A stretch of DNA of 64,000 bases from Pachyseris speciosa (lineage: Eukaryota > Cnidaria > Anthozoa > Scleractinia > Pachyseridae). The number at the start of each line of letters is the position of its first letter. Within the stretch, counting starts at the first letter, position 1. A program made the translations under genes and the position numbers. The notes under the pieces are model-generated. The model was given only the letters and a program-made list of their open reading frames with translations. It did not search any database and was not told the origin of the DNA. The DNA lies in assembly GCA_016490735.1 (NCBI GenBank), contig JAEMWC010000247.1, positions 810,001 through 874,000 on the forward strand, written 5' to 3'. Positions 1-64,000 of the stretch are shown here, in pieces.

Positions 1-180
1 CATATACTGATTTTGCAAGGACGTTACTACAGGGCACATTTTCAGTGGTTATTTAAACAAAGCTTGATATGATCTTTAAAATTAAAGTTCACAACACAAT
101 TAGTCAGCCTTCGACCAGTAAGAGAGCGAATCCTCGGGAGGGGATTGCGTGACGAGCCAAAACAACGTCTGCGTGGGAGG

Positions 181-392
181 CTATGAAAGCTGTAGCTCGT
201 TGTTGTTGTTGAGGTCTGTTAGTTCTGTCTGACCTGTTCCTGTCCCCTTTTCGTTAACAACTTCAATCAGCCGCCTTTTTGACGCATTAGTTAATTCCTC
301 TTCTTTACCTGGAAGTTTTTTTCTCAGTTCTTCAAGATCTTTCTCGATTTCCTCTTTCTTCTTCCGTTCGTCGTCTAAGGCAGCTTTTAGTT
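181..392 (-). CDS. 84-nt coiled-coil cassette read through into a terminal exon, copy A
   Basis: On the minus strand a splice acceptor (CACCATAG) precedes a frame starting LKAALDDERKKKEEIEKDLE, followed by EELRKKLP. A strong donor (CCAG|GTAAAG) lies at 308/309, so 309-392 can be an internal exon of exactly 84 nt (28 residues, four heptads), phase 1 at both ends. If the donor is ignored the frame continues about 42 residues through GTGTGQTELTDLNNNNELQL to a stop at 181-183. The charge pattern is that of a dimeric coiled coil. It is the last recognisable coding piece of the CARD/coiled-coil gene on this strand. Role inferred: oligomerisation tail of a CARD adaptor. Confidence 0.65.
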
Positions 393-448
393 CTATGGTG
401 AAAGAAAGGATGCAACTGTGGCAAACATCGTTTTTCTTCGAATATCAA

Positions 449-618
449 TCACATTTGCATATTAATCACATTCTTTAATAGCCCATTGCTCTCATCTCGT
501 TGCTTTCTCAGCTCGTCTCGTTCATCCTTAACCTTTTTTAATTCTTTCTTTACGAGATATCTAATTTTCCCTTGTAGCCTCGCGCTTCTTTGTCGCTCTA
601 CGTCGATTTTTGCGATTT
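449..618 (-). pseudogene. 3'-truncated copy of the 189-nt coiled-coil exon, copy A
   Basis: After an acceptor (AAAGCGCAG) the frame reads IAKIDVERQRSARLQGKIRY and onward through KDERDELRKQRDESNGLLKN, matching the full exon at 1711-1899. It then diverges to VINMQM and a stop. The 3' half of the exon and its donor are missing and no good donor is visible, so this is probably a decayed exon or at best an alternative short end. An extra residue (YLVKKELKK versus YLEKELRK) also breaks the heptad register. Confidence 0.6.
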
Positions 619-1082
619 CTGCGCTTTTACCATAAAAGCTCTCTTCAGCACCCCTTCTCTTTTAATCCCCCTCCCCTCCCCTCTAATAAGCCCCCCTCCC
701 CCTTTTCGGACATGAGATTTTGTAATTAGTCACTCCTATTCCCTCTTGCGAAATCAACTTCATGTGGCCCAATTGGTATGTTTTTCAAAAAATAGACACC
801 CTCTATTAATAAGGCCCCCTCTATTAAGCCCCCGTTAATGAAACCTGAAATTAAATAAGCCCCCCGTGGGCTTATAAGAACCTTTATGGTATGCAGCAAG
901 TATAACGGAAGCGTGCAGTGTGAAAGAATGTCAGCAAATGGGCGTCTCTTATCCTGCACATGAAAGCAACTAAACTAATGGCAGATTGTTCAGTGCATGG
1001 GGTTGAAAAAGCGTGAAGAATGAAAAGCTCCTCAGTAATGGTTGCAAATGCAAATGCCATATGAAACATATAATAAAGTCTC

Positions 1083-1383
1083 ATGGTAATGGTAATGGTA
1101 ATGGATTTATATACCGCACATATCACATAGTTTCATGGCGGTTTGCAATTCTACTCTAGGGTGAGATCGGACGTCAGCAAGTAAAGGCTACTCTGGCAGC
1201 CGCTATCAGTCCATATTTGATCTCACCCACCCACCCTACCCACACATGAATGTCAAGAGAGATGAAAGGTAGACCACCACACCGGGAACTACGTCCCCTA
1301 CTCTTTTCGAACAGTGTGTGGGTTCTTTAACGTCCCACAGATTATTAGGAACAAGTGTTGCGAGACGGGACCTACGGTTTATC

Positions 1384-1421
<38 letters not shown>

Positions 1422-1422
1422 A

Positions 1423-1454
<32 letters not shown>

Positions 1455-1552
1455 ATTATTTACAGACCCTGAGTGTTGGTCCGGCCTGGGTTTTGAACGC
1501 GCGACCTCCCGCACAGTAGTCCGGTGCTCTACCACTGAGCTAACTGTAAAAA
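1083..1552 (-). mobile_element. tRNA-derived SINE with (TACCAT)n tail
   Basis: The minus-strand head is tRNA-like: A-box-type GTTAGCTCAGTGGTAGAGC followed by B-box-type GCGCGTTCAAAACC. About 350 bp of body follows, ending in repeats of TTACCA. Copy D (about 15,240-15,300) lacks the element at the corresponding place, so it entered copy A after the tandem duplication or was lost from D. B-box base changes suggest an old copy. Confidence 0.75.
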
Positions 1553-1705
1553 ATATTCCTTCACTTAAAACGTAACTCGAAAGGCAGAAAACAGGATTAA
1601 AAACAGATAAACGTTTTTTGTATCATTTAATAAGCCTTCTTCTTTCTTGATTTCACTCTTTATTTTCAGAGAGTCGTATTTTCTTTAATATGTACAAGTT
1701 GTCGA

Positions 1706-1899
1706 CTAACCTTCTATTGTCTTTGTTTTGCCAACAAGGACTTCCAGAAGCTTTTTAAGATCATTCTTTAACAGTTTATTGCTATCATCTAGTTTCTCTC
1801 TCAGCTCGTCTCGTTCATCCGCAACCTTTCTTAATTCTTTCTCCAGATATCTAATTTTCCCTTGCAGCCCCGCGCTTCTTTGTCGATCTACGTCAATTT
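1706..1899 (-). CDS. 189-nt coiled-coil exon, copy A
   Basis: The acceptor (CAATCGCAG) opens a frame IDVDRQRSAGLQGKIRYLEK and continues ELRKVADERDELREKLDD to KTKTIE. The donor GAAG|GTTAGT ends the exon at 1711, giving 189 nt, or 63 residues, exactly nine heptads, phase 1 in and out. If the donor is not used the next codon is TAG (stop at 1706-1708), so the same exon can be internal or terminal. A close match lies in copy D (15,458-15,646), and a shorter relative is exon 2 of CARD gene 1 (43,309-43,476). Confidence 0.7.
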
Positions 1900-1989
1900 C
1901 TGCGATTGAAGGAAGAATGTAATTGTATTAGACGCTATTAAGCACCCCTCCTCTATTAACCCCTCCGCCCTTTGGGACATGAGATTTTG

Positions 1990-4900
1990 TAATTAGTCTC
2001 TCCTATTCCATCTTACGAAATCAACTGCATGTGGCCCAATTGGTTGTTTTTCAAAAAATATACACTCAAACACGTAATACTGTTTGCTGCTCTTTATTAG
2101 ATGTTTCAATTTTACGGTAGTTGTTTGAGTTTTGTATAAACACTGTTTTAAGAATAAAACAGGGGGTTTGAGATTTGACATAAGGCTCCCTCTATTAAGC
2201 CCCCGTTAATGAAACCTGAAATTAAATAAGCCCCCCGTTCGCTTAATAGAACCTTTATGGTATACAGCAAGTATAACGGAAGCGTGCAGTGTGAAAGAAC
2301 GTCAGCAAACGGGCGTATCTTATCTGAACTTGATTTGGGCTGAACAAAGCTGAAATGGGAAACAGTTTACAACAATACAGACTTGTTGTTGGCATGCATT
2401 GCGTTTATTTAGCTGTCAGGGAGTATCGAGGATGCTTCTAGGGAAAATTCGGGTGTTCTATGCTCCTTTTGTTTTACTTAGAAGCGATTTATTTACCAGT
2501 ACTGAAACGTGTGATTCGTTATTTCGAACTAACAAACATGAATCGTCTCTGGCTTCCACAAATATTTTTGTATCGCTTTTATATCCCTCAATTAATTCGA
2601 CTTGCTAACGCCAGACCCAGTTGTGACTGACTTTGATTCCAGTAAAACTATTTGTGCTCCTTACTCACAGTCTAGTATTCTTTTTGCTGAAAACCGAGGG
2701 AAACAATGCGTAGCAAACTCTTAACTTTCAATTGTTTATCAACACCATAGCCTGATTCCGGCGCAGTGCTGCTGATATGGCTCAGATCGTACACATAAGT
2801 AATTCTTTATACAGTTTCTTGTCAAATGCACTCGGCAAACTATTTTGCTTCAGTGTGAATTACAAGAGAATGTGTCCGTATTCAACATTGCTTTTAGCTT
2901 GCTGGAAGGGAATGTCAAAGGTCATTTAATGAATAGCATAACTCAAGCTCATGAAGGTTTATAACCGTATGTTCCTTTAATGGAGGCCCTGGAATCCATT
3001 CTTTCCTACATGAATTATGAATCATGTTTGCTTACAGTTGAATATAGCACTCTGGCTATTTTTAAAAACAAGCAAGAGTTTACTCAAAATTTTTGATTCC
3101 CACAGCAGAAAATGTTTAGGGGCAATTTGATATGTCAGGAACTGCATAAACGTATAACTTCATATAAGAATGTTGTCGAAGAAACACAGGTATCAATAAA
3201 TTGTTTGTTACCCCATGCTTTCATACATCCTTCAGCAAAAAATAAATTAATTGAAAATATTCAAAAGACAACAAGTGCCCATCAAACCACTTCTGATTTA
3301 AGTAATCTACAAAAGACTAAGATATCAAACTTGCAATAAACAGTCTTGACTTTTTCTTTAAAGCCTCGCCGTCTTTGAATAAATTCGTTTTAGTACTTGG
3401 GTTTATATTTATATATGCATTCTTCATATTTGAAATAAAATGACGAAGGGTCACTACAAAATTTCTCATTCTTCAGAAGTAAATATACATTTATCACATG
3501 TCCGACCACGTATGCAATGCGTACCTATTTTTTTTTAATATTGCAGCTTGTTTGTTTTAGCACGTTTAGTATATATTACCCCTGAGAATTTCCCTGTTGA
3601 CAAAAAGGACAGCCCCCGTTTTCCTGACACAGTTGTCTTTGCAATCAGTGACTTAGTGCAGAGAGAGAACAATGGCACTGGGTATTGAATAGTAAATAAT
3701 GTACTTATTATCGGCATGTAAAGATAAAATAGTTAACCTCTTTCCGTTTCAAAAAGTTTGCAATTAGAAAAAAAATTAAACGCCTTCAATATTGACTGGA
3801 AAGGTCTTCAGAGCTTTGGCAAGCCACCCAAGTATCTTTGTCAATGAATGTTTACTGACATAGAGCTTTGCTTTGGTGAGTAGCCGGAAAATCACTCTAT
3901 CGATCGTAAGGAATCTGGGATATCTCATGTAATGGTAATCAGAAGTTCTTTTATCTGGGTGTTTACTGTAGCTCTACAATATGAATCTGCTGTTAATCGT
4001 GACTTGTCCAAATAATGTCAGTTTCAACTAACAATGTGAACCGTCTTTCGAATTCCTAAACATTCTTGACGAACGTTGAACACTGCCACAATTCGAACTT
4101 GATTTGGAAGCCAAAATCAATCTCCGATCCCCCCTAAAAGATTAGTAAAACCGCAATCCACTGGAAATACAAGCTCCGTAACTCCGTGGAGATTTCATTC
4201 TAAACACGAAATTTGAACAATATTATTTGAAAAATCTGCCGACCAGTAGACCTTTTCAGCCTCATCTTAGCATGTTGACAAATGGTCTTGGATGAATTTC
4301 CAAAGCACTTTGAAAGAATATTCTAGTTTATTGTTGGCGTACATAAAACATTATCTTCTTAATAATTTTCATGAAGCGATAAAGAATAGATTATACACTA
4401 TACATAACAATGGGTTGAAACTGAAGTAATAACTTTAGCACTTATATCACAGACAACAACGAAAGTAAAGTGGGCATAATAATATAGATAATTAGAAAAG
4501 CCAGGGGCTCTTTAACCTATAATAACTTTGAAAAGAACAAAACTGTCGCTACCACAGCTTACTGAAGAATACAAAATATTGATATAATTTGGGTACTTTT
4601 TGCACTTTGAGCTAAAGCTGGACTCTTGATTGTTGAATTTCATAACCTCAATTAATATGGTTAAGTTTGCTGTTGAAGAGGGCTGATGATTTGCTTCCGC
4701 GCTGATAAATTCGTTGTTTAGCTAAAATTAAATGAGTATGAATGTATTAAAATTATATGTATGAACTGCGAATTAACCGGCGCATGAAGATGTGACTGAA
4801 TGCTACTTAACCCTTTGCGGACGGACGTTTTGTACGTCTTTTTTGCGATTTCCAAGGTTTGAAGGTCAAATCGATCTCGCTATTCCATATAAGGAGTTAC

Positions 4901-6991
4901 CACGGAGATTTTGCTGGTCCAGAAGGCCGAAGGCTCTTATCTTTACTGTCACGCATGTCATACCGGCTGTCGCTTGTTTTAAGGTGGGACTTAAGGTGAA
5001 TTGGAGTGAAATTTTAAGGAGTTTAAAGAAGGGATTAAAATGTACAAAAATGTTTTGAAACACCACCAGACAGTTGACACCCCACAAGGGCACTGAAGGT
5101 TGCTGGGGAACTGTTTTGGTGTCCATCTACTAATTTTCCACTTCAAATTCCAATTTTAAGCCTTCACTAAATCTTCAATATTCCTAATTTCCCTAAATTT
5201 AACAAATCCTTCTAGAAAAATTATCTCTTCCCAAATATGCCAAAAAATCACCAAAAAATTCACCAAGTCTCCCACAATACAGCTGAGTGGCATGAGCATA
5301 GAGATTGCTTGAAACGCGAACGAGATATTAACGTCAAATCCATGTCAAGCGACGCAAAAACGGTGTTTAGGTTAAGTCCTGCCTTCAGCGATCAACAGCA
5401 ACTGACAATCTGGTAGGTATTTGATTTTTAAGTGTGTTTTTTGAGCAATTTTCCACCTCAGAAGCCATTCGCCTGGCATCATAAAGCTGGGTTTGTAGCT
5501 AGAGGCAATCCTCTGAAAGAAACCGGAGGTAAGAAGATATTTCACACGAAGTAAGCCGCCAAAATGGTTCGATCGAGTAATGGCGATTCACGAAGTGAAG
5601 TTGTGTTCCTAGCCGTTCTGTGAGTGGATTTCGGGACCTGGCATGGCAATTTTGGCGAGTTTGCAATCGGTGCAATATTTTGTCAGCAGGACCGGATGGA
5701 TTGATACGGTTAAAAAAAATATATATCTGCAGTGAAAATTGGCGGAATTCCATGCTGCCGTTGGACAAGAATATCCCAGAGTTCCTTTGGTTCACAAATG
5801 TGTAAATTACAGACCGTGAGAGCAACTGAAGTCAAATAGCGTTAACCACGCGTCGCTAAAGAAGTGAGCAGGAAAAAGTGGAACCAATTCCAAGAAGTGG
5901 GGTCGAAGTTTGCTGCAAATGTAGACTTTTCGCTTCAAGAGGAATGTTTGTATAAACAACTTGCATATGTTGCATATGTTAGGTGCTGTCCGAGGGTTTT
6001 ATTTAGTTTTGCAACAAAATAAACGCTCATATTCAATATAAATTAGGAGTTTTGGTCAGTTTACGGCTTGATAAAGTCTATACAACCGATCATTTGGCAA
6101 AAATGGTTTATTTCAACCACAGTCCGGGATTTGAGAAAGTTGTAGATTTTCAAACCATGGGTCTCTTGCCAGGGATCGAATTCGACCCCTCTCGGTGAAA
6201 AAGGGTTCAGGTTTGCACTTAAGTCGAACCGACATGACCTCTGCGAATTAGTAGTAGATGTAGCATTCGTAACTGCGATGATCGGTCACATCTTCATTAG
6301 CCATCATTAACAGAAGACTCAGAAGTAGAACGTCTTAACTGCTGCTCCAAATGCCAAACAGCTCATCTGTATCAGACAGTTCTTCTTGCTTAAAGTGGTT
6401 TACAAGTTTTCGTCGTAAAACCAAAACAATCACAGCAGACCGAAACATTCCAATAAATGAGCGAATCAGAGTTCGAAGCAATTTTACGTACCAGGTGCAA
6501 AGCGTGGGAACATGCGCTCGTGCAAGTCGCCATTGGTTTTGGTTTCGCTTCTCATTGGTTGAAAAAGTGGCGCAAGTTCTGCTGGCCAATCAAAGAGCGA
6601 AGAAATGCAAAATTAAGCAAATGCAATTTACTTCCGATGCTTAATTGAAAATCCCTGTGCTAGTCAAATTACTACACCAATTTTAAATTTCCAGCCAAAA
6701 GTCGCAGCATATGAGATCCATATGAGTCCAATCGCACCATATGACATCAACTAGTGCCAATAGATACACTCTCGTCTTTGCAAAAGGTGCATATGGAGAG
6801 GCGTATTTGTGGTCAGGTATCTGTTTAGAACTTTATGTTGAAACTCTTGAGTTCTCCTGTCCATGACAACCTTAAACGGCTATTGTGTCCTTCCATTCTA
6901 ACTGGGCACCACCAAATTATTCCTCAAGTCTCGCTCGCTAATGCGTTTTGTCCTTTGGCGGCGTTTCAAAGTTCGATCGCATTGCTTGACG
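1990..6991. other. Non-coding remainder of copy A
   Basis: AT-rich sequence with no convincing gene. About 1990-4010 is also present in copy B (about 7690-9712) and about 3940-6780 in copy C (about 10,590-13,640). A 75-codon plus-strand frame at 3112-3339 is conserved in copy B (8805-9032), but it is preceded by stops and shows no known domain, so its conservation is explained by recency of the duplication. The stretch 2130-2150 is the uninterrupted version of the site into which the 14-kb element inserted in gene 2. Confidence 0.6.
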
Positions 6992-9356
6992 CATATACTG
7001 ATTTTGCAAGGACGTTACTACAGGGCACAATTTCAGTGGTTATTTAAACAAAGCTTGATATGATCTTTAAAATTAAAGTTCACAACACAATTAGTCAGCC
7101 TTCGACCAGTAAGAGAGCGAATCCTGGAGAGGGGATTGCGTGACGAGCCAAAACAACGTCTGCGTGGGAGGCTATGAAAGCTGTAGCTCGTTGTTGTTGT
7201 TGAGGTCTGTTAGTTCTGTCTGACCTGTTCCTGTCCCCTTTTCGTTAACAACTTCAATCAGCCGCCTTTTTGACGCATTAGTTAATTCCTCTTCTTTACC
7301 TGGAAGTTTTTTTCTCAGTTCTTCAAGTCCTGTCTTGATTTCCTCTTTTTTTATCTTCCGTTTGTCGTCTAAGGCAGCTTTTGGTTCTATGGTGAAAGAA
7401 AGGATGCAACTGTGGCACACATCGTTTTTCTTCGAATATTAATCACATTCGCATATTAATCACATTTTTTAATAGCCCATTGCTCTCATCTCGTTGCTTT
7501 CTCAGCTCGTCTCGTTCATCCTTAACCTTTTTTTTTATTCTTTCTACACGAGATATCTAATTTTCCCTTGCAGCCTCCTGCTTCTTTGTTGCTCTACGTC
7601 GATTTTTGCCATTTCTGCGCTTTTACCATAAAAGCTCTAATAAGCCCCCCTCCCCCTTTTCGGACATGAGATTTTGTAATTAGTCACTCCTATTCCCTCT
7701 TACAAAATCAACTTCACGTGGCCCAATTGGTATGTTTTTCAAAAAATATACAATCAAACACGTAATACTGTTTGCTGCTCTTTATTAGATGTTTCAATTT
7801 CACGGTAGTTGTTTGAGTTTTGTATAAAAATGGTTTTAAGAATTAAACAGGGGGTTTGAGATTTGACATAAGGCCCCCTCTATTAAGCCCCCGTTAATGA
7901 AACCTGAAATTAAATAAGGCCCCCGTTCGCTTAATAGAACCTTTATGGTATACAGCAAGTATAACGGAAGCGTTCAGTGTGAAAGAATGTCAGCAAATGG
8001 GCGTATCTTATCTGAACTTGATTTGGGCTGAACAAAGCTGAAATGGGGAACAGTTTACAACAATACAGACTTGTTGTTGGCATGCATTGCGTTTATTTAG
8101 CTGTCAGGGAGTATCGAGGATGCTTCTAGGGAAAATTCTGGTGTTCTATGCTCCTTTTGTTTTACTTAGAAGCGATTTATTTACCAGTACTGAAACGTGT
8201 GATTCGTTATTTCGAACTAACCAACACGAATTGTCTCTGGCTTCCACAAATATTTTTGTATCGCTTCTATATCCCTCAATTAATTCGACTTGCTAACGCC
8301 AGACCCAGTTGTGACTGACTTTGATTCCAGTAAAACTATTTGTGCTCCTTACTCACAGTCTAGTATTCTTTTTGCTGAAAACCGAGGGAAACAATGCGTA
8401 GCAAACTCTTAACGTTCAATTGTTTATCAACACCATAGCCTGATTCCGGCGCAGTGCTGCTGATATGGCTCAGATCGTACACATAAGTAATTCTTTATAC
8501 AGTTTGTTGTCAAATGCACTCGGCAAACTATTTTGCTTCAGTGTGAATTACAAGAGAATGTGTCCGTATTCAACATTGCTTTTAGTTTGCTGGAAGGGAA
8601 TGTCAAAGGTCATGTTAATGAATAGCATAACTCAAGCTTATGAAGGTTTACAACCGTATGTTTCTTCAATGGGCCCGAGGCCCTGGAATACATTCTTTCC
8701 TACATGAATAATGAATCATGTTTGCTTACAGTTGAATATAGCACTCTGGCTATTTTTAAAACAAGCAAGAGTTTATTTAAAATTTTTGATTCCCACAGCA
8801 GAAAATGTTTAGGGGAAATTTGATATGTCAGGAACTGCATAAACGTATAACTTCATATAAGAATGTTGTTGAAAAAACACAGGTATCAATAAACTGTTTG
8901 TTACCCCATGCTTTCATACATCCTTCAGCAAAAAATAAATTAATTGAAAATATTCAAAAGACAACAAGTGCCCATCAAACCACTTCTGATTTAAGTAATC
9001 TACAAAAGACTAAGATATCAAACTTGCAATAAACGGTCTTGGCTTTTTCTTTAAAGCCTCGCCGTCTTTGAATAAATTCGTTTTAGTACTTGGGTTTATA
9101 TTTATAAATGCATTCTTCATATTTGAAATAAAATGACGAAGGATCACTACAAAATTTCTCATTCTTCAGAAGTAAATATACATGTATCACATGCCCGACC
9201 ACGTATGCAATGCGTGCCTATTTTTTTAATATTGCAGCTTGTTTGTTTTAGCACGTTTAGTATATATTACCCCTGAGAATTTCCCTGCTGACAAAAAGGA
9301 CAGCCCCCGTTTTCCTGACACAGTTGTCTTAGCATCTTTAAAGACTGCTATCAGTG

Positions 9357-9388
<32 letters not shown>

Positions 9389-9930
9389 TATTGAATAGTA
9401 AATAATGTACTTATTATCGGCATGTAAAGATAAAATAGTTAACTTCTTTCCGTTTGAGAAAGTTTGCAATTAGAAAAAAAATTAAACGCCTTCAATATTG
9501 ACTGGAAAGGTCTTCAGAGCTTTGGCAAGCCACCCAAGTATCTTTGTCAATGAATGTTTACTGACATAGAGCTTTGCTTTGGTGAGTAGCCGGAAAATCA
9601 CTCTATCGATCGTAAGGAATCTGGGATATCTCATGTAATGGTAATCAGAAGTTCTTTTATTTGGGTGTTTACTGTAGCTTTACAATATGAATCTGCTGTT
9701 AATCGTGACTTGTCGTGACGAAAGGGTGCATATGGAGAGGCGTATTTGTGGTCAGGTATCTGTTTAGAACTTGATGTTCAAACTCTTGAGTTCTCGTGTC
9801 CATGACAACCTTAAACGGTAATTGTGTCCTTCCATTCTAACTGGGCACCACCAAATTATTTCTCAAGTCTCGCTCGCTAATGCGTTTTGTCCTTTGGCGG
9901 CGTTTCAAAGTTCGATCGCATTGCTTGACG
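6992..9930. repeat. Tandem segment copy B (internally deleted)
   Basis: It matches copy A from its start to about position 660, then resumes at about 1950, so it lacks the SINE and the 189-nt exon. It runs to the equivalent of about 4010 and jumps at about 9715 to the equivalent of 6785. The junction is visible as GACTTGTCGTGACGAAAGGG. Only the 84-nt cassette and the truncated exon (about 7450-7620) remain. Confidence 0.85.
7172..7386 (-). CDS. Coiled-coil cassette plus terminal extension, copy B
   Basis: Same arrangement as 181-392: acceptor CACCATAG, donor CCAG|GTAAAG after RKKLP, and read-through to the stop at 7172. This copy carries one extra codon (KRKIKKEEIK), so the internal exon is 87 nt and the heptad register is broken by one residue. 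Together with other substitutions (KTGLEEL for KDLEEL) this suggests relaxed selection on copy B. Confidence 0.55.
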
Positions 9931-10110
9931 CATATACTGATTTTGCAAGGACGTTACTACAGGGCACATTTTCAGTGGTTATTTAAACAAAGCTTGATAT
10001 GATCTTTAAAATTAAAGTTCACAACACAATTAGTCAGCCTTCGACCAGTAAGAGAGCGAATCCTGGGGAGGGGATTGCGTGACGAGCCAAAACAACGTCT
10101 GCGTGGGAGG

Positions 10111-10319
10111 CTATGAAAGCTGTAGCTCGTTGTTGTTGTTGAGGTCTGTTAGTTCTGTCTGACCTGTTCCTGTCCCCTTTTCGTTAACAACTTCAATCAG
10201 CCGCTTTTTTAAGGCATTAGTTAATTCCTCTTTACCTGGAAGTTTTTTTCTCAGTTCTTCAAGATCTTTCTCGATTTCCTCTTTCTTCTTCCGTTTTTTG
10301 TCTAAGGCAGCTTTTGGTT
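10111..10319 (-). CDS. Coiled-coil cassette plus terminal extension, copy C
   Basis: Acceptor at 10,320-10,321, donor CCAG|GTAAAG at 10,235/10,236, internal length 84 nt, read-through stop at 10,111-10,113. Phase and layout are as in copy A. Confidence 0.6.
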
Positions 10320-10397
10320 CTATGGTGAAAGAAAGGATGCAACTGTGGCAAACATTGCTTTTCTTCGTTAATTAATTAGTCAATTCCTCTTCTTTAC

Positions 10398-10481
10398 CTG
10401 GAAGTTTTTTTCTCAGTTCTTCAAGATCTTTCTCGATTTCCTCTTTCTTTTTCCGTTCGTCGTCTAAGGCAGCTTTTGGCT
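10398..10481 (-). CDS. Second 84-nt coiled-coil cassette, copy C
   Basis: A full repeat of the cassette upstream (minus sense) of the terminal one, spaced about 162 bp. It has its own acceptor (CACCATAG) and donor (CCAG|GTAAAG) and is phase 1 on both sides, so including or skipping it keeps the frame and adds or removes four heptads. Confidence 0.65.
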
Positions 10482-13400
10482 CTATGGTGAAAGAAAGGAT
10501 GCAACTGTGGCAAACATTGTTTTTCTTCGAATATTAATCACATTCGCATATTAATCACATTCTTTAATAGTCTAAGTTCTAGTTCAGTTTAAGTTCTTTT
10601 ATTTGGATGTTTACTGTAGCTCTACAATATGAATCTGCTGTTAATCGTGACTTGTCCAAATAATGTCAGTTTCAACTAACAATGTGAACCGTCTTTCGAA
10701 TTCCTAAACATTCTTGACGAACGTTGAACACTGCCACAATTCGAACTTGATTTGGAAGCCAAAATCAATCTCCGATCCCCCCCTAAAAGATAAGTAAAAC
10801 CGCAATCCACTGGAAATACAAGCTCCGTAACTCCGTGGAGATTTCATTCTAAATACGATACCAGTAGACATTTTCATCCACATCTGACCTCATCTTAGTA
10901 TGTTGACAAAGGGTCTTGGATGAATTTCCAAAGCACTTTGAAAGAATATTCTAGTTTATTGTTGGCGTACATAAAACATTGTTTTCTTAATTAATTTTCA
11001 TGAAGCGATAAAGAATAGATTATACACTATACATAACAATGGGTTGAAACTGAAGTAATAACTTTAGTACTTATATCACAGACAACAACGAAAGTAAAGT
11101 GGGCATAATAATATAGATAATTAGAAAAGCCAGGGGCTCTTTAACCTATAATAACTTTGAAAAGAACAAAACTGTCGCTACCACAGCTTACTGAAGAATA
11201 CAAAATATTGATATAATTTGGGTACTTTTTGCACTTTGAGCTAAAGCTGGACTCTTGATTGTTGAATTTCATAACCTCAATTAATATGGTTAAGTTTGCT
11301 GTTGAAGAGGGCTGATGATTTGCTTCCGCGCTGATAAATTCGTTGTTTAGCTAAAATTAAATGAGTATGAATGTATCAAAATTATATGTATGAACTGCGA
11401 ATTAACCGGCGCATGAAGATGTGACTGAATGCTACTTAACCCTTTGCGGACGGACGTTTTGTACGTCTTTTTTGCGATTTCCAAGGTTTGAAGATCAAAT
11501 CGATCTCGTTATTCCATATAAGGAGTTACCACGGAGATTTTGCTGGTCCAGAAGGCCGAAGGCTCTTATCTTTACTGTCACGCATGTCATACCAGCTGTC
11601 GCTTGTTTTAAGGTGGGACTTAAGGTGAATTGGAGTGAAATTTTAAGGAGTTTAAAGAAGGGATTAAGATGTACAAAAATGTTTTGAAACACCACCAGAC
11701 AGTTGACACCCCACAAGGGCACTGAAGGTTGCTGGGGAACTGTTTTGGTATCCATCTACTAATTTTCCACTTCAAATTCCAATTTTAAGCCTTCACTAAA
11801 TCTTCAATATTCCTAATTTCCCTAAATTTAAAAAAAATCCTTCTAGAAAAATTATCTCTTCCCAAATATGCCAAAAAATCACCAAAAAATTCACAAAGTC
11901 TCCCACAATACAGCTTTGTGGGATGAGCATAGAGATTGCTTGAAACGCGAACGAGATATTAACGTCAAATCCATGTCAAGCGACGCAAAAACGGTGTTTA
12001 GGTTAAGTCCTGCCTTAAGCGATCAACAGCACCTGACAATCCGGTAGGTAAATGATTTATAAGTGTGTTTTTTGAGCAATTTTCCACCTCAGAAGCCATT
12101 CGCCTGGCATCATAAAGCTGGGTTGGTGGCTAGAGGCAATCCTCTGAAAGAAACCGGAGGTGAGAAGATATTTCACACGAAGTAAGCCGCCAAAATGGTT
12201 CGATCGAGTAATGGCGATTCACGAAGTGAAGTTGTGTTCCTAGCCGTTCTGTGAGTGGATTTCGGGACCTGGCATGGCAATTTTGGCGAGTTTGCAATCG
12301 GTGCAATATTTTGTCAGCAGGACCGGGTGGATTGATACGGTTAAAAAAATATATCTGAAGTGAAAATTGGCGGAATTCCATGCTGCCGTTGGGCAAGAAT
12401 ATCCCAGAGTTCCTTTGGTTCACAAATGTGTAAATTACAGACCGTGAGAGCAACTGAAATCAAATAGCGTTAACCACGTTGTGATAAAGAAGTGAGCAGG
12501 AAAAGTGGAACCAATTCCAAGAAGTGGGGTCGAAGTTTGCTGCAAATGTAGACTTTTCGCTTCAATAGGAATGTTTGTATAAACAACTTGCATATGTTGC
12601 ATATGTTAGGTGCTGTACGAGGGCTTTATTTAGTTTTGCAACAAAATAAACGCTCATATTCAATATAAATTAGGAGTTTTGGTCAGTTTACGGCTTGATA
12701 AAGTCTATACAACTGATCATTTGGGAAAAAAATGGTTTATTTCAACCACAGTCTGGGATTTGAGAAAGTTGTAGATTTTCAAACCATGGGTCTCTTGCCA
12801 GGGATCGAATTCGACCCCTCTCGGTGAAAAAGGGTTCAGGCTTGCACTGAAGTCGAACCGACATGACCTCTGCGAATTAGTAGTAGATGCAGCATTCGTA
12901 ACTGCGATGAACAGTCACATCTTCATTAGCTATTATTAACAGAAGATTCAGAAGTAGAACGTCTTAACTGCTGCTCGAAATGCCAAACAGCTCATCTGTA
13001 TCAGACAGTTCTTCTTGCTTAAGGCGGTTTACAATAGGTCTTATGGGCGATTGCGTAACATGCTCAAAATTCACCACCAAGCCTCGTTTTTGCGGCATTT
13101 TCTCAAACCTTCGTTACCTTCGTGTTTTTTTTATGTGGGTATTCTTTTCATCATTGCCGCTTTGGGAATTAGTTGATGATAAAATTTAAAATTTGCATTT
13201 TCAAACCGAGGATTGGCGGTGATTTTAGCTAGTCTGAAGTCATCACGCATAAGGGCTATTGAGCGTCGTAAAACCAAAACAATCACAACAGACCGAAACA
13301 TTCCAATATATGAGCGAATCAGAGTTCGAAGCAATTTCACGTACCAGGTGCAAAGCGTGGGAACATGCGCTCGTGCAAGTCGCCATTGGTTTTGGTTTCG

Positions 13401-14024
13401 CTTCTCATTGGTTGAAAAAGTGGCGCAAGTTCTGCTGGCCAATCAAAGAGCGAAGAAATGCAAAATTAAGCAAATGCAATTTATTTCCGATGCTTAATTG
13501 AAAGTCACTGTAATGGTCAAATTACTACACCAATTTTAAATTTCCAGCCAAAAGTCGCAGCATATGAGATCCATATGAGTCCAGTCGCACCATATGACAT
13601 CAACTAGTGCCAATAGATACACTCTCGTCTTTGCAAAAGGTGCATATGGAGAGGCGTATTTTTGGTCAGGTATCTGTTTAGAACTTGATGTTCAAACTCT
13701 TGAGTTCTCGTGTCCATGACAACCTTAAACGGTAATTGTGTCCTTCCATTCTAACTGGGCACCACCAAATTATTCCTCAAGTCTCGCTCGCTAATGCGTT
13801 TTGTCCTTTGGCGGCGTTTCAAAGTTCGATCGCATTGCTTGACGCATATACTGATTTTGCAAGGACGTTACTACAGGGCACATTTTCAGTGGTTATTTAA
13901 ACAAAGCTTGATATGATCTTTAAAATTAAAGTTCACAACACAATTAGTCAGCCTTCGAGCAGTAAGAGAGCGAATCCTGGAGAGGGGACTGCGTGACGAG
14001 CCAAAACAACGTCTGCGTGGGAGG

Positions 14025-14236
14025 CTATGAAAGCTGTAGCTCGTTGTTGTTGTTGAGGTCTGTTAGTTCTGTCTGACCTGTTCCTGTCCCCTTTTCGTTA
14101 ACAACTTCAATCAGTCGTTTTTTTAAGGCATTAGTTAATTCCTCTTCTTTACCTGGAAGTTTTTTTCTCAGTTCTACAAGATCTTTCTCGATTTCCTCTT
14201 TCTTCTTCCGTTTTTTGTCTAAGGCAGCTTTTGGTT
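14025..14236 (-). CDS. Coiled-coil cassette plus terminal extension, copy D
   Basis: Internal part 14,153-14,236 is 84 nt. The read-through frame ends at 14,025-14,027. Same splice signals and phase as the other copies. Confidence 0.6.
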
Positions 14237-14314
14237 CTATGGTGAAAGAAAGGATGCAACTGTGGCAAACATTGCTTTTCTTCGTTAATTAATTAGTCAA
14301 TTCCTCTTCTTTAC

Positions 14315-14398
14315 CTGGAAGTTTTTTTCTCAGTTCTTCAAGATCTTTCTCGATTTCCTCTTTCTTTTTCCGTTCGTCGTCTAAGGCAGCTTTTGGTT
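14315..14398 (-). CDS. 84-nt coiled-coil cassette, copy D, second
   Basis: Exact 84 nt between CACCATAG acceptor and CCAG|GTAAAG donor, phase 1-1, 162 bp from its neighbours. Encodes KAALDDERKKKEEIEKDLEE and RKKLP. Confidence 0.65.
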
Positions 14399-14476
14399 CT
14401 ATGGTGAAAGAAAGGATGCAACTGTGGCAAACATTGTTTTTGTTCGTGAATTAATTAGTTAATTCCTCTTCTTTAC

Positions 14477-14560
14477 CTGGAAGTTTTTTTCTCAGTTCTT
14501 CAAGATCTTTCTCGATTTCCTCTTTCTTTTTCCGTTCGTCGTCTAAGGCAGCTTTTTGTT
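14477..14560 (-). CDS. 84-nt coiled-coil cassette, copy D, third
   Basis: Third repeat of the cassette in the same 162-bp rhythm, again 84 nt and phase 1-1. One substitution (QKAALDD) distinguishes its start. Confidence 0.65.
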
Positions 14561-14639
14561 CTATGGTGAAAGAAAGGATGCAACTGTGGCAAACATTGTT
14601 TTGCTTCGAATATTAATCACATTCGCATATTAATCACAT

Positions 14640-14787
14640 TCTTTAATAGGCCATTGCTCTCATCTCGTTGCTTTCTCAGCTCGTCTCGTTCATCCTTAAC
14701 CTTTTTTAATTTTTTCTTCACGAGATATCTAATATTCCCTTGCAGCCTTTGCGCTTCTTTGTCGCTCTACGTCGATTTTTGTGATTT
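14640..14787 (-). pseudogene. 3'-truncated coiled-coil exon, copy D
   Basis: Counterpart of 449-618 in copy A: acceptor GCGCAG, then a frame related to the 189-nt exon that loses its 3' half after LLKN. No donor is visible. Confidence 0.5.
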
Positions 14788-15452
14788 CTGCGCTTTTACC
14801 ATAAAAGCTCTCTTCTTTTAACCCCCCTCCCCTCCCCTCTAATAAGCCCCCCTACCCCTTTTCGGACATGAGATTTTGTAATTAGTCACTCCTATTCCCT
14901 CTTGCGAAATCAACTTCATGTGGCCCAATTGGTATGTTTTTCAAAAAATATACACCCTCTATTAATAAGGCCCCCTCTATTAAGTCCCCGTTAATGAAAC
15001 CTGAAATTAAATAAGCCCCCCGTGGGCTTATAAGAACCTTTATGGTATGCAGAGTGTATAACGGAAGCGTGCAGTGTGAAAGAATGTCAGCAAATGGGCG
15101 TTTCTTATCCTGCACATGAAAGCAACTAAACTAATGGCAGATTGTTCAGTGCATGGGGTTGAAAAAGCATGAAGAGTTAATAAAAGCTCCTCAGTAATGG
15201 CTGCAAATGCAAATGCTATATGAAACATATAATTAAGTCTCATCTGCATCGTTAAGATGAGATTTGTACTTCTCTACTTTTGTAAAAAAATTTTCCTTCA
15301 CTTAAAACGTAACTCGAAAGGCAAAAAACAGGATTAAAAACAGATAAACGTTTTTTGTACCATTTAATAAGCCCTTCTTCTTTCTTGATTTCACTTTTGA
15401 TATGCAAAGAGTTCAAAGTGTCGTGTTTTCTTTAATAGGTACAAGTTGCCGA

Positions 15453-15646
15453 CTAACCTTCTATTGTCTTCGTTTTGCCAACAAGGTCTTCCAGAAGCTT
15501 TTTGAGATCATTCTTTAGCAGTTCATTGCTGTCATCTAGTTGCTTTCTCAGCTCGTCTCGTTCATCCGCAACCGTTCTGAATTCTTTCTCCAGATATCTT
15601 ATTTTCCCTTGCAGCCCCGCGCTTCTTTGTCGTTCTATGTCGATTT
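15453..15646 (-). CDS. 189-nt coiled-coil exon, copy D (nearest to the CARD exon of gene 2)
   Basis: Acceptor TTCTTTTTTCAATCGCAG, frame IDIERQRSAGLQGKIRYLEK continuing through ADERDELRKQLDDSNELLKN to KTKTIE, donor GAAG|GTTAGT at 15,457/15,458. Length is 189 nt (nine heptads), phase 1-1, with an immediate TAG if unspliced. It would be the exon following the CARD exon at 30,388-30,708: GCA G joined to AA gives Glu and keeps the frame. The intervening intron now contains the 14-kb element. Confidence 0.7.
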
Positions 15647-15919
15647 CTGCGATTGAAAAAAGAATGTAATTGTATCAGACGCTTTTACCATAAAAGCTCT
15701 ATTAAGCACCCCTTCTTCTCTATTAACCCCACCCCCTCTCTAATAAGCCCCCCTCCCCCTTTTCGGACATGAGATTTTGTAATTAGTCACTGCTATTCCT
15801 TCTTGCGAAATCAACTGCATGTGACCCAATTGGTTGTTTTTCAAAAAATATATACTCAAACACGCAATACTGTTTGCTCTTTATTAGATTATTTATTAGA
15901 TTATTAGTTTTGTATAAAA

Positions 15920-15960
15920 TAAAGCCTTTCAATCTATTTTGTGTTTTTCCAAACTGGCAA
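15920..15960. repeat. Left terminal inverted repeat of the 14-kb element
   Basis: Pairs with 29,850-29,888 in inverted orientation. The best block is TTTGTGTTTTTCCAAA, starting about 18 bp from the tip at both ends. Confidence 0.75.
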
Positions 15961-16496
15961 TTTCCGCTAAATTAGGCTCTTTTTGTATTACTCTTGCTCT
16001 TAATTCGGCAAAAAATGGCCTTCATATGCTGTGTGCTTGAAACAAGCAGAGATCACTTCTATTTTAGACCTTAAAACGGTGTATTTTCTTAAGATATTGA
16101 AAACCATGTTTTGGGTGAAAATCAGAGGTACAGGTAAAATACTCTTTTCAGCAGTATATAAAACACTAATATTCTCCTGCACTGCAAATATGACACTGTT
16201 TTTGTTATAAAAGGTAGTGCCACATGACATAATTTTTATTGCAACTATTGCACTGACCCCTGCACAGATGAAATTTGTGCAGAGTTGCCCTAAAACAACA
16301 TTATTGGTGTTCTAAAGTTGATGAAACATCATAAACTACATCTGGTTACCGCAGAGAAATCCCTACTGTGCTACAAAAGGTTTAAGGACTGAAAGTGTTG
16401 TGTATGCAAAATATGCTCACTTTCAGTGAATTTTAATTGTTTATCATGCATCCTTCTGCACCCTGTAATCAGACCACAGGCCACAGACTGTGATCA

Positions 16497-17110
16497 GACC
16501 ACAGGCCACAGAATTTCTGCGGCCTGTTAACAGAAGACAAGCCGCAGAAATTCTGCGGCCTGTGAACAGCAGACAAGCCGCCTGATCACAGGCCGCAGAA
16601 ATTCTGCGGCTTGTCTTCCATTCACAAGCCGCAGAATTTCTGCGGCCTGTGATCAGGTGGCTTGTCTGCTGTTCACAGGCCGCTGTGAACAGAACACAGG
16701 CCGCAGAAATTCTGCAGCCTATGAACAGAAGACTGTTCAGTCTGTTCATAGGCCGCAGAATTTTTGCGGCCTGTGAACAGAAGACAAGCCACCTGATCAC
16801 AGGCCACAGAATTTCTGTGGCTTGTCTTCTGATCTGTTCACAGGTCGCAGAAATTCTGCGGCCTCTGTTCTGTTCACAGGCTGCAGAATTTCTGTGACCT
16901 GTGAACAGAACACACGCCGCAGAAATTCTGCGGCTAAATGTCTTCTATTCACAAGCCGCAGAATTTCTGTGGCCTGTGAACAGAAGACAAGCTGCAGAAA
17001 TTCTGCGGCCTGTGAACAGAAGACAAGCTGCCTGATCACAAGCCACAGAAATTCTGCGGCTTGTCTTCTGTTCACAGGCCACAGAAATTCTGCACCTGGT
17101 GATCAGACCA
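16497..17110. repeat. Left subterminal palindrome array
   Basis: About 15 copies of the palindrome GCCGCAGAA-W-TTCTGCGGC (9-bp arms, one central A/T base) spaced about 40-50 bp. Spacers are made of CTGTGAACAGAAGACAAG, CTGATCACAG and their complements, and are themselves partly inverted about each palindrome. Apparent reading frames in both strands here are by-products of the repeat. No CRISPR features are present. Confidence 0.9.
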
Positions 17111-17628
17111 CAGGCCGCAGAAATTCTACACCTTGGGATCAGAACACAGGTCACATAAAGCCTTCTAATGTGTTGAAAGATCTAAGAAATGCTAGGTCAA
17201 ATAATTTAATGTGTTCAGTTTAGAATATTTAATATGCAAAGAACTTGAAAAATATTATAAAAGCCTGTACGCTGTACACTTCAAAAGATGATTTAAAAGA
17301 AATTACCACAGAAGAACAAGAGTAATTGAATGCTCCCTTAAATTAGTACAATGTATGTGTAATCAAATGGTGACAAGTAAAATTAGAGAATAATTTCACA
17401 TGCATTTTGTTCAAATTCTAATAATTATTTTTCCATACTTTCACAAGTATACCATTTCATTACCTCTGTATTAATATCATGGGTGACAAATTATGCTCAC
17501 AAGTTGCTGGGTTTTTCCATTGTTTTGCAATTTCACATTTGAAATACTATTATAAATTAATGCTGAAATTTTGTGCCATAATTAAGGAATAATTTGTCAC
17601 CCATGTTATTGCAGTTGAAATGTAATAA
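17111..17628. other. Stretch between the left array and the methyltransferase-like gene
   Basis: AT-rich sequence downstream of the minus-strand gene, presumably its 3' untranslated region and flank. No other feature seen. Confidence 0.4.
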
Positions 17629-20151
17629 TCACTGTGATCCTGAATCTTTGGAGCTTGTATTGTCACTTTCATCAGACTCAAGGCCTGCAAAAATGCTTTC
17701 AACTGTCACTTTCATTTCATTTTGCATATCAGAGGAGGCAGAACTGATCCACACAGCATTTCTGCCTCCTTTGAGGGCTGTGACAAAGGTACCCCCACTT
17801 TTGCTGTCCACATCAACAACTGTGTCTCCTTCTCTGGAGAGATGCTTCACCAGCCAGTAAAAGGCACTGTCTGGCAATGACTGGTTTGGGACGTAATCCA
17901 CTGTAATGACATTTTCTACAGATGCCGGCATTGAGAAATGTCTGGTGGTGACTTGTCGTGACACTGAGCAGTGCCCAATGACAAAGGTCTTGAGTGCTTC
18001 TCTTAAATAAGGACCTGAAACAAATGAAAAGGGAAAACATAACATAACAAGCTCTTTCTATTTACTTCAGTTTGTAGTGGTGATGTTGAAATTTAACACT
18101 TCAACACTCTTCTTCAGGTTAGATTTTTATTGATCAACGGTCTCTAAACAGAGGAGACCAAACAGATTTGAATAAAGAGTAAACAGCAGGCTACATGTAG
18201 CTATCCCTTGGTCAGAATTCTAGTTGGCCAATTAACTGCTTCAAAGTTAATGGAGGCCTGACTGATTTTTTAAATGCTGTCATTAGTTTCAAATTGGTAT
18301 AATTATACTCATAACTTAGATATGGTGATCATAAAAAATTCAACAGGGATTGGAGGTTTTGAATACATGGAAGAATAAAGAACGTCTTTGGATTTTGCAA
18401 CTTGATTGTCTGACATAAAAAATAATAATACAAAGTAATACAGTCGAACCTCGATTATCCGGACTCTTGGGGACTGGGCTGAACAGTCCGGATAATCGAG
18501 AGTCCAGATAATTGAAAATATGAATATTAATGAGCCAAAACTAAAACTGAATGACTTGAAATTTCACATTGAAACAAAGAACACCTGAGCAAATCAGTGC
18601 TCAGTGAAATGCAGTTGCAGTACATATGTAGTACGGTGCGCATGAGCTCAAAACGCGAACAGATTTGTGTTTTGAAGCGAAAATAATTCAGTTTGAACTG
18701 GAGTTTTATTACTTAATTTGAAGGGAAAAAGTTTTGTTGCAAATCTTAAATATGGCTAATTAATATTCAGGAAAAACTGGGACCAGCTAAGCAAGTCCGG
18801 ATAATCGAAAAATCCAGATACAATACAGCTCAAAGGTAAGCGTCCACGTTAACGCGCTTCAAACGAGTTATAAGTTAGAAATGCGTTAACGCGAGTCCGT
18901 TTATCTATAACGCGCTTCAAAAGCGCACTTGAAGCACAACTCATTAGTATGTATAAGCTGGCGTATTGTTCTTGGTTCATTGTTCGATAACACGGCAACT
19001 TTTGTCATTTTTCAAAGTTCCAATAAAGAAATACAGTTCACTCTAAATCAGGAAAATCGAAGAATTTATCCGATTTCCAAGTAAAGCATGATATTTTCAT
19101 CAAGCGACTGCATTTACAAAACAAACTACCAAAGTATTAAACCGGTGAGAAAGCGACTATAAAAAATTGCCCGGCGGCTTGCGTAAATGAACGTCGCGAC
19201 GTACTTAACTGTTCATAATTGTGATGCCATCGATTCTTTTATAGTTTATGAAGTAGGCTCTTTTTGCATACGGCTACCATGTTTTCAAGGATTTCAAGTA
19301 CATTTCATAAAGAGTCGAGATGGCCGCACCAAATGTAAACAACGCCGCCAAATTTTCAGCGCAAATTTGCATAGATTTGAAGTGATAAATGAACGCGTGG
19401 TGTGTTATTTGATACGTGGCAAAACTCGAGTATTTCATAATCTGTAATCGAGATCCAGATAATCAAGGTTCCACTGTAATAGGACTTATCTGGATGGCTA
19501 ACCAAGCAAATGTAACAAATCATAAATAAGCAATCACATTACCTGTCTTCTCACGTCTTTGGGGAACATTTTGCACATAGAAATGTGCTGTTTGGGTGTC
19601 TGCAGCTCCCCCATCTTTCATCTTTTTCTTCACTGCCTGGACATCATCAACATTTGTGAATAACACAAGGTTGAATGATGTTGTCTTTGTGAAATTTAGT
19701 CTGGATGTAAGGCTAATCACATCAAGAACATTCTATGGACAAAGACATAAACAAGGATCAAATTCCATTTGCTCTAAAGTATGTGACCAAGATGATAAAA
19801 ACATTTGCCAATGAACTTGACTATAAAAATGAATCTGATAAGCACCAAAACCTGGGGGTCTATTTGATAAAAATGTTGCTTTGCAGTTCTGGTAAGATGC
19901 CCTCTGTCTGTCCACTGTAGCATGTAAGAATATGAGTTTAATACAAAAATAAAAACTCTGTAGAGGACATTAACCACTGCTGTCTTTTTGCAAGAATTCT
20001 CAATAATTATTTTACGCTGTCACCATGATTTAACATATTTTTTTATACATTGACCTTACCTTACAATCATCGCCTGCATTGCCTATGGCCAAAAATGCAC
20101 CATGAAAATGAGGTAACTTTACTACAGCTGCCTGTTCCACCATGCTAAATC
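17629..20151 (-). CDS. Three-exon gene with a C-terminal methyltransferase-like motif, function unknown
   Basis: Exons on the minus strand are 20,151-20,060, 19,732-19,543 and 18,014-17,629, each with clean splice signals (TTTTCTCAG|, AAG|GTAAGG, GTCCATAG|, ACAG|GTAATG, TTTGTTTCAG|). Phases are 0 at the first junction and 1 at the second, so the frame stays open to a stop. From the first in-frame ATG (20,143) the product is about 219 residues. The C-terminal third reads YWLVKHLSREGDTVVDVDSK, then SGGTFVTALKGGRNAVWI. This is the layout of motif I of DNA amino-methyltransferases (helix, D-x-F-x-G-S-G-T, then a second strand), but the usual DPF-x-G-SGTT core is degenerate and no DPPY catalytic motif was found in these exons. 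The tail is rich in D, S and E. More 5' exons are likely. A transposon-borne or domesticated methyltransferase-fold protein is an inference. Confidence 0.65.
18441..19476. mobile_element. Tigger/pogo-type non-autonomous element
   Basis: The left end CAGTCGAACCTCGATTATCC and the right end GATAATCAAGGTTCCACTG are inverted repeats, flanked by TA on both sides (18,439-18,440 and 19,477-19,478). Tc1/mariner-class target TA and the CAGT start fit the pogo/Tigger group. It has no transposase and sits in an intron of the methyltransferase-like gene. Confidence 0.75.
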
Positions 20152-20355
20152 CTGAGAAAAGACAATCATCGCCTTTGCTCCATGTTTTCCATCCAGAAGC
20201 GGCCGTTTTAAATGCTTGCCTTCCCGATCACATATCTCCCGATCACTTGAATCCAGCCAAGAACAGCCATTTCAAAATAGAGAGAATGTATGAGATCAAA
20301 GAGCGTGCGTGACGTCATGCAGTAACAGTCCTTTCCAAATGTTTTACATGAATGC

Positions 20356-21410
20356 GGCGGGGCTAAAATACAGGTCACAGGTCACAGGTCACAGGTCACA
20401 GGTCACTGGTCACTGGTCACTGGTCACTGGTCACTGGTCACAGGTCATTGGTCACAGGTCACAGGTCACTGGTCACTGGTCACTGGTCACAAAAATAAAG
20501 AAAACAAAAAATAATTTTAAAATGGTTAAAACAAAAAATAATTTTAATTAAAATGAAAGAAAAATAAAAATGTCAAAGATAGTAAGGAAATAAGACTACA
20601 AAAATCACGAAAACTGACTGCAAATTACAAAACAAAAACAGCACACCCTACCCCCGAAGCGAAGGGATGTAGTCATGTGATCAGTTCTCGAGCACATAGT
20701 AGCTAAGATGACTGACTACGAGGTAAGTCGCTTGTTGCCTTTTGTTTTTGTCCGGTATAATTTGCTTTCATTTCTATATTGTGTTCCCAAAAGCTGGCGG
20801 TTAGTGAACAAGGACAAGTGTACATTTCTGACAATTCGCTTATTTATTTATCGGCTTCAAAGTACAGGTGATAAGTATAGTTTTGGTGCATTAAATCCTG
20901 GGTGAAGGTCATGCAGTTTTTTTGCAATATATTCAGCCTTCTGTTGGCTGCTAATTAACATATAAGCGAAGGGGGGAAATTTAGAGTGGCAAAAAAGTTT
21001 GCAAGAAGAAATTGTAAATTGCTGCTCTCGCCAATTTAATTTATCGCATTTGAACTTGAATCTTTGGCCTTGATTTGTTTGCTCGGCTACGCAGTTAATT
21101 CGTTCATGGCAAAAGTTGATCCGTATGCGCAATGAATCAAAACAGAAGACCGAATTAATTTCGTGAATGTTCCCGTTTTATCACGTTCTTTATTTTCGTC
21201 AGTTGCTGTCACTTAAGTGCCTAAGAAGGATGACAACTTGCTGGCAATATTCACTGATTGGGAAGTGTAAGACATGGCTCAAAGCCATTTTTTAATTATT
21301 TTTAAGTTTTATAACTATTTTTAATTTTCTTTATTTTAATTTTTTAGGACCTGTGACCTGTGACCTGTAACGTGTGACCTGTGACCTGTGACCTGTATTT
21401 TAGCCCCGCC
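20356..21410. mobile_element. Terminal-inverted-repeat element with GGTCACAGGTCACTG minisatellite ends
   Basis: The left end GGCGGGGCTAAAATACAGG recurs inverted at the right end (CCTGTATTTTAGCCCCGCC). Inside each end lie tandem 7-8-bp units GGTCACA/GGTCACT (20,372-20,491; inverted 21,346-21,395). Target duplication is unclear. The interior has a plus-strand ATGACTGACTACGAG immediately followed by a perfect donor GTAAGT (20,708-20,724), a possible orphan first exon. Confidence 0.6.
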
Positions 21411-21632
21411 GGAGTACGTTTCGTGTATCATTCTCTCACGATCTTAAGATCATTAGCAAGTGTTTTTCCCTAAAGGATTTCCCTCTCAGATTGAATTCTG
21501 TCGACGCGCGAAGCGCGCGTTGTCTTTATCGAAATCTCAAACGTACAATTGATGGCTTTTCAAAACGCTTTCAACAGGCGACATTAAAATTAAAAACCTC
21601 GAATTGTCAATCTGGGATTGTAACTCACGCTT

Positions 21633-22344
21633 ACCTTCAGCAATTTCTTTTCAACGGAAAAACACGTTTCAGATGAACTTGATGTTGATGCTGGTACGCT
21701 CTCTGCTCCGATGATGTTTTGGAAGTGCTGAACTCTTTCGCCACCTTTAAACAAAAAGGCAATATTTGACGAGACTTTGATGAATCAGAGCTTCTTTTCT
21801 ATACCTTTTCCCATTTCTCAGGAGCACAAATTGCCACAGAGATAGACAAGCTCGTAGAAATCTCTTCACCTGACTTCTTTCAGTTCTCTGTCCCGAATGC
21901 CGAGTCGGCGAAACGTAAAAGGCTACTACCGGTAGATTAATAAGCTTATTGTAATGAAACAATAGGCTATAGTCAATTACTAAGCTAGAGTAACATTAAA
22001 TTGAACAAAGAATTAAATGTAAATTCTTATCGTGAGAAAATAAATTTACCATGCTTTCCAAGTCCGTCGCGCGTCAAGTCGTTCGCATCCGTTCGCATCG
22101 AAAAACGCGACTCATCCCTATTTGTACTATAAATTGTGGACAGCTGCATGATGAGCTAAGTCAAAAATATAAGCTTAAGCTTAATTCGGATGGGACAGAT
22201 ATCAAAGGCAACCTCTTTCCCCGAAAGAGAAATGTCTAATTAAAGAAACAGTAAAAGATTCACGCTTACCGGCAACTTGATGATGATCACAGGCTTTTCG
22301 GCTTTTTCCGGTCGATTAATGTCATGATAGATACTACACCACAT
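21633..22344 (-). CDS. Possible upstream exons of the methyltransferase-like gene
   Basis: Three candidate minus-strand pieces are seen. (i) 22,344-22,270 starts with ATG (MWCSIYHDINRPEKAEKPVI) and ends at CCG|GTAAGC. (ii) About 22,235-22,037 ends at CATG|GTAAAT and is open except for one TAG. (iii) 21,745-21,633 lies between TTTAAAG| and AAG|GTAAGC and encodes GERVQHFQNIIGAESVPAST. Pieces (ii) and (iii) join in phase 1. The joins from (i) to (ii) and from (iii) to the exon at 20,151 are not in phase with the simplest splice sites, so the model is incomplete or the gene is damaged. Confidence 0.35.
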
Positions 22345-22542
22345 GCATCCTCATCAGGTAACTGTGTGTGTGTTTTTTTATTTTTTGGTGAAATTTACCC
22401 ACTATTCCACCGACGCTTTCTTTATAAAAGATGTCGAGGTTTATGAAATGATTCAGTCCTGAAAAAAAATTTGGTTGAATTGTGGAAGTGACTGAAGCGC
22501 GGCGTCAATGGAATAACCGGAAATTGTCACCTATATTTCCCG

Positions 22543-24538
22543 GGGTGTAGACAAAACCTGGGCCCAGGCCCATGGGCTAGCCCATGGGCCACCCTATGGG
22601 CTACTCCAAAAAATAAAAATAAATAAATAAATAATAGTAATAATAATAATAATAATAATGATAATAATAATAATAATAATAACTACAATGATAATAATGA
22701 AAAATAATAATAATAAAAGCTCATGCGTTTGTCTTGTAACTCCTATGTAATTAGAGAGACATGAAAATATGATCAAAGATTACTGTAAGTGACTTACATC
22801 ACAGCGCTCGCGCCCAGTTTATTTTATTTATTTATTTATTTTTTTGGTAGAGAGGTGTAGCGGGGAGGGGGTTGGGTGCTGGGGGTATTTCTGTGGTTTT
22901 ACGACCCAAGTGATTTTTGTCTTTGAGACAAAGCTCATGCGTTTGTCACGTAACCCCTCAAATGTAGTTAGAGAGAGACATGAAAATTTTCTGTGGTTTT
23001 ACGACCCAGTTGATTTTTGTCTTTGAGATATCCTGTGTGTTCTACTCCCGGGGGTGGGGGTGGGGTACTCCCTTATCTGGGCTATATAGGTATGTGCGGC
23101 CCCGTAGGGTATAGTTTTTTAGCCGTTTTTGGTCTGAAATAGGGTATTGATTTTAACCATTTTGATCTGAAACAGGGTATGATTTGTGCACTCCAGTCTT
23201 GAATTTGAAATGTTTTTTCGAAGAATCTACTTCTTCATCATAGGATCAGAAAATACCATCAACAAAAGCCCTTCTTTTTGTCTTTTTAATATGTTTACGC
23301 TAACCGTGTACGTCAAATAGGTCTGAAATAAAGTAGGGAAAATCGCAGATTTTGGTCTGAAATAGGGTAAGGGTTTTAGACACCCAATTTTTCTGGGAGT
23401 CTGGGAGTACCCTCCCCCCCCCCCCCCCCTGTTTTCAGGAAGGCCCCATCTTGCTGCGTGTGAGAACTTACATACCAGCACTTGGTAAGCATTGTTGAGG
23501 AGTAAACTAGACAACGCGCACCACATTTAAAGCAGTTACGCTGCGTAATACGCGGAAATTATGTGCGCTGAATTAGACAACTCCACAACTCTACCAAATC
23601 AACAAAGTGCTAGAAATTTTTGAGGATCTTTCAACAATAAACAGTATTAAATGTGTGCGCAATGTTTCAATGTCTGTCATCCATGCATGGCACTTTCGAT
23701 AAAGAGTAGAATGCAAGAGATTGATCAACACAGATCGGACACGTAAAAGCACCGCATGTGATCAACCAGTCACAGTCATTTACTTGGAGAAACAATGAAA
23801 CAATCAAAATGAAAAACGATATCCAACAATAAACAAAAAAAAGGCAAATACACCAGTAGAACCCCGAAGGGGGAGGTGGGGGGTACTCCCAGATTCCCAG
23901 AAAAAATTGGGTGTCTAAAACCCTTACCCTATTTCAGACCAAAATCTGCAATTTTCCTTACCCTATTTCAGACCTGACCAAAAAATCGATACCCTATTTC
24001 AGACCTATTTCATGTACACGGTTGGCATAAACACATTAAAAAGACGAAACGAAGGGCTTTTGTTGATGGTCTTTTAGCCTATGGTGAAGAATTAGATTCT
24101 TCGAAAAAACATATCAAATTCAAGACTGGAGTGCACAAATCGATACCCTATTTCAGACCAAAAACGGCTAAAATCCATACCCTTCGGGGCTGCACATACC
24201 TAAATAGCCCAGAAAAAGGAGTAGGGTACCCCCCTCCCCCCGCCCCCGGGAGTAGAACACACAGCATGTGTGTTGTTTGGGATCTCAAAAACAAAAAACA
24301 CTTGGGTCGTAAAACCACAGAAACGCCCCCAGCACCCAACCCCCTCCCCGCTACACCTCTCTACCAAAAATAAATAAATAAATAAATAGATAGATAAATA
24401 AAATAAACTGGGCGCGAGCGCTGTAATGTAAGTCACAGTAATCTTCGATCATATTTTCATGTCTCTCTAACTACATAGGGGTTACGTGACAAACGCATGA
24501 GCTTTTATTATTATTATTTTCATTATTATCATTGTTAA

Positions 24539-24587
<49 letters not shown>

Positions 24588-24678
24588 TTTTTTATTTTTG
24601 GGGGGTAGCCCATTGGTAGCCCATAGGGTGGCCCATGGGCTGGCCCATGGGCCTGGGCCCAGGTTTTGTCCACACCCT
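22543..24678. mobile_element. Foldback element with ~0.8-kb inverted arms and a 9-bp target duplication
   Basis: Left arm about 22,543-23,420 and right arm about 23,868-24,678 are inverted copies of each other; 23,421-23,867 is the unpaired centre. The ends read GGGTGTAGACAAAACCTGGG and, inverted, AGGGTGTGGACAAAACCTGG. TATTTCCCG is directly repeated at 22,534-22,542 and 24,679-24,687. Long arms plus a 9-bp duplication resemble Mutator-like elements. The arms contain (AAT)n tracts, a GC-rich ATGGGCTAGCCCATGGGCC palindrome and a block with GGTCTGAAATAGGGTA motifs. No transposase frame is visible. It sits between the two divergent genes of the 14-kb element. Confidence 0.8.
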
Positions 24679-24773
24679 TATTTCCCGACCGTTTTCATTG
24701 GCTAGTTTTAATTTGGTGCGTGGTTTTAGCAGGCTGTTTGAGCGTTGTCGTTTCATTTGTTTCAGCCGTGAAC

Positions 24774-26520
24774 ATGAATACGGCGTCGAAAAATAAGTCA
24801 CGAGAAAATTTCGCCAACTTAGAACCCTTGATTACTAGCACTCCGAGGAAAGTCAAAGATCGCGTGAGGTGTTTGGATCTGTACGATTCTGACTCCAGTG
24901 TCGCAAGTGATTTCTCTACGCCAAAGAAGCAAGCGCGTAGCGCATCCTCGCCGGCATCCTCGCCGAGTTGCTGGATTAATCTCAACAATACTGACACTTC
25001 CGACCATTCAAGTCACTCCAGTCAAAGTTAGCACAGAGAGCCCTGCTTGCATTGATATAGTGGACAGTGGCGACGAGGAGCAAACTGTCAAAGGTAAGCT
25101 GAAGTCTATGTGTTAAGCTTATCCGTCTAGCCGCGGCTACTTGAGCGATTTTTTGCTCGCGCCAGTGATGCGATTATTTCCAATTTTGTCGCGTCGCCAG
25201 CGCGTGAGGGTGCTACGCTTTTGAAAATTTTTGGCGACAAATTTAAGACCTGTGCAATATAGAAAAACATGGCGGACAACATGATGTCGCGTCGCAAGCG
25301 CGGGAAAAATTGCGGGGTGCTGTTACACGGCCAACTATCTCTTCGATTTATGTCAAGAAAGTTTCAACTTATGAGAATGACCGGTGACTTTTTTCTTGCG
25401 ATATTTTACAGTTTGTATTGTGAAACTCACAAAACCCTGAACACTGAGAATTATTTTCCTTCTCTATTAAGCCCCCCTCTTCAATATTAGGCCCCCGTCA
25501 ATGAGGCCTGGAAATTAAATAAGCCCTCCCCTCCCTAAGGGGCTTAAGAGAGCTTTTGTGGTAGTTAATGTGGATGCTCTGGGTTCACTCGGACGACCAA
25601 CTAGCTAGATTTGTTTTTGAACAGTGGTCCTGAATTCAACAATTAATTCATTAATTCAACTTAATTCAGCTTTTTCTTTTCAGAAATTATTTCACTCCAG
25701 GTCGATGATGAAAGTTGGGCAGAAGGAGGCATGTTAACTGATGGTGATTCATGTGTTAATAACCCCAAGGTAAAAAGAACAGTTTCTTCTTCATTACACC
25801 AAATTAGAAGAGTATATATAACTTGACCCCCCCGCCCCCCCCCCCCCCATGGAATTTGTCATAGGGAGTCCAATTACTATAACCTGTAAATTTTGTTTAT
25901 GTTATCGTTATTAGGCGTTATTAAAATGCAATACATATGGTGAAGTATAAGAAGATAATATCCAGCCATACAAAACTTTTCATATTGAACAATGCTTCTT
26001 TAATTTTTTTAGTCAAGTCCCTTATAATGTATCAGTCATTTCCAAAAGTGCCCATCCTCTCCCCCCCAGCCCCCCCGGGCGAACACCCAGGCATTTGACT
26101 TTTTTTTGAAACATTTTGTTCAAATGCCCCGCTGTGTTTCCACTTTTGACGGTCAAATGCCCTACTGTCAGGGCCTCAAAAAGGGCAAATCAAGTTTAAA
26201 TCTATAGCAAACCACTCGTTGCATGAAGCATTTTGGCACGCTCCCCACTCATAATGAATATTTTATTCTAAAGTTGCTTACCTTGCTTTTTCAAACCAAA
26301 CCCGAACAATTGTGCTCAAAAACTCTTTTCAGAACTCTTTTCTCGGCACTCCAAACTTTGAATAAAGGCATGGGGAGCAGAGATGGCGCAGTGGTGAGAG
26401 CACTCACCTTCCACCAGTGTGGCTGGGGTTCGAATCCCGGACTCGACGTCATATGTGGATTGAGTTTGTTGTTGGTTCTCTTCTTTTCTCTGAGAGGTTT
26501 TTCTCCGGGTTCTCCGGTTT

Positions 26521-26562
<42 letters not shown>

Positions 26563-28156
26563 CACTTAACAATTACTTCAAATAAACAACCACAACAAAG
26601 CCAAGTCATCCATGGCAATGCTCATTACAATATCATAAGCTCTTGCATTTAAGCCCTAAACTAAAGGCATATGGGTATAAGTGATCGCTTTAATCTGATG
26701 TAGCTTCATTCTCTTTTACTCAGAGGGAAAGTTTTCAATTGAAAATAATTTCCCAAAACCATAAAGGATCTGTGAACATTAAATTATCCATTCTAAATCA
26801 AATTTTAATAATCATGGAAATTCAAGCTGTGTGGAAATCCTGCATGATTTATACTATACACTCTTCAAATATCCATAAATCCTAATAATACCTACTCATG
26901 TGACTAAAGAACATTGTTTTAATTTAGTTTTATTGTTTTTTTTTTTTCAGTCTTCACCCACTGGAAAGCCCAACCCTGTCACTCCCTCATTAGCAAAGTT
27001 GGATGTGGATGCTTTGCGGTGTGACATTCCCAAGTATCACCAGAACATGCCAAAAGAGGCAGCAGATGCATGGGAAGGATGGCTCAATCAGTTGGATGGA
27101 CTTACACATGTTTCTGACAATTACAACTGGCCAGTTGATGTGTTAAAGACATCCAATAGGACAGAACCAGCTCATCCAGCTGCCCAAATTTCTCCAGACT
27201 TGGAGTTGCGGGAGAGGGAGACACAGCAAACTCAGGAGGTAAGTAGACAATCCCATATCATTCCACTGTTGGAAGCTGTTACAAGTTATAAAACATCTGT
27301 GAGACTTTGTAGGGAAATTATGGAATCTGTTGTTTGTTGAATTTTTTGAGGATGCCCATTATCAAGTGTGTAAAAAGAGTTTTTAGAGTGTCCTTGGTGA
27401 CAAGAAGATAACCCTTTGTCTTTCTGTTTTAATAAACTGGTCATTTATTTTGAACTGGCTTTCTGTGTCTGCCAGTGTGGTTAAATAAAAAAAATTAAAC
27501 ATAAATTATTAATCCTCAGTTCCATCAGTTATCTGATGGAAGAGGAAACATGGGTTATATTTCTACTGAATATGTACAAGCAGTGGCCACATGCGGTCAT
27601 AGACATTAAGTGTATATGCTACAGGTCAAATTTGATTTAAGTTTAATTTTGATCTAGGAATTGAGGTTCAACCTAGGTTGAAAACGTTTACCCTGAATTC
27701 AAATTTGACCTACAACAGGTACAGGTTTTTAAATTTGTTAAGAGTGCATGGCACTAACTTTGAGTTTGATTGTATAACGCAGGTACACACTGGTCGGTAC
27801 AGTAATCCACGGGAAAGAGAAGATCCAGTTCAAATGACTGATGACTTTCTTGAAAACCTCCAGGATGGTTGTTTGTGGCTGTTTTTCTCGAAAACTATGA
27901 CAAAATGCCGGTCATTGGCAAAGTAACATCTGTTGGAGATACCGATTTTCAGTTACATTACTGGAAAGGATCTTATGGAGGTAGATGGTCTCCCCAACAC
28001 CTCCCATGAAGAAAAGGAGAGCCTTGGCTTGAGGATTTGCCAAAATCATACATTGTTTGCTGTGGTTTTCACCTCACAGAAGATAGCAAGTTCATGCCAT
28101 CTACCAAAACATTTCTGAAAAATAGGTATACAGCTCTAAGAGGGAAGATCAACTGA
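24774..28156 (+). pseudogene. Four-exon plus-strand gene of the 14-kb element, unknown function, disrupted
   Basis: Exon 1 (24,774-25,093) begins MNTASKNKSRENFANLEPLI, is Ser-rich, and needs a one-base shift near 25,015 to continue into ACIDIVDSGDEEQTVK before AAAG|GTAAGC. Exon 2 (25,684-25,769) adds LQVDDESWAEGGMLTDGDS. Exon 3 (26,951-27,238) is clean and contains KLDVDALRCDIPKYHQNMPK and AWEGWLNQLDGLTHVSDNYN. Exon 4 (27,783-28,156) contains YSNPREREDPVQMTDDFLEN, a one-base shift near 27,870, then VAVFLENYDKMPVIGKV and HYWKGSYGGRWSP, an in-frame TGA at 28,007, and an ending with CCGFHLTEDSKFMPSTKTFL. Introns 1-3 are in phase (1, 0, 0). The VAVF...IGKV...HYWKG pattern looks like a small beta-barrel (Tudor/SH3-like) reader, but I cannot name a family. 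Three lesions suggest a recent pseudogene, or assembly errors in a live gene. Confidence 0.6.
26372..26563 (+). mobile_element. tRNA-derived SINE with (TAA)n tail
   Basis: The A-box region GATGGCGCAGTGGTGAGAGC and B-box region GGTTCGAATCCCG are both intact. A short body follows with CTCCGGGTTCTCCGG, ending in a (TAA)n tail at about 26,522-26,561. It lies in intron 2 of the plus-strand gene. Confidence 0.8.
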
Positions 28157-29035
28157 AGAGTGTTCTGCAAAAGGAGCGTACATGTATATCACTTTTTTCC
28201 AACACATCCAACTCACCAGGTACTTTGGCATTTGGACTGGAAATGGTGTCAGAAATGAGGTTCTGTATACTTTTTTTCGATTAGATAGCTAGGATCCAAA
28301 GGATTCACTTATGACTGATGCCCAAAACTCAACAAACAGAAACAAAATGATCTGATGCATGGTTGATTTCTTTTGTTTTGAGTTGGTTCAGTTTTAGGCA
28401 AAAGTCATATGCTTATTTTTGCTGAATCCAGGCCTTTAAATCACAAATTAAGTGCACAACTTTATCTCTGACACCATAACCAAAGCAGAGCAAATTAGAG
28501 AGGATTGGATTTTAAGGCCAAAAATATACAGCCCTTTTGCAGAATACCCTTCAACGAATTGCTATACATGACTGGTTGAAGATTGTTTTAATAATTTTGA
28601 GCATTTCCTACTACTGTTTTGAAGAAGAAAAAGAGATGGAAAAAACAATGTTTCATACTCATATGCAATTCATGGGCTCAGACCAGAATATTCTAAGGCC
28701 ATATCATGTAGGTTGCCAAGCTTTTGTCTGTTGAAATGCTTTCCCTCTGTTTGTAATCTGCTTTTTAGCCCAGGTATATATAAATTTTACTGTGAAAAGG
28801 TATATTCTTAAAGATAAGCTGAAACAGTTTATGGTTCAATCATGTAGTGCCCAAACTGTGACAGATAGCCTCTGGTGCTTATTGTATGTGTTGTTTAACC
28901 TTGCTATGGTTACTTCTACATTGCTGTAATCAAGATTTTTGCCCTTACATTCTGTATAATTATTTCCTATTAAATTATACAGTGCATGAATCAATTATTG
29001 AGGTACTACAGCTTTGTTTGATGGCAAGACCAGTG
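28157..29035. other. Stretch between the plus-strand gene and the right array
   Basis: AT-rich, presumably 3' untranslated region and flank of the plus-strand gene. No other gene or repeat recognised. Confidence 0.4.
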
Positions 29036-29039
29036 GGTA

Positions 29040-29640
29040 ATGGGCCGCAGAATTTCTGCAGCACCAGTCAGCAGTGGGCCGCAGAATTTCTGCGGCACCA
29101 GTCAGTAATGGGCCGCAGAATTTCTGCGGCACCAGCCTAATGGGCCGCAGAAATTACCAGCTGGTGCCGCAGAATTTCTGCGGCACCAGTCAGCAATGGG
29201 CCGCAGAATTTCTGCGGCACCAGTCAGTAATAGGCCACAGAAATTCTGCGGCACCAGTCAGTAATGAGCCGCAGAATTTCTGCAGCACCAGTCGGTAATG
29301 GGCCGCAGAATTTCTGCGGCACCAGTTGGTAATGGGCCACAGAAATTCTGCGGCACCAGTCAGTAATGGGCCGCAGAAATTCTGCGGCCCATTAGGCTGG
29401 TGCCGCAGACATTCTGCGGCCCATTACTTCACTTCACTTCACTTATTTATTTGATGTAACCTCGTTCAAATGAATGATGAATGGTGCCGCAAAAAATTCT
29501 GCGGCACCAGTTGGTAATGGGCCGCAGAATTTCTGCGGCACCAGTCAGTAATAGGCCGCAGAAATTCTGCAGCACCAGTCAATTATGGGCCATGGAATTT
29601 CTGTGCCAGTCAATTATGAGCTGCAGAATTTTCGTGTCAG
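29040..29640. repeat. Right subterminal palindrome array
   Basis: About 15 copies of the same palindrome as at 16,497-17,110 (GCCGCAGAA-W-TTCTGCGGC) but with a different spacer, ACCAGTCAGTAATGG, at about 32-36-bp spacing. A short non-array piece with CACTT repeats interrupts it near 29,425-29,485. It lies about 250 bp inside the right end of the 14-kb element. Confidence 0.9.
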
Positions 29641-29849
29641 GATGCAGGATTTATTTGAGATTTATTTCAATGAAGATAAGACTGCATGGTTCTTGTCAGT
29701 CTATTTCAGTCAATTGTTGCAGAGCTGCTTTTTATATAATATTTTTTTTGCTATTTTTCTCTGAATTCATGAAGTGTCCGCAATAATAAGATAATAATTG
29801 CAAGCTAAAAAAATATGCAATCAAAATTTACTTGTCAACAACGATAAGA

Positions 29850-29888
29850 CCAATTTTGGAAAAACACAAATTGTTTTGGAAGGCGTTA
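29850..29888. repeat. Right terminal inverted repeat of the 14-kb element
   Basis: Inverted match to 15,920-15,958, ending GGAAAAACACAAATTG then TTTTGGAAGGCGTTA. Confidence 0.75.
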
Positions 29889-30387
29889 AAACTGTTTTAA
29901 GAATAAAACAGGGGGTTTGAGATTTGACATAAGGCCCCCTCTATTAAGCCCCCGTTAATGAAACCTGAAATTAAGCCCCCCGTGGGCTTAATAGAACCTT
30001 TATGGTATACAGCAAGTATAACGGAAGCGTGCAGTGTGAAAGAATGTCAGCAATGGGCGTTTCTTATCCTGCACATGAAAGCAACATTTGACAAAACTTC
30101 TAATCTGTTGTCGCTAAGTTCAAAAGCTGAAACTTTAAGTACTGCTGTTCAGAGGACAATATAAGCTTAATGAAATTGAAGATTACTTACGAATTTGTAA
30201 CAATAATTTCGTGAACGCCCTTTTATGGTTGGAAGGGGCGAAGATGGCTAAAATTTCAGACTAAATAGCAACTCAAACGTCGCTATCAGTGCCGTTGATA
30301 AGAAAGGCAAAAATTTTAAAAACCCTAAAAGAGAAATTAGAGAACGCAACTATCAGAATTCTTAATTTATATCATGCAATAACTTAC
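29889..30387 (-). other. Intron of CARD gene 2, CARD-proximal part
   Basis: Begins ACTGTTTTAAGAATAAAACAG and is homologous to copy A at about 2140-2340 and 800-975 (CCCCCGTTAATGAAACCTG, GTATAACGGAAGCGTGCAGT). It is the missing continuation of copy D's flank, separated from it by the 14-kb element. The part nearest the CARD exon resembles the intron of CARD gene 1 (about 46,420-46,570). Confidence 0.75.
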
Positions 30388-30708
30388 CTGCCTTATCAAG
30401 AACCGTAATAAGATGTGACGAAACTTCTTTGAGTGCTTCCCTAAATATGTAAAAGGCTTTGTCGCCTCTTGTTGGTAATATATCTAAAAGCTCTTCACAT
30501 CGCTTTCTTCGAGTGGGCATGGACATAATTTTCTTTTCCTCTCCTGGAGTAAATACGAATGACATCTTAACTAAAACTTCTTCCACGTCCATGTCTTTCA
30601 CAAGATACTCCGTGGCAGTCTGTAAGATTTTTCTATGGCTGTCTTCCATTGGTTTATCTTTTGTTGGATTGGTTCTTTCAGTTGCGATATTTCCTAAGAT
30701 GACCACGG
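30388..30708 (-). CDS. CARD exon of gene 2 (CARD/coiled-coil adaptor, 5' part)
   Basis: After a TTTCTTTTAG acceptor the frame runs to GCA G|GTAAGT (phase 1). It contains a CARD: KILQTATEYLVKDMDVEEVL, then TRRKRCEELLDILPTRGDKA and FYIFREALKEVSSHLITVL, matching the six-helix death-fold pattern with the typical LLDILPxRGxKAF stretch. CARDs bind other CARDs in caspase and innate-immune signalling complexes. The start used by gene 1 (ATGGCAACTGAAA) is ATCGCAACTGAAA here, so translation must begin at MEDSHRKILQ, about 20 codons later, or in an upstream coding exon. Next coding exon by phase and intron homology is 15,646-15,458. A Polinton lies directly upstream and may have removed the promoter region. 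Confidence 0.75.
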
Positions 30709-30951
30709 CTAAAAGAAAAAAGTGTAATAAGAGCTCATGATAAGAAAGTAGACATCAAAAAGCTTACTTCTTTCGGTTAGAAACATTTTGACATTAGAAA
30801 AGTGAAACTGAGGTCTTTAGAACTTCATGAACTCACCCAAGTCCCTTTGTCAACGAAATGGTCACTAAATTGCAGTCTCGCCGTATTGACTTGCCTTCAA
30901 AATCGATGCGTAGATCAACAACAACAACACTAATTAGTTCAACCCCGCGAT

Positions 30952-31840
30952 TTGCATGGAAAATCCGCAACCCCCGACCCAACTGGACATCTGGTTGTTT
31001 ATGGTTTGAATGCATCAGTGTCGAAAGTACCTTTCTCTGTTTTCGAACAAATGTTCTTTGCACAAGACGGGCGAATGGTCTTGCCGACTGACTTGGATTT
31101 GGATGGGCATACGTTTTCGAAGGCGAAGTTGGGAGGTGATTTGGATTTGAATTACCACAGGGTTCGCAGCGACACTCTGGACCTGTTTCATGCGTCCGTT
31201 ACCGGAATGGTGATAGAGACCGCCTTGGACCTGGGTGGGTGGTCCATGTACCGGCCGAAGCTGGGGGGTGTTTTGGATTTGGATGGGCAATCTGTGAAAG
31301 ACAGGGGGGCAACGCTATTTGATGGAATCAACGGCCAGCTGACAATGATGAAGGATCTTGACATGAACAGTTATTCGATTCAGCAACCGAAATTGGGGGG
31401 AAATTTGAATTTTAATAACAACGCAGTTTACAACAATGACGACCTTTTGTTCGCATACCGAAACGGTGTCATCCACTTTTCAAGACCGGTGATTTATCCA
31501 GTAAAAAGTGCCCCTCTTTCCGGGTCTCAGGATACCAACAGTTTCTTCAGTTTCACCCTGGAGAAAATCTTGCCGTTGTCACTTTTCAAAAAGATTGGTC
31601 ACATCGAGGTTGTTTTTGTGTAGCCTTTGAAGAATAATGTGATTTTCCGATACAAATTCTTTGCCCAAAATGGACATAAACTTGTGTCAAGTGAATCTCA
31701 CATCAACCACAGAAGAACGCGGTGGTGGAAGGCTCATGCAGCTTCCCTCCCCAGTAATGCTGCCGCCTTTTCTTTGAACTGAAAGGGCTTCAGAACAACC
31801 TCGCAAAGGTGGAGTTCGACTTCGTACCCTGAAAATTTTC
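30952..31840 (+). pseudogene. Polinton-associated beta-repeat protein (fibre- or penton-like), broken
   Basis: The open part (to a TAG at 31,621) has three imperfect repeats of about 44 residues with the signature LGGDLDLN / LGGVLDLDG / LGGNLNFN preceded by DLDLDG, DLGGW or DLDMNS. Such regular hydrophobic and Asp-rich spacing suggests a beta-solenoid or fibre. Homologous-looking sequence continues in the same frame beyond the TAG (KNNVIFRYKFFAQNGHKL) with another stop near 31,783. The frame has no ATG at its open end; the nearest ATG (30,956) is in another frame. Attachment or minor-capsid role is an inference from position. Confidence 0.5.
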
Positions 31841-32060
31841 GTGTTTTTCTATATGCAGCCCCACATCGACAGCTTCCTGTGCACGTATACCTGGTGTGAC
31901 TGGTGGGACAAGTGTCGCCTGGTTTGCCCCTGCAACCTGCGCACGCGCAATTTTCCCAAACCGAAGTGGCACGAGCGGGAAAAACCTCGCACGGCCATGC
32001 TATGTACACATGGCTCTTCTTACGACACTGTCTTCTAAAATTTTTTTCTGAAAAAATACA
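31841..32060 (+). other. Small Cys-rich frame in the Polinton, uncertain
   Basis: A 65-codon plus-strand frame (to 32,038) has CTYTWCDWWDKCRLVCPC, but the same bases are open on the minus strand too, and the strand cannot be decided from sequence alone. Confidence 0.25.
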
Positions 32061-32500
32061 ATGCCGGTTCTGAAAAGAAAACCTCGGCCATCCCCTTTCA
32101 ACATCTTTGACTTCAACCACATCGACCCGTCCCTTCCGAAGGACACCGTCAATATGTTAAAACGACTCTTCGCTTTTTACCACAAGAAACATTGGGGCTA
32201 CGAAAAGCTTTTCCGAACGTTTCAGCGCAGAAACTTGCTTTGCAACGTGGTTGTCGGAAAAGCTGTTTTGACCAGGGCTATTGCTGGAGGGGTCACTCTC
32301 CAACCTGTTGTCATTGCCAGTCTGACTACTTTTGGTGCCGTTGTCAAAATTGCCGGTTCCATCTCCGGGGAGAACCTTTCGATGCAAAGGAGTTTCTCAA
32401 CAAGCTGAAAAATGATCGACGACTTCGTTTCCGACCAGTGCATGGAAACTCCCGAGAAACTCCAGGCGAAGGACGACAAACATTTCACTGAGAACTAGCC
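32061..32500 (+). pseudogene. Polinton-associated small membrane protein, broken
   Basis: Begins MPVLKRKPRPSPFNIFDFNH and includes IDPSLPKDTVNMLKRLFAFY, then hydrophobic stretches (AIAGGVTLQPVVIASLTTFG) that would form a membrane hairpin. Past about 32,370 the frame changes, and similar sequence (DAKEFLNKLK) is found in another frame, so at least two small indels have occurred. I associate it with cnidarian Polintons from memory of similar arrangements; function unknown. Confidence 0.45.
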
Positions 32501-33110
32501 CACCACTTGTCGAACCTTTCTTTCGCCTTTTGCAGTGTCTTTGGTTGAATTTTCTCGAAATCTGGTGAAATCTTTGCAAGAATTTCTTTTTTGCGCGGCC
32601 AAGCTTCCTCTGGAGCCGCTTCGAAATAGTCGTGGAAGAAACAAACATAGTTCACCGACCGCTTGTTTGGCATTCCCGCCTGCGCAGGGGAGGGGAATTT
32701 TGCGAACTCGTGGACCATGTTTCCCAAAAACTTCCACCGCACCGCGCCACACTCTCGGCCACTTGGCAACGCACGAGTGTTAAACGCGTTGAAAATGTTG
32801 TACCTTTCCAGGGTTTTGCGGATGTGGGTTCAAGAAATCACAACTGGCTGCCAACCTCTCTCTTCTCTGCTCGGGTGGAGCACTGAGTCGAGCTTCTGCA
32901 CCAGCCCGCATTTTGGGCAAACAAGTTCGAAATCTTTCGATTTTTCCTTCATCTTTTTTCAGCAATGTTGTTCCCTTCTTTTTTCCTCGTATGCGGATGG
33001 TTTTCGAAAATTTGCGAGCCCCTGCCAGGCTTTTTGTTTTTCTTCTTCTCCAATCTCGATTCCGAACATGGTTGGGTTTTTCTTTCGTGTATATATGTGT
33101 AAATGAATGA
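32485..33110 (-). pseudogene. Minus-strand Polinton ORF remnants
   Basis: An open piece 32,485-32,769 encodes NMVHEFAKFPSPAQAGMPNK and ends KERFDKWWASSQ. Upstream on the same strand, in another frame, is a zinc-ribbon-like knuckle (FELVCPKCGLVQKLD, near 32,910). These may be one broken gene. No family assigned. Confidence 0.35.
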
Positions 33111-33123
33111 CAAACGTTCCTTC

Positions 33124-34140
33124 GAAACGGGAAGAGCAACGACTTTCGGGAATTTATTACACCCCGCGGGGCTACTGGGAAGGTTAGGCTGCTGTGGAAT
33201 ACTGGCGCAAGCCGCGAAAGTATCGGAAGAGGTTGCAAAAAGATGGCTGCGCAAACAGGCTCTTTGGCAAATTTTTCTCCCCCCTCCACAACACATTCCT
33301 CGGCCAAAGTTTGATGTCCCCACACCCAACGCATTGCACCAAGCCGACCTGCTTTTTATACCGCATGAAAAAATTTGACAAGGTTTGGAAATATGTGCTG
33401 ACTGTTGCCGACGTGGCCAGCCGATACAAAGAAGCCGAACCCTTGGTCTCGAAAAATTCCGAAGAAATTGCCCAAGCCTTCGAGAAAGTTTACAAACGCG
33501 GGCCGCTGAAATGGCCAAAAATGCTGCAGGTGGATCCTGGGCGCGAGTTCATGGGCGCTGTTCTAAAGAGATGGAGAAGCACAAGACTTTCATCCGGCGG
33601 GGGCACCCGGAAATTCACCGCGACCAGGCCATTGTCGAGCGTTTCAACCAAATCCTGGCTGTGCGCCTGTTCGGCTACCAGTATGCAGTGGAACTGCTTC
33701 TGCCAGAAGGCCAGCGATCCACAGCTTGGGTGAAACGGCTGCCAATGGTTGTTGCGGCTTTGAACAACAAAAAAAACAAGCCTCATCGGGAAGAAGCCAG
33801 CAGAAGCCGTTTCTTCCAGACCTTCTTCAACATATCGAAGAGCTATGGGGGAAGACGTAGAACATCTACAACATCTCTTGTCAATGTCCGCTATCTTTAC
33901 CAACCCGGCGAGTTGGAGGGTGGCAAAAAAAGAGCCACAAACCCTGTTTGGTCTTTGAAAGTCTACACTATGGAAAAGACAATCTTGAAACCCGACACGC
34001 CTGTTTTGTACTATTTGCTTTGCCCTCCGGGCGATGCAGCCTGTCCTAAGCGCAGTTTCGTGCACGAAAGAGTCGTTGGTTATTCCTCCGGATACAGAGT
34101 TTCCCCCGACCAACCCCCGCTAGAGACTTTTGAGATTCTT
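33124..34140 (+). pseudogene. Polinton integrase (DDE, retroviral type), frameshifted
   Basis: Recognisable blocks in order: YRK-like start, LPPPQHIPRPKFDVPTPNAL with HQADLLF (first catalytic Asp), VWKYVLTVADVASRYKEAEP, KWPKMLQVDPGREFMGAV (second Asp), IHRDQAIVERFN (catalytic Glu), STAWVKRLPMVVAALNN, then the C-terminal LVNVRYLYQPGELEGGKKRA. The blocks fall in different frames, with shifts near 33,190, 33,375 and 33,565, so no intact enzyme can be made. Family assignment is by characteristic motif order of Maverick/Polinton integrases. Confidence 0.75.
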
Positions 34141-34396
34141 CACCCAGTTCTTTCTTTCGTAATAACTCGTGGGGATTATTTCGTAATACATATCACAATA
34201 ACTTTTCCATGGTAAATTCAAATCTGTGAATTTCTCCCTCTCGCAAACAAGACAAACAAGCCTCATGAAATTCACACCTGCATTTTGTGCAAACAACGAT
34301 TTTCGTCTTCCCCTGTCTCCGCGTGCAAACGGGAATTTTGCATTGACGCTTCATATAACTTCGAAACACATTCTTTCAAGAGGCGGCCCACCTGGT

Positions 34397-34985
34397 CTAC
34401 CCCCTGAAAATCTCGTCTAACCATTTCTCGATTTCCTCAAGTTTGGCTTTGGTTGGTGGAGGATTGTATCCGAAGGCATTCGTGTTTATCCCGTCTTCCT
34501 CTATCCATCTTTTGGAATCGAATGCTGACAGGGATTTTTTTTGCACAGTCATGCCGAAGATGTTGTGCCCTCCGCTCCGCAGAATGTTCATTCCATACGT
34601 CATTTCTTTTCTTCCAAAGAGTGTTTCTTTGTACTCTTAGTGTCGGATGGTTTTGACAACATTCTTTTCCACACCTTTGGCTTTTTTCACATTTTTTTCG
34701 TCTGCTCTCAAGATCGAATACATCTTCGGTCGCAAACAGACGCACTCTGCTATTGGTGTTCCCGCACACTCGTCTTTCATTTTGCCAAGAACCTTTTTTT
34801 TTGCGTCTAAATAAAGTGGGTGATTTTTCGGATAGTCACTCGTGTCGAATAGATCGGGTTGGGAGCCCATGCCTTTGTAAATGTCTTCGGTTTCTATTTC
34901 CAGCAAAAGACTGTCTGTATCTGTGTAGATTGGCTCGCATTTGTCGCCATAGCGCTTTTTGATTCCGAAACATTGTTATATCTGG
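34397..34985 (-). pseudogene. Polinton family-B DNA polymerase, C-terminal fragment
   Basis: Palm motif C (YTDTDS, near 34,910-34,930) is followed by LLLEIETEDIYKGMGSQPDL and AECVCLRPKMYSILRADEKN. The frame then shifts near 34,610-34,640 into ILRSGGHNIFGMTVQKKSLS and SKRWIEEDGINTNAFGYN to the end. Everything N-terminal of motif C is missing, because the fragment stops where the LINE remnant begins. Confidence 0.75.
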
Positions 34986-35039
34986 ATTTATCGAGAACCA
35001 CACACCAAGATTTTTAACCTTTTTCCTTTGCCATTTGAA

Positions 35040-35940
35040 GTCTAGTTCAGGACATAGCTTAATAGGCGTGTTCGCTTCGGAGCCTCCGTTTTTCTGCTGT
35101 TGAGTCTGAGGCCAGATGCCCTGCTAAAACCATCTAAAAGCCTTATAGACTCTTTTAGAGATTCCTCGGAACCGTTTAAAACAAGTGTTGCATCATCTTC
35201 ATATTGAATCAGTTTGACCTCGGTGTCCTTTATAGTTATACCCCTAATCTTCTTGTTTTTGCGAAAGGTTTCGACCATTGTTTCTGCTGCAAGTATGAAA
35301 AGCTAAGGTGACAAAGGACAGCCTTGCCTTACTTCTCTGCTGAGCTTAAAGAAATTGTTCTACCATCCGTTGTTAAGGATACAGCTTTCGATGTTACAGT
35401 AAAAGACGTTTATCCATTTGATGAGAGATGGGCCAAAACCAAAGTGCTCAAGGGTTTCATGTATAAAAGGCCATTCGAGCGTGTCGAAGGCTTTTTGAAC
35501 GTCAAGCAAAAGGAGAAGCCTCGGAATATCTTTTGCTGCTGTATATTTGATAACAATGTCTATAAGCCGAATATTCTCACCAATAAAATCTATTTTTGAT
35601 GAAGCCTGTTTGGTCGTGTGAGATAAGCTTAGGGAGCATAGTTTTTATCCGGCTTCCTATAGCTTTGGTTGTAATCTTATAATCACAGTTTAAAAGCGTG
35701 AGTGGTCGCCAGTTTTTTTTATCAAATTAGGATCCGTGTCTTTTTTTGGAATCAACTTGATAACTCCAAGTCTTTGTGGGACTGAAAGCTTTCCAGCATC
35801 GTAAGAATGATTAAAGGCGCCAACCAAGATTTCTCTGACGCTCCAGATGTTTTGTCCGAGATTATATAATCTGCTCCTTGATGACAACATCATACTCAAG
35901 CAACACGTGTGGATATTCTTTAAGGTTGTTTTAACAGATT
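35040..35940 (-). pseudogene. LINE reverse-transcriptase fragment
   Basis: Minus-strand pieces include VPQRLGVIKLIPKKDTDPNL (finger region), RQGCPLSP followed by a stop where Tyr is usual (near 35,310), QYEDDATLVLNGSEESLKES (catalytic box, YEDD instead of the usual YADD) and ASGLRLNSRKTEA. Order and spacing are those of a non-LTR reverse transcriptase, probably of the L1-like type. It is truncated at both ends. Confidence 0.7.
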
Positions 35941-36309
35941 CTTTAATCGCTTGAGGCTTGTCTTGTAGTTGTCAGATAGGATTGGACGAGTGTTCTTCCA
36001 GGGCAGGTGTACCTAATACCTCCCATGCCGAAAGGTGTTAGTATTGGTGAACTAGCTGTAGACTGACTGTTCACAGCTTGATATCACTAATGACTCCAAG
36101 TTCCAGAGTCACTTTAGCTCTCCAATTAGGTCATTGTTCTCAGGATGAGTTGGTTCAGAAGCACACCTAAGGACATGTGTGTAGACACCAGGTTCACCGA
36201 TGCGTCAATGTCACGGGTTGAACCTTCTACTGGTCTTTCTACTTCTACTGTCTCGGGTATCCGAGACAACCCCCGAGTTACCCTGTGCGAGCTGTTTTAG
36301 CGAAGCAGT

Positions 36310-36905
36310 TGTGTATGGTTTATATACAGAAAATGGAGCTACGCTATTGGTGGTAACATGGTAACGTGAAAAACAGGAATAAATTAATTGAATGAAAAGC
36401 GCTCGTTGATACGGTGGGGATTAAGAGTGCCAATTTGAAAGATCACTGATCGGCTCACGTGTACCTCCGCAAAGGTTATCTATTGCATAACCTGCACATT
36501 ATACAAAAAGTTATAAATCGGCGAAACAGGAAGACGACTAGGTGACCGATTCCGAGAACATCTTCGTGATGTTGAGAAAGATGACAAAGACGCATCCAAA
36601 CCTGTCGCTCGGCATTTTAATCTCCCTAACCATTCCAAACAACACATGTCGATCTCCGGCCTTTCCCTACATCAAGGTACCACGGAAAGCCGTAAAAATC
36701 TCGAGCAAAAACTGATCTTTCAAATTGGCACTCTTAATCCCCACGGTATCAACGAGCGCTTTTCATTCAATTAATTTATTCCTGTTTTTCACGTTACCAT
36801 GTTACCACCAATAGCGTAGCTCTGTATATAAACCATACACAACCCACAATTCCTCGATTCGCTCCGACGAAGGGCTAACGCTCGAAACGTCAGCTAATCG
36901 AATCC

Positions 36906-36936
<31 letters not shown>

Positions 36937-36960
36937 CGTTGATAAACCAAAATTTTTTTT
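36310..36960 (+). mobile_element. Penelope-like element 3' end with GIY-YIG endonuclease and inverted partial copy
   Basis: Plus-strand frame 36,493-36,774 reads IGETGRRLGDRFREHLRDVE and KPVARHFNLPNHSKQHMSIS, the GIY-YIG endonuclease of Penelope-like elements. The Tyr codon of the YIG motif is TAA here. The tail includes GACGAAGGGCTAACGCTCGA. About 135 bp at 36,310-36,445 is an inverted copy of 36,715-36,850, a structure common in Penelope-like insertions. Confidence 0.75.
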
Positions 36961-37019
36961 GTAAATTTAAGACGAGTTATGAATAACTAAGTAGCGACAA
37001 CTTTGCCTCGGTCACGCAA

Positions 37020-39000
37020 TTCTCATATAGACGCCCCTAGACGGGGCCCTGGTCTCGTGTGTACAGCCATTGGACCGCTGTCTGCCCTTCTCACTTCTCC
37101 TGTAACTAACTGCCAGTACTGGTCAGATCCAATTAAGATGTCTATTTCACTTGGTCCAGCTTCTCCGGAATTGTCAGCTAGATGCAGGTCACTGAGATAG
37201 TCATAGATATTCTTTGCCAAGTCTACTGTCTGACCAGTAAGACGTTCACGAATTAGGGGTACTGAATAGGGTGACATCTGCATATCCTTCCCATTCAGAA
37301 GTTTGATACTAAAATCAACAACATCACATTTCTGTGACTTCTCTTCCTTAGACCCAAAGGTTTTGATTAGCATTGTTTCTTGGTGTTCAACTTGTAGGTT
37401 AAGCTCTTTCTTCAGATGGTTCGTGGTAAATGACCTCTGACGTCCACTGTAAAGAATTATTCTTGTCTTTCTGCCTCCTCCTGCAGATCCTGTCTTGTTA
37501 ATAATGGCTTGGGCTGTCTGAAAGAGGATAGGATCTTCGAACTAATGAGCATGACTACACATGTGGATTCAGGAGAGGACTTGTCTTCTGGGTTTGTACC
37601 TTCCCTTGACTGAGGTTTGTCACTGGTCGGGGGCAGAGGGGTGTGTCTAGTACAGCTGATATGATGCTGGCCGTCACATGTAGAGCATTTTTTTGTGATG
37701 GGCAGTCACGAATTGGGTGATGTTTCTTCAAACAAAATTAACATCTCCCAGCCTTTCTTAGGAATTCCCTTCGTACTTGCACTTCGGTCACGGTCTAGCA
37801 TTTGTTGGAAGCATGAGGGTGTCTGCCATAGATGCATGTCGGAGAGGAGCGCAAGGTTCAGGTAAGTGCTGCATCTGTAGGAGGATCATTCAAATACTGA
37901 TCTTTTCTACGGGATGGCAAGTTCATGGCTGCAACCATGGCTCTTTCACGTGCCTCAAGGTCTTGGTGCAATGCTTTCAGTAAGGAGTCAAGTTCCCAAT
38001 CACCTCCCTTGATCTCCCTGCTTACAATCAGACGTGTTTCTTGGGGTATCTTGTTCATCAATACTTACGAGAGTTGGTTACCATATGACTCAGATGACGC
38101 ACCAAGTGCTTTGAGACGTTTAACATGTACTCTTACCGAGTCGTAAATTCTTCTTAGACCCCTTAAATCATGATTGGAAGTGACGGGTGCCATGTTAAGA
38201 AGACCCTCCATATGTCTGTTGATAACCATCTGCTTATTTCTGATCTCCCTTTCAAAATAGCAATCGCGTCCTCATAATTGGTGGCTGTTACAGATAAATC
38301 TGCAGTGGCTTCACTAGCAATCTTTTCCAAAAAGGGTATCAGATAGTTGAATTTTTCAATCGTGGCTATACTAGCGTTGGTTTGAATGGAAGCCTCAGAC
38401 GTGTCTCAGAAAGTACACCATTTTGTAACATCCCCATCAACTCAGGGGCTTGCCGCTTGCGATTGAGGGGAAGTTGAGATATGGGCTGAAGCAATCTCAG
38501 CCCTTACCGTTTCGCTTTTACCGTTTTCAGAGGTCGGCTCGTCTGACGTAGATGGGATAGGTTCCATTTTCGGTGTAAAAATGGCGGGAAACACTGCGTC
38601 CAATAAAGCGATCACAAATTTCACTCTGTTTTGAAATCAAAGAGGTCGGCTGTTTCAATCTGTTCCACGATGTATTCTTCTGTCGATGATTCGAGGATTT
38701 CCACGTTAAGTTCTTGCAAGAGGTCAAATTTTTCACCCACAGTCGTTCTATGATGAAGGATTGCTGTTCGCTGCTGAGACACACTGGACGGGTTCTCCAG
38801 AATAGACTGTAGAATTTCATTCGCTGTTTCCATCAAACGATCGGTGGATCTCTTGTGTGCGGTTCGAATTTGTCGTTTCGTCTCAGACATCGATTGGCTT
38901 TCGCTTCCCCCAGCTTCAGAGGGCAGAGAAATGGCTGTAGGCTTTCCTTTCTTTCCCATGTTTACGAAGGTTTTGTCGTTCGCTCGAAGATTCAATCAGA
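37020..39000 (-). pseudogene. BEL/Pao LTR-retrotransposon gag-protease remnant
   Basis: Reading from 38,995 downward on the minus strand: gag N-terminus (KRQIRTAHKRSTDRLMETAN), central gag (MNKIPQETRLIVSREIKGGD, about 38,060), a CCHC knuckle with a stop inside (CLKKHHPIRDC, about 37,725), and the aspartic-protease region (RIILYSGRQRSF, then GSDQYWQLVTGEVRRADSG). The expected DSG active site reads YSG. Frames are broken repeatedly and no reverse transcriptase or LTR was found. Confidence 0.7.
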
Positions 39001-40527
39001 ATGTTTTCCAGAATTCCTCAGAATAACAGGCTTTCTCCGAAGATTTTCTCGATCTATCCGGTTCGAATTACTATGTTAGAAAGGTTCATTGGCTTTTAGG
39101 GTTGCTGTAAAACAAACATCAGGCTCAAAATCCTATCAACCTCAACGACGTTTAATTCACTTCTGTCCGGGGAAAACTGTATTCGCAAAGACATGTCTAA
39201 TCCCATGATGCCTAGAAACATTCAAACAGGCATGACAATATCGCAACATTCCTAACACTTCTATTGAAACTAATCGAAAAAAATAAAAGTCCCGAGTCTT
39301 GGGATTCATCACTACGTACGCTGACCGGATACAATCTTGAACAAACTTGCTCCATATTATCACAACGATTTTTCATTCCAACCTTAGAGGCTTACAATAA
39401 TGTTACAAGTCCTTCTTTAAAACAGTAGTCGCTCTCATGGTTGTTTTATTCTCCTGCGGGGATCAGCACTTCGAAAGACATTCCACGCAACTGGCAGAGT
39501 CATGAACAATGCCGGATCCCGTACGTGTATCTTCCACGTAAAATCTGCGAGTCTGCGTAAATTGACGGGCAAAGTGTCCCTAAACACAACTAAATAGAGC
39601 TCTCCAGCTGTGATTCATTTGAGAAAACCAACCCAATAGCAATTTTAAGGTTGAAATTGTCCAAAACAACATCGAACTGTGTTTACTCGAGTGGCGCCAA
39701 GCGTTTGAACGAATCAAGGGAGAAGCCAATGCATATTTTTTGTGGGGAGGAGTGGTGCGCTTATTAAGTATTTTCTCCACCCACTATGACCAATATATCC
39801 ATTTCCTTATTTTCTTGTTTGTTTGCAACCAAATGCAGAATTTTCGCATGAAATGTCCTCCTTTATTTACAAAGGCTGAATATTTATTTTTAAAACGAAC
39901 AGTTCTCTTACAAAAGAATAGTTTAAGGCTCTAAACAATTACTCAGGCACGGTACAATGTGAAGATTTCTAGATTAACACAGCCAAACCTTGCCGTTTTA
40001 ATAAGACTAATGTACTTTATACACCAACTAAAATATTCTAAGCGCTCTGACCACGTGACTAATGACGTCATGCCCTGCTCCAGGTCATTTCCAAAATTGT
40101 CAGGTGGAACCTTCCTTCTCTCAAATTTTCGATTTCGTGTAAAGCAACGTTGAGTCTACAAAGCGCTCGACCTAGTCCTCCAAATTTCTCGCTCAGCTGC
40201 ATTGCCTTCTTAAATTTCAAATGCCAGACGTCAAGTGGTAATTTTCAAATGCCCCACACAAATGGAATCTGAAATATCCTATATATTTGCCTTTAAATTG
40301 ATCAAGAACTATTGTGACACTAGACTAAAACGCTAATTCGGAATAGTCACGTGATTGATGACGTCATCACATTAGTTTTGAGTTTACAGATATTTTATGG
40401 CAAATGTTATCTATACCTGCTGTGACCCACCTCTAGGTATAAAATTGGCAAAATTATAAAGCTTAAAAACCTTTAGCCTCAAGGGATTCTTTGGAATTTT
40501 TTATAATAGTTATAATTTACTTTTATA

Positions 40528-40568
<41 letters not shown>

Positions 40569-40715
40569 CATTTTCTGGAAGCTGAGCCCTTATCTTGCTT
40601 TCTTCTTATGTTCTTGATTTATCTTCAATCCAATAATTTAATTTTAAAATAGCAAGTGAAAGTTATTAGACAAGCATTTTTAACAAAGGATTAATACAGT
40701 TTTCTCTTAGTGTGA
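39001..40715. other. Stretch with no recognised gene
   Basis: AT-rich non-coding sequence. The only clear feature is an (ATT)n microsatellite at about 40,526-40,565. Part of it could be an LTR of the BEL remnant, but I could not define one. Confidence 0.4.
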
Positions 40716-40833
40716 ATGATATATGAAATGAATCATATATGAACTGCGGAAATGAAATCAAATGAAGAATGATCCTCGCAGTTGTGAACGCAATTTATGC
40801 AATTGCGAAAAGAAGCCTGAAAAAAAAATTCAG

Positions 40834-40880
40834 GACTTCAACGGGGTTTGAACCCGTGACCTCGCGATTACCGGTGCGAT

Positions 40881-40906
<26 letters not shown>
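40834..40906 (-). other. tRNA-like sequence (array unit 1, inverted)
   Basis: Acceptor GGCTTCA pairs with TGAAGTC; D arm GCTC...GAGC; T arm with GGTTCAAACC. The anticodon arm (TCGCACCGGTAATCGCGA) is one base too long, and C rather than T lies at the U33 position, so this is a tRNA-derived repeat rather than a working gene. Confidence 0.6.
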
Positions 40907-40921
<15 letters not shown>

Positions 40922-41092
40922 ATATGTTCCCGTGAGAGAAATGAGTGTGAATGATATATGAAATGAATCATATATGAACTGCGGAAATGATATGTGGAAA
41001 TGCGGAAACTGCGGAAATGATATATATGATTCATTTCATATATCATTCACACTCATTTCTCTCACGGGAACATATGAACCCACAATTGACCT

Positions 41093-41107
<15 letters not shown>

Positions 41108-41133
<26 letters not shown>

Positions 41134-41180
41134 ATCGCACCGGTAATCGCGAGGTCACGGGTTCAAACCCCGTTGAAGTC
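41108..41180 (+). other. tRNA-like sequence (array unit 2)
   Basis: Identical in design to 40,834-40,906, opposite strand. Confidence 0.6.
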
Positions 41181-41342
41181 CTGAATTTTTTTCAGGCTTC
41201 TTTTCGCAATTGCATAAATTGCGTTCACAACTACGAGGATCATTCTTCATTTGATTTCATTTCCGCAGTTCATATATGATTCATTTCATATATCATTCAC
41301 ACTCTTTTCTCTCACGGGAACATATGAACCCACAATTGACCT

Positions 41343-41357
<15 letters not shown>

Positions 41358-41383
<26 letters not shown>

Positions 41384-41430
41384 ATCGCACCGGTAATCGC
41401 GAGGTCACGGGTTCAAACCCCGTTGAAGTC
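41358..41430 (+). other. tRNA-like sequence (array unit 3)
   Basis: Same sequence, 250 bp on. Confidence 0.6.
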
Positions 41431-41592
41431 CTGAATTTTTTTCAGGCTTCTTTTCGCAATTGCATAAATTGCGTTCACAACTGCGAGGATCATTCTTCAT
41501 TTGATTTCATTTCCGCAGTTCATATATGATTCATTTCATATATCATTCACACTCATTTCTCTCACGGGAACATATGAACCCACAATTGACCT

Positions 41593-41607
<15 letters not shown>

Positions 41608-41633
<26 letters not shown>

Positions 41634-41680
41634 ATCGCACCGGTAATCGCGAGGTCACGGGTTCAAACCCCGTTGAAGTC
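41608..41680 (+). other. tRNA-like sequence (array unit 4)
   Basis: Same sequence, 250 bp on. Confidence 0.6.
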
Positions 41681-41844
41681 CTGAATTTTTTTCAGGCTTC
41701 TTTTCGCAATTGCATAAATTGCGTTCACAACTGCGAGGATCATTCTTCATTTGAGTTTTCTCTTAGTTCGTAACTTAATAATTTTTGAATATGTGAATGA
41801 ACACTACTTAAGCAGTAGTGAAAGTAAAGCCTGAAAAAAATTCA

Positions 41845-41916
41845 GGCTTGTACGGGATTCGAACCCACGACCTCTGCAATACCGGTGCAGCGCTCTACCG
41901 ACTGAGCTAACAAGCC
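41845..41916 (-). tRNA. tRNA-like sequence, anticodon position GGT, doubtful as a gene
   Basis: All four arms pair: acceptor GGCTTGT/ACAAGCC, D arm GCTC/GAGC, anticodon stem CTGCA/TGCAG, T arm with GGTTCGAATCC. The loop CCGGTAT would give anticodon GGT (Thr), which animals normally do not use, and U33 is C. It is flanked by GCCTGAAAAAAATTCAGGC, as in the array units, so it is probably another tRNA-derived repeat. Confidence 0.35.
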
Positions 41917-42122
41917 ATCTGGGAGCTGATCGTTTTGTTGGTTCGTAATATACCCGTTAGTAGTGTTTTTTAAATATTGCTTGTAGAAAAGAGAAAAATA
42001 GCGATAGAAAACAAAACGTTTCCTTGACATCGTGACACCATTTTCAAGTTCAATGCATTAAAATAAACTGTCGGAAAATTGTTCGCTCAATATTAACATA
42101 CTTCTTAATTGAATATGCAATA

Positions 42123-42800
42123 TCACGCAAAGAGTTTTGCTTGAATTGAGGCCGACTGGACATTGAAATATCGCGTTAATTCTCTAATTGGCAACATTTC
42201 ACGTACTAAACAATCGAACTCATTCATGCACTTCTTGAGAACGGAAAAATGTCTGCCAAGGTCTTTCGGGACAATACAGTGTTCGTTTATGAAGTGTTTG
42301 CTAATGGAAGAGGACTGTTTCGTGTGTTTAGCCGCGCGTTGGTGCAAGTGCCTGAGAGTATAGCCTACATAACTTGCATCGCACAAGTCACATCAAAATT
42401 ACACGTTGTTGGTTAACAATAGGCAGTTTTTTCTCATGCACTTTTATCTCTCACTGGATCTTATTGCTGACAAAACCGGTTACATGACTGTGTGGGTCTT
42501 CAGGCTTAGGTCGCTCAGATGTTTGCGGACTAAGTCTGCCAAATCCTGGTCGTTGAAGGGCAGGACTATTCGGACCGTTGGGTTGTCTTTTGGGGCAGGT
42601 ATTGGTTGCGGGTCTTCAACTTTAGAGGCAACAAACGACCTGACGACTGTAGAGAAGTGGCTAAAAGACCTGAGCCTGAGTCATTCAACCGGTTTTGTCA
42701 GCGGTAAGATCCAGCGAGAGATAAAAATGCATTAGTAAAAACCATTCATTGTTAACCAACAACGTGTAATTTATAAATTTCAATGTGACTTGTGCGATTA
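42123..42800 (-). pseudogene. Second Penelope-like element fragment (linker plus GIY-YIG endonuclease)
   Basis: From about 42,690 the minus strand reads PAPKDNPTVRIVLPFNDQDL and DLVRKHLSDLSLKTHTV, the region between reverse transcriptase and endonuclease. Then come several stops, and finally CDASYVGYTLRHLHQRAAKH (GIY-YIG) ending at 42,123. About 85-110 bp at 42,694-42,790 repeat 42,380-42,480 in inverted orientation (GTTAACCAACAACGTGTAAT). Confidence 0.7.
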
Positions 42801-43303
42801 TTTCCCCCGTTTTCAAATCTGACCCTTCTTTGTTTCTTCCCTCGCAGCTTTGTTGGAATAAGTGTATCAGAAAGGATTCTAGATTATAGCATTCCGACTA
42901 GTTATTTAACATTTTTTATAGTTATCTTCAAACCCCTCCGTGCATCAATGCGAATTACAAATAACGTAAGTGGCTGAGGAGACATTTTAGCAATGTAATT
43001 TTCGTATGTAATGTAAATTTTGTAAGCGATGTTTTTTTTACTGTTATTAGCTATATGACTATTGTAAGTTAAGTTAATATATTGTAAGTAATGAAAGTAC
43101 TATAAGTAAGTTAATTTGTGTTTTAAGTACTGTAACTAATGTAAGCATTGTAAATAATGTCTGTAAAAAACGTGATCCGAAACGCAAGAAAGGATTAATT
43201 AAGATTAAAAAGAGATTCACGTTTTTTCTTTGTGATGCAGTTCTACTTCTAGCTTGATTTCATTCTTATTCACTCTTGTGTTTTCTTATGTACAAGTGGC
43301 TGG

Positions 43304-46300
43304 CTAACCTTCTGTTGTCTTCGTTTTGTCTAGAAGCTTGTCGAATAGCTTATCTCTCTCATCTCGTTGCTTTCTCAGCTCGTCACATTCATCCACAACC
43401 TTCCTGTACTTTTCCTCTAAACATTGAAGTTTTCTTCGAATGTTTGCACTCTTTTGTCGTTCATTGTTGATATCGTCTGTGGAAGAAATAACATTTTGCT
43501 CAACATTTGTAAAGGAAGCGTATGAAATAATGTCAGCACATGGGCGGTCCTTTATGGTCGCGAGGTTTAAAAGCTTAAGTTTTAAATATAGGTTTTCACG
43601 TGAACAGTACAATATCCTCAAATGAAATCAATGAAGGTATTACGTAGAAACTGGTAACAACGTGTTTATGCTTAGCCTGCGAGCAAGCTCTCCTGAGGGG
43701 TAGGGGGAAAGGGGAGGAAGGAAGAGAAGGAGTCTCATATATTTGAATTTCTGTATCCAAAACTTGGACGCAAAATAAAAATGCAGATTAAAATTTCAGT
43801 CGACGGTAGTTATTCTGTTCTAAAAGCTTGCGAAAATTTGTTGCATCTGAAGTTTTCGTTAAGTTTAAGACCCTAACAACATCAGGCAGTCGGAGCTTTG
43901 CTTTATTGCAGATATGTCCTGGCTGTATTACCGACAGGTTGCGGCAAAAGTTTGATATTTCATTATTTGTCGCTGCTGCTCAAAGTCAAACAACCGACGG
44001 CAAACAGTTTCTTTTTTTTTTCGTTTGCCCTTTTAAAAGCATCACCGACGACCAAATCGAAGAAGCTAGAGGGATGGGAATGTCTGTCGCTTCTGTGTCG
44101 GACTTAACAGACGATGAATTGAGATCAGCCAAGTTACAGCTCTTATTTGTTCCAACGGAGAAGTTGATAAAAATAGCTTTCTCGATATCTAAACATCTCA
44201 ACATACAAATTCTCTTTTAGATTTGAAACCAGAGAAGCGTCTGGCAGTCGATCAGCTGAACTTACTTCAAAGCAAAGATTTTCTCGCTGTTTTGCCTACA
44301 GGGCTTGGCAAAAGTATAATTACTCGGGCTGACCGCGTCTCGCGCGGCGCCCGGGTCTAAAACTAACGACGGTTCTTCTTTTTCGTCCTCGAGTATCATC
44401 CACAAAGCTCACTTCCGGCGTTTCTGCGCAAGCGCTAACTATTTTTAACAGAGTGATGCCTGTTGTCACGTATCGGAAAATGTCGATTCACCTTGTGTCT
44501 TTTGAAGTCTGAACAAACAATATGTTAAGAGAAGTGTCTATTCGAATGTTTGCAAGTTCAACGGCGAGAAGAAAGCTTTTAACATGAGTAAACGTAACTC
44601 CAGATGGACTGCCGTGTTTCCTCGTGTCTGCTTCAGTAGACTGCGAGTAGTCTCTAATTTTGGCGATGGATTGTGGGGCGGGCGAAAGACACGTGCGCGC
44701 GCGAAGTTGCGAGGAGACGCGACGCGAGGGGAGCGCCAAAAATTAGAGACTACAGACAAAGGGAGTTTGACCTTTCACGGCCGAGTGATTCGGAAGTGTA
44801 AATCTCATATCAAGAGCAAGAATGATGCATGTTGTCACGTATCGGAAAACGTCGATTCACCTTGTGTCTTGGAAGTCTGAACAACTAATATGTTAAGGGA
44901 AGTGTCTATACGAATGTTTGCAAGTTCAACAGCGAGAAGAAAGCTTTTAACATGACCAAAATTTAACTCCAGATGGACTGCCGTGTTCCCCGTATCCGCT
45001 CCATTGAGATGTACATTTTGTTGAATAACTGAAGTACGGGATATCACACACCCCTGAGACTTTGACAGGTAGTTTATTTACTATTTTCCCACAATATCTC
45101 AATTTCTGGACTTTAATTTTTGAATGATAAGCGATTAGTTTTTACAAATGTACTAGCGTCACTTGAAACTGTCCAGAAACGTTCCTTTCTTGTGTTTCAA
45201 ATGACCCTGGATTGACGTATTTGTAAACAGTTTCAATCTGCTAATTAATTTTCTACTCACATTTCACCGAGACTCCACTAACGTTTATGCGAAAAAATTC
45301 CTACATCGTTCGATAAGCGTTTTCTTTCTCAAACAATTATCCATCGAAGCGAAAACAAGTGTGCCTAGTTATTTTTGGAATCAATACACTATTTTTATCG
45401 CCTTGCATAACGATAAACCTCTGTGGCCTGAAGGTCATTGTTCCTGCCTGTGACGCAGTTAACACGGGTTCGATGTCTTTTAGTGGTATAAATCATGGGC
45501 TTTATTTTTTCTGTTTCTCCTTTTCTTGTTCTTTTAGAAATATTTTTTACTAGTGTTATAATTATTGTTCTCAATGATTGAGCTGTATTTTAGAGGAATA
45601 TATGTTGATAGGGGTCTAAAGAAATAGACTCCAACACAAGCTAAACACAATGCGTCCGATGTAAGAAAGACAGACTTCCCTCTATTCTTTTGTTTAGCGC
45701 TAAGTTAGGGATACAATACTGTTTTTTGCAAGCCCGAGTTTAGGCTAATTGTAGCCTCTTGTTTATCAAGTTTTTGCTGCCGCTGCTGCGATCGAAAGAA
45801 ATCGTCGTCAGAGAGTATTGGTTGTTTCCCCACTTCAAAGCATTGTCCACGACGACCAGGTCATCGAAGCCCGAAGTGTGGGGATGCCTGTTGCGATCTT
45901 TCTTTGGCGATCTTTCTTTGACCGTGGCTTCTATCTCGCGTAGTTGAGGTTGGCAAAGTTCGCTTGATCATCCTTGGTCCGACATCCGAGACGCGACTTC
46001 ATTTTCCGATACAGCAAACTTTGGGTTTACCATGTTCAAAGTGACCGCACTAAAGGTGAAACTTTCGTTGGTTTTTCGTATTTTTGTAGCACACAGTAGG
46101 CAGACTCCGGCTCTCAGAAAGTGAGGCCATTTTTCAGACACGACAATGCGTGTGCCAAAGTTGTTCCTTCATGTCCTTTCTTGTTCGACGAAAAAAGCAA
46201 ACTTCCGGTTTGCGCTGATTGGCCAAATTTTGACAGCTCAAGCAGCCGGAAGCCACAAGGAGCATTAAAAGCGGAATTCAAATCGCAGAGAGATCGTTGC

Positions 46301-46874
46301 AAGCTCTCTCTCCATTTTTCCCTCTTCCCTCCCCCTACACCCGAGAGAGCTTGCTCGTAGACTAATTTATGCGCGCCACTTGTGCGTTAGCTAGGTGGCA
46401 GGGGTCGGAAACAGCTGACGGTCCAGACTAAATAACAACTGAAACTTCAGCAATACCGAGGTAAAAGGTAAAGAAAGTTTTAAAAAGAAAATTGCATTCT
46501 TTATGACAATACAATCAGCTGATATCAGAATTCTGAATTTTTACCTTATCAACACCATGCAACGACTTACCTGCCTGACGAAGAGTCCAAATAAGATGTG
46601 GATAAACTTTATTAAGTGCTTTTTTAAATTTGTCAAAGGCTTTGTCGCCGCTCCTTGATAGTATCTCTAAAAATACTTCGCATTGCTGTGTTCTAGGTCT
46701 CGTGGACGTGATTTTCTCTTCATCGGTTTGACAAAATACCTGTGGCATAAGAGGTAAAACATTGTTCACGTCCATGTCTTTTACAAGATACTGCCTGGCA
46801 GTCCTTAAGATTTCTCTACGTCTTTCTGCCATTAGTTTGTCGGCTTCTGCTTGATTTTCTTTTTCAGTTGCCAT
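43304..46874 (-). CDS. CARD gene 1: CARD plus coiled-coil adaptor (two exons)
   Basis: Exon 1 is 46,874-46,571: ATG start (MATEKENQAEADKLMAERRR), CARD with EILRTARQYLVKDMDVNNVL, QCEVFLEILSRSGDKAFDKF and KKALNKVYPHLIWTLRQA, donor CAG|GTAAGT. Exon 2 is 43,476-43,304: acceptor TTCTTCCACAG, then DINNERQKSANIRRKLQCLE and ECDELRKQRDERDKLFDKLL to a TAG. Joining gives GCA G|AC (Asp), in frame, about 158 residues. Exon 2 also has a donor (GAAG|GTTAGC), making it 168 nt, eight heptads, phase 1-1, so further exons may exist. The 3.1-kb intron contains RecQ-like fragments. A CARD with a short coiled coil suggests a homotypic adaptor or regulator in innate-immune or apoptotic signalling; role inferred. 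Confidence 0.75.
43828..44330 (+). pseudogene. RecQ-type helicase fragments (N-terminal motifs), broken
   Basis: VLAVLPTGCGKSLIFHYLSL (Walker A, near 43,915) is followed in another frame by ITDDQIEEARGMGMSVASVS and SAKLQLLFVPTEK. A second start of the same domain follows at about 44,225 (LKPEKRLAVDQLNLLQSKDF, then LAVLPTGLGKS). These look like two overlapping truncated copies inside the intron of CARD gene 1, on the opposite strand. Confidence 0.6.
44458..45010. repeat. Direct repeat of about 185 bp
   Basis: GTTGTCACGTATCGGAAAA through CTCCAGATGGACTGCCGTGT occurs at about 44,462-44,640 and again at about 44,831-45,000, about 370 bp apart. Between them is a GC-rich block with two copies of AATTAGAGACTAC-type sequence in opposite orientation. 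Confidence 0.7.
45060..45755. other. Stretch with no recognised gene
   Basis: AT-rich intronic sequence of CARD gene 1; nothing further recognised. Confidence 0.35.
45760..45960 (+). pseudogene. RecQ-type helicase fragment (motif Ia region)
   Basis: The plus strand encodes RVLVVSPLQSIVHDDQVIEA and RSVGMPVA, the region after Walker A in RecQ-like proteins (compare ITDDQIEEARGMGMSVA at 44,040). Flanks are not coding. Confidence 0.55.
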
Positions 46875-46959
46875 TTGTTAGAGTCTTGGTAAGCTGCTAT
46901 CTCCTGAAGATTGCCACAGCTATTAAAAAAAAAAGATGAGTGTAATAAGTGCTTATCAT

Positions 46960-49630
46960 CGGTGGGTATAGCTCAAACGGTTTACGTTTTTCCATTGGAA
47001 AAAAAATTGAAATTAGGAAGAACATTTCTCAAAAGACCACAGTAAACTCGAAAGATCTTTCGAGCTTTGGTCCTTTTTTACCTCACCCTCGACCATTTAC
47101 CCTCGACCCTTGACTATTTACCCTCGACCCTCGACCTCGACCAAAAAGCAAACTCGGCTGTAAGCAGTCAAACGTCGTCAATTGTCTGATCACTTTTGAA
47201 GCGATCAAATTTCGCTCTCAGTCGAACAGTTTGGGGTAATGGTCGATATCTTTGTATCCAGTCAAATGTCGTCGTTCTCATTCGAAAAGCTTCGGATGAT
47301 GGTCGGAATGGTGCATGTTACCTAGCTAGCTCGCTTTTTACAGAGTCGATAGCAATAGTGTGGGATACCACAGGTATCCCACACACAAAAAACGATTAGA
47401 CAAGAACTGGGGATGAAAGACTGTCTTAAAACAAGAACCCTACAGTGAGTTAGTGAACAGCGATACCCTCCAAAGAGGCTCTAGATCCACAAGCAAATAC
47501 TATCACATATATTTTCCCTACAAAGGGCAGAAAGTCAATAAACTTAGCAACTTAATTTCTAACATTTCCTCACATGTGTCTTAGAGCAATATGTGTGCTA
47601 CAAAGGCCGGTAGACAAATGCTTGGTTTTGTGTACCTCATCCACGAGTTAGCCATAGGCAGCCTTCGATTTACCACAATATTGAATTGCTTTCAACGACA
47701 TTTTTTATCGGGGCCGTAGATTGAGGTGAGCTGAGGCAGTTGCCTCGGTAAAAATGTTGAATTTATGATACTTTTTTTGTCCTTATTGTGTGTATGTGTC
47801 TCGCGACAAAAATAAGCAGGCTCTCTAGTTTCACAGTTGCGTATGCATTTAATTAGATTCCACTATAAGGCTTTATAATACTAATCGTTTATTTAAAGCA
47901 AAGGATATAGACTTTCTGAACAAGATCGTTTGCACATAAACGGGTAAAATCAATCATATTTTTCTCCCAAAACAAGTTTATTTGTTGCTTGTCTACGGTT
48001 TTTTGTAGAAAAGCTCTAACGGTACTTTGTTCATGTTGACAGGGGCGTAGCTACTTGAACGCACATACGCACGAGTGTAACTGAAAAAGTTGATAATAAA
48101 AATTAAAAAATGTAATAAAAGAAAAAAACAAAAACAAGTAAAAAAGCAAATAAATAAAAGATAGTTTTTCAGCAAAAAAACTCAATTTTCTCTTTATTTA
48201 ACTCTGCTTGTTTCTTTGAAATGTTGTTGATAAAACAACAGACGATGCTTTTCCACACCAAATGTCGGTTTTCAGAGAGAAGCGACGTGACTCATTGGTG
48301 AACCGCCTACAAGCGGGATTTAAAGAGTGAACGCGTTGTAGTTACTTCGTTTTATAGCCTTTGGATCGGCCTGTCTTCGCTCTGCTAGGCTTTCTAAGGC
48401 CAAAAATCAATTATCGATTATTACTTTGCCATCGGCACTGACAAAATGACACCTTACTTTGGAGCGTTATGTCAGATGCGAAGTTGTCCTCGCTATCCGC
48501 GATACATTAATGACAGGACATTTCTATTGGAAAGCAAGACAGAAGATTAGCCATGTGCCTGTAACGGAAAACCAGTTATAACTTCTATGAGCAGTTATAT
48601 TCTAAAAAAAAGCCTGGGGAGGTTCTAGGGCTGGTTAGAGGGGTTCGGTCGACTCCCCTAAACAAATTAACGTCTAAAAACTTGCAGTTACCGCAAAACT
48701 CTGGTGAAAAAATTAAAATATCAAAATAAGGTAAAGAAATTAAAGCAATAGAGCATGTTGCTCACAGCAGCAGCAAATTGAGCGTTTTTTGGATCTGCAT
48801 CTGATGCATCAGCGCCAAGATAAGCTTTGGTGCTGTTATTGCTAGGGTTAGCTTATTGTTTCTTCAGTTTTTATTAAGCACAAGGTTGCATTTCTTATGT
48901 CAAATCCACTGAATTCAAAGTAGATTGGTTAATATAAATTCGAATGCGCATCGATAAATGTCGGTCGTTAAGCATACTCTTTCGTTTTGACGCAAGGGTT
49001 GACTTAAATTTACAGCTATCAAAAGACTATAATTTGCCCCTCAGAATTGCTGGAAATCGTATTTCCGAGGACTAACAAAAATTTCCCGGAGGAGCATACC
49101 CCCGGACCCCCTAGAAGCTCCTGCCTTCAGTGGTCGTAATTATTCGAACTCCCTTTTTATAAATCCTATATCTGCCAAGAAAGCTATAGGCAGTCATATT
49201 TCACATAGCCTCAGGAATTCGGTTCAGGGAGATGTACACATTTACACATAGATTGTTACTCGGCCGACTTCCACCGGAAGCCGGGCTGAGTCTAAATATG
49301 CGCTTGGTTCTTCGTCGTTTTATTTTTTGTCTTTGTCGTGTTTCATCCACAAAGCTCACTTCCGGCGTTTCTGCGCAAGCGCTAAAAAACATTAAAACGT
49401 AGTTCAAACGTCGAAAGCATTACATCACGCGTCTGTGGTTTTGAAGTTATGCAAATTTCTCATGTAAGCCAACCCGCCAAACACAAAACTATTCTCAAAA
49501 TATTCTCGTTTTGTTAACACGAGGACTTTGCCATTTTCGATAGGCATGCAAAAAGAAGGAAATGAAATAAACTCCGTTCTGCTTAGGATTTTTTCTCGTC
49601 TTCTCAGAAGCGTGTAATGATTTAACGCGT
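46960..49630. other. Long stretch with no recognised gene
   Basis: Contains a CTCGACC minisatellite (about 47,085-47,150) and scattered repeat-like words (GGGGCGTAGCTAC near 48,045; CCCCCGGACCCCCTAG near 49,100) typical of old transposon debris. No frame looks coding. Confidence 0.4.
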
Positions 49631-49631
49631 G

Positions 49632-49854
49632 AATAGACCTTATTCGCTTGTACATTTTGTTTTCCCAATACAGATCATGTGACGATACTCAGGAGATTTG
49701 ATCCTTTGTCTGGTTCATTAAAAAAGAGTGCATGCAAGCATGAATATGTCTGCATGCACTCTTTTTAATGAGCAAGACAAAGGACCAAGTCTCTTGAGTA
49801 TGGTCACATGATCTGTATTGGGAAAACAAAATGTACAAGCGAATAAGGTCTATT
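49632..49854. mobile_element. Foldback MITE of about 223 bp
   Basis: AATAGACCTTATTCGCTTGT at the left is repeated inverted at the right end, and the inverted arms extend with few mismatches almost to the centre (GCATGCAAGCATGAATATG...GCATGC). No coding capacity. Target duplication unclear. Confidence 0.75.
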
Positions 49855-50864
49855 TATCAGACATGTTTAGTAGGTTTTAAGTTACGTAGCCAGATCTAGA
49901 ATTGCGGTTTTATGCAAAATACCTGAAAGCACTAGCCCTTTGTTTGTGGCCAACTAGCTAACGAATTTACAAAGTTCGTCTTTTTGTCTACAAGAGGACT
50001 GCGCCATTTCGATTCGTGATGACCTCGATAATGCTGTGTGTATTTGAACAATAGCTGCATTTGTAACACGTTTAGAAAGTCATCCGAAATTTATGTAAAA
50101 TTTTTCGCTCCAGTGACTCTCGCGTGACGCGAATCGCGAAGCGGGCGACGCAATACGCATCATGCAGGAAACGCGACGCGATTGGCCATTTACTTTTGAG
50201 CGGAAATGAACAGTATTACCACAGATATATAAGCGTCTGGTAATCACCCTCTATGGCAACTCTCAGAACAGTTTTACGCGCTTTGCTCGCATGGAAACAA
50301 AAAGGCCTTCTGCGGATCTGCGAACCCAAAACCCATTTTCAATTTTTCTAGAATCACAAAAGCGTGCTCTCGCGCCGGCGAGAGTCCATTGTGAAATGTT
50401 TTGTCTTCTGTGGCGTGAGGCACTGAAAAATATTTTTAAAACGCATTTTTGTTTTGTGAAAGTTCAATGCACCGAACATTATTGCGTTATTTCTTGGCAA
50501 GCGAACGTGTATAAAAATGTATCGGCGAGCGTAAACTGAGTTGGGAAAAGGTTATTCAGGGAAATGGTAAGATAAGAGCAGCTCAAGAAATCGAATGCTG
50601 TTTACAAATGAAGATAAAAATATTAAGTGGTTCCCTCCAAACATGAGGCTTATCATATTGAGGGATCTGGGCAATATGTTATACACCTGACATGTATAGC
50701 GTCCGACATTGGTGAACAAACAGCCGAACGAAACACATAACAATCGTCGGACATTTGGCGCAACAGATGCCAACAGGAATTGACCGCGGTTTAAAAACCT
50801 CAAAACATTACAAGAAAACAATGCACGACGCGTTTGTTTGTCCGAAAACAAATTTAGCAATCAA

Positions 50865-51445
50865 AGAACGATCAAATATTTTTATCCAACACCGTTAGAC
50901 GAGCTACCCTACGAGCAGAGGCCCTTCGATCTTCCTAGACAAGGAAGATAGAAGGGCCTCTGCTCGCAGGGTCTGGACGAGCATGTTTGAAGGTTTAGCC
51001 ACCGCTCTCAGTGGTGCATTTTCATGGCTTTCCATGTTTGATCTAGATAAAACATTTTCATCCAACATTTCGCGTTAAATGTTTGTTAGCCACCCCAACA
51101 AAAAAATCGTGCACAAACGGTAAAAAGCAGCCAAATGAACCACATAATGTCGAAAATTTCAGCGATAATATAAAAAAAATCGTTTTTTTTTTTTTTTTTG
51201 GACTCACTTGGTCTGATTTTTGGTTAAACACTGTTATGCGTTTCGCCACTAAACGTTATCGATATGTGTGAAAAACACGGTATTGGATGAAAATGTTTGA
51301 TCTTTTAGCCGGAGCTCAGACTCGTACCCAGTCGCTATTTACGTGTTTTATGGGGAGAGAATATTGGATACGAGGATGGATTGAGGCGCGCGGGGTGTCG
51401 TGGGAAGAGGCGAAGGAAAAACAGCGACTGGCAGATTTCGATTGA
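50865..51445 (+). repeat. Partial inverted copy of the 5' part of the RecQ-associated gene
   Basis: Matches 55,690-56,280 in opposite orientation: GGACGAGCATGTTTGA and GGCTTTCCATGTTTGATC near 50,985-51,045, then about 140 bp from CAGACTCGTACCCAGTCGC to TTTCGAT. Its frame WIRGWIEARGVSWEEAKEKQ stays open to a TGA near 51,445, and it lacks the telomere-repeat insertion present in the other copy. Confidence 0.7.
50905..50974. mobile_element. Hairpin MITE of about 70 bp
   Basis: TACCCTACGAGCAGAGGCCC is inverted at the other end after a short loop (CCTAGACAAGG). Flanks AGACGAGC (50,897-50,904) and GGACGAGC (50,975-50,982) look like an 8-bp target duplication. It interrupts sequence continuous in the copy near 56,220. 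Confidence 0.7.
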
Positions 51446-51621
51446 TAGATCCGTGCAATCGTGCGTGGAACCGTGCAGTGCTCTTTTTCAAGAAAAATGG
51501 TGTTATTGTAGACATTTCTTGTCGTCAAAATTCACTGCTCTAGTTTAGTTATTTAACGAAGTAAAGCGTTCGTCAAAAGAATGTTTTCTGTTTTGTTGGG
51601 TGTTGATGTCGTGCTGCCGTA

Positions 51622-52605
51622 ATGGCTTCTTCGCGGGAAGACGATGTGGGCGATTTGGACAGTTCTTTCAGTGAATTGTGGATCGAAGGTTAAGGTATCA
51701 TAGTCATATCTTGATCTTTTATACAGACATCTTAGATATGGCATACGTTCGACTTCTGTTGTTGGTGGAATGCGACAAAGCTTGAGAGTCATAAGCTCAA
51801 GCTTAAATATTTATCGAATTCAATGATGAATATTAATAATCGTTCCTTCAGTTGTATAACGTTTTCCTTTTTAAGACGACCGAGATAAGGAAACGGATAT
51901 GGCTCCCCGCCCTACGGAGGAAGCGAAAGTCACGTTTTCTACACAGCGCAAACACGCCATACTAACAGGTTACATAGGATGAACAAGGTATCTTATAAAT
52001 CATAGTTTATTTAAGAAAGAAATTATTTTTTGGTAGGGTTTTCTTGTATTTGATTTCCTTAGTGTTCAGTCCATTAACACCACTAGAGAGTCATACTCTG
52101 AAACGTTTGGGGTGTTTTTTTAAGAAGTCCAGCAGCAGCTGTTAAGAGACAATCGTATGGTACATGTATTGGGATTTACAATTATTGTAAGTGCTAAACC
52201 CACATTAAAAACACATTGTGATTGCAGACCACAAAACTACCTAGTCTGTTCTCAACCCAGGACATACCACTGTCTCTATGCAGCTCTTTGCTGAAGCGGT
52301 TGACGTTAAATGTTCAGTCCATTGACAGCACTAGAGAGTCATACTCTGAAACCTTTGGGGTATTTACCGGTAAGAAGCACACAGAACAAGATTCACTGCC
52401 CGACCAAGTGCTGGTAATGTGGTTTTGTTTAAACGAAGATTTTTTCACGCACCAGCACCTGGCTAGCTGTTCAAGTCCAAAGATCTACACTACTGAAGGA
52501 ATTTGTCAAAAAATGTTTCAAACATGTTTATCAATGTGTATCAAAAGGAGAAAGACAACTTCAACAAGAAATTGTATGACAATTTTCCAGAATGGTGGCA
52601 CATGA
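51622..52605 (+). other. Possible plus-strand gene pieces, uncertain
   Basis: An ATG-led stretch (51,622-51,688, MASSREDDVGDLDSSFSELW) ends at a donor-like GAAG|GTTAAG. Further on, TGTTCAGTCCATT...ACTCTGAAAC occurs twice (about 52,060-52,120 and 52,305-52,365), and an open frame 52,222-52,605 includes the second copy. No domain recognised and the joins are not demonstrable. Confidence 0.25.
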
Positions 52606-53411
52606 TGGTAGAGCAATGTGCTAATGACAATGCCTAAGAACAGCTAACTTAGCTATTTGAAATAGTGGGGGGTTTTGTTACAGATTCTTACACAGTCGCA
52701 ATTTTTGTTTTGTAATTTCTAAGTTCCTAGTTCCATAAAATATCATTCCAAAACACATATGGCAACTGAGTATGAGGCCATATTGCTATAGTATAAATAC
52801 AATCCAGGTATGTGTACTATCTAAACCAGTTTTCATTGCAGCACTCATGTTTTATTGAAAGTCAAAGAAGTCAAATAAACTTTTAGCTTAATAAAATATT
52901 CTTATCCTTGACTTCTGATTAAACTTATATAATCATAACATATTCATTTAAACATGAAATAGAAAAGGGCTTAATAGTTCTGCACAAGTTTCAAAATCTA
53001 TCACTTGTGCTAAAACAACTAACAATAGAATAAAGTAGAACATTCCTAGCTTGAACTCTCAAAGCAGTTCAAAGCAGTTCAAAGCAGCATGGAATAATTA
53101 TGTTGATAGTAAAGTACCGAAAAATTCAAACAAGTCAACTGAAGTAGTATTTTGTGAAGAATAGTCTAAATAAAAAACTGAGAAAACTGAGAAATTAGTT
53201 TATACTAATTGTGTGCTCCTGTGAACATTTATGACCTGTACAAAAGTTTAAAGTGTCAGGACTCTGTGCAAATTCACCTTGTTACATGCAATTTTCTAGC
53301 AAGAAGATCTAGAGCCTTACTGCCAAGTACGGTAAAGAGTAAAGAGCCGGTAAAGAGCCCCTTTCATTCAAGTCTCTAATGTTCTCTGGCAATATATCTT
53401 AAGTTATTAAT
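52606..53411. other. Stretch with no recognised gene
   Basis: AT-rich; nothing supported beyond simple repeats. Confidence 0.35.
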
Positions 53412-54531
53412 TCATGAATGGATAGAGCTGCCTGCTTGTCTGTAAAGTTTAATAATAGTAATAATAATAATTGGTTCTCTAACCAAAGTAATAATAATAA
53501 TTGGTTCTCTAACCAATGCCAAATTCTTAAAGCTGTCCAGTCCTTTTTTAACATCCTCTTGACGTTTCGAACCCCTAAAGGTCATTGTAAAATCTGGCAA
53601 TGATGTGGTGCTTGGACAAGACACCATAATTGCCTGCAGGCATTTCACAAAGGCAATTGCATCATCAGAAGCATTCTTATCTTGTGTGGACTTAACTCAA
53701 AGGCAGTTGACACATTGTTCCTGACACAAATCAAGACCAAATTCTTCCCCAAAATACTGCATAATCACTTTCGTCCTGCAGTCCAAGGTTAAGCAGTATT
53801 TGACCATGGAATTCAACTAATGAAATTTATGTTCCCATTTTTGCAAGTCCTTCAAACATGAAATGTGTGACAAAAACTTGGTTCTATCCTGAAAACGATA
53901 AAAAAGGATAGAATGAGCTGGTTCACCATCCCTTCCTGCTCTCCCTGATTCCTGGGGGAAAAGTTTTGGGACATAGTGTGATGAATTGCAAATTTGCAAT
54001 CTTTTTTGTCTATGCCCATGCCAAAGGGTATGGTAGCACATATGACTTTGATGCGGTATTCCATCCATCTTGTTTCAACATTTTGTTTCTCAAAAGGGTC
54101 TAAGTTGGTAAAATTATGACCAGGTGATATTCCACTAATATTTAGGTGATATGCCACATCCTTTGTGTCAAGAACTTCAAAGCAGTACACAATGCCACTC
54201 TGTCCTTGAAATTTTGTGTTAATTAATTGAACAATGTCATCAATGACGTTTTGTCCTTTTGGCTCAACAGTGTAACAGATGTTTGGTCTGTTCAAGGAAT
54301 TTGTAGCATCTTTAGCCTGTGGAATTTTCAAAGTTTGAGTAATAACATGTTTTGTTCTTTGTGTAACAGAGCCTGTGAGAGCAAAAACTGGTACGCCAAA
54401 GTCCTTGAGGGTGCCCAGCTGGGTATAGCTTTTACAAAAATCATTTCCCTACAGTCTATGCAATGAGCCTCATCAATAATAAACCGTTCTAATTTGCCTT
54501 GCCTTTGAAATGTAACAAGAGTTCTTGTCAT
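53412..54531 (-). pseudogene. RecQ-type DNA helicase pseudogene
   Basis: In order on the minus strand: FIIDEAHCID (motif II), SGIVYCFEVLDTKDVAYHLN (motif IV), VICATIPFGMGIDKKDCKFA (motif V), then after a one-base shift near 53,950 ESGRAGRDGEPAHSILFYRF (motif VI), and a Cys-containing zinc region (KYCLTLDCRTKVIMQYFGEE, about 53,790) with an in-frame TGA after CVNCL. The C-terminal FRGSKRQEDVKKGLD follows, with a 33-bp tandem duplication (LVREPIIIIT twice). RecQ helicases unwind 3'-5' duplex DNA; this copy cannot make a full protein. Confidence 0.75.
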
Positions 54532-55500
54532 AGTTAAGATTATGACCTTGAGATTTCTATCACGTGATAGCTGATGAGGGCACAGCCCGAATCAACTATC
54601 ACGCATAGAAATTGAGAGCGAATAATCTAATTGATTTAGTATAAGTCTACTAGTCGTTCAAAACTAAACACGTAAATTGTCTAAATCTTCCACATAGACT
54701 TTTTGAAAATGCAAAGAAGCGGTGGCATTTTGTTGACAAACACTACTCACTATCTATCACAGAATAGATAGCAATCAGAGAACTGCATTCGTGATAGACC
54801 ACTTGTAGGTTTATACTAATAAATAATAGGTGTCAGTGATAGGCCATTAGATTATTAAGCAAGCACTTCTCACAGGAATAAAATAGTTACATGTACAAAG
54901 GAGAAAAAAGGTCAAGAGAGCATGTTTATGGATATCAATGAACAAAAGAAGAGACACCATGTGTAACAAGATGTTATACGGTACTGAAAGATTTATTAGC
55001 AGCTTTTCTTTTGGATAAGGGACATCATATACATGTGTAGTATCCCATCTGGTTTAATTATTTACATGTAAGCTTCAATACTGCAAACTGGTTAGTTTAG
55101 TACTACAAATGAAAGAGCAAAAGTAGCCAAGAAAGGAAGGTATATTGTAGTTTCTTTACCCGCATTGCTTTGAATGGATAGCTGATACTATAACGGATGT
55201 TATCTCTTGTTCAATGCCAGTTTCCTTGCATAGGTGGTCGGTCACATTTATCTCCCACACTAAGAACTCGAAGAAAAATTCACTGCTTGACACAGAAATC
55301 TTTTTCCCTGACTGGCGCCCAGAGAAAAGGCTGCAACACACCATAATGTAGCTTAAAATCTCAGCTGCAAATTTAACGGCTGGTAAATTGCAGACATTTT
55401 CATGCAGGTGGGATCATCGCTGTGCTGAAATAAATAAAGATTCGTAGAAATTGACTCGACTAATTCATAACAATCTGATACCACGATAATTCTTTTTTAG
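54532..55500. other. Stretch between the helicase pseudogene and its 5' exon
   Basis: Includes GATTTCTATCACGTGATAGC-type palindromic sequence (about 54,550-54,800), probably a small element. No coding frame convincing. Confidence 0.35.
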
Positions 55501-55504
55501 AATC

Positions 55505-56267
55505 TTACCTCCATAGCACGTTTTTGGTAAATGTGCTTCAAATATGTTTTGGTTTCATTCCCATGAAGCTTGCGAGATAGAGTAAACTTACATTCTTCTT
55601 CCAAAAATGAAGATGGAACGTTAGGACCTTGCACGGTCTTGCAATGATGCAAAAAGTACTTCTCGTGTAAAACCGGCCGCCATGTTGGATCGAAATCTGC
55701 CAGTCGCTATTTTCCTGGTTAGCACTTGTTCACAGGGATGGAAAGGACCTTTAGGGTCAGGGTTAGGGTTAGGGTTAGGGTTAGGGTTAGAATTGGGGTT
55801 AGGGTTAGGGTTATTAGGGTTAGGGTTAGGGTTAGGTTTTTGGGGTTAGAGTTAGGGTTAGGTTTAGGGTTGGGACTAGCATAATTAATGAGGTCCTTTC
55901 CATCCCTGTGAACGAGTGCTAACCTATTTTCCTTCGCCTCTTCCCACGACACCCCGCGCGCCTCAATCCATCCTCGTATCCAATCTTCTCTCCCCATAAA
56001 ACACGTAAATAGCGACTGGGTACGAGTCTGGCCGGAGCTTAACAAACATATTTCGTAGTAAGTTAAAAAATTGCTTAGACATAACCTTAAATGTCGTAGA
56101 AAAGAGAAAAAGGGAAACAATCCTGATAGTTTGGATAGGTAATCGCATGGGGCCGGATCAAACATGGAAAGCCATTTCAATGCAATGTTGAGAGAGGTGG
56201 CTAAACGGTCAAACATGCTCGTCCAACACAATATTGGATGAAAATGTTTGATAGTTTGTAATATCAC
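55505..56267 (-). pseudogene. 5' exon of the RecQ-associated gene, interrupted by a telomere-repeat element
   Basis: From 56,267 the frame contains LSSGQTRTQSLFTCFMGRED and WIRGWIEARGVSWEEAKEN, then is broken by the inserted element at 55,717-55,924. It resumes in another frame with RLADFDPTWRPVLHEKYFLH and NVPSSFLEEECKFTLSRKLH up to a donor ATGGAG|GTAAGA at about 55,505. The same frame is uninterrupted across the insertion point in the partial copy at 51,410-51,430. Function unknown; association with the downstream helicase is by strand and position only. Confidence 0.5.
55717..55924. mobile_element. 208-bp terminal-inverted-repeat element filled with TTAGGG repeats
   Basis: Ends GGTTAGCACTTGTTCACAGG and, inverted, GGTTAGCACTCGTTCACAGG; the arms continue to about 34 bp. 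The interior is an array of GGGTTA (telomere repeat) with a few variants (55,757-55,880). TATTTTCCT is directly repeated at 55,708-55,716 and 55,925-55,933. Confidence 0.85.
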
Positions 56268-56389
56268 CAGTGTTTTCAGAAAGTTGCTGAAATTGCCCTC
56301 GTCGAGAAAAACGTAAGTGATACTAATCCTTAATTTTACGAGGACGCATTGCGATTACGTGTTAATAACATAAGGGGAAACGTTTCTTA

Positions 56390-57830
56390 CAGTTCTTAAC
56401 ACTGTAGAAACACAGACGTCGAAAAACATGCACAGTCAACCAAGCGGATGAAAAACACTCGTTCGCTTGCAAGCAAAACAACAACAACAAAAAAAACCGA
56501 CAAAAATACAAGTTTCATTCCTGAACAAAAGTAACAACGATTAAACCAAATGCTAAGCTTCAATTTATTTAATTTACCTGTGTTGTCGAGCTTTCTACCG
56601 CTTGAAAATACGCATCGATCCACTATAGTAAAACCACGCATCTTCAAAAATAGCAAACGGTTTGTCCAAAGAAAGAACTTCTTCCACCAAGTTTGAGCTA
56701 CTCGCTCCTCCAATCAATGCCGGTGAATTGTTAAGTGAACTTTCCTTGTGAGCGGCAAGATTCCGCCTAAAAGTGAACAAGCCCTTGAAGCGTTAAATCA
56801 CTTTGTTTTTTAACCACACAATCCGGGCGCCATACATGTGGATCCAAAATTTAAGAATTTCCTGAGAAAAACCTTTTGCTCTTCCATTTTATTATTTTTT
56901 TAATTACAATTCATGTGAGAAATAAATAAATAAAGGAGCCATTGGAGTTGTACAAAGGAGCCAGAGACCCCACACAAGGCGCAACACCATAAATGCTATT
57001 TACATGAAAAAACTAAAGCAATATAAACATCATATTCTACATACAATTAAAAATGCAAAACAATCAAGCGCAATGTGACAAATCGACTAGACCTGGCAGT
57101 TCCATCGACAGACTAAAACTTACCAGGCCGGCCCAGAAACCCTACAACACCACGCCTAAATGACTGTACATTGTGACTAAGGCGAACCTCGTACGGTAGA
57201 CGGTTCCAGCTATCCACAAGTCTGCTAAAATATGAGTTTTAAAACCGGTAGCTTTAGCAAAGTTTTTCCTTAATTTCAAACAGTCAAAACTCCGAAAGGT
57301 ATAAAGATCGTCAAAACAATAAAAATTTAGGAAAATACTAAAATCTACATTAAAATAACCATTCAAAACTTTATACAAAAAAATTACATCAGCTATAAAG
57401 CGTCTTTGCTCAAGAGACACGAGTTTAAGTTCCTTTAAAAGAGATTCGTAATTACTATCAGATTTTAAATTAACTTTGTGGCTTTCCTCTGCACACGTTC
57501 AATTAAATCAATGTTTCTCTTGGTGCGAGGTGACCAAACAATCGAGATTTTATTAGTTGAAAATTGACCTTTCGGAGTATCATTTAAGTAGTTCTTGATT
57601 TTTATGCCTTTTACGCGAATTAAAAGACCGAACTTCGAAGAAGATGAAGTTGTTGTGCTCAAAATGAAGAAAAAAACTGAATGTGAAATCCAAAGACGCA
57701 GAAAGGGCGCGAAAAATTAAGCCTCGTTTGGGCTTGTGTGTCTCGTTTTGTTTAAGTTAACCTGTCTTGAGCCTGTGATCCAATCGAAAACCAGTACTTG
57801 GTCAACGGTAAACTTAAAAAAAAAAAAAAA
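56390..57830 (-). pseudogene. Paralogous exon-bearing segment, copy 1
   Basis: A minus-strand frame near 56,600-56,780 contains RNLAAHKESSLNNSPALIGG and VEEVLSLDKPFAIFEDAWFY, closely matching the second copy at 63,400-63,580. The left flank (AAGTTTCATTCCTGAACAAA, 56,508) and right flank (about 57,590-57,830) also match copy 2. A LINE tail interrupts this copy. The repeated phrase SSPxLIGGxSSSN...LDKPFAIF suggests a real exon, family unknown. Confidence 0.45.
56888..57556 (-). mobile_element. 3' end of a LINE (reverse-transcriptase C-terminus and tail)
   Basis: The minus strand reads VWSPRTKRNIDLIERVQRKA and SLEQRRFIADVIFLYKVLNG, followed by RLPYEV-like remnants, the typical C-terminal region of CR1/L2/Jockey-type reverse transcriptases. 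A 3' untranslated tail ends in A-rich sequence near 56,890. Ends are set by comparison with the unoccupied paralogous site at about 63,668-63,690. Confidence 0.7.
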
Positions 57831-57994
57831 CAGCTGACCTCGATTAGGTTTTAACTTGAGTCCGCTATATGGTCACGTAATACTGATCAGCAGATTTCTT
57901 GTTTTGACAAGTTTCAATTGGCCATAACATGGATGATCACTATCAAAGATGTGCGCTGTAAACTAGCTTGTCAGCTGGAGATTATTAATTATTA

Positions 57995-58026
<32 letters not shown>

Positions 58027-60300
58027 TTAGCCAAGCCTAAAAGTGGAGCACCAAAAGCTTTTCGACTGGCATTTACATATAGTCTGCTTGTCATATCACC
58101 CATCTGACCTAACTCAAGCTGTAGACCCAATTTCTAAAAAAAATAGTATGGAAAGGTGATCTGAGCCAGTGGCACAGTGGATCTGCCCCCCCCGCAAATT
58201 TGCACCCTCCAGTCCAGATCTGCTTGTGGTTCAGATTTGGACCCCCTAGTCCAGAACTGCTAGCAGATATGAAGTCCCTTTTATGGATTTGGACCCCCAC
58301 CCCTCCTAAAAACAAGCGTTCCATTGAGTAAGGTAATAGAAATTTCTTAGTTACAAATTGAGTTTGGAGATGTTAAAAAGGCAAAATAAAAAAATCTAGG
58401 TAGGTTTTTTTAAAAATAATCTTTAATACTTTGTGTAAAAAAGAACCTGCAATGCTAGTTTGCATCTATAAATTTTTAAAACAAAACATTTCTTAACATG
58501 TTAGAGCAATACCTAAGGACAAGTCTGTTAACCTGTTGAACTATAGGCTACTTAGTTATGGTTTAGAGCCACTAGAAATTGGTGGAGAAGCCTGGTGATT
58601 GCTCCTTTGAATCAGTATGACATCAGATATATAGTGATTCAGATCATCACTTCATAATGAACGCAATTTCAATTATCCACAGCCTCCCATGAGACAGTCG
58701 GAAATCAGAAATTGTGTATCCTCTGGATATATGTATGCCTCAAAAAAATTATGAAAGAAAGATACATGGAAATCAATAAAAATATTTAGATTATATGAAT
58801 TAAGACCAAGATAGTTCTTTTGATCAGTTACATCTTGACCTTACTATCACAAAACAACTGCTTGCTAACATTAAGCTCATCAATCAATGCACCTACAGTG
58901 TTTTCAAAAAGAAATCCAGCTGCTCTTAGAACTGGCCAGCCAAATGCAAGACTAAGCAACTTGTTCATTTATATTGGGCATTTGGTTGATACCACTAACA
59001 ATGTAGTATGAGGATTTAAGGTAATGATTCATCAAAGCAAACATCAGAAATCCCATTAAACATTAATGCCAAATATCACTGGAGGCTCAAGGTTTCTGAA
59101 AACGTCATTTTGACGTAGCTATTTTTTTCCGTGAAACGACAACAATGGCCCAAGTAGGGTTTGCTTGCGATTTCTGCTTAATTTACAGCCATTTTTCATC
59201 TTTAGCGGCTGCCTGATGAGCATCATTAAGCGGGACGGTAGCTAAGAGTCCACTTTCTCAAAGAATCGAGCAAGGTGATGTACTTTGTTATTGAATTTGG
59301 ATTGTTACTCGACGAACTGGAAATTTGGCCGGTCGAACACTTAGTACCTTTGGAACTCGACTATTGATGAATTTCTCGACCTACTGCCACATATTTTGGA
59401 ATTTCTGAGTACCGAAGATGACCATAAGCAGAAGTTTTTGGCAGTAGGTCGGAGTGGCTGTAGACTTAGTTTATATGTGAAAGAATTGGGAGAAGGAACG
59501 GGTGCTGTCAAAAATTGTCGTCATTTCCCAGCATGCAATGTGGTCTAGATATTGAAAATGGCGGAAAGGCCCGAATGCACTGGAACAAAAGGCTGTATCT
59601 ACGCTCGGGAGAAGAATATCAACAAAAAAAGTCATTTCTAAGCTAGAAAAAGGACTGAATTTCGTTATGATGGTTGAAGTTTGGTTTTTCGGCGATGATT
59701 TTCTTAAAAAACATGAAGGCAAAAAGAGGCATTTTTGTCGTTTCTCTTTGACGTTAAAAACGGTCAGTTTCGTTCTTGTCCAAACTCAAAAGGCCATATT
59801 TGGTAAAAATCGCTACGTTTCTTGCATTTATTGGATATCCAAATTTAAAGGGCATTCCATTTCGTGCTCACAACTAACAGTTAAGGCAATATTCGTGCGA
59901 TTGAGAAAGTTGCAATGTTTTGAAGCATGGGAGTTTTTTACGGCCGGTTTTGGCCGGCACGGGTGCCAATGGGTAAATAATACTTTGACATGCAAATACA
60001 ACTAAGTTGATACAAAACACAAAAAAAAGTGCAAGACTGGAGAATAATTGGGAGAAACTAAATTCCCATACAAAGTATATTATCTAATATTACACATTCC
60101 AAAGCTAAACTAATCAAATTAAATCGAAAGTTGACACTAAAATTGAAATGCAATCCAATGCTTAATTAATTAAATTACATACTTGTCACTCACAAGCTAC
60201 ATCTGATTTAAAACAATGTCATAGATAGGACTTAAAACTGCTTAAAGAAGTAGCATGCATGATGTTCGATGGAACACCATTCCAGTATGTTATGTAGCGA
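57831..60300. other. Stretch with no recognised gene
   Basis: Contains a (TA)n tract at about 58,002-58,025 and a CCAGTCCAGATCTGC / CTAGTCCAGAACTGC near-repeat (58,210-58,265). The 112-codon plus-strand frame at 59,667-60,005 shows no domain and no splice context. Confidence 0.35.
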
Positions 60301-60321
60301 TTAAAAAAAGAAAAACTGAAG

Positions 60322-60360
<39 letters not shown>

Positions 60361-60428
60361 GTTAAAAAGACCGAAAATGGACAACTTTTGGTTCAAAAAA
60401 AGATAAAAATTTAAAAATTTATGATTAA

Positions 60429-61560
60429 AAACCGTTTCGGTCTCTCGACCTTCGTCAGTTACAAACAGAATGTTAAAAACCTACAACTTAAATATGATTT
60501 TACAACAATGGTTACAAATTACATACGGGTTACGTAACTCAGACAATGAAACGAAAAACAATAGGTGTACAAAAAGTACACTATTATTGTTGTTATTCCG
60601 CATCCTGTTAATTTACCGTAGTCGTTTCATACTTTTTGTACACCTATTGTTTTTCGTTTCATTGTCTGAGTTACGTAACCCGTATGTAATTTGTAACCAT
60701 TGTTGTAAAATCATATTTAAAGTGCCTATGAAATGAAAAATAATTGCTGCTTATTTGAAAGGCTTTTCAAAATAAAGAAGAATGGCGTTTTCCTTTTTGG
60801 AATATCTTTTTTCGTTCTAGAGATATTAACGTTTTTGTATTATGCAAATTAGGAAAGTGATGACGTCATAAATTGTGCAACTAAAATGGCAAAATACTGA
60901 ATCAATGATATCTCTAGAAATATTGGAGCAGTGTTCTTCAAACTTGGCACCAGAAATGTACACCACAAAAGAAACAAAATGACACCTGTGACGCTGTTGC
61001 CATGACAACAGTTTTGCGGCTGGTCCTGTCTTAATTAGAAATGAAATTCCCAGTTTTTGTCTTAACCAAGTATCATCCACCCCCAGCAATCTAATGAGGA
61101 GAGTTAACACAATATTAGAACCATGTCTGTTTCGAGCAGGATCCAATGTCCCACTTAAAAGGGTTGTAAATGGGGATATTTGGTTTTTGACAGAAAGAGA
61201 CTGGAGCCAAGAGAGTTGCCATGGCAATGGCACCACAGGCGTCATTTTTTTCTTTTGTGATCTGCATTTCTGGTGCCAAGTTTGAAGATCATCGCTCCGA
61301 TATTTCTAGAGATATTCTTGATTCAGTATTTGAACATTTCAGTTGCACAATTTATGACGTCATCACTTTCCTCATTTGCATAATACAAAAACGTTAATAT
61401 CTCTAGAACGAAAAAAGATATTCCAAAAAGGAAAACGCCATTCTTCTTTATTTTGAAAAGCCTTTCAAATAAGCAGCAATTATTTTTCATTTCATAGGCA
61501 CTTTAAGTTGTAGGTTTTTAACATTCTGTTTGTAACTGACGAAGGTCGAGAGACCGAAAC
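60429..61560. repeat. Nested inverted repeats (Penelope-like tail) around a MITE
   Basis: The outer arms (CGGTCTCTCGACCTTCGTCA, 60,435; inverted near 61,540) resemble Penelope-like termini. An inner hairpin lies at 60,486-60,576/60,626-60,716 (GTACACCTATTGTTTTTCGT). An (AT)n tract lies just before at about 60,327-60,355. Confidence 0.65.
60721..61502. mobile_element. piggyBac-type MITE (TTAA target duplication)
   Basis: TTAA at 60,717-60,720 and 61,503-61,506 flanks inverted ends AGTGCCTATGAAATGAAAAA. Inverted arms extend about 250 bp each side. No transposase. TTAA duplication is the hallmark of the piggyBac superfamily. Confidence 0.75.
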
Positions 61561-61867
61561 GTTTTTTAATCATAAATTTTTAAATTTTTATAAATTTTTA
61601 TCTTTTTTTGAACCAAACTACTTCTTTGCGTCCAAAACGAGTACATATGATTGTTATTTATATCCATTCGAGAGAAAAATACAAGTTTCATTCCTGAACA
61701 AAAGTAACAACGATTAAACCAAATGTTAAGCTTCTATTTATTTAATTTACCGCACTGTCCTGTGTTGTAGAGGCACAGGTTTCCCAAGCTCAACAAAGGT
61801 GACGCGTAAAGACTGACTGTAATAAAACGTTTTGTACGGGAAACAAACAGAAAATACCACACTTTAT

Positions 61868-61974
61868 GGGTCACAAAACTATCCCGGTAGGGACGTAGGC
61901 GGGCAGCTTTTTCAAATTGATTTGTCTGTCGAAAACTGCCCGCCTACGTCCCTGCCGGTAACGTTTTGTAACCC
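61868..61974. mobile_element. Foldback MITE of about 107 bp
   Basis: GGGTCACAAAACTATCCCGG is inverted at the right end (GGTAACGTTTTGTAACCC), with a shared GGGACGTAGGCGGGCAG arm. Confidence 0.75.
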
Positions 61975-62196
61975 AGCATGCAATTGGAAAGTGTGTCCAT
62001 GGCGGTGTGTCCCACTTTATCGGGCGACCTAGCTCGGCAAAAAACATTTCTAGCAAGAGCTGTGGTGGTAGTTTTGGCTTGAGATTGGGCTGATAGGAAG
62101 CGTTTACATCTCTTTTCTGATCGTTTAGGGCAAAAGGGCAAGCGGGTATATTTTAAATGTTTGTTTTCTTCGCTCCGAGCGGCTCACAATCTGGAA

Positions 62197-63138
62197 GCGG
62201 TGTCGACAAAACCGGATCGGATCGGATCACGGATCGGATCACGGATGGGTAAAAAGTAATAAACAAAAAAGTATATTACAATGAACATTGGAGAAATGCT
62301 GACATACTGTGGCATATTGCGTGACATATTGGAGCTTAGGCCCTACTGAAAGTGATTTCCCGCCATGGAAAGTGATTTCCCGAAATGTGGTCTCCTTCAC
62401 GGCTGTAGCCATGGACGAAAGCAAGCGGACGGGACGCATTATTTTATCATTCAGTTATAATTTCTTTTTTTAATATCATCTCACGTGTTTATTTACTTTT
62501 TCTATATTTGATATTATTTTAGCAAGGGCAAGAGAAGAGACGAAAAACGAGGTGGGGAGTAACGTTTTTTAGGTGTAGTGTTCGCGAGCGATTTATTTAG
62601 TTAAATCCATGTTGGCTTCTTCTATGAACTCGCTCAGCTCCTCTTAACCTAAATCGCAATTATTACACGCCAGTCGACTTAAATTCCACGAGTATATGGA
62701 ACTCAGTGATGAACAGTTAGAGATCGCACAATAATTTTGGCCGTCTAGTTGTAAAATCATCACGTATTTTTCGTATTGTAATATTATAATAATCTTTACA
62801 AACCCCTTGGCTCTTTTAATAATTATATTAATTTATTAATTATATAACTGAATGATAAAATAATGCGTCCCTTCCGCTTGCTTTCGTCCATGGCGACAGC
62901 CGTGAAGGAGACTACATTTCGGGAAATCACTTTCAGTAGGGCCTGAGCTTCAATATGTCACGCAAAATGTCACAGTATGTCAGCATTTCTCCAATGTTCA
63001 TTGTAATATACTTTTTGTTTATTACTTTTTTCCCATCTGTTATCCGATCCCGTGATCCGATCCGATCCGATCCGTGATCCGATCCGATCCGATCCGATCC
63101 GATCCGATCCGATCCGATCCTGGTTTTGTCGACGCCGG
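62197..63138. mobile_element. Foldback element with GATCCG-repeat ends
   Basis: Inverted arms are about 62,197-62,460 and 62,845-63,138. Ends are CGGTGTCGACAAAACC and, inverted, CCGGCGTCGACAAAACC, followed by tandem GGATCGGATC units. Flanks TCTGGAAG (62,189-62,196) and TCTGCAAG (63,139-63,146) look like an 8-bp target duplication with one change. Confidence 0.75.
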
Positions 63139-64000
63139 TCTGCAAGTAATGTACTGCTTTGCATTTTTATTATCATTAGGAAACCTAAACGGCAAAAATC
63201 CGGCTAAAATTGCTAAAAATCAGCCTGAAAAACCGCTAGATAATAAAGAGTACAACAGTTTATTGCGGTAAGTTGATTTTATTAAGAAAGTGTGGTATTT
63301 TCTGTTTGTTTCCCGTACAAAACTTTTTATTACAGTCAGTAACACAACATCTTCACGCTTCACCTTTGCTGAGCTTGGGAAGCCTGTGGTAGAGGTTTCT
63401 ACCACTTGAAAATACGTAAGCTTCAGTAAAGTAAAAACAAGCATCCGCAAAAATAGCAAACGGTTTGTCCAAACAAAGAGCTTCTTCCATAGCGTTTGAG
63501 CTACTCGTTCCTCCTATTAATACCGGTGAACTGTTAAGTGACCTTTCTTGGTGAGATGCAAGATGCCGCGTTAAAGTGAAAGCCCTTGAAGCGTTGAATA
63601 TTATACTGTTTTCAACCGTACAATCGATCCAAGTTTGAAACTTTTCTTGAGAAAAATATTTCGCTCTTCCATTCATCACTTGAAAATTCACCTTCCGGAG
63701 TCGATCTTTTGACAAATTCTTGATTTTTATGCTTTTTACGCGAATTTTAAGACAAACTTCGATCTAAGAAGATGAAGTTGGTGTGCTCAAAATGAAGAAA
63801 CCAACTGAATGTGAAATTACGAGCCGCAGAAAGCGCGCGAAAAATTAAGCTTCAATTTGGTTTGGGTGTTCCACACCTGGCTTGAGTCTGCGATCCAATC
63901 GAAAGCAAGTACCTGGTCAGCGGTCAACTTAAAAAAAACGCCATCGTGACACTTGGATTCCTTGCTATCCGGGCTACGTGGTGTGGCAACGCGTGGATCG

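Follow-up and report, generated by a model that had tools for sequence, protein, structure and literature searches.

In this work, we analyzed a 64,000-nucleotide stretch of the genome of the coral Pachyseris speciosa (hereafter, the window), and specifically its segment 15921-29887 (13,967 bp). We consider it probable, at roughly 0.83, that this segment represents an insertion of a giant DNA transposon family with two genes, in a copy shortened by internal deletion and likely mobilised in trans and by cut-and-paste by a DUF7869 protein, a predicted DDE transposase, from 24-26-kb relatives in the same genome with closely similar ends. The repeated insertion, the matching ends, a 4-bp target duplication, palindrome arrays and exons common to the copies, and the DUF7869 exons of the relatives were all seen directly.

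The insertion, its ends and its host site

To place the limits of the element, we aligned it with relatives that read AACGCC at their end. A preliminary description had proposed a ~14-kb DNA element at 15920..29888; the element stands, with its boundaries corrected. The left terminal inverted repeat (AAAGCCTTTCAATCTATTTTGTGTTTTTCCAAA; 15921..15953, plus strand; family form AACGCC..) was placed by the relatives' alignment, and the right one (AACGCCTTCCAAAACAATTTGTGTTTTTCCAAA; 29855..29887, minus strand) by the same alignment and by end matches. Comparing the two ends, we count 29 of 39 identical bases, 16 of them in an exact run (TTTGTGTTTTTCCAAA), close to the earlier estimate of about 30 of 39 with the same exact run. 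The target duplication reads AAAT on the left (15917..15920) and AAAA on the right (29888..29891), three of the four bases being equal; that the duplication measures 4 bp is established by the sister copies, in 17 of 20.

As the preliminary description had reported, the site is found uninterrupted in tandem copies A (GTTTTGTATAAACACTGTTTTAAG; 2129..2152, plus strand) and B (GTTTTGTATAAAAATGGTTTTAAG; 7817..7840, plus strand), both of which match the two flanks of the element and contain no insert. These tandem copies are diverged paralogues (73-94% identity over the matched flank pieces), and by eye both empty sites carry one base beyond what a 4-bp duplication predicts. Since a CARD exon lies on the minus strand at 30365-30754 (Pfam E 2.9e-12), the element is situated downstream of it, where its site may be an intron of the CARD gene, as first proposed.

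Subterminal arrays, already noticed near both ends, comprise 27 palindromic sites at a threshold of 3 or fewer mismatches over 19 bases. Fourteen of them (GCCGCAGAAWTTCTGCGGC) form the left array (16505..17132) with an irregular spacing of 36-72, and 13 the right array (29044..29573), where the spacing is 34 in 9 of 12 intervals. No such site was found elsewhere in the window, and a single shuffled version of the element contained none.

Relatives in the same genome

The preliminary description had let its case depend on the ends recurring elsewhere as inverted pairs. Such pairs were found and the family is repeated: terminal sequences matched at 302 places in the genome, with none for the reversed control, and the window's subfamily includes ten two-ended copies. 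In a sister subfamily, exact 4-bp target duplications flank 17 of 20 sampled pairs, the 17 duplications being of mixed sequence, and copy sizes cluster near 9.2 kb. Within the window's own subfamily, judged by eye, the duplications are exact in five of ten copies, carry one mismatch in three and are undefined in two. The 33-base ends of the sister subfamily are identical in most of the exact matches listed, so this subfamily may have moved recently in the host genome. An origin by assembly error, or by segmental translocation with no transposition involved, is in our view extremely improbable: the flanks do lie within a tandem paralogue array, and three copies (C425b, C425c and C307) have flanks in common, but the number of terminal matches, the exact duplications and the clustering of sizes argue against it.

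DUF7869 exons lie between the ends of two sister-subfamily copies, C216 and C1654, the relatives being 24-26 kb long; C1654 measures 24,465 bp and is flanked by a perfect 4-bp duplication. In addition, C188 and C256 have a broken DUF7869 gene beside a right end of the window type, and copies of both subfamilies contain such exons. Among the 9-kb sister copies, gene content was read for C270 alone (9.3 kb); it also has a 4-bp target duplication, and we rejected it as an autonomous element, only a broken tail of gene 2 being found there. The 7.5 kb sampled of the 28-kb C141 held neither a transposase nor an intact gene. Mobilisation in trans is therefore likely to be common in this family, given that no intact gene was found in C270 or in the sampled part of C141.

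Coding content and the candidate transposase

Gene 2 is represented in the window by four plus-strand exons. The first (MNTASKNKSREN..DSGDEEQTVK; 24774..25095) has one frame shift near 25007 and is unbroken in C768 and C161; it is homologous to the first exon of C216 (39% over 67 columns, E 7e-9), with a score reached by none of 500 shuffles. A second exon (EIISLQVDDESWAEGG..; 25683..25772) is also present in C419. The third (SSPTGKPNPVTPSLAKLDVDALRCDIPKYHQNMP..; 26951..27241) is 56% identical to an exon of C216 (E 1.2e-28) and falls downstream of the position of the DUF7869 exons in that copy. The last exon (VHTGRYSNPRE../FVAVFLENYDKMPVIGKV..HYWKGSYGGRW..; 27783..28141) is interrupted by one frame shift and by a single in-frame stop and encodes a domain resembling the NIPBL C-terminus; this relation was established with the relatives' sequences, the 45-residue window piece alone giving no match in PDB. 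Three queries with the window's own gene pieces returned no Pfam family, of 4,245 candidates searched for homology to gene 2 of the window none qualified at E 0.001, and the window copy has no DUF7869 exon.

Gene 1 lies on the minus strand. Its first-exon remnant (MGKGIEKKL*..FKGGERVQHFQNIIGAES..; 21635..21814) has one internal stop; it was detected in a tblastn search for which the exon of C216 served as query (48% identity, E 2.6e-12). Two further exons were found by tblastn with Acropora P0001, one at 20060..20199 (LLDGKHGAK../VEQAAVVKLPHF..GDDCK) in two frames with an internal frame break, and one at 19541..19732 (NVLDVISLTSRLNFTKTTSFNLVLF..REKTG). The last exon (GPYLREALKTFVIGH..REGDTVVDVDSKSGG..; 17629..18018) ends in a weakly methyltransferase-like C-terminus: the Pfam family N6_N4_Mtase matched the gene 1 exon of C216 with E 6.8e-4 and 20.1 bits, below the cut-off of 26.7, and matched 6 of 18 relatives weakly (best E 0.002). 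Motif IV, [DNS]PP[YFWH], is absent from all 21 relatives inspected, most of which are fragments. A possible ParB-like domain was noted, by eye only, in an exon of C216, C768, C840 and C43 that the window copy does not have; this exon had no Pfam, NCBIfam or PDB match (best PDB E 0.84). The gene 1 profile found no match in PDB, and the AlphaFold model reached a pLDDT of 52.7. We infer that gene 1 encodes a methyltransferase-derived DNA-binding protein, predicted to be non-methylating.

Both genes announced in the preliminary description are present, and both are broken by frame shifts and stops: one is an accessory gene, and the other keeps its outer exons but lacks the DUF7869 middle. The window element, internally deleted and with both genes broken, is therefore non-autonomous, and we rejected it as a complete family member; it is a defective deletion derivative.

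The window also contains two probable later insertions. One, at 20370..21396, has inverted 7-bp arrays (ACAGGTC / GACCTGT) at its bounds, and none of nine other copies extends over the stretch (20355-21411) in which it lies; the other, at 22555..24680, has long inverted arms (GGGCCCAGGCCCATGGGC..) and is covered by 0-2 of the nine. We rejected the large gene of C419 (688-residue frame) as the family's transposase since it lies in a 10-kb insert that is bounded by inverted ends of its own (TTATAAGGCGCAC.., by eye) and is missing from all nine other copies.

That no known transposase is encoded holds in so far as the family libraries used did not recognize the class; the same-genome relatives, however, carry a candidate. 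DUF7869 (PF25273) scores 114.8 bits in C216, against a Pfam curated cut-off of 26, and at E 0.001 or better its homologues number 221, from several groups of eukaryotes, the closest homologues of the element proteins being in Acropora and Montipora. Fold prediction and alignment point to an RNase H-like core with a near-invariant acid triad. In the numbering of P0023, the triad corresponds to D264, position 351 and E390; at position 351 most homologues have D, whereas P0023 itself has H. Foldseek support for this fold is modest; in VIA the DDE rows were topped by no other family, an absence that carries no evidential weight. By sequence, DUF7869 matched no Pfam transposase or integrase.

DUF7869 could instead be a passenger, an accessory or regulatory protein with an RNase H fold in a family moved by some other trans-acting transposase. 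The modest Foldseek result and the copies without an intact gene lean that way, but leaving aside the nested gene of C419, DUF7869 is the sole protein examined between such ends with the predicted core and triad, and its exons occur in both subfamilies; we regard a passenger role as unlikely. If DUF7869 is an active transposase, as its fold and triad suggest, two staggered cuts 4 bp apart would generate the target duplication. The DUF7869 or the accessory protein may bind the palindrome arrays, and the latter might mark or regulate the element's own ends.

Classification and comparison with known systems

The class II hallmarks are found in this family: inverted repeats common to many copies, a duplication of fixed length and, in C216 and C1654, a predicted DDE transposase between the ends, which the window copy lacks. 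The family is thus a real, repeated family of large DNA transposons with inverted ends and arrays; that it is "undescribed", as first proposed, rests only on the term DUF7869 being absent from the literature searched.

It may well be, although we would not give it even odds, that this is a coral branch of Sola, Academ or Ginger, superfamilies that are already in Repbase and make short duplications, only the DUF name being new. To our knowledge, ends of the type AACGC.. are unlike those of the three, which counts against such an assignment, as does the average size of ~5.4-5.6 kb of the curated bivalve Sola1 and Academ elements covered in PMC10294476. In its favor, Ginger1 duplications are 4 bp according to PMC10045372, and a 21.5-kb Sola1 of Ectocarpus has a strikingly similar layout in the account given in PMC12477816. 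We tentatively entertain a broader proposal, in which DUF7869 would be the DDE transposase of an undescribed superfamily of giant eukaryotic transposons (with relatives in corals, sea anemones, sponges, molluscs, echinoderms, hemichordates, lancelets, liverworts and Chromera). Its coral members would combine subterminal arrays of dozens of 19-bp palindromes with a dead-methyltransferase partner that reads rather than writes, and the transposase would have its C-terminal domain in common with NIPBL, which loads cohesin. DUF7869, so far a domain without a known function, becomes a testable transposase candidate, with a predicted cargo of up to 26 kb of DNA in which an accessory gene and introns are included. 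Whether accessory proteins bind their own element can be approached through the palindrome arrays and the methyltransferase-like partner, and the NIPBL-like domain raises the question of whether a cohesin-loading factor acquired a piece of a transposase or a transposase a piece of such a factor.

Several known groups were compared. CACTA/EnSpm elements have short-repeat arrays inside both ends, thought to bind the transposase, together with 3-bp duplications and CACTA ends. The coral family has similar subterminal arrays but differs in its 4-bp duplications, its AACGC ends and its 19-bp palindromes, often 34-36 bp apart. Maverick/Polinton elements encode their own DNA polymerase B; they were rejected, scans of the window's gene pieces and of C216 exons having given no polymerase match, and the duplication being 4 bp as opposed to the 6 bp given for Polintons in the relevant part of PMC10045372. 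PiggyBac and Kolobok were discarded as the 17 duplications are of mixed sequence rather than TTAA. KDZ (Kyakuja-Dileera-Zisupton) elements are likewise giant and carry accessory genes tied to DNA modification; however, the portion of PMC12730594 on these elements gives duplications of 7-8 bp and Kyakuja-1/2_LB without inverted ends, whereas the coral family has 4 bp and inverted ends. We rejected KDZ/Zisupton on this difference and on Pfam scans that gave no KDZ match for the gene pieces of the window, for ten exons of C216 or for P0001, P0002, P0023 and P0024. With Mariner/Tc1 and retroviral integrases DUF7869 has in common, by fold only, the predicted RNase H-like core and D-D-E arrangement, but it is larger, its CxxC is invariant, its C-terminal domain resembles that of NIPBL, and it goes with a 4-bp rather than a TA duplication.

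CMITEs, the piggyBac-derived MITEs of corals, are also non-autonomous transposons moved in trans, but those described in the pertinent passages of PMC2872659 are about 100 bp long with TTAA duplications, unlike the variable 4-bp duplications and other ends found here. In size and layout, the likeness is with Sola1-1_Ec32 of the brown alga Ectocarpus, as described in the sections of PMC12477816 dealing with it: also giant, in an alga rather than a coral, it carries on the strand opposite the transposase an accessory gene whose protein joins ParB-like and DNA-methyltransferase domains, the latter predicted to form N4-methylcytosine or N6-methyladenine, in contrast to the coral gene 1 without motif IV. 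According to the same sections, the Ectocarpus genome also contains giant families that are defective and were presumably mobilised in trans (PMC12477816).

Ends, flanks and palindrome arrays

The element occupies positions 15921-29887 and is bounded by inverted ends, the left reading AAAGCCTTTCAATCTATTTTGTGTTTTTCCAAA and the right, read inward, AACGCCTTCCAAAACAATTTGTGTTTTTCCAAA. The preliminary description had reported these ends, and they are present, with 16 bases exact and an identity of 29/39; its element boundaries were a few bases off and were reset by alignment to relatives, since these put the family end at AACGCC. Its reading of two empty sites held, as both outer flanks of the element align to the tandem copies A (from 2129) and B (from 7817), which run on without interruption.

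Just inside the two ends lie arrays of a 19-bp palindrome, GCCGCAGAAWTTCTGCGGC, found 27 times in the element with up to 3 mismatches: 14 times at the left, with a spacing of 36-72, and 13 times at the right, where 9 of 12 intervals measure 34. At the same tolerance the palindrome occurs nowhere else in the 64 kb, and one shuffle of the element contained none. The arrays are alike in two subfamilies, the window's and a sister subfamily whose end reads AACGCTTTCC, and their spacers differ.

Repeated copies and target duplication

We searched the whole assembly (984 Mb in 2,368 contigs; the window is G000:C247:810001-874000). The first 181 bases of the element match 38 places, 13 of which (window included) span at least 160 bases at 84-100% and 25 of which are weaker, and the last 241 bases match 28. 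That the ends recur as inverted pairs, as expected of a transposon family, was borne out: 20 stretches taken from the assembly yielded ten two-ended copies, window included, of 3.1, 4.8, 5.8, 6.7, 10.3, 12.0, 14.0 (window), 14.6, 14.6 and 18.8 kb. Eight more right-end places lie on contigs C1234, C256, C188, C75, C71, C307 (two) and C425 (one), of which those on C188 and C256 alone were opened. With up to 3 mismatches, the terminal pattern occurs 302 times in the assembly and the reversed pattern, used as control, not once; most of the matches listed belong to the sister subfamily. Among these listed matches are 28 inverted pairs, and 14 of the 27 measured (the C419 pair was left out) span 8.5-9.6 kb.

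Duplication of the target was assessed in 20 sister pairs, with 30 bases of flank per side. An exact 4-bp repeat was found in 17 and a 5-bp repeat in none of the 20, and deliberately mismatched pairings agreed in 3 of 380 cases. In the window's subfamily, judged by eye, five of ten copies carry an exact 4-bp duplication (GAAT, AAGT, CAAT, CAAT, GAAA), three carry one with a single mismatch (AAAT/AAAA in the window, GTAG/GCAG and CAAC/CAAT), and in two it is undefined; because of shared flanking sequence, the copies in C425 and C307 do not count as independent here.

Several copies showed further peculiarities. Gene content is unreadable across N runs of exactly 7,500 bases in C161 (element 1157-8656) and exactly 5,000 bases in C43 (element 2612-7611), which are either gaps or withheld sequence. 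An inverted pair of 28.1 kb (G000:C141:1049799-1077927) has a perfect AAAT duplication; its size may come from nested insertions, because the 7.5 kb sampled held neither palindrome core nor transposase exon. Within the C419 element, positions 7457-17437 form a 10-kb insert bounded by inverted ends of its own (TTATAAGGCGCAC.., by eye); it carries a 688-residue frame and may be a further large DNA transposon. The 9.3-kb sister element C270 has two inverted tRNA-like stretches at about 3040-3240 (GTTAGCTCAGTTGGTAGAGCACTGC, by eye).

Gene content and the DUF7869 middle

On the plus strand, gene 2 of the window copy comprises a first exon at 24774, a small exon at 25683 and late exons at 26951-27241 and 27783-28141, damaged by two frame shifts and one in-frame stop. 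The same exons are present in other copies, the first being unbroken in C768 and C161; the window's truncated protein returned no homologue.

In a 26-kb copy with sister-type ends (C216:1018069-1044133), the minus strand encodes gene 1 and a long gene 2 runs in the plus direction. The putative first exon of this gene 2 is a homologue of the one in the window (39% over 67 columns, E 7e-9; none of 500 shuffles reached the score), the last two exons likewise match theirs (E 1.2e-28 and 1.2e-42), and exons between them match Pfam DUF7869 (E 4.8e-33 and 1.1e-11). Judging from these exon homologies, gene 2 of the window is read as this gene without its DUF7869 middle. Seven C216 exons match the DUF7869 proteins P0022 and P0023 of Montipora and Acropora at 49-95% identity, and all six junctions between them permit an in-frame GT-AG intron with no stop. 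The duplication of this copy is unreadable because the contig stops one base beyond its terminal repeat (G000:C216:1044134), as if the assembly had broken at the repeated ends.

A second giant, C1654:20920-45384 (24,465 bp), has both ends, an exact GGAG duplication and internal DUF7869 matches at 39655-40975. C256 and C188, where the right end alone was located, combine a window-type right end with DUF7869 exons bearing stops or frame breaks, and C419 keeps one DUF7869 exon. At least 157 DUF7869 matches are present in the assembly, and a link to the family's ends was established for the ones in C216, C1654, C188 and C256 alone; 14 control genomes gave none. Palindrome cores number 71 in the C216 copy, with 25 on the left and 46 on the right.

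The DUF7869 protein has a C-terminal domain (window 27783-28141; also in C216) that shares homology with the C-terminus of NIPBL, the cohesin loader (E 2.4e-12 for the profile; E 3.4e-4 for the C216 exon by itself), and for which a structure model predicts a BAH/PWWP-like fold. An open C216 exon (concatenated coordinates 15938-16597) resembles DBF4 (4f99, E 1.9e-4), with a BRCT match (0.02) under the cut-off and no match among 141 collected proteins; by its sequence it is possibly a host gene fragment captured within the element.

Gene 1 (exons within 20199-17629, minus strand) matches coral proteins annotated as uncharacterised, with 58% to Acropora millepora LOC122949960 and 60% to Montipora foliosa. 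It also matches four Acropora palmata loci, which suggests that it is multicopy there too, because they sit on contigs differing in size. In the window copy the frame is broken within one exon, the remnant of the first exon contains a stop, and nothing matches the N-terminal exon kept in C41. Additional gene 1 exons occur in C216 and other copies, one being ParB-like by eye and matching no profile. The last exon is weakly N6/N4 DNA methyltransferase-like (the C216 exon falls short of the cut-off at E 6.8e-4; matches were seen in 6 of 18 relatives, the best at E 0.002; relative P0002, E 0.14). The catalytic motif [DNS]PP[YFWH] is missing in all 21 relatives, of which P0001 and P0002 alone look full-length, and the C216 gene 1 strand lacks [DNS]PP[YFW] in each of its three frames.

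Proposed mechanism and neighbouring features

Ends, arrays, copies, duplications and exons make up the DNA anatomy of the family demonstrated here. Upon it, the DUF7869 protein, the predicted transposase, would pair both ends and cut at AACGC, then insert the element at target cuts staggered by 4 bp. The palindrome arrays are putative binding sites for this protein or for gene 1, and defective copies (the window's, C270 and a 1.2-kb copy) would be mobilised in trans. The least supported step is that the gene 1 product might read the element's own DNA. Such a layout is not unique, having a precedent in the literature, and the superfamily may already bear another name in Repbase; in the literature covered by our search, no paper names 'DUF7869'.

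Outside the element, the window contains two minus-strand CARD exons, at 30365-30754 (Pfam E 2.9e-12) and 46518-46877 (E 7.1e-11), whose surroundings are duplicated in part within it. Near the element, an integrase-like frame (33188-33730, plus; rve E 3.4e-5) and a DUF1758-like frame (37026-37541, minus; E 3.1e-4), both under the cut-off, are perhaps remnants of other mobile elements.
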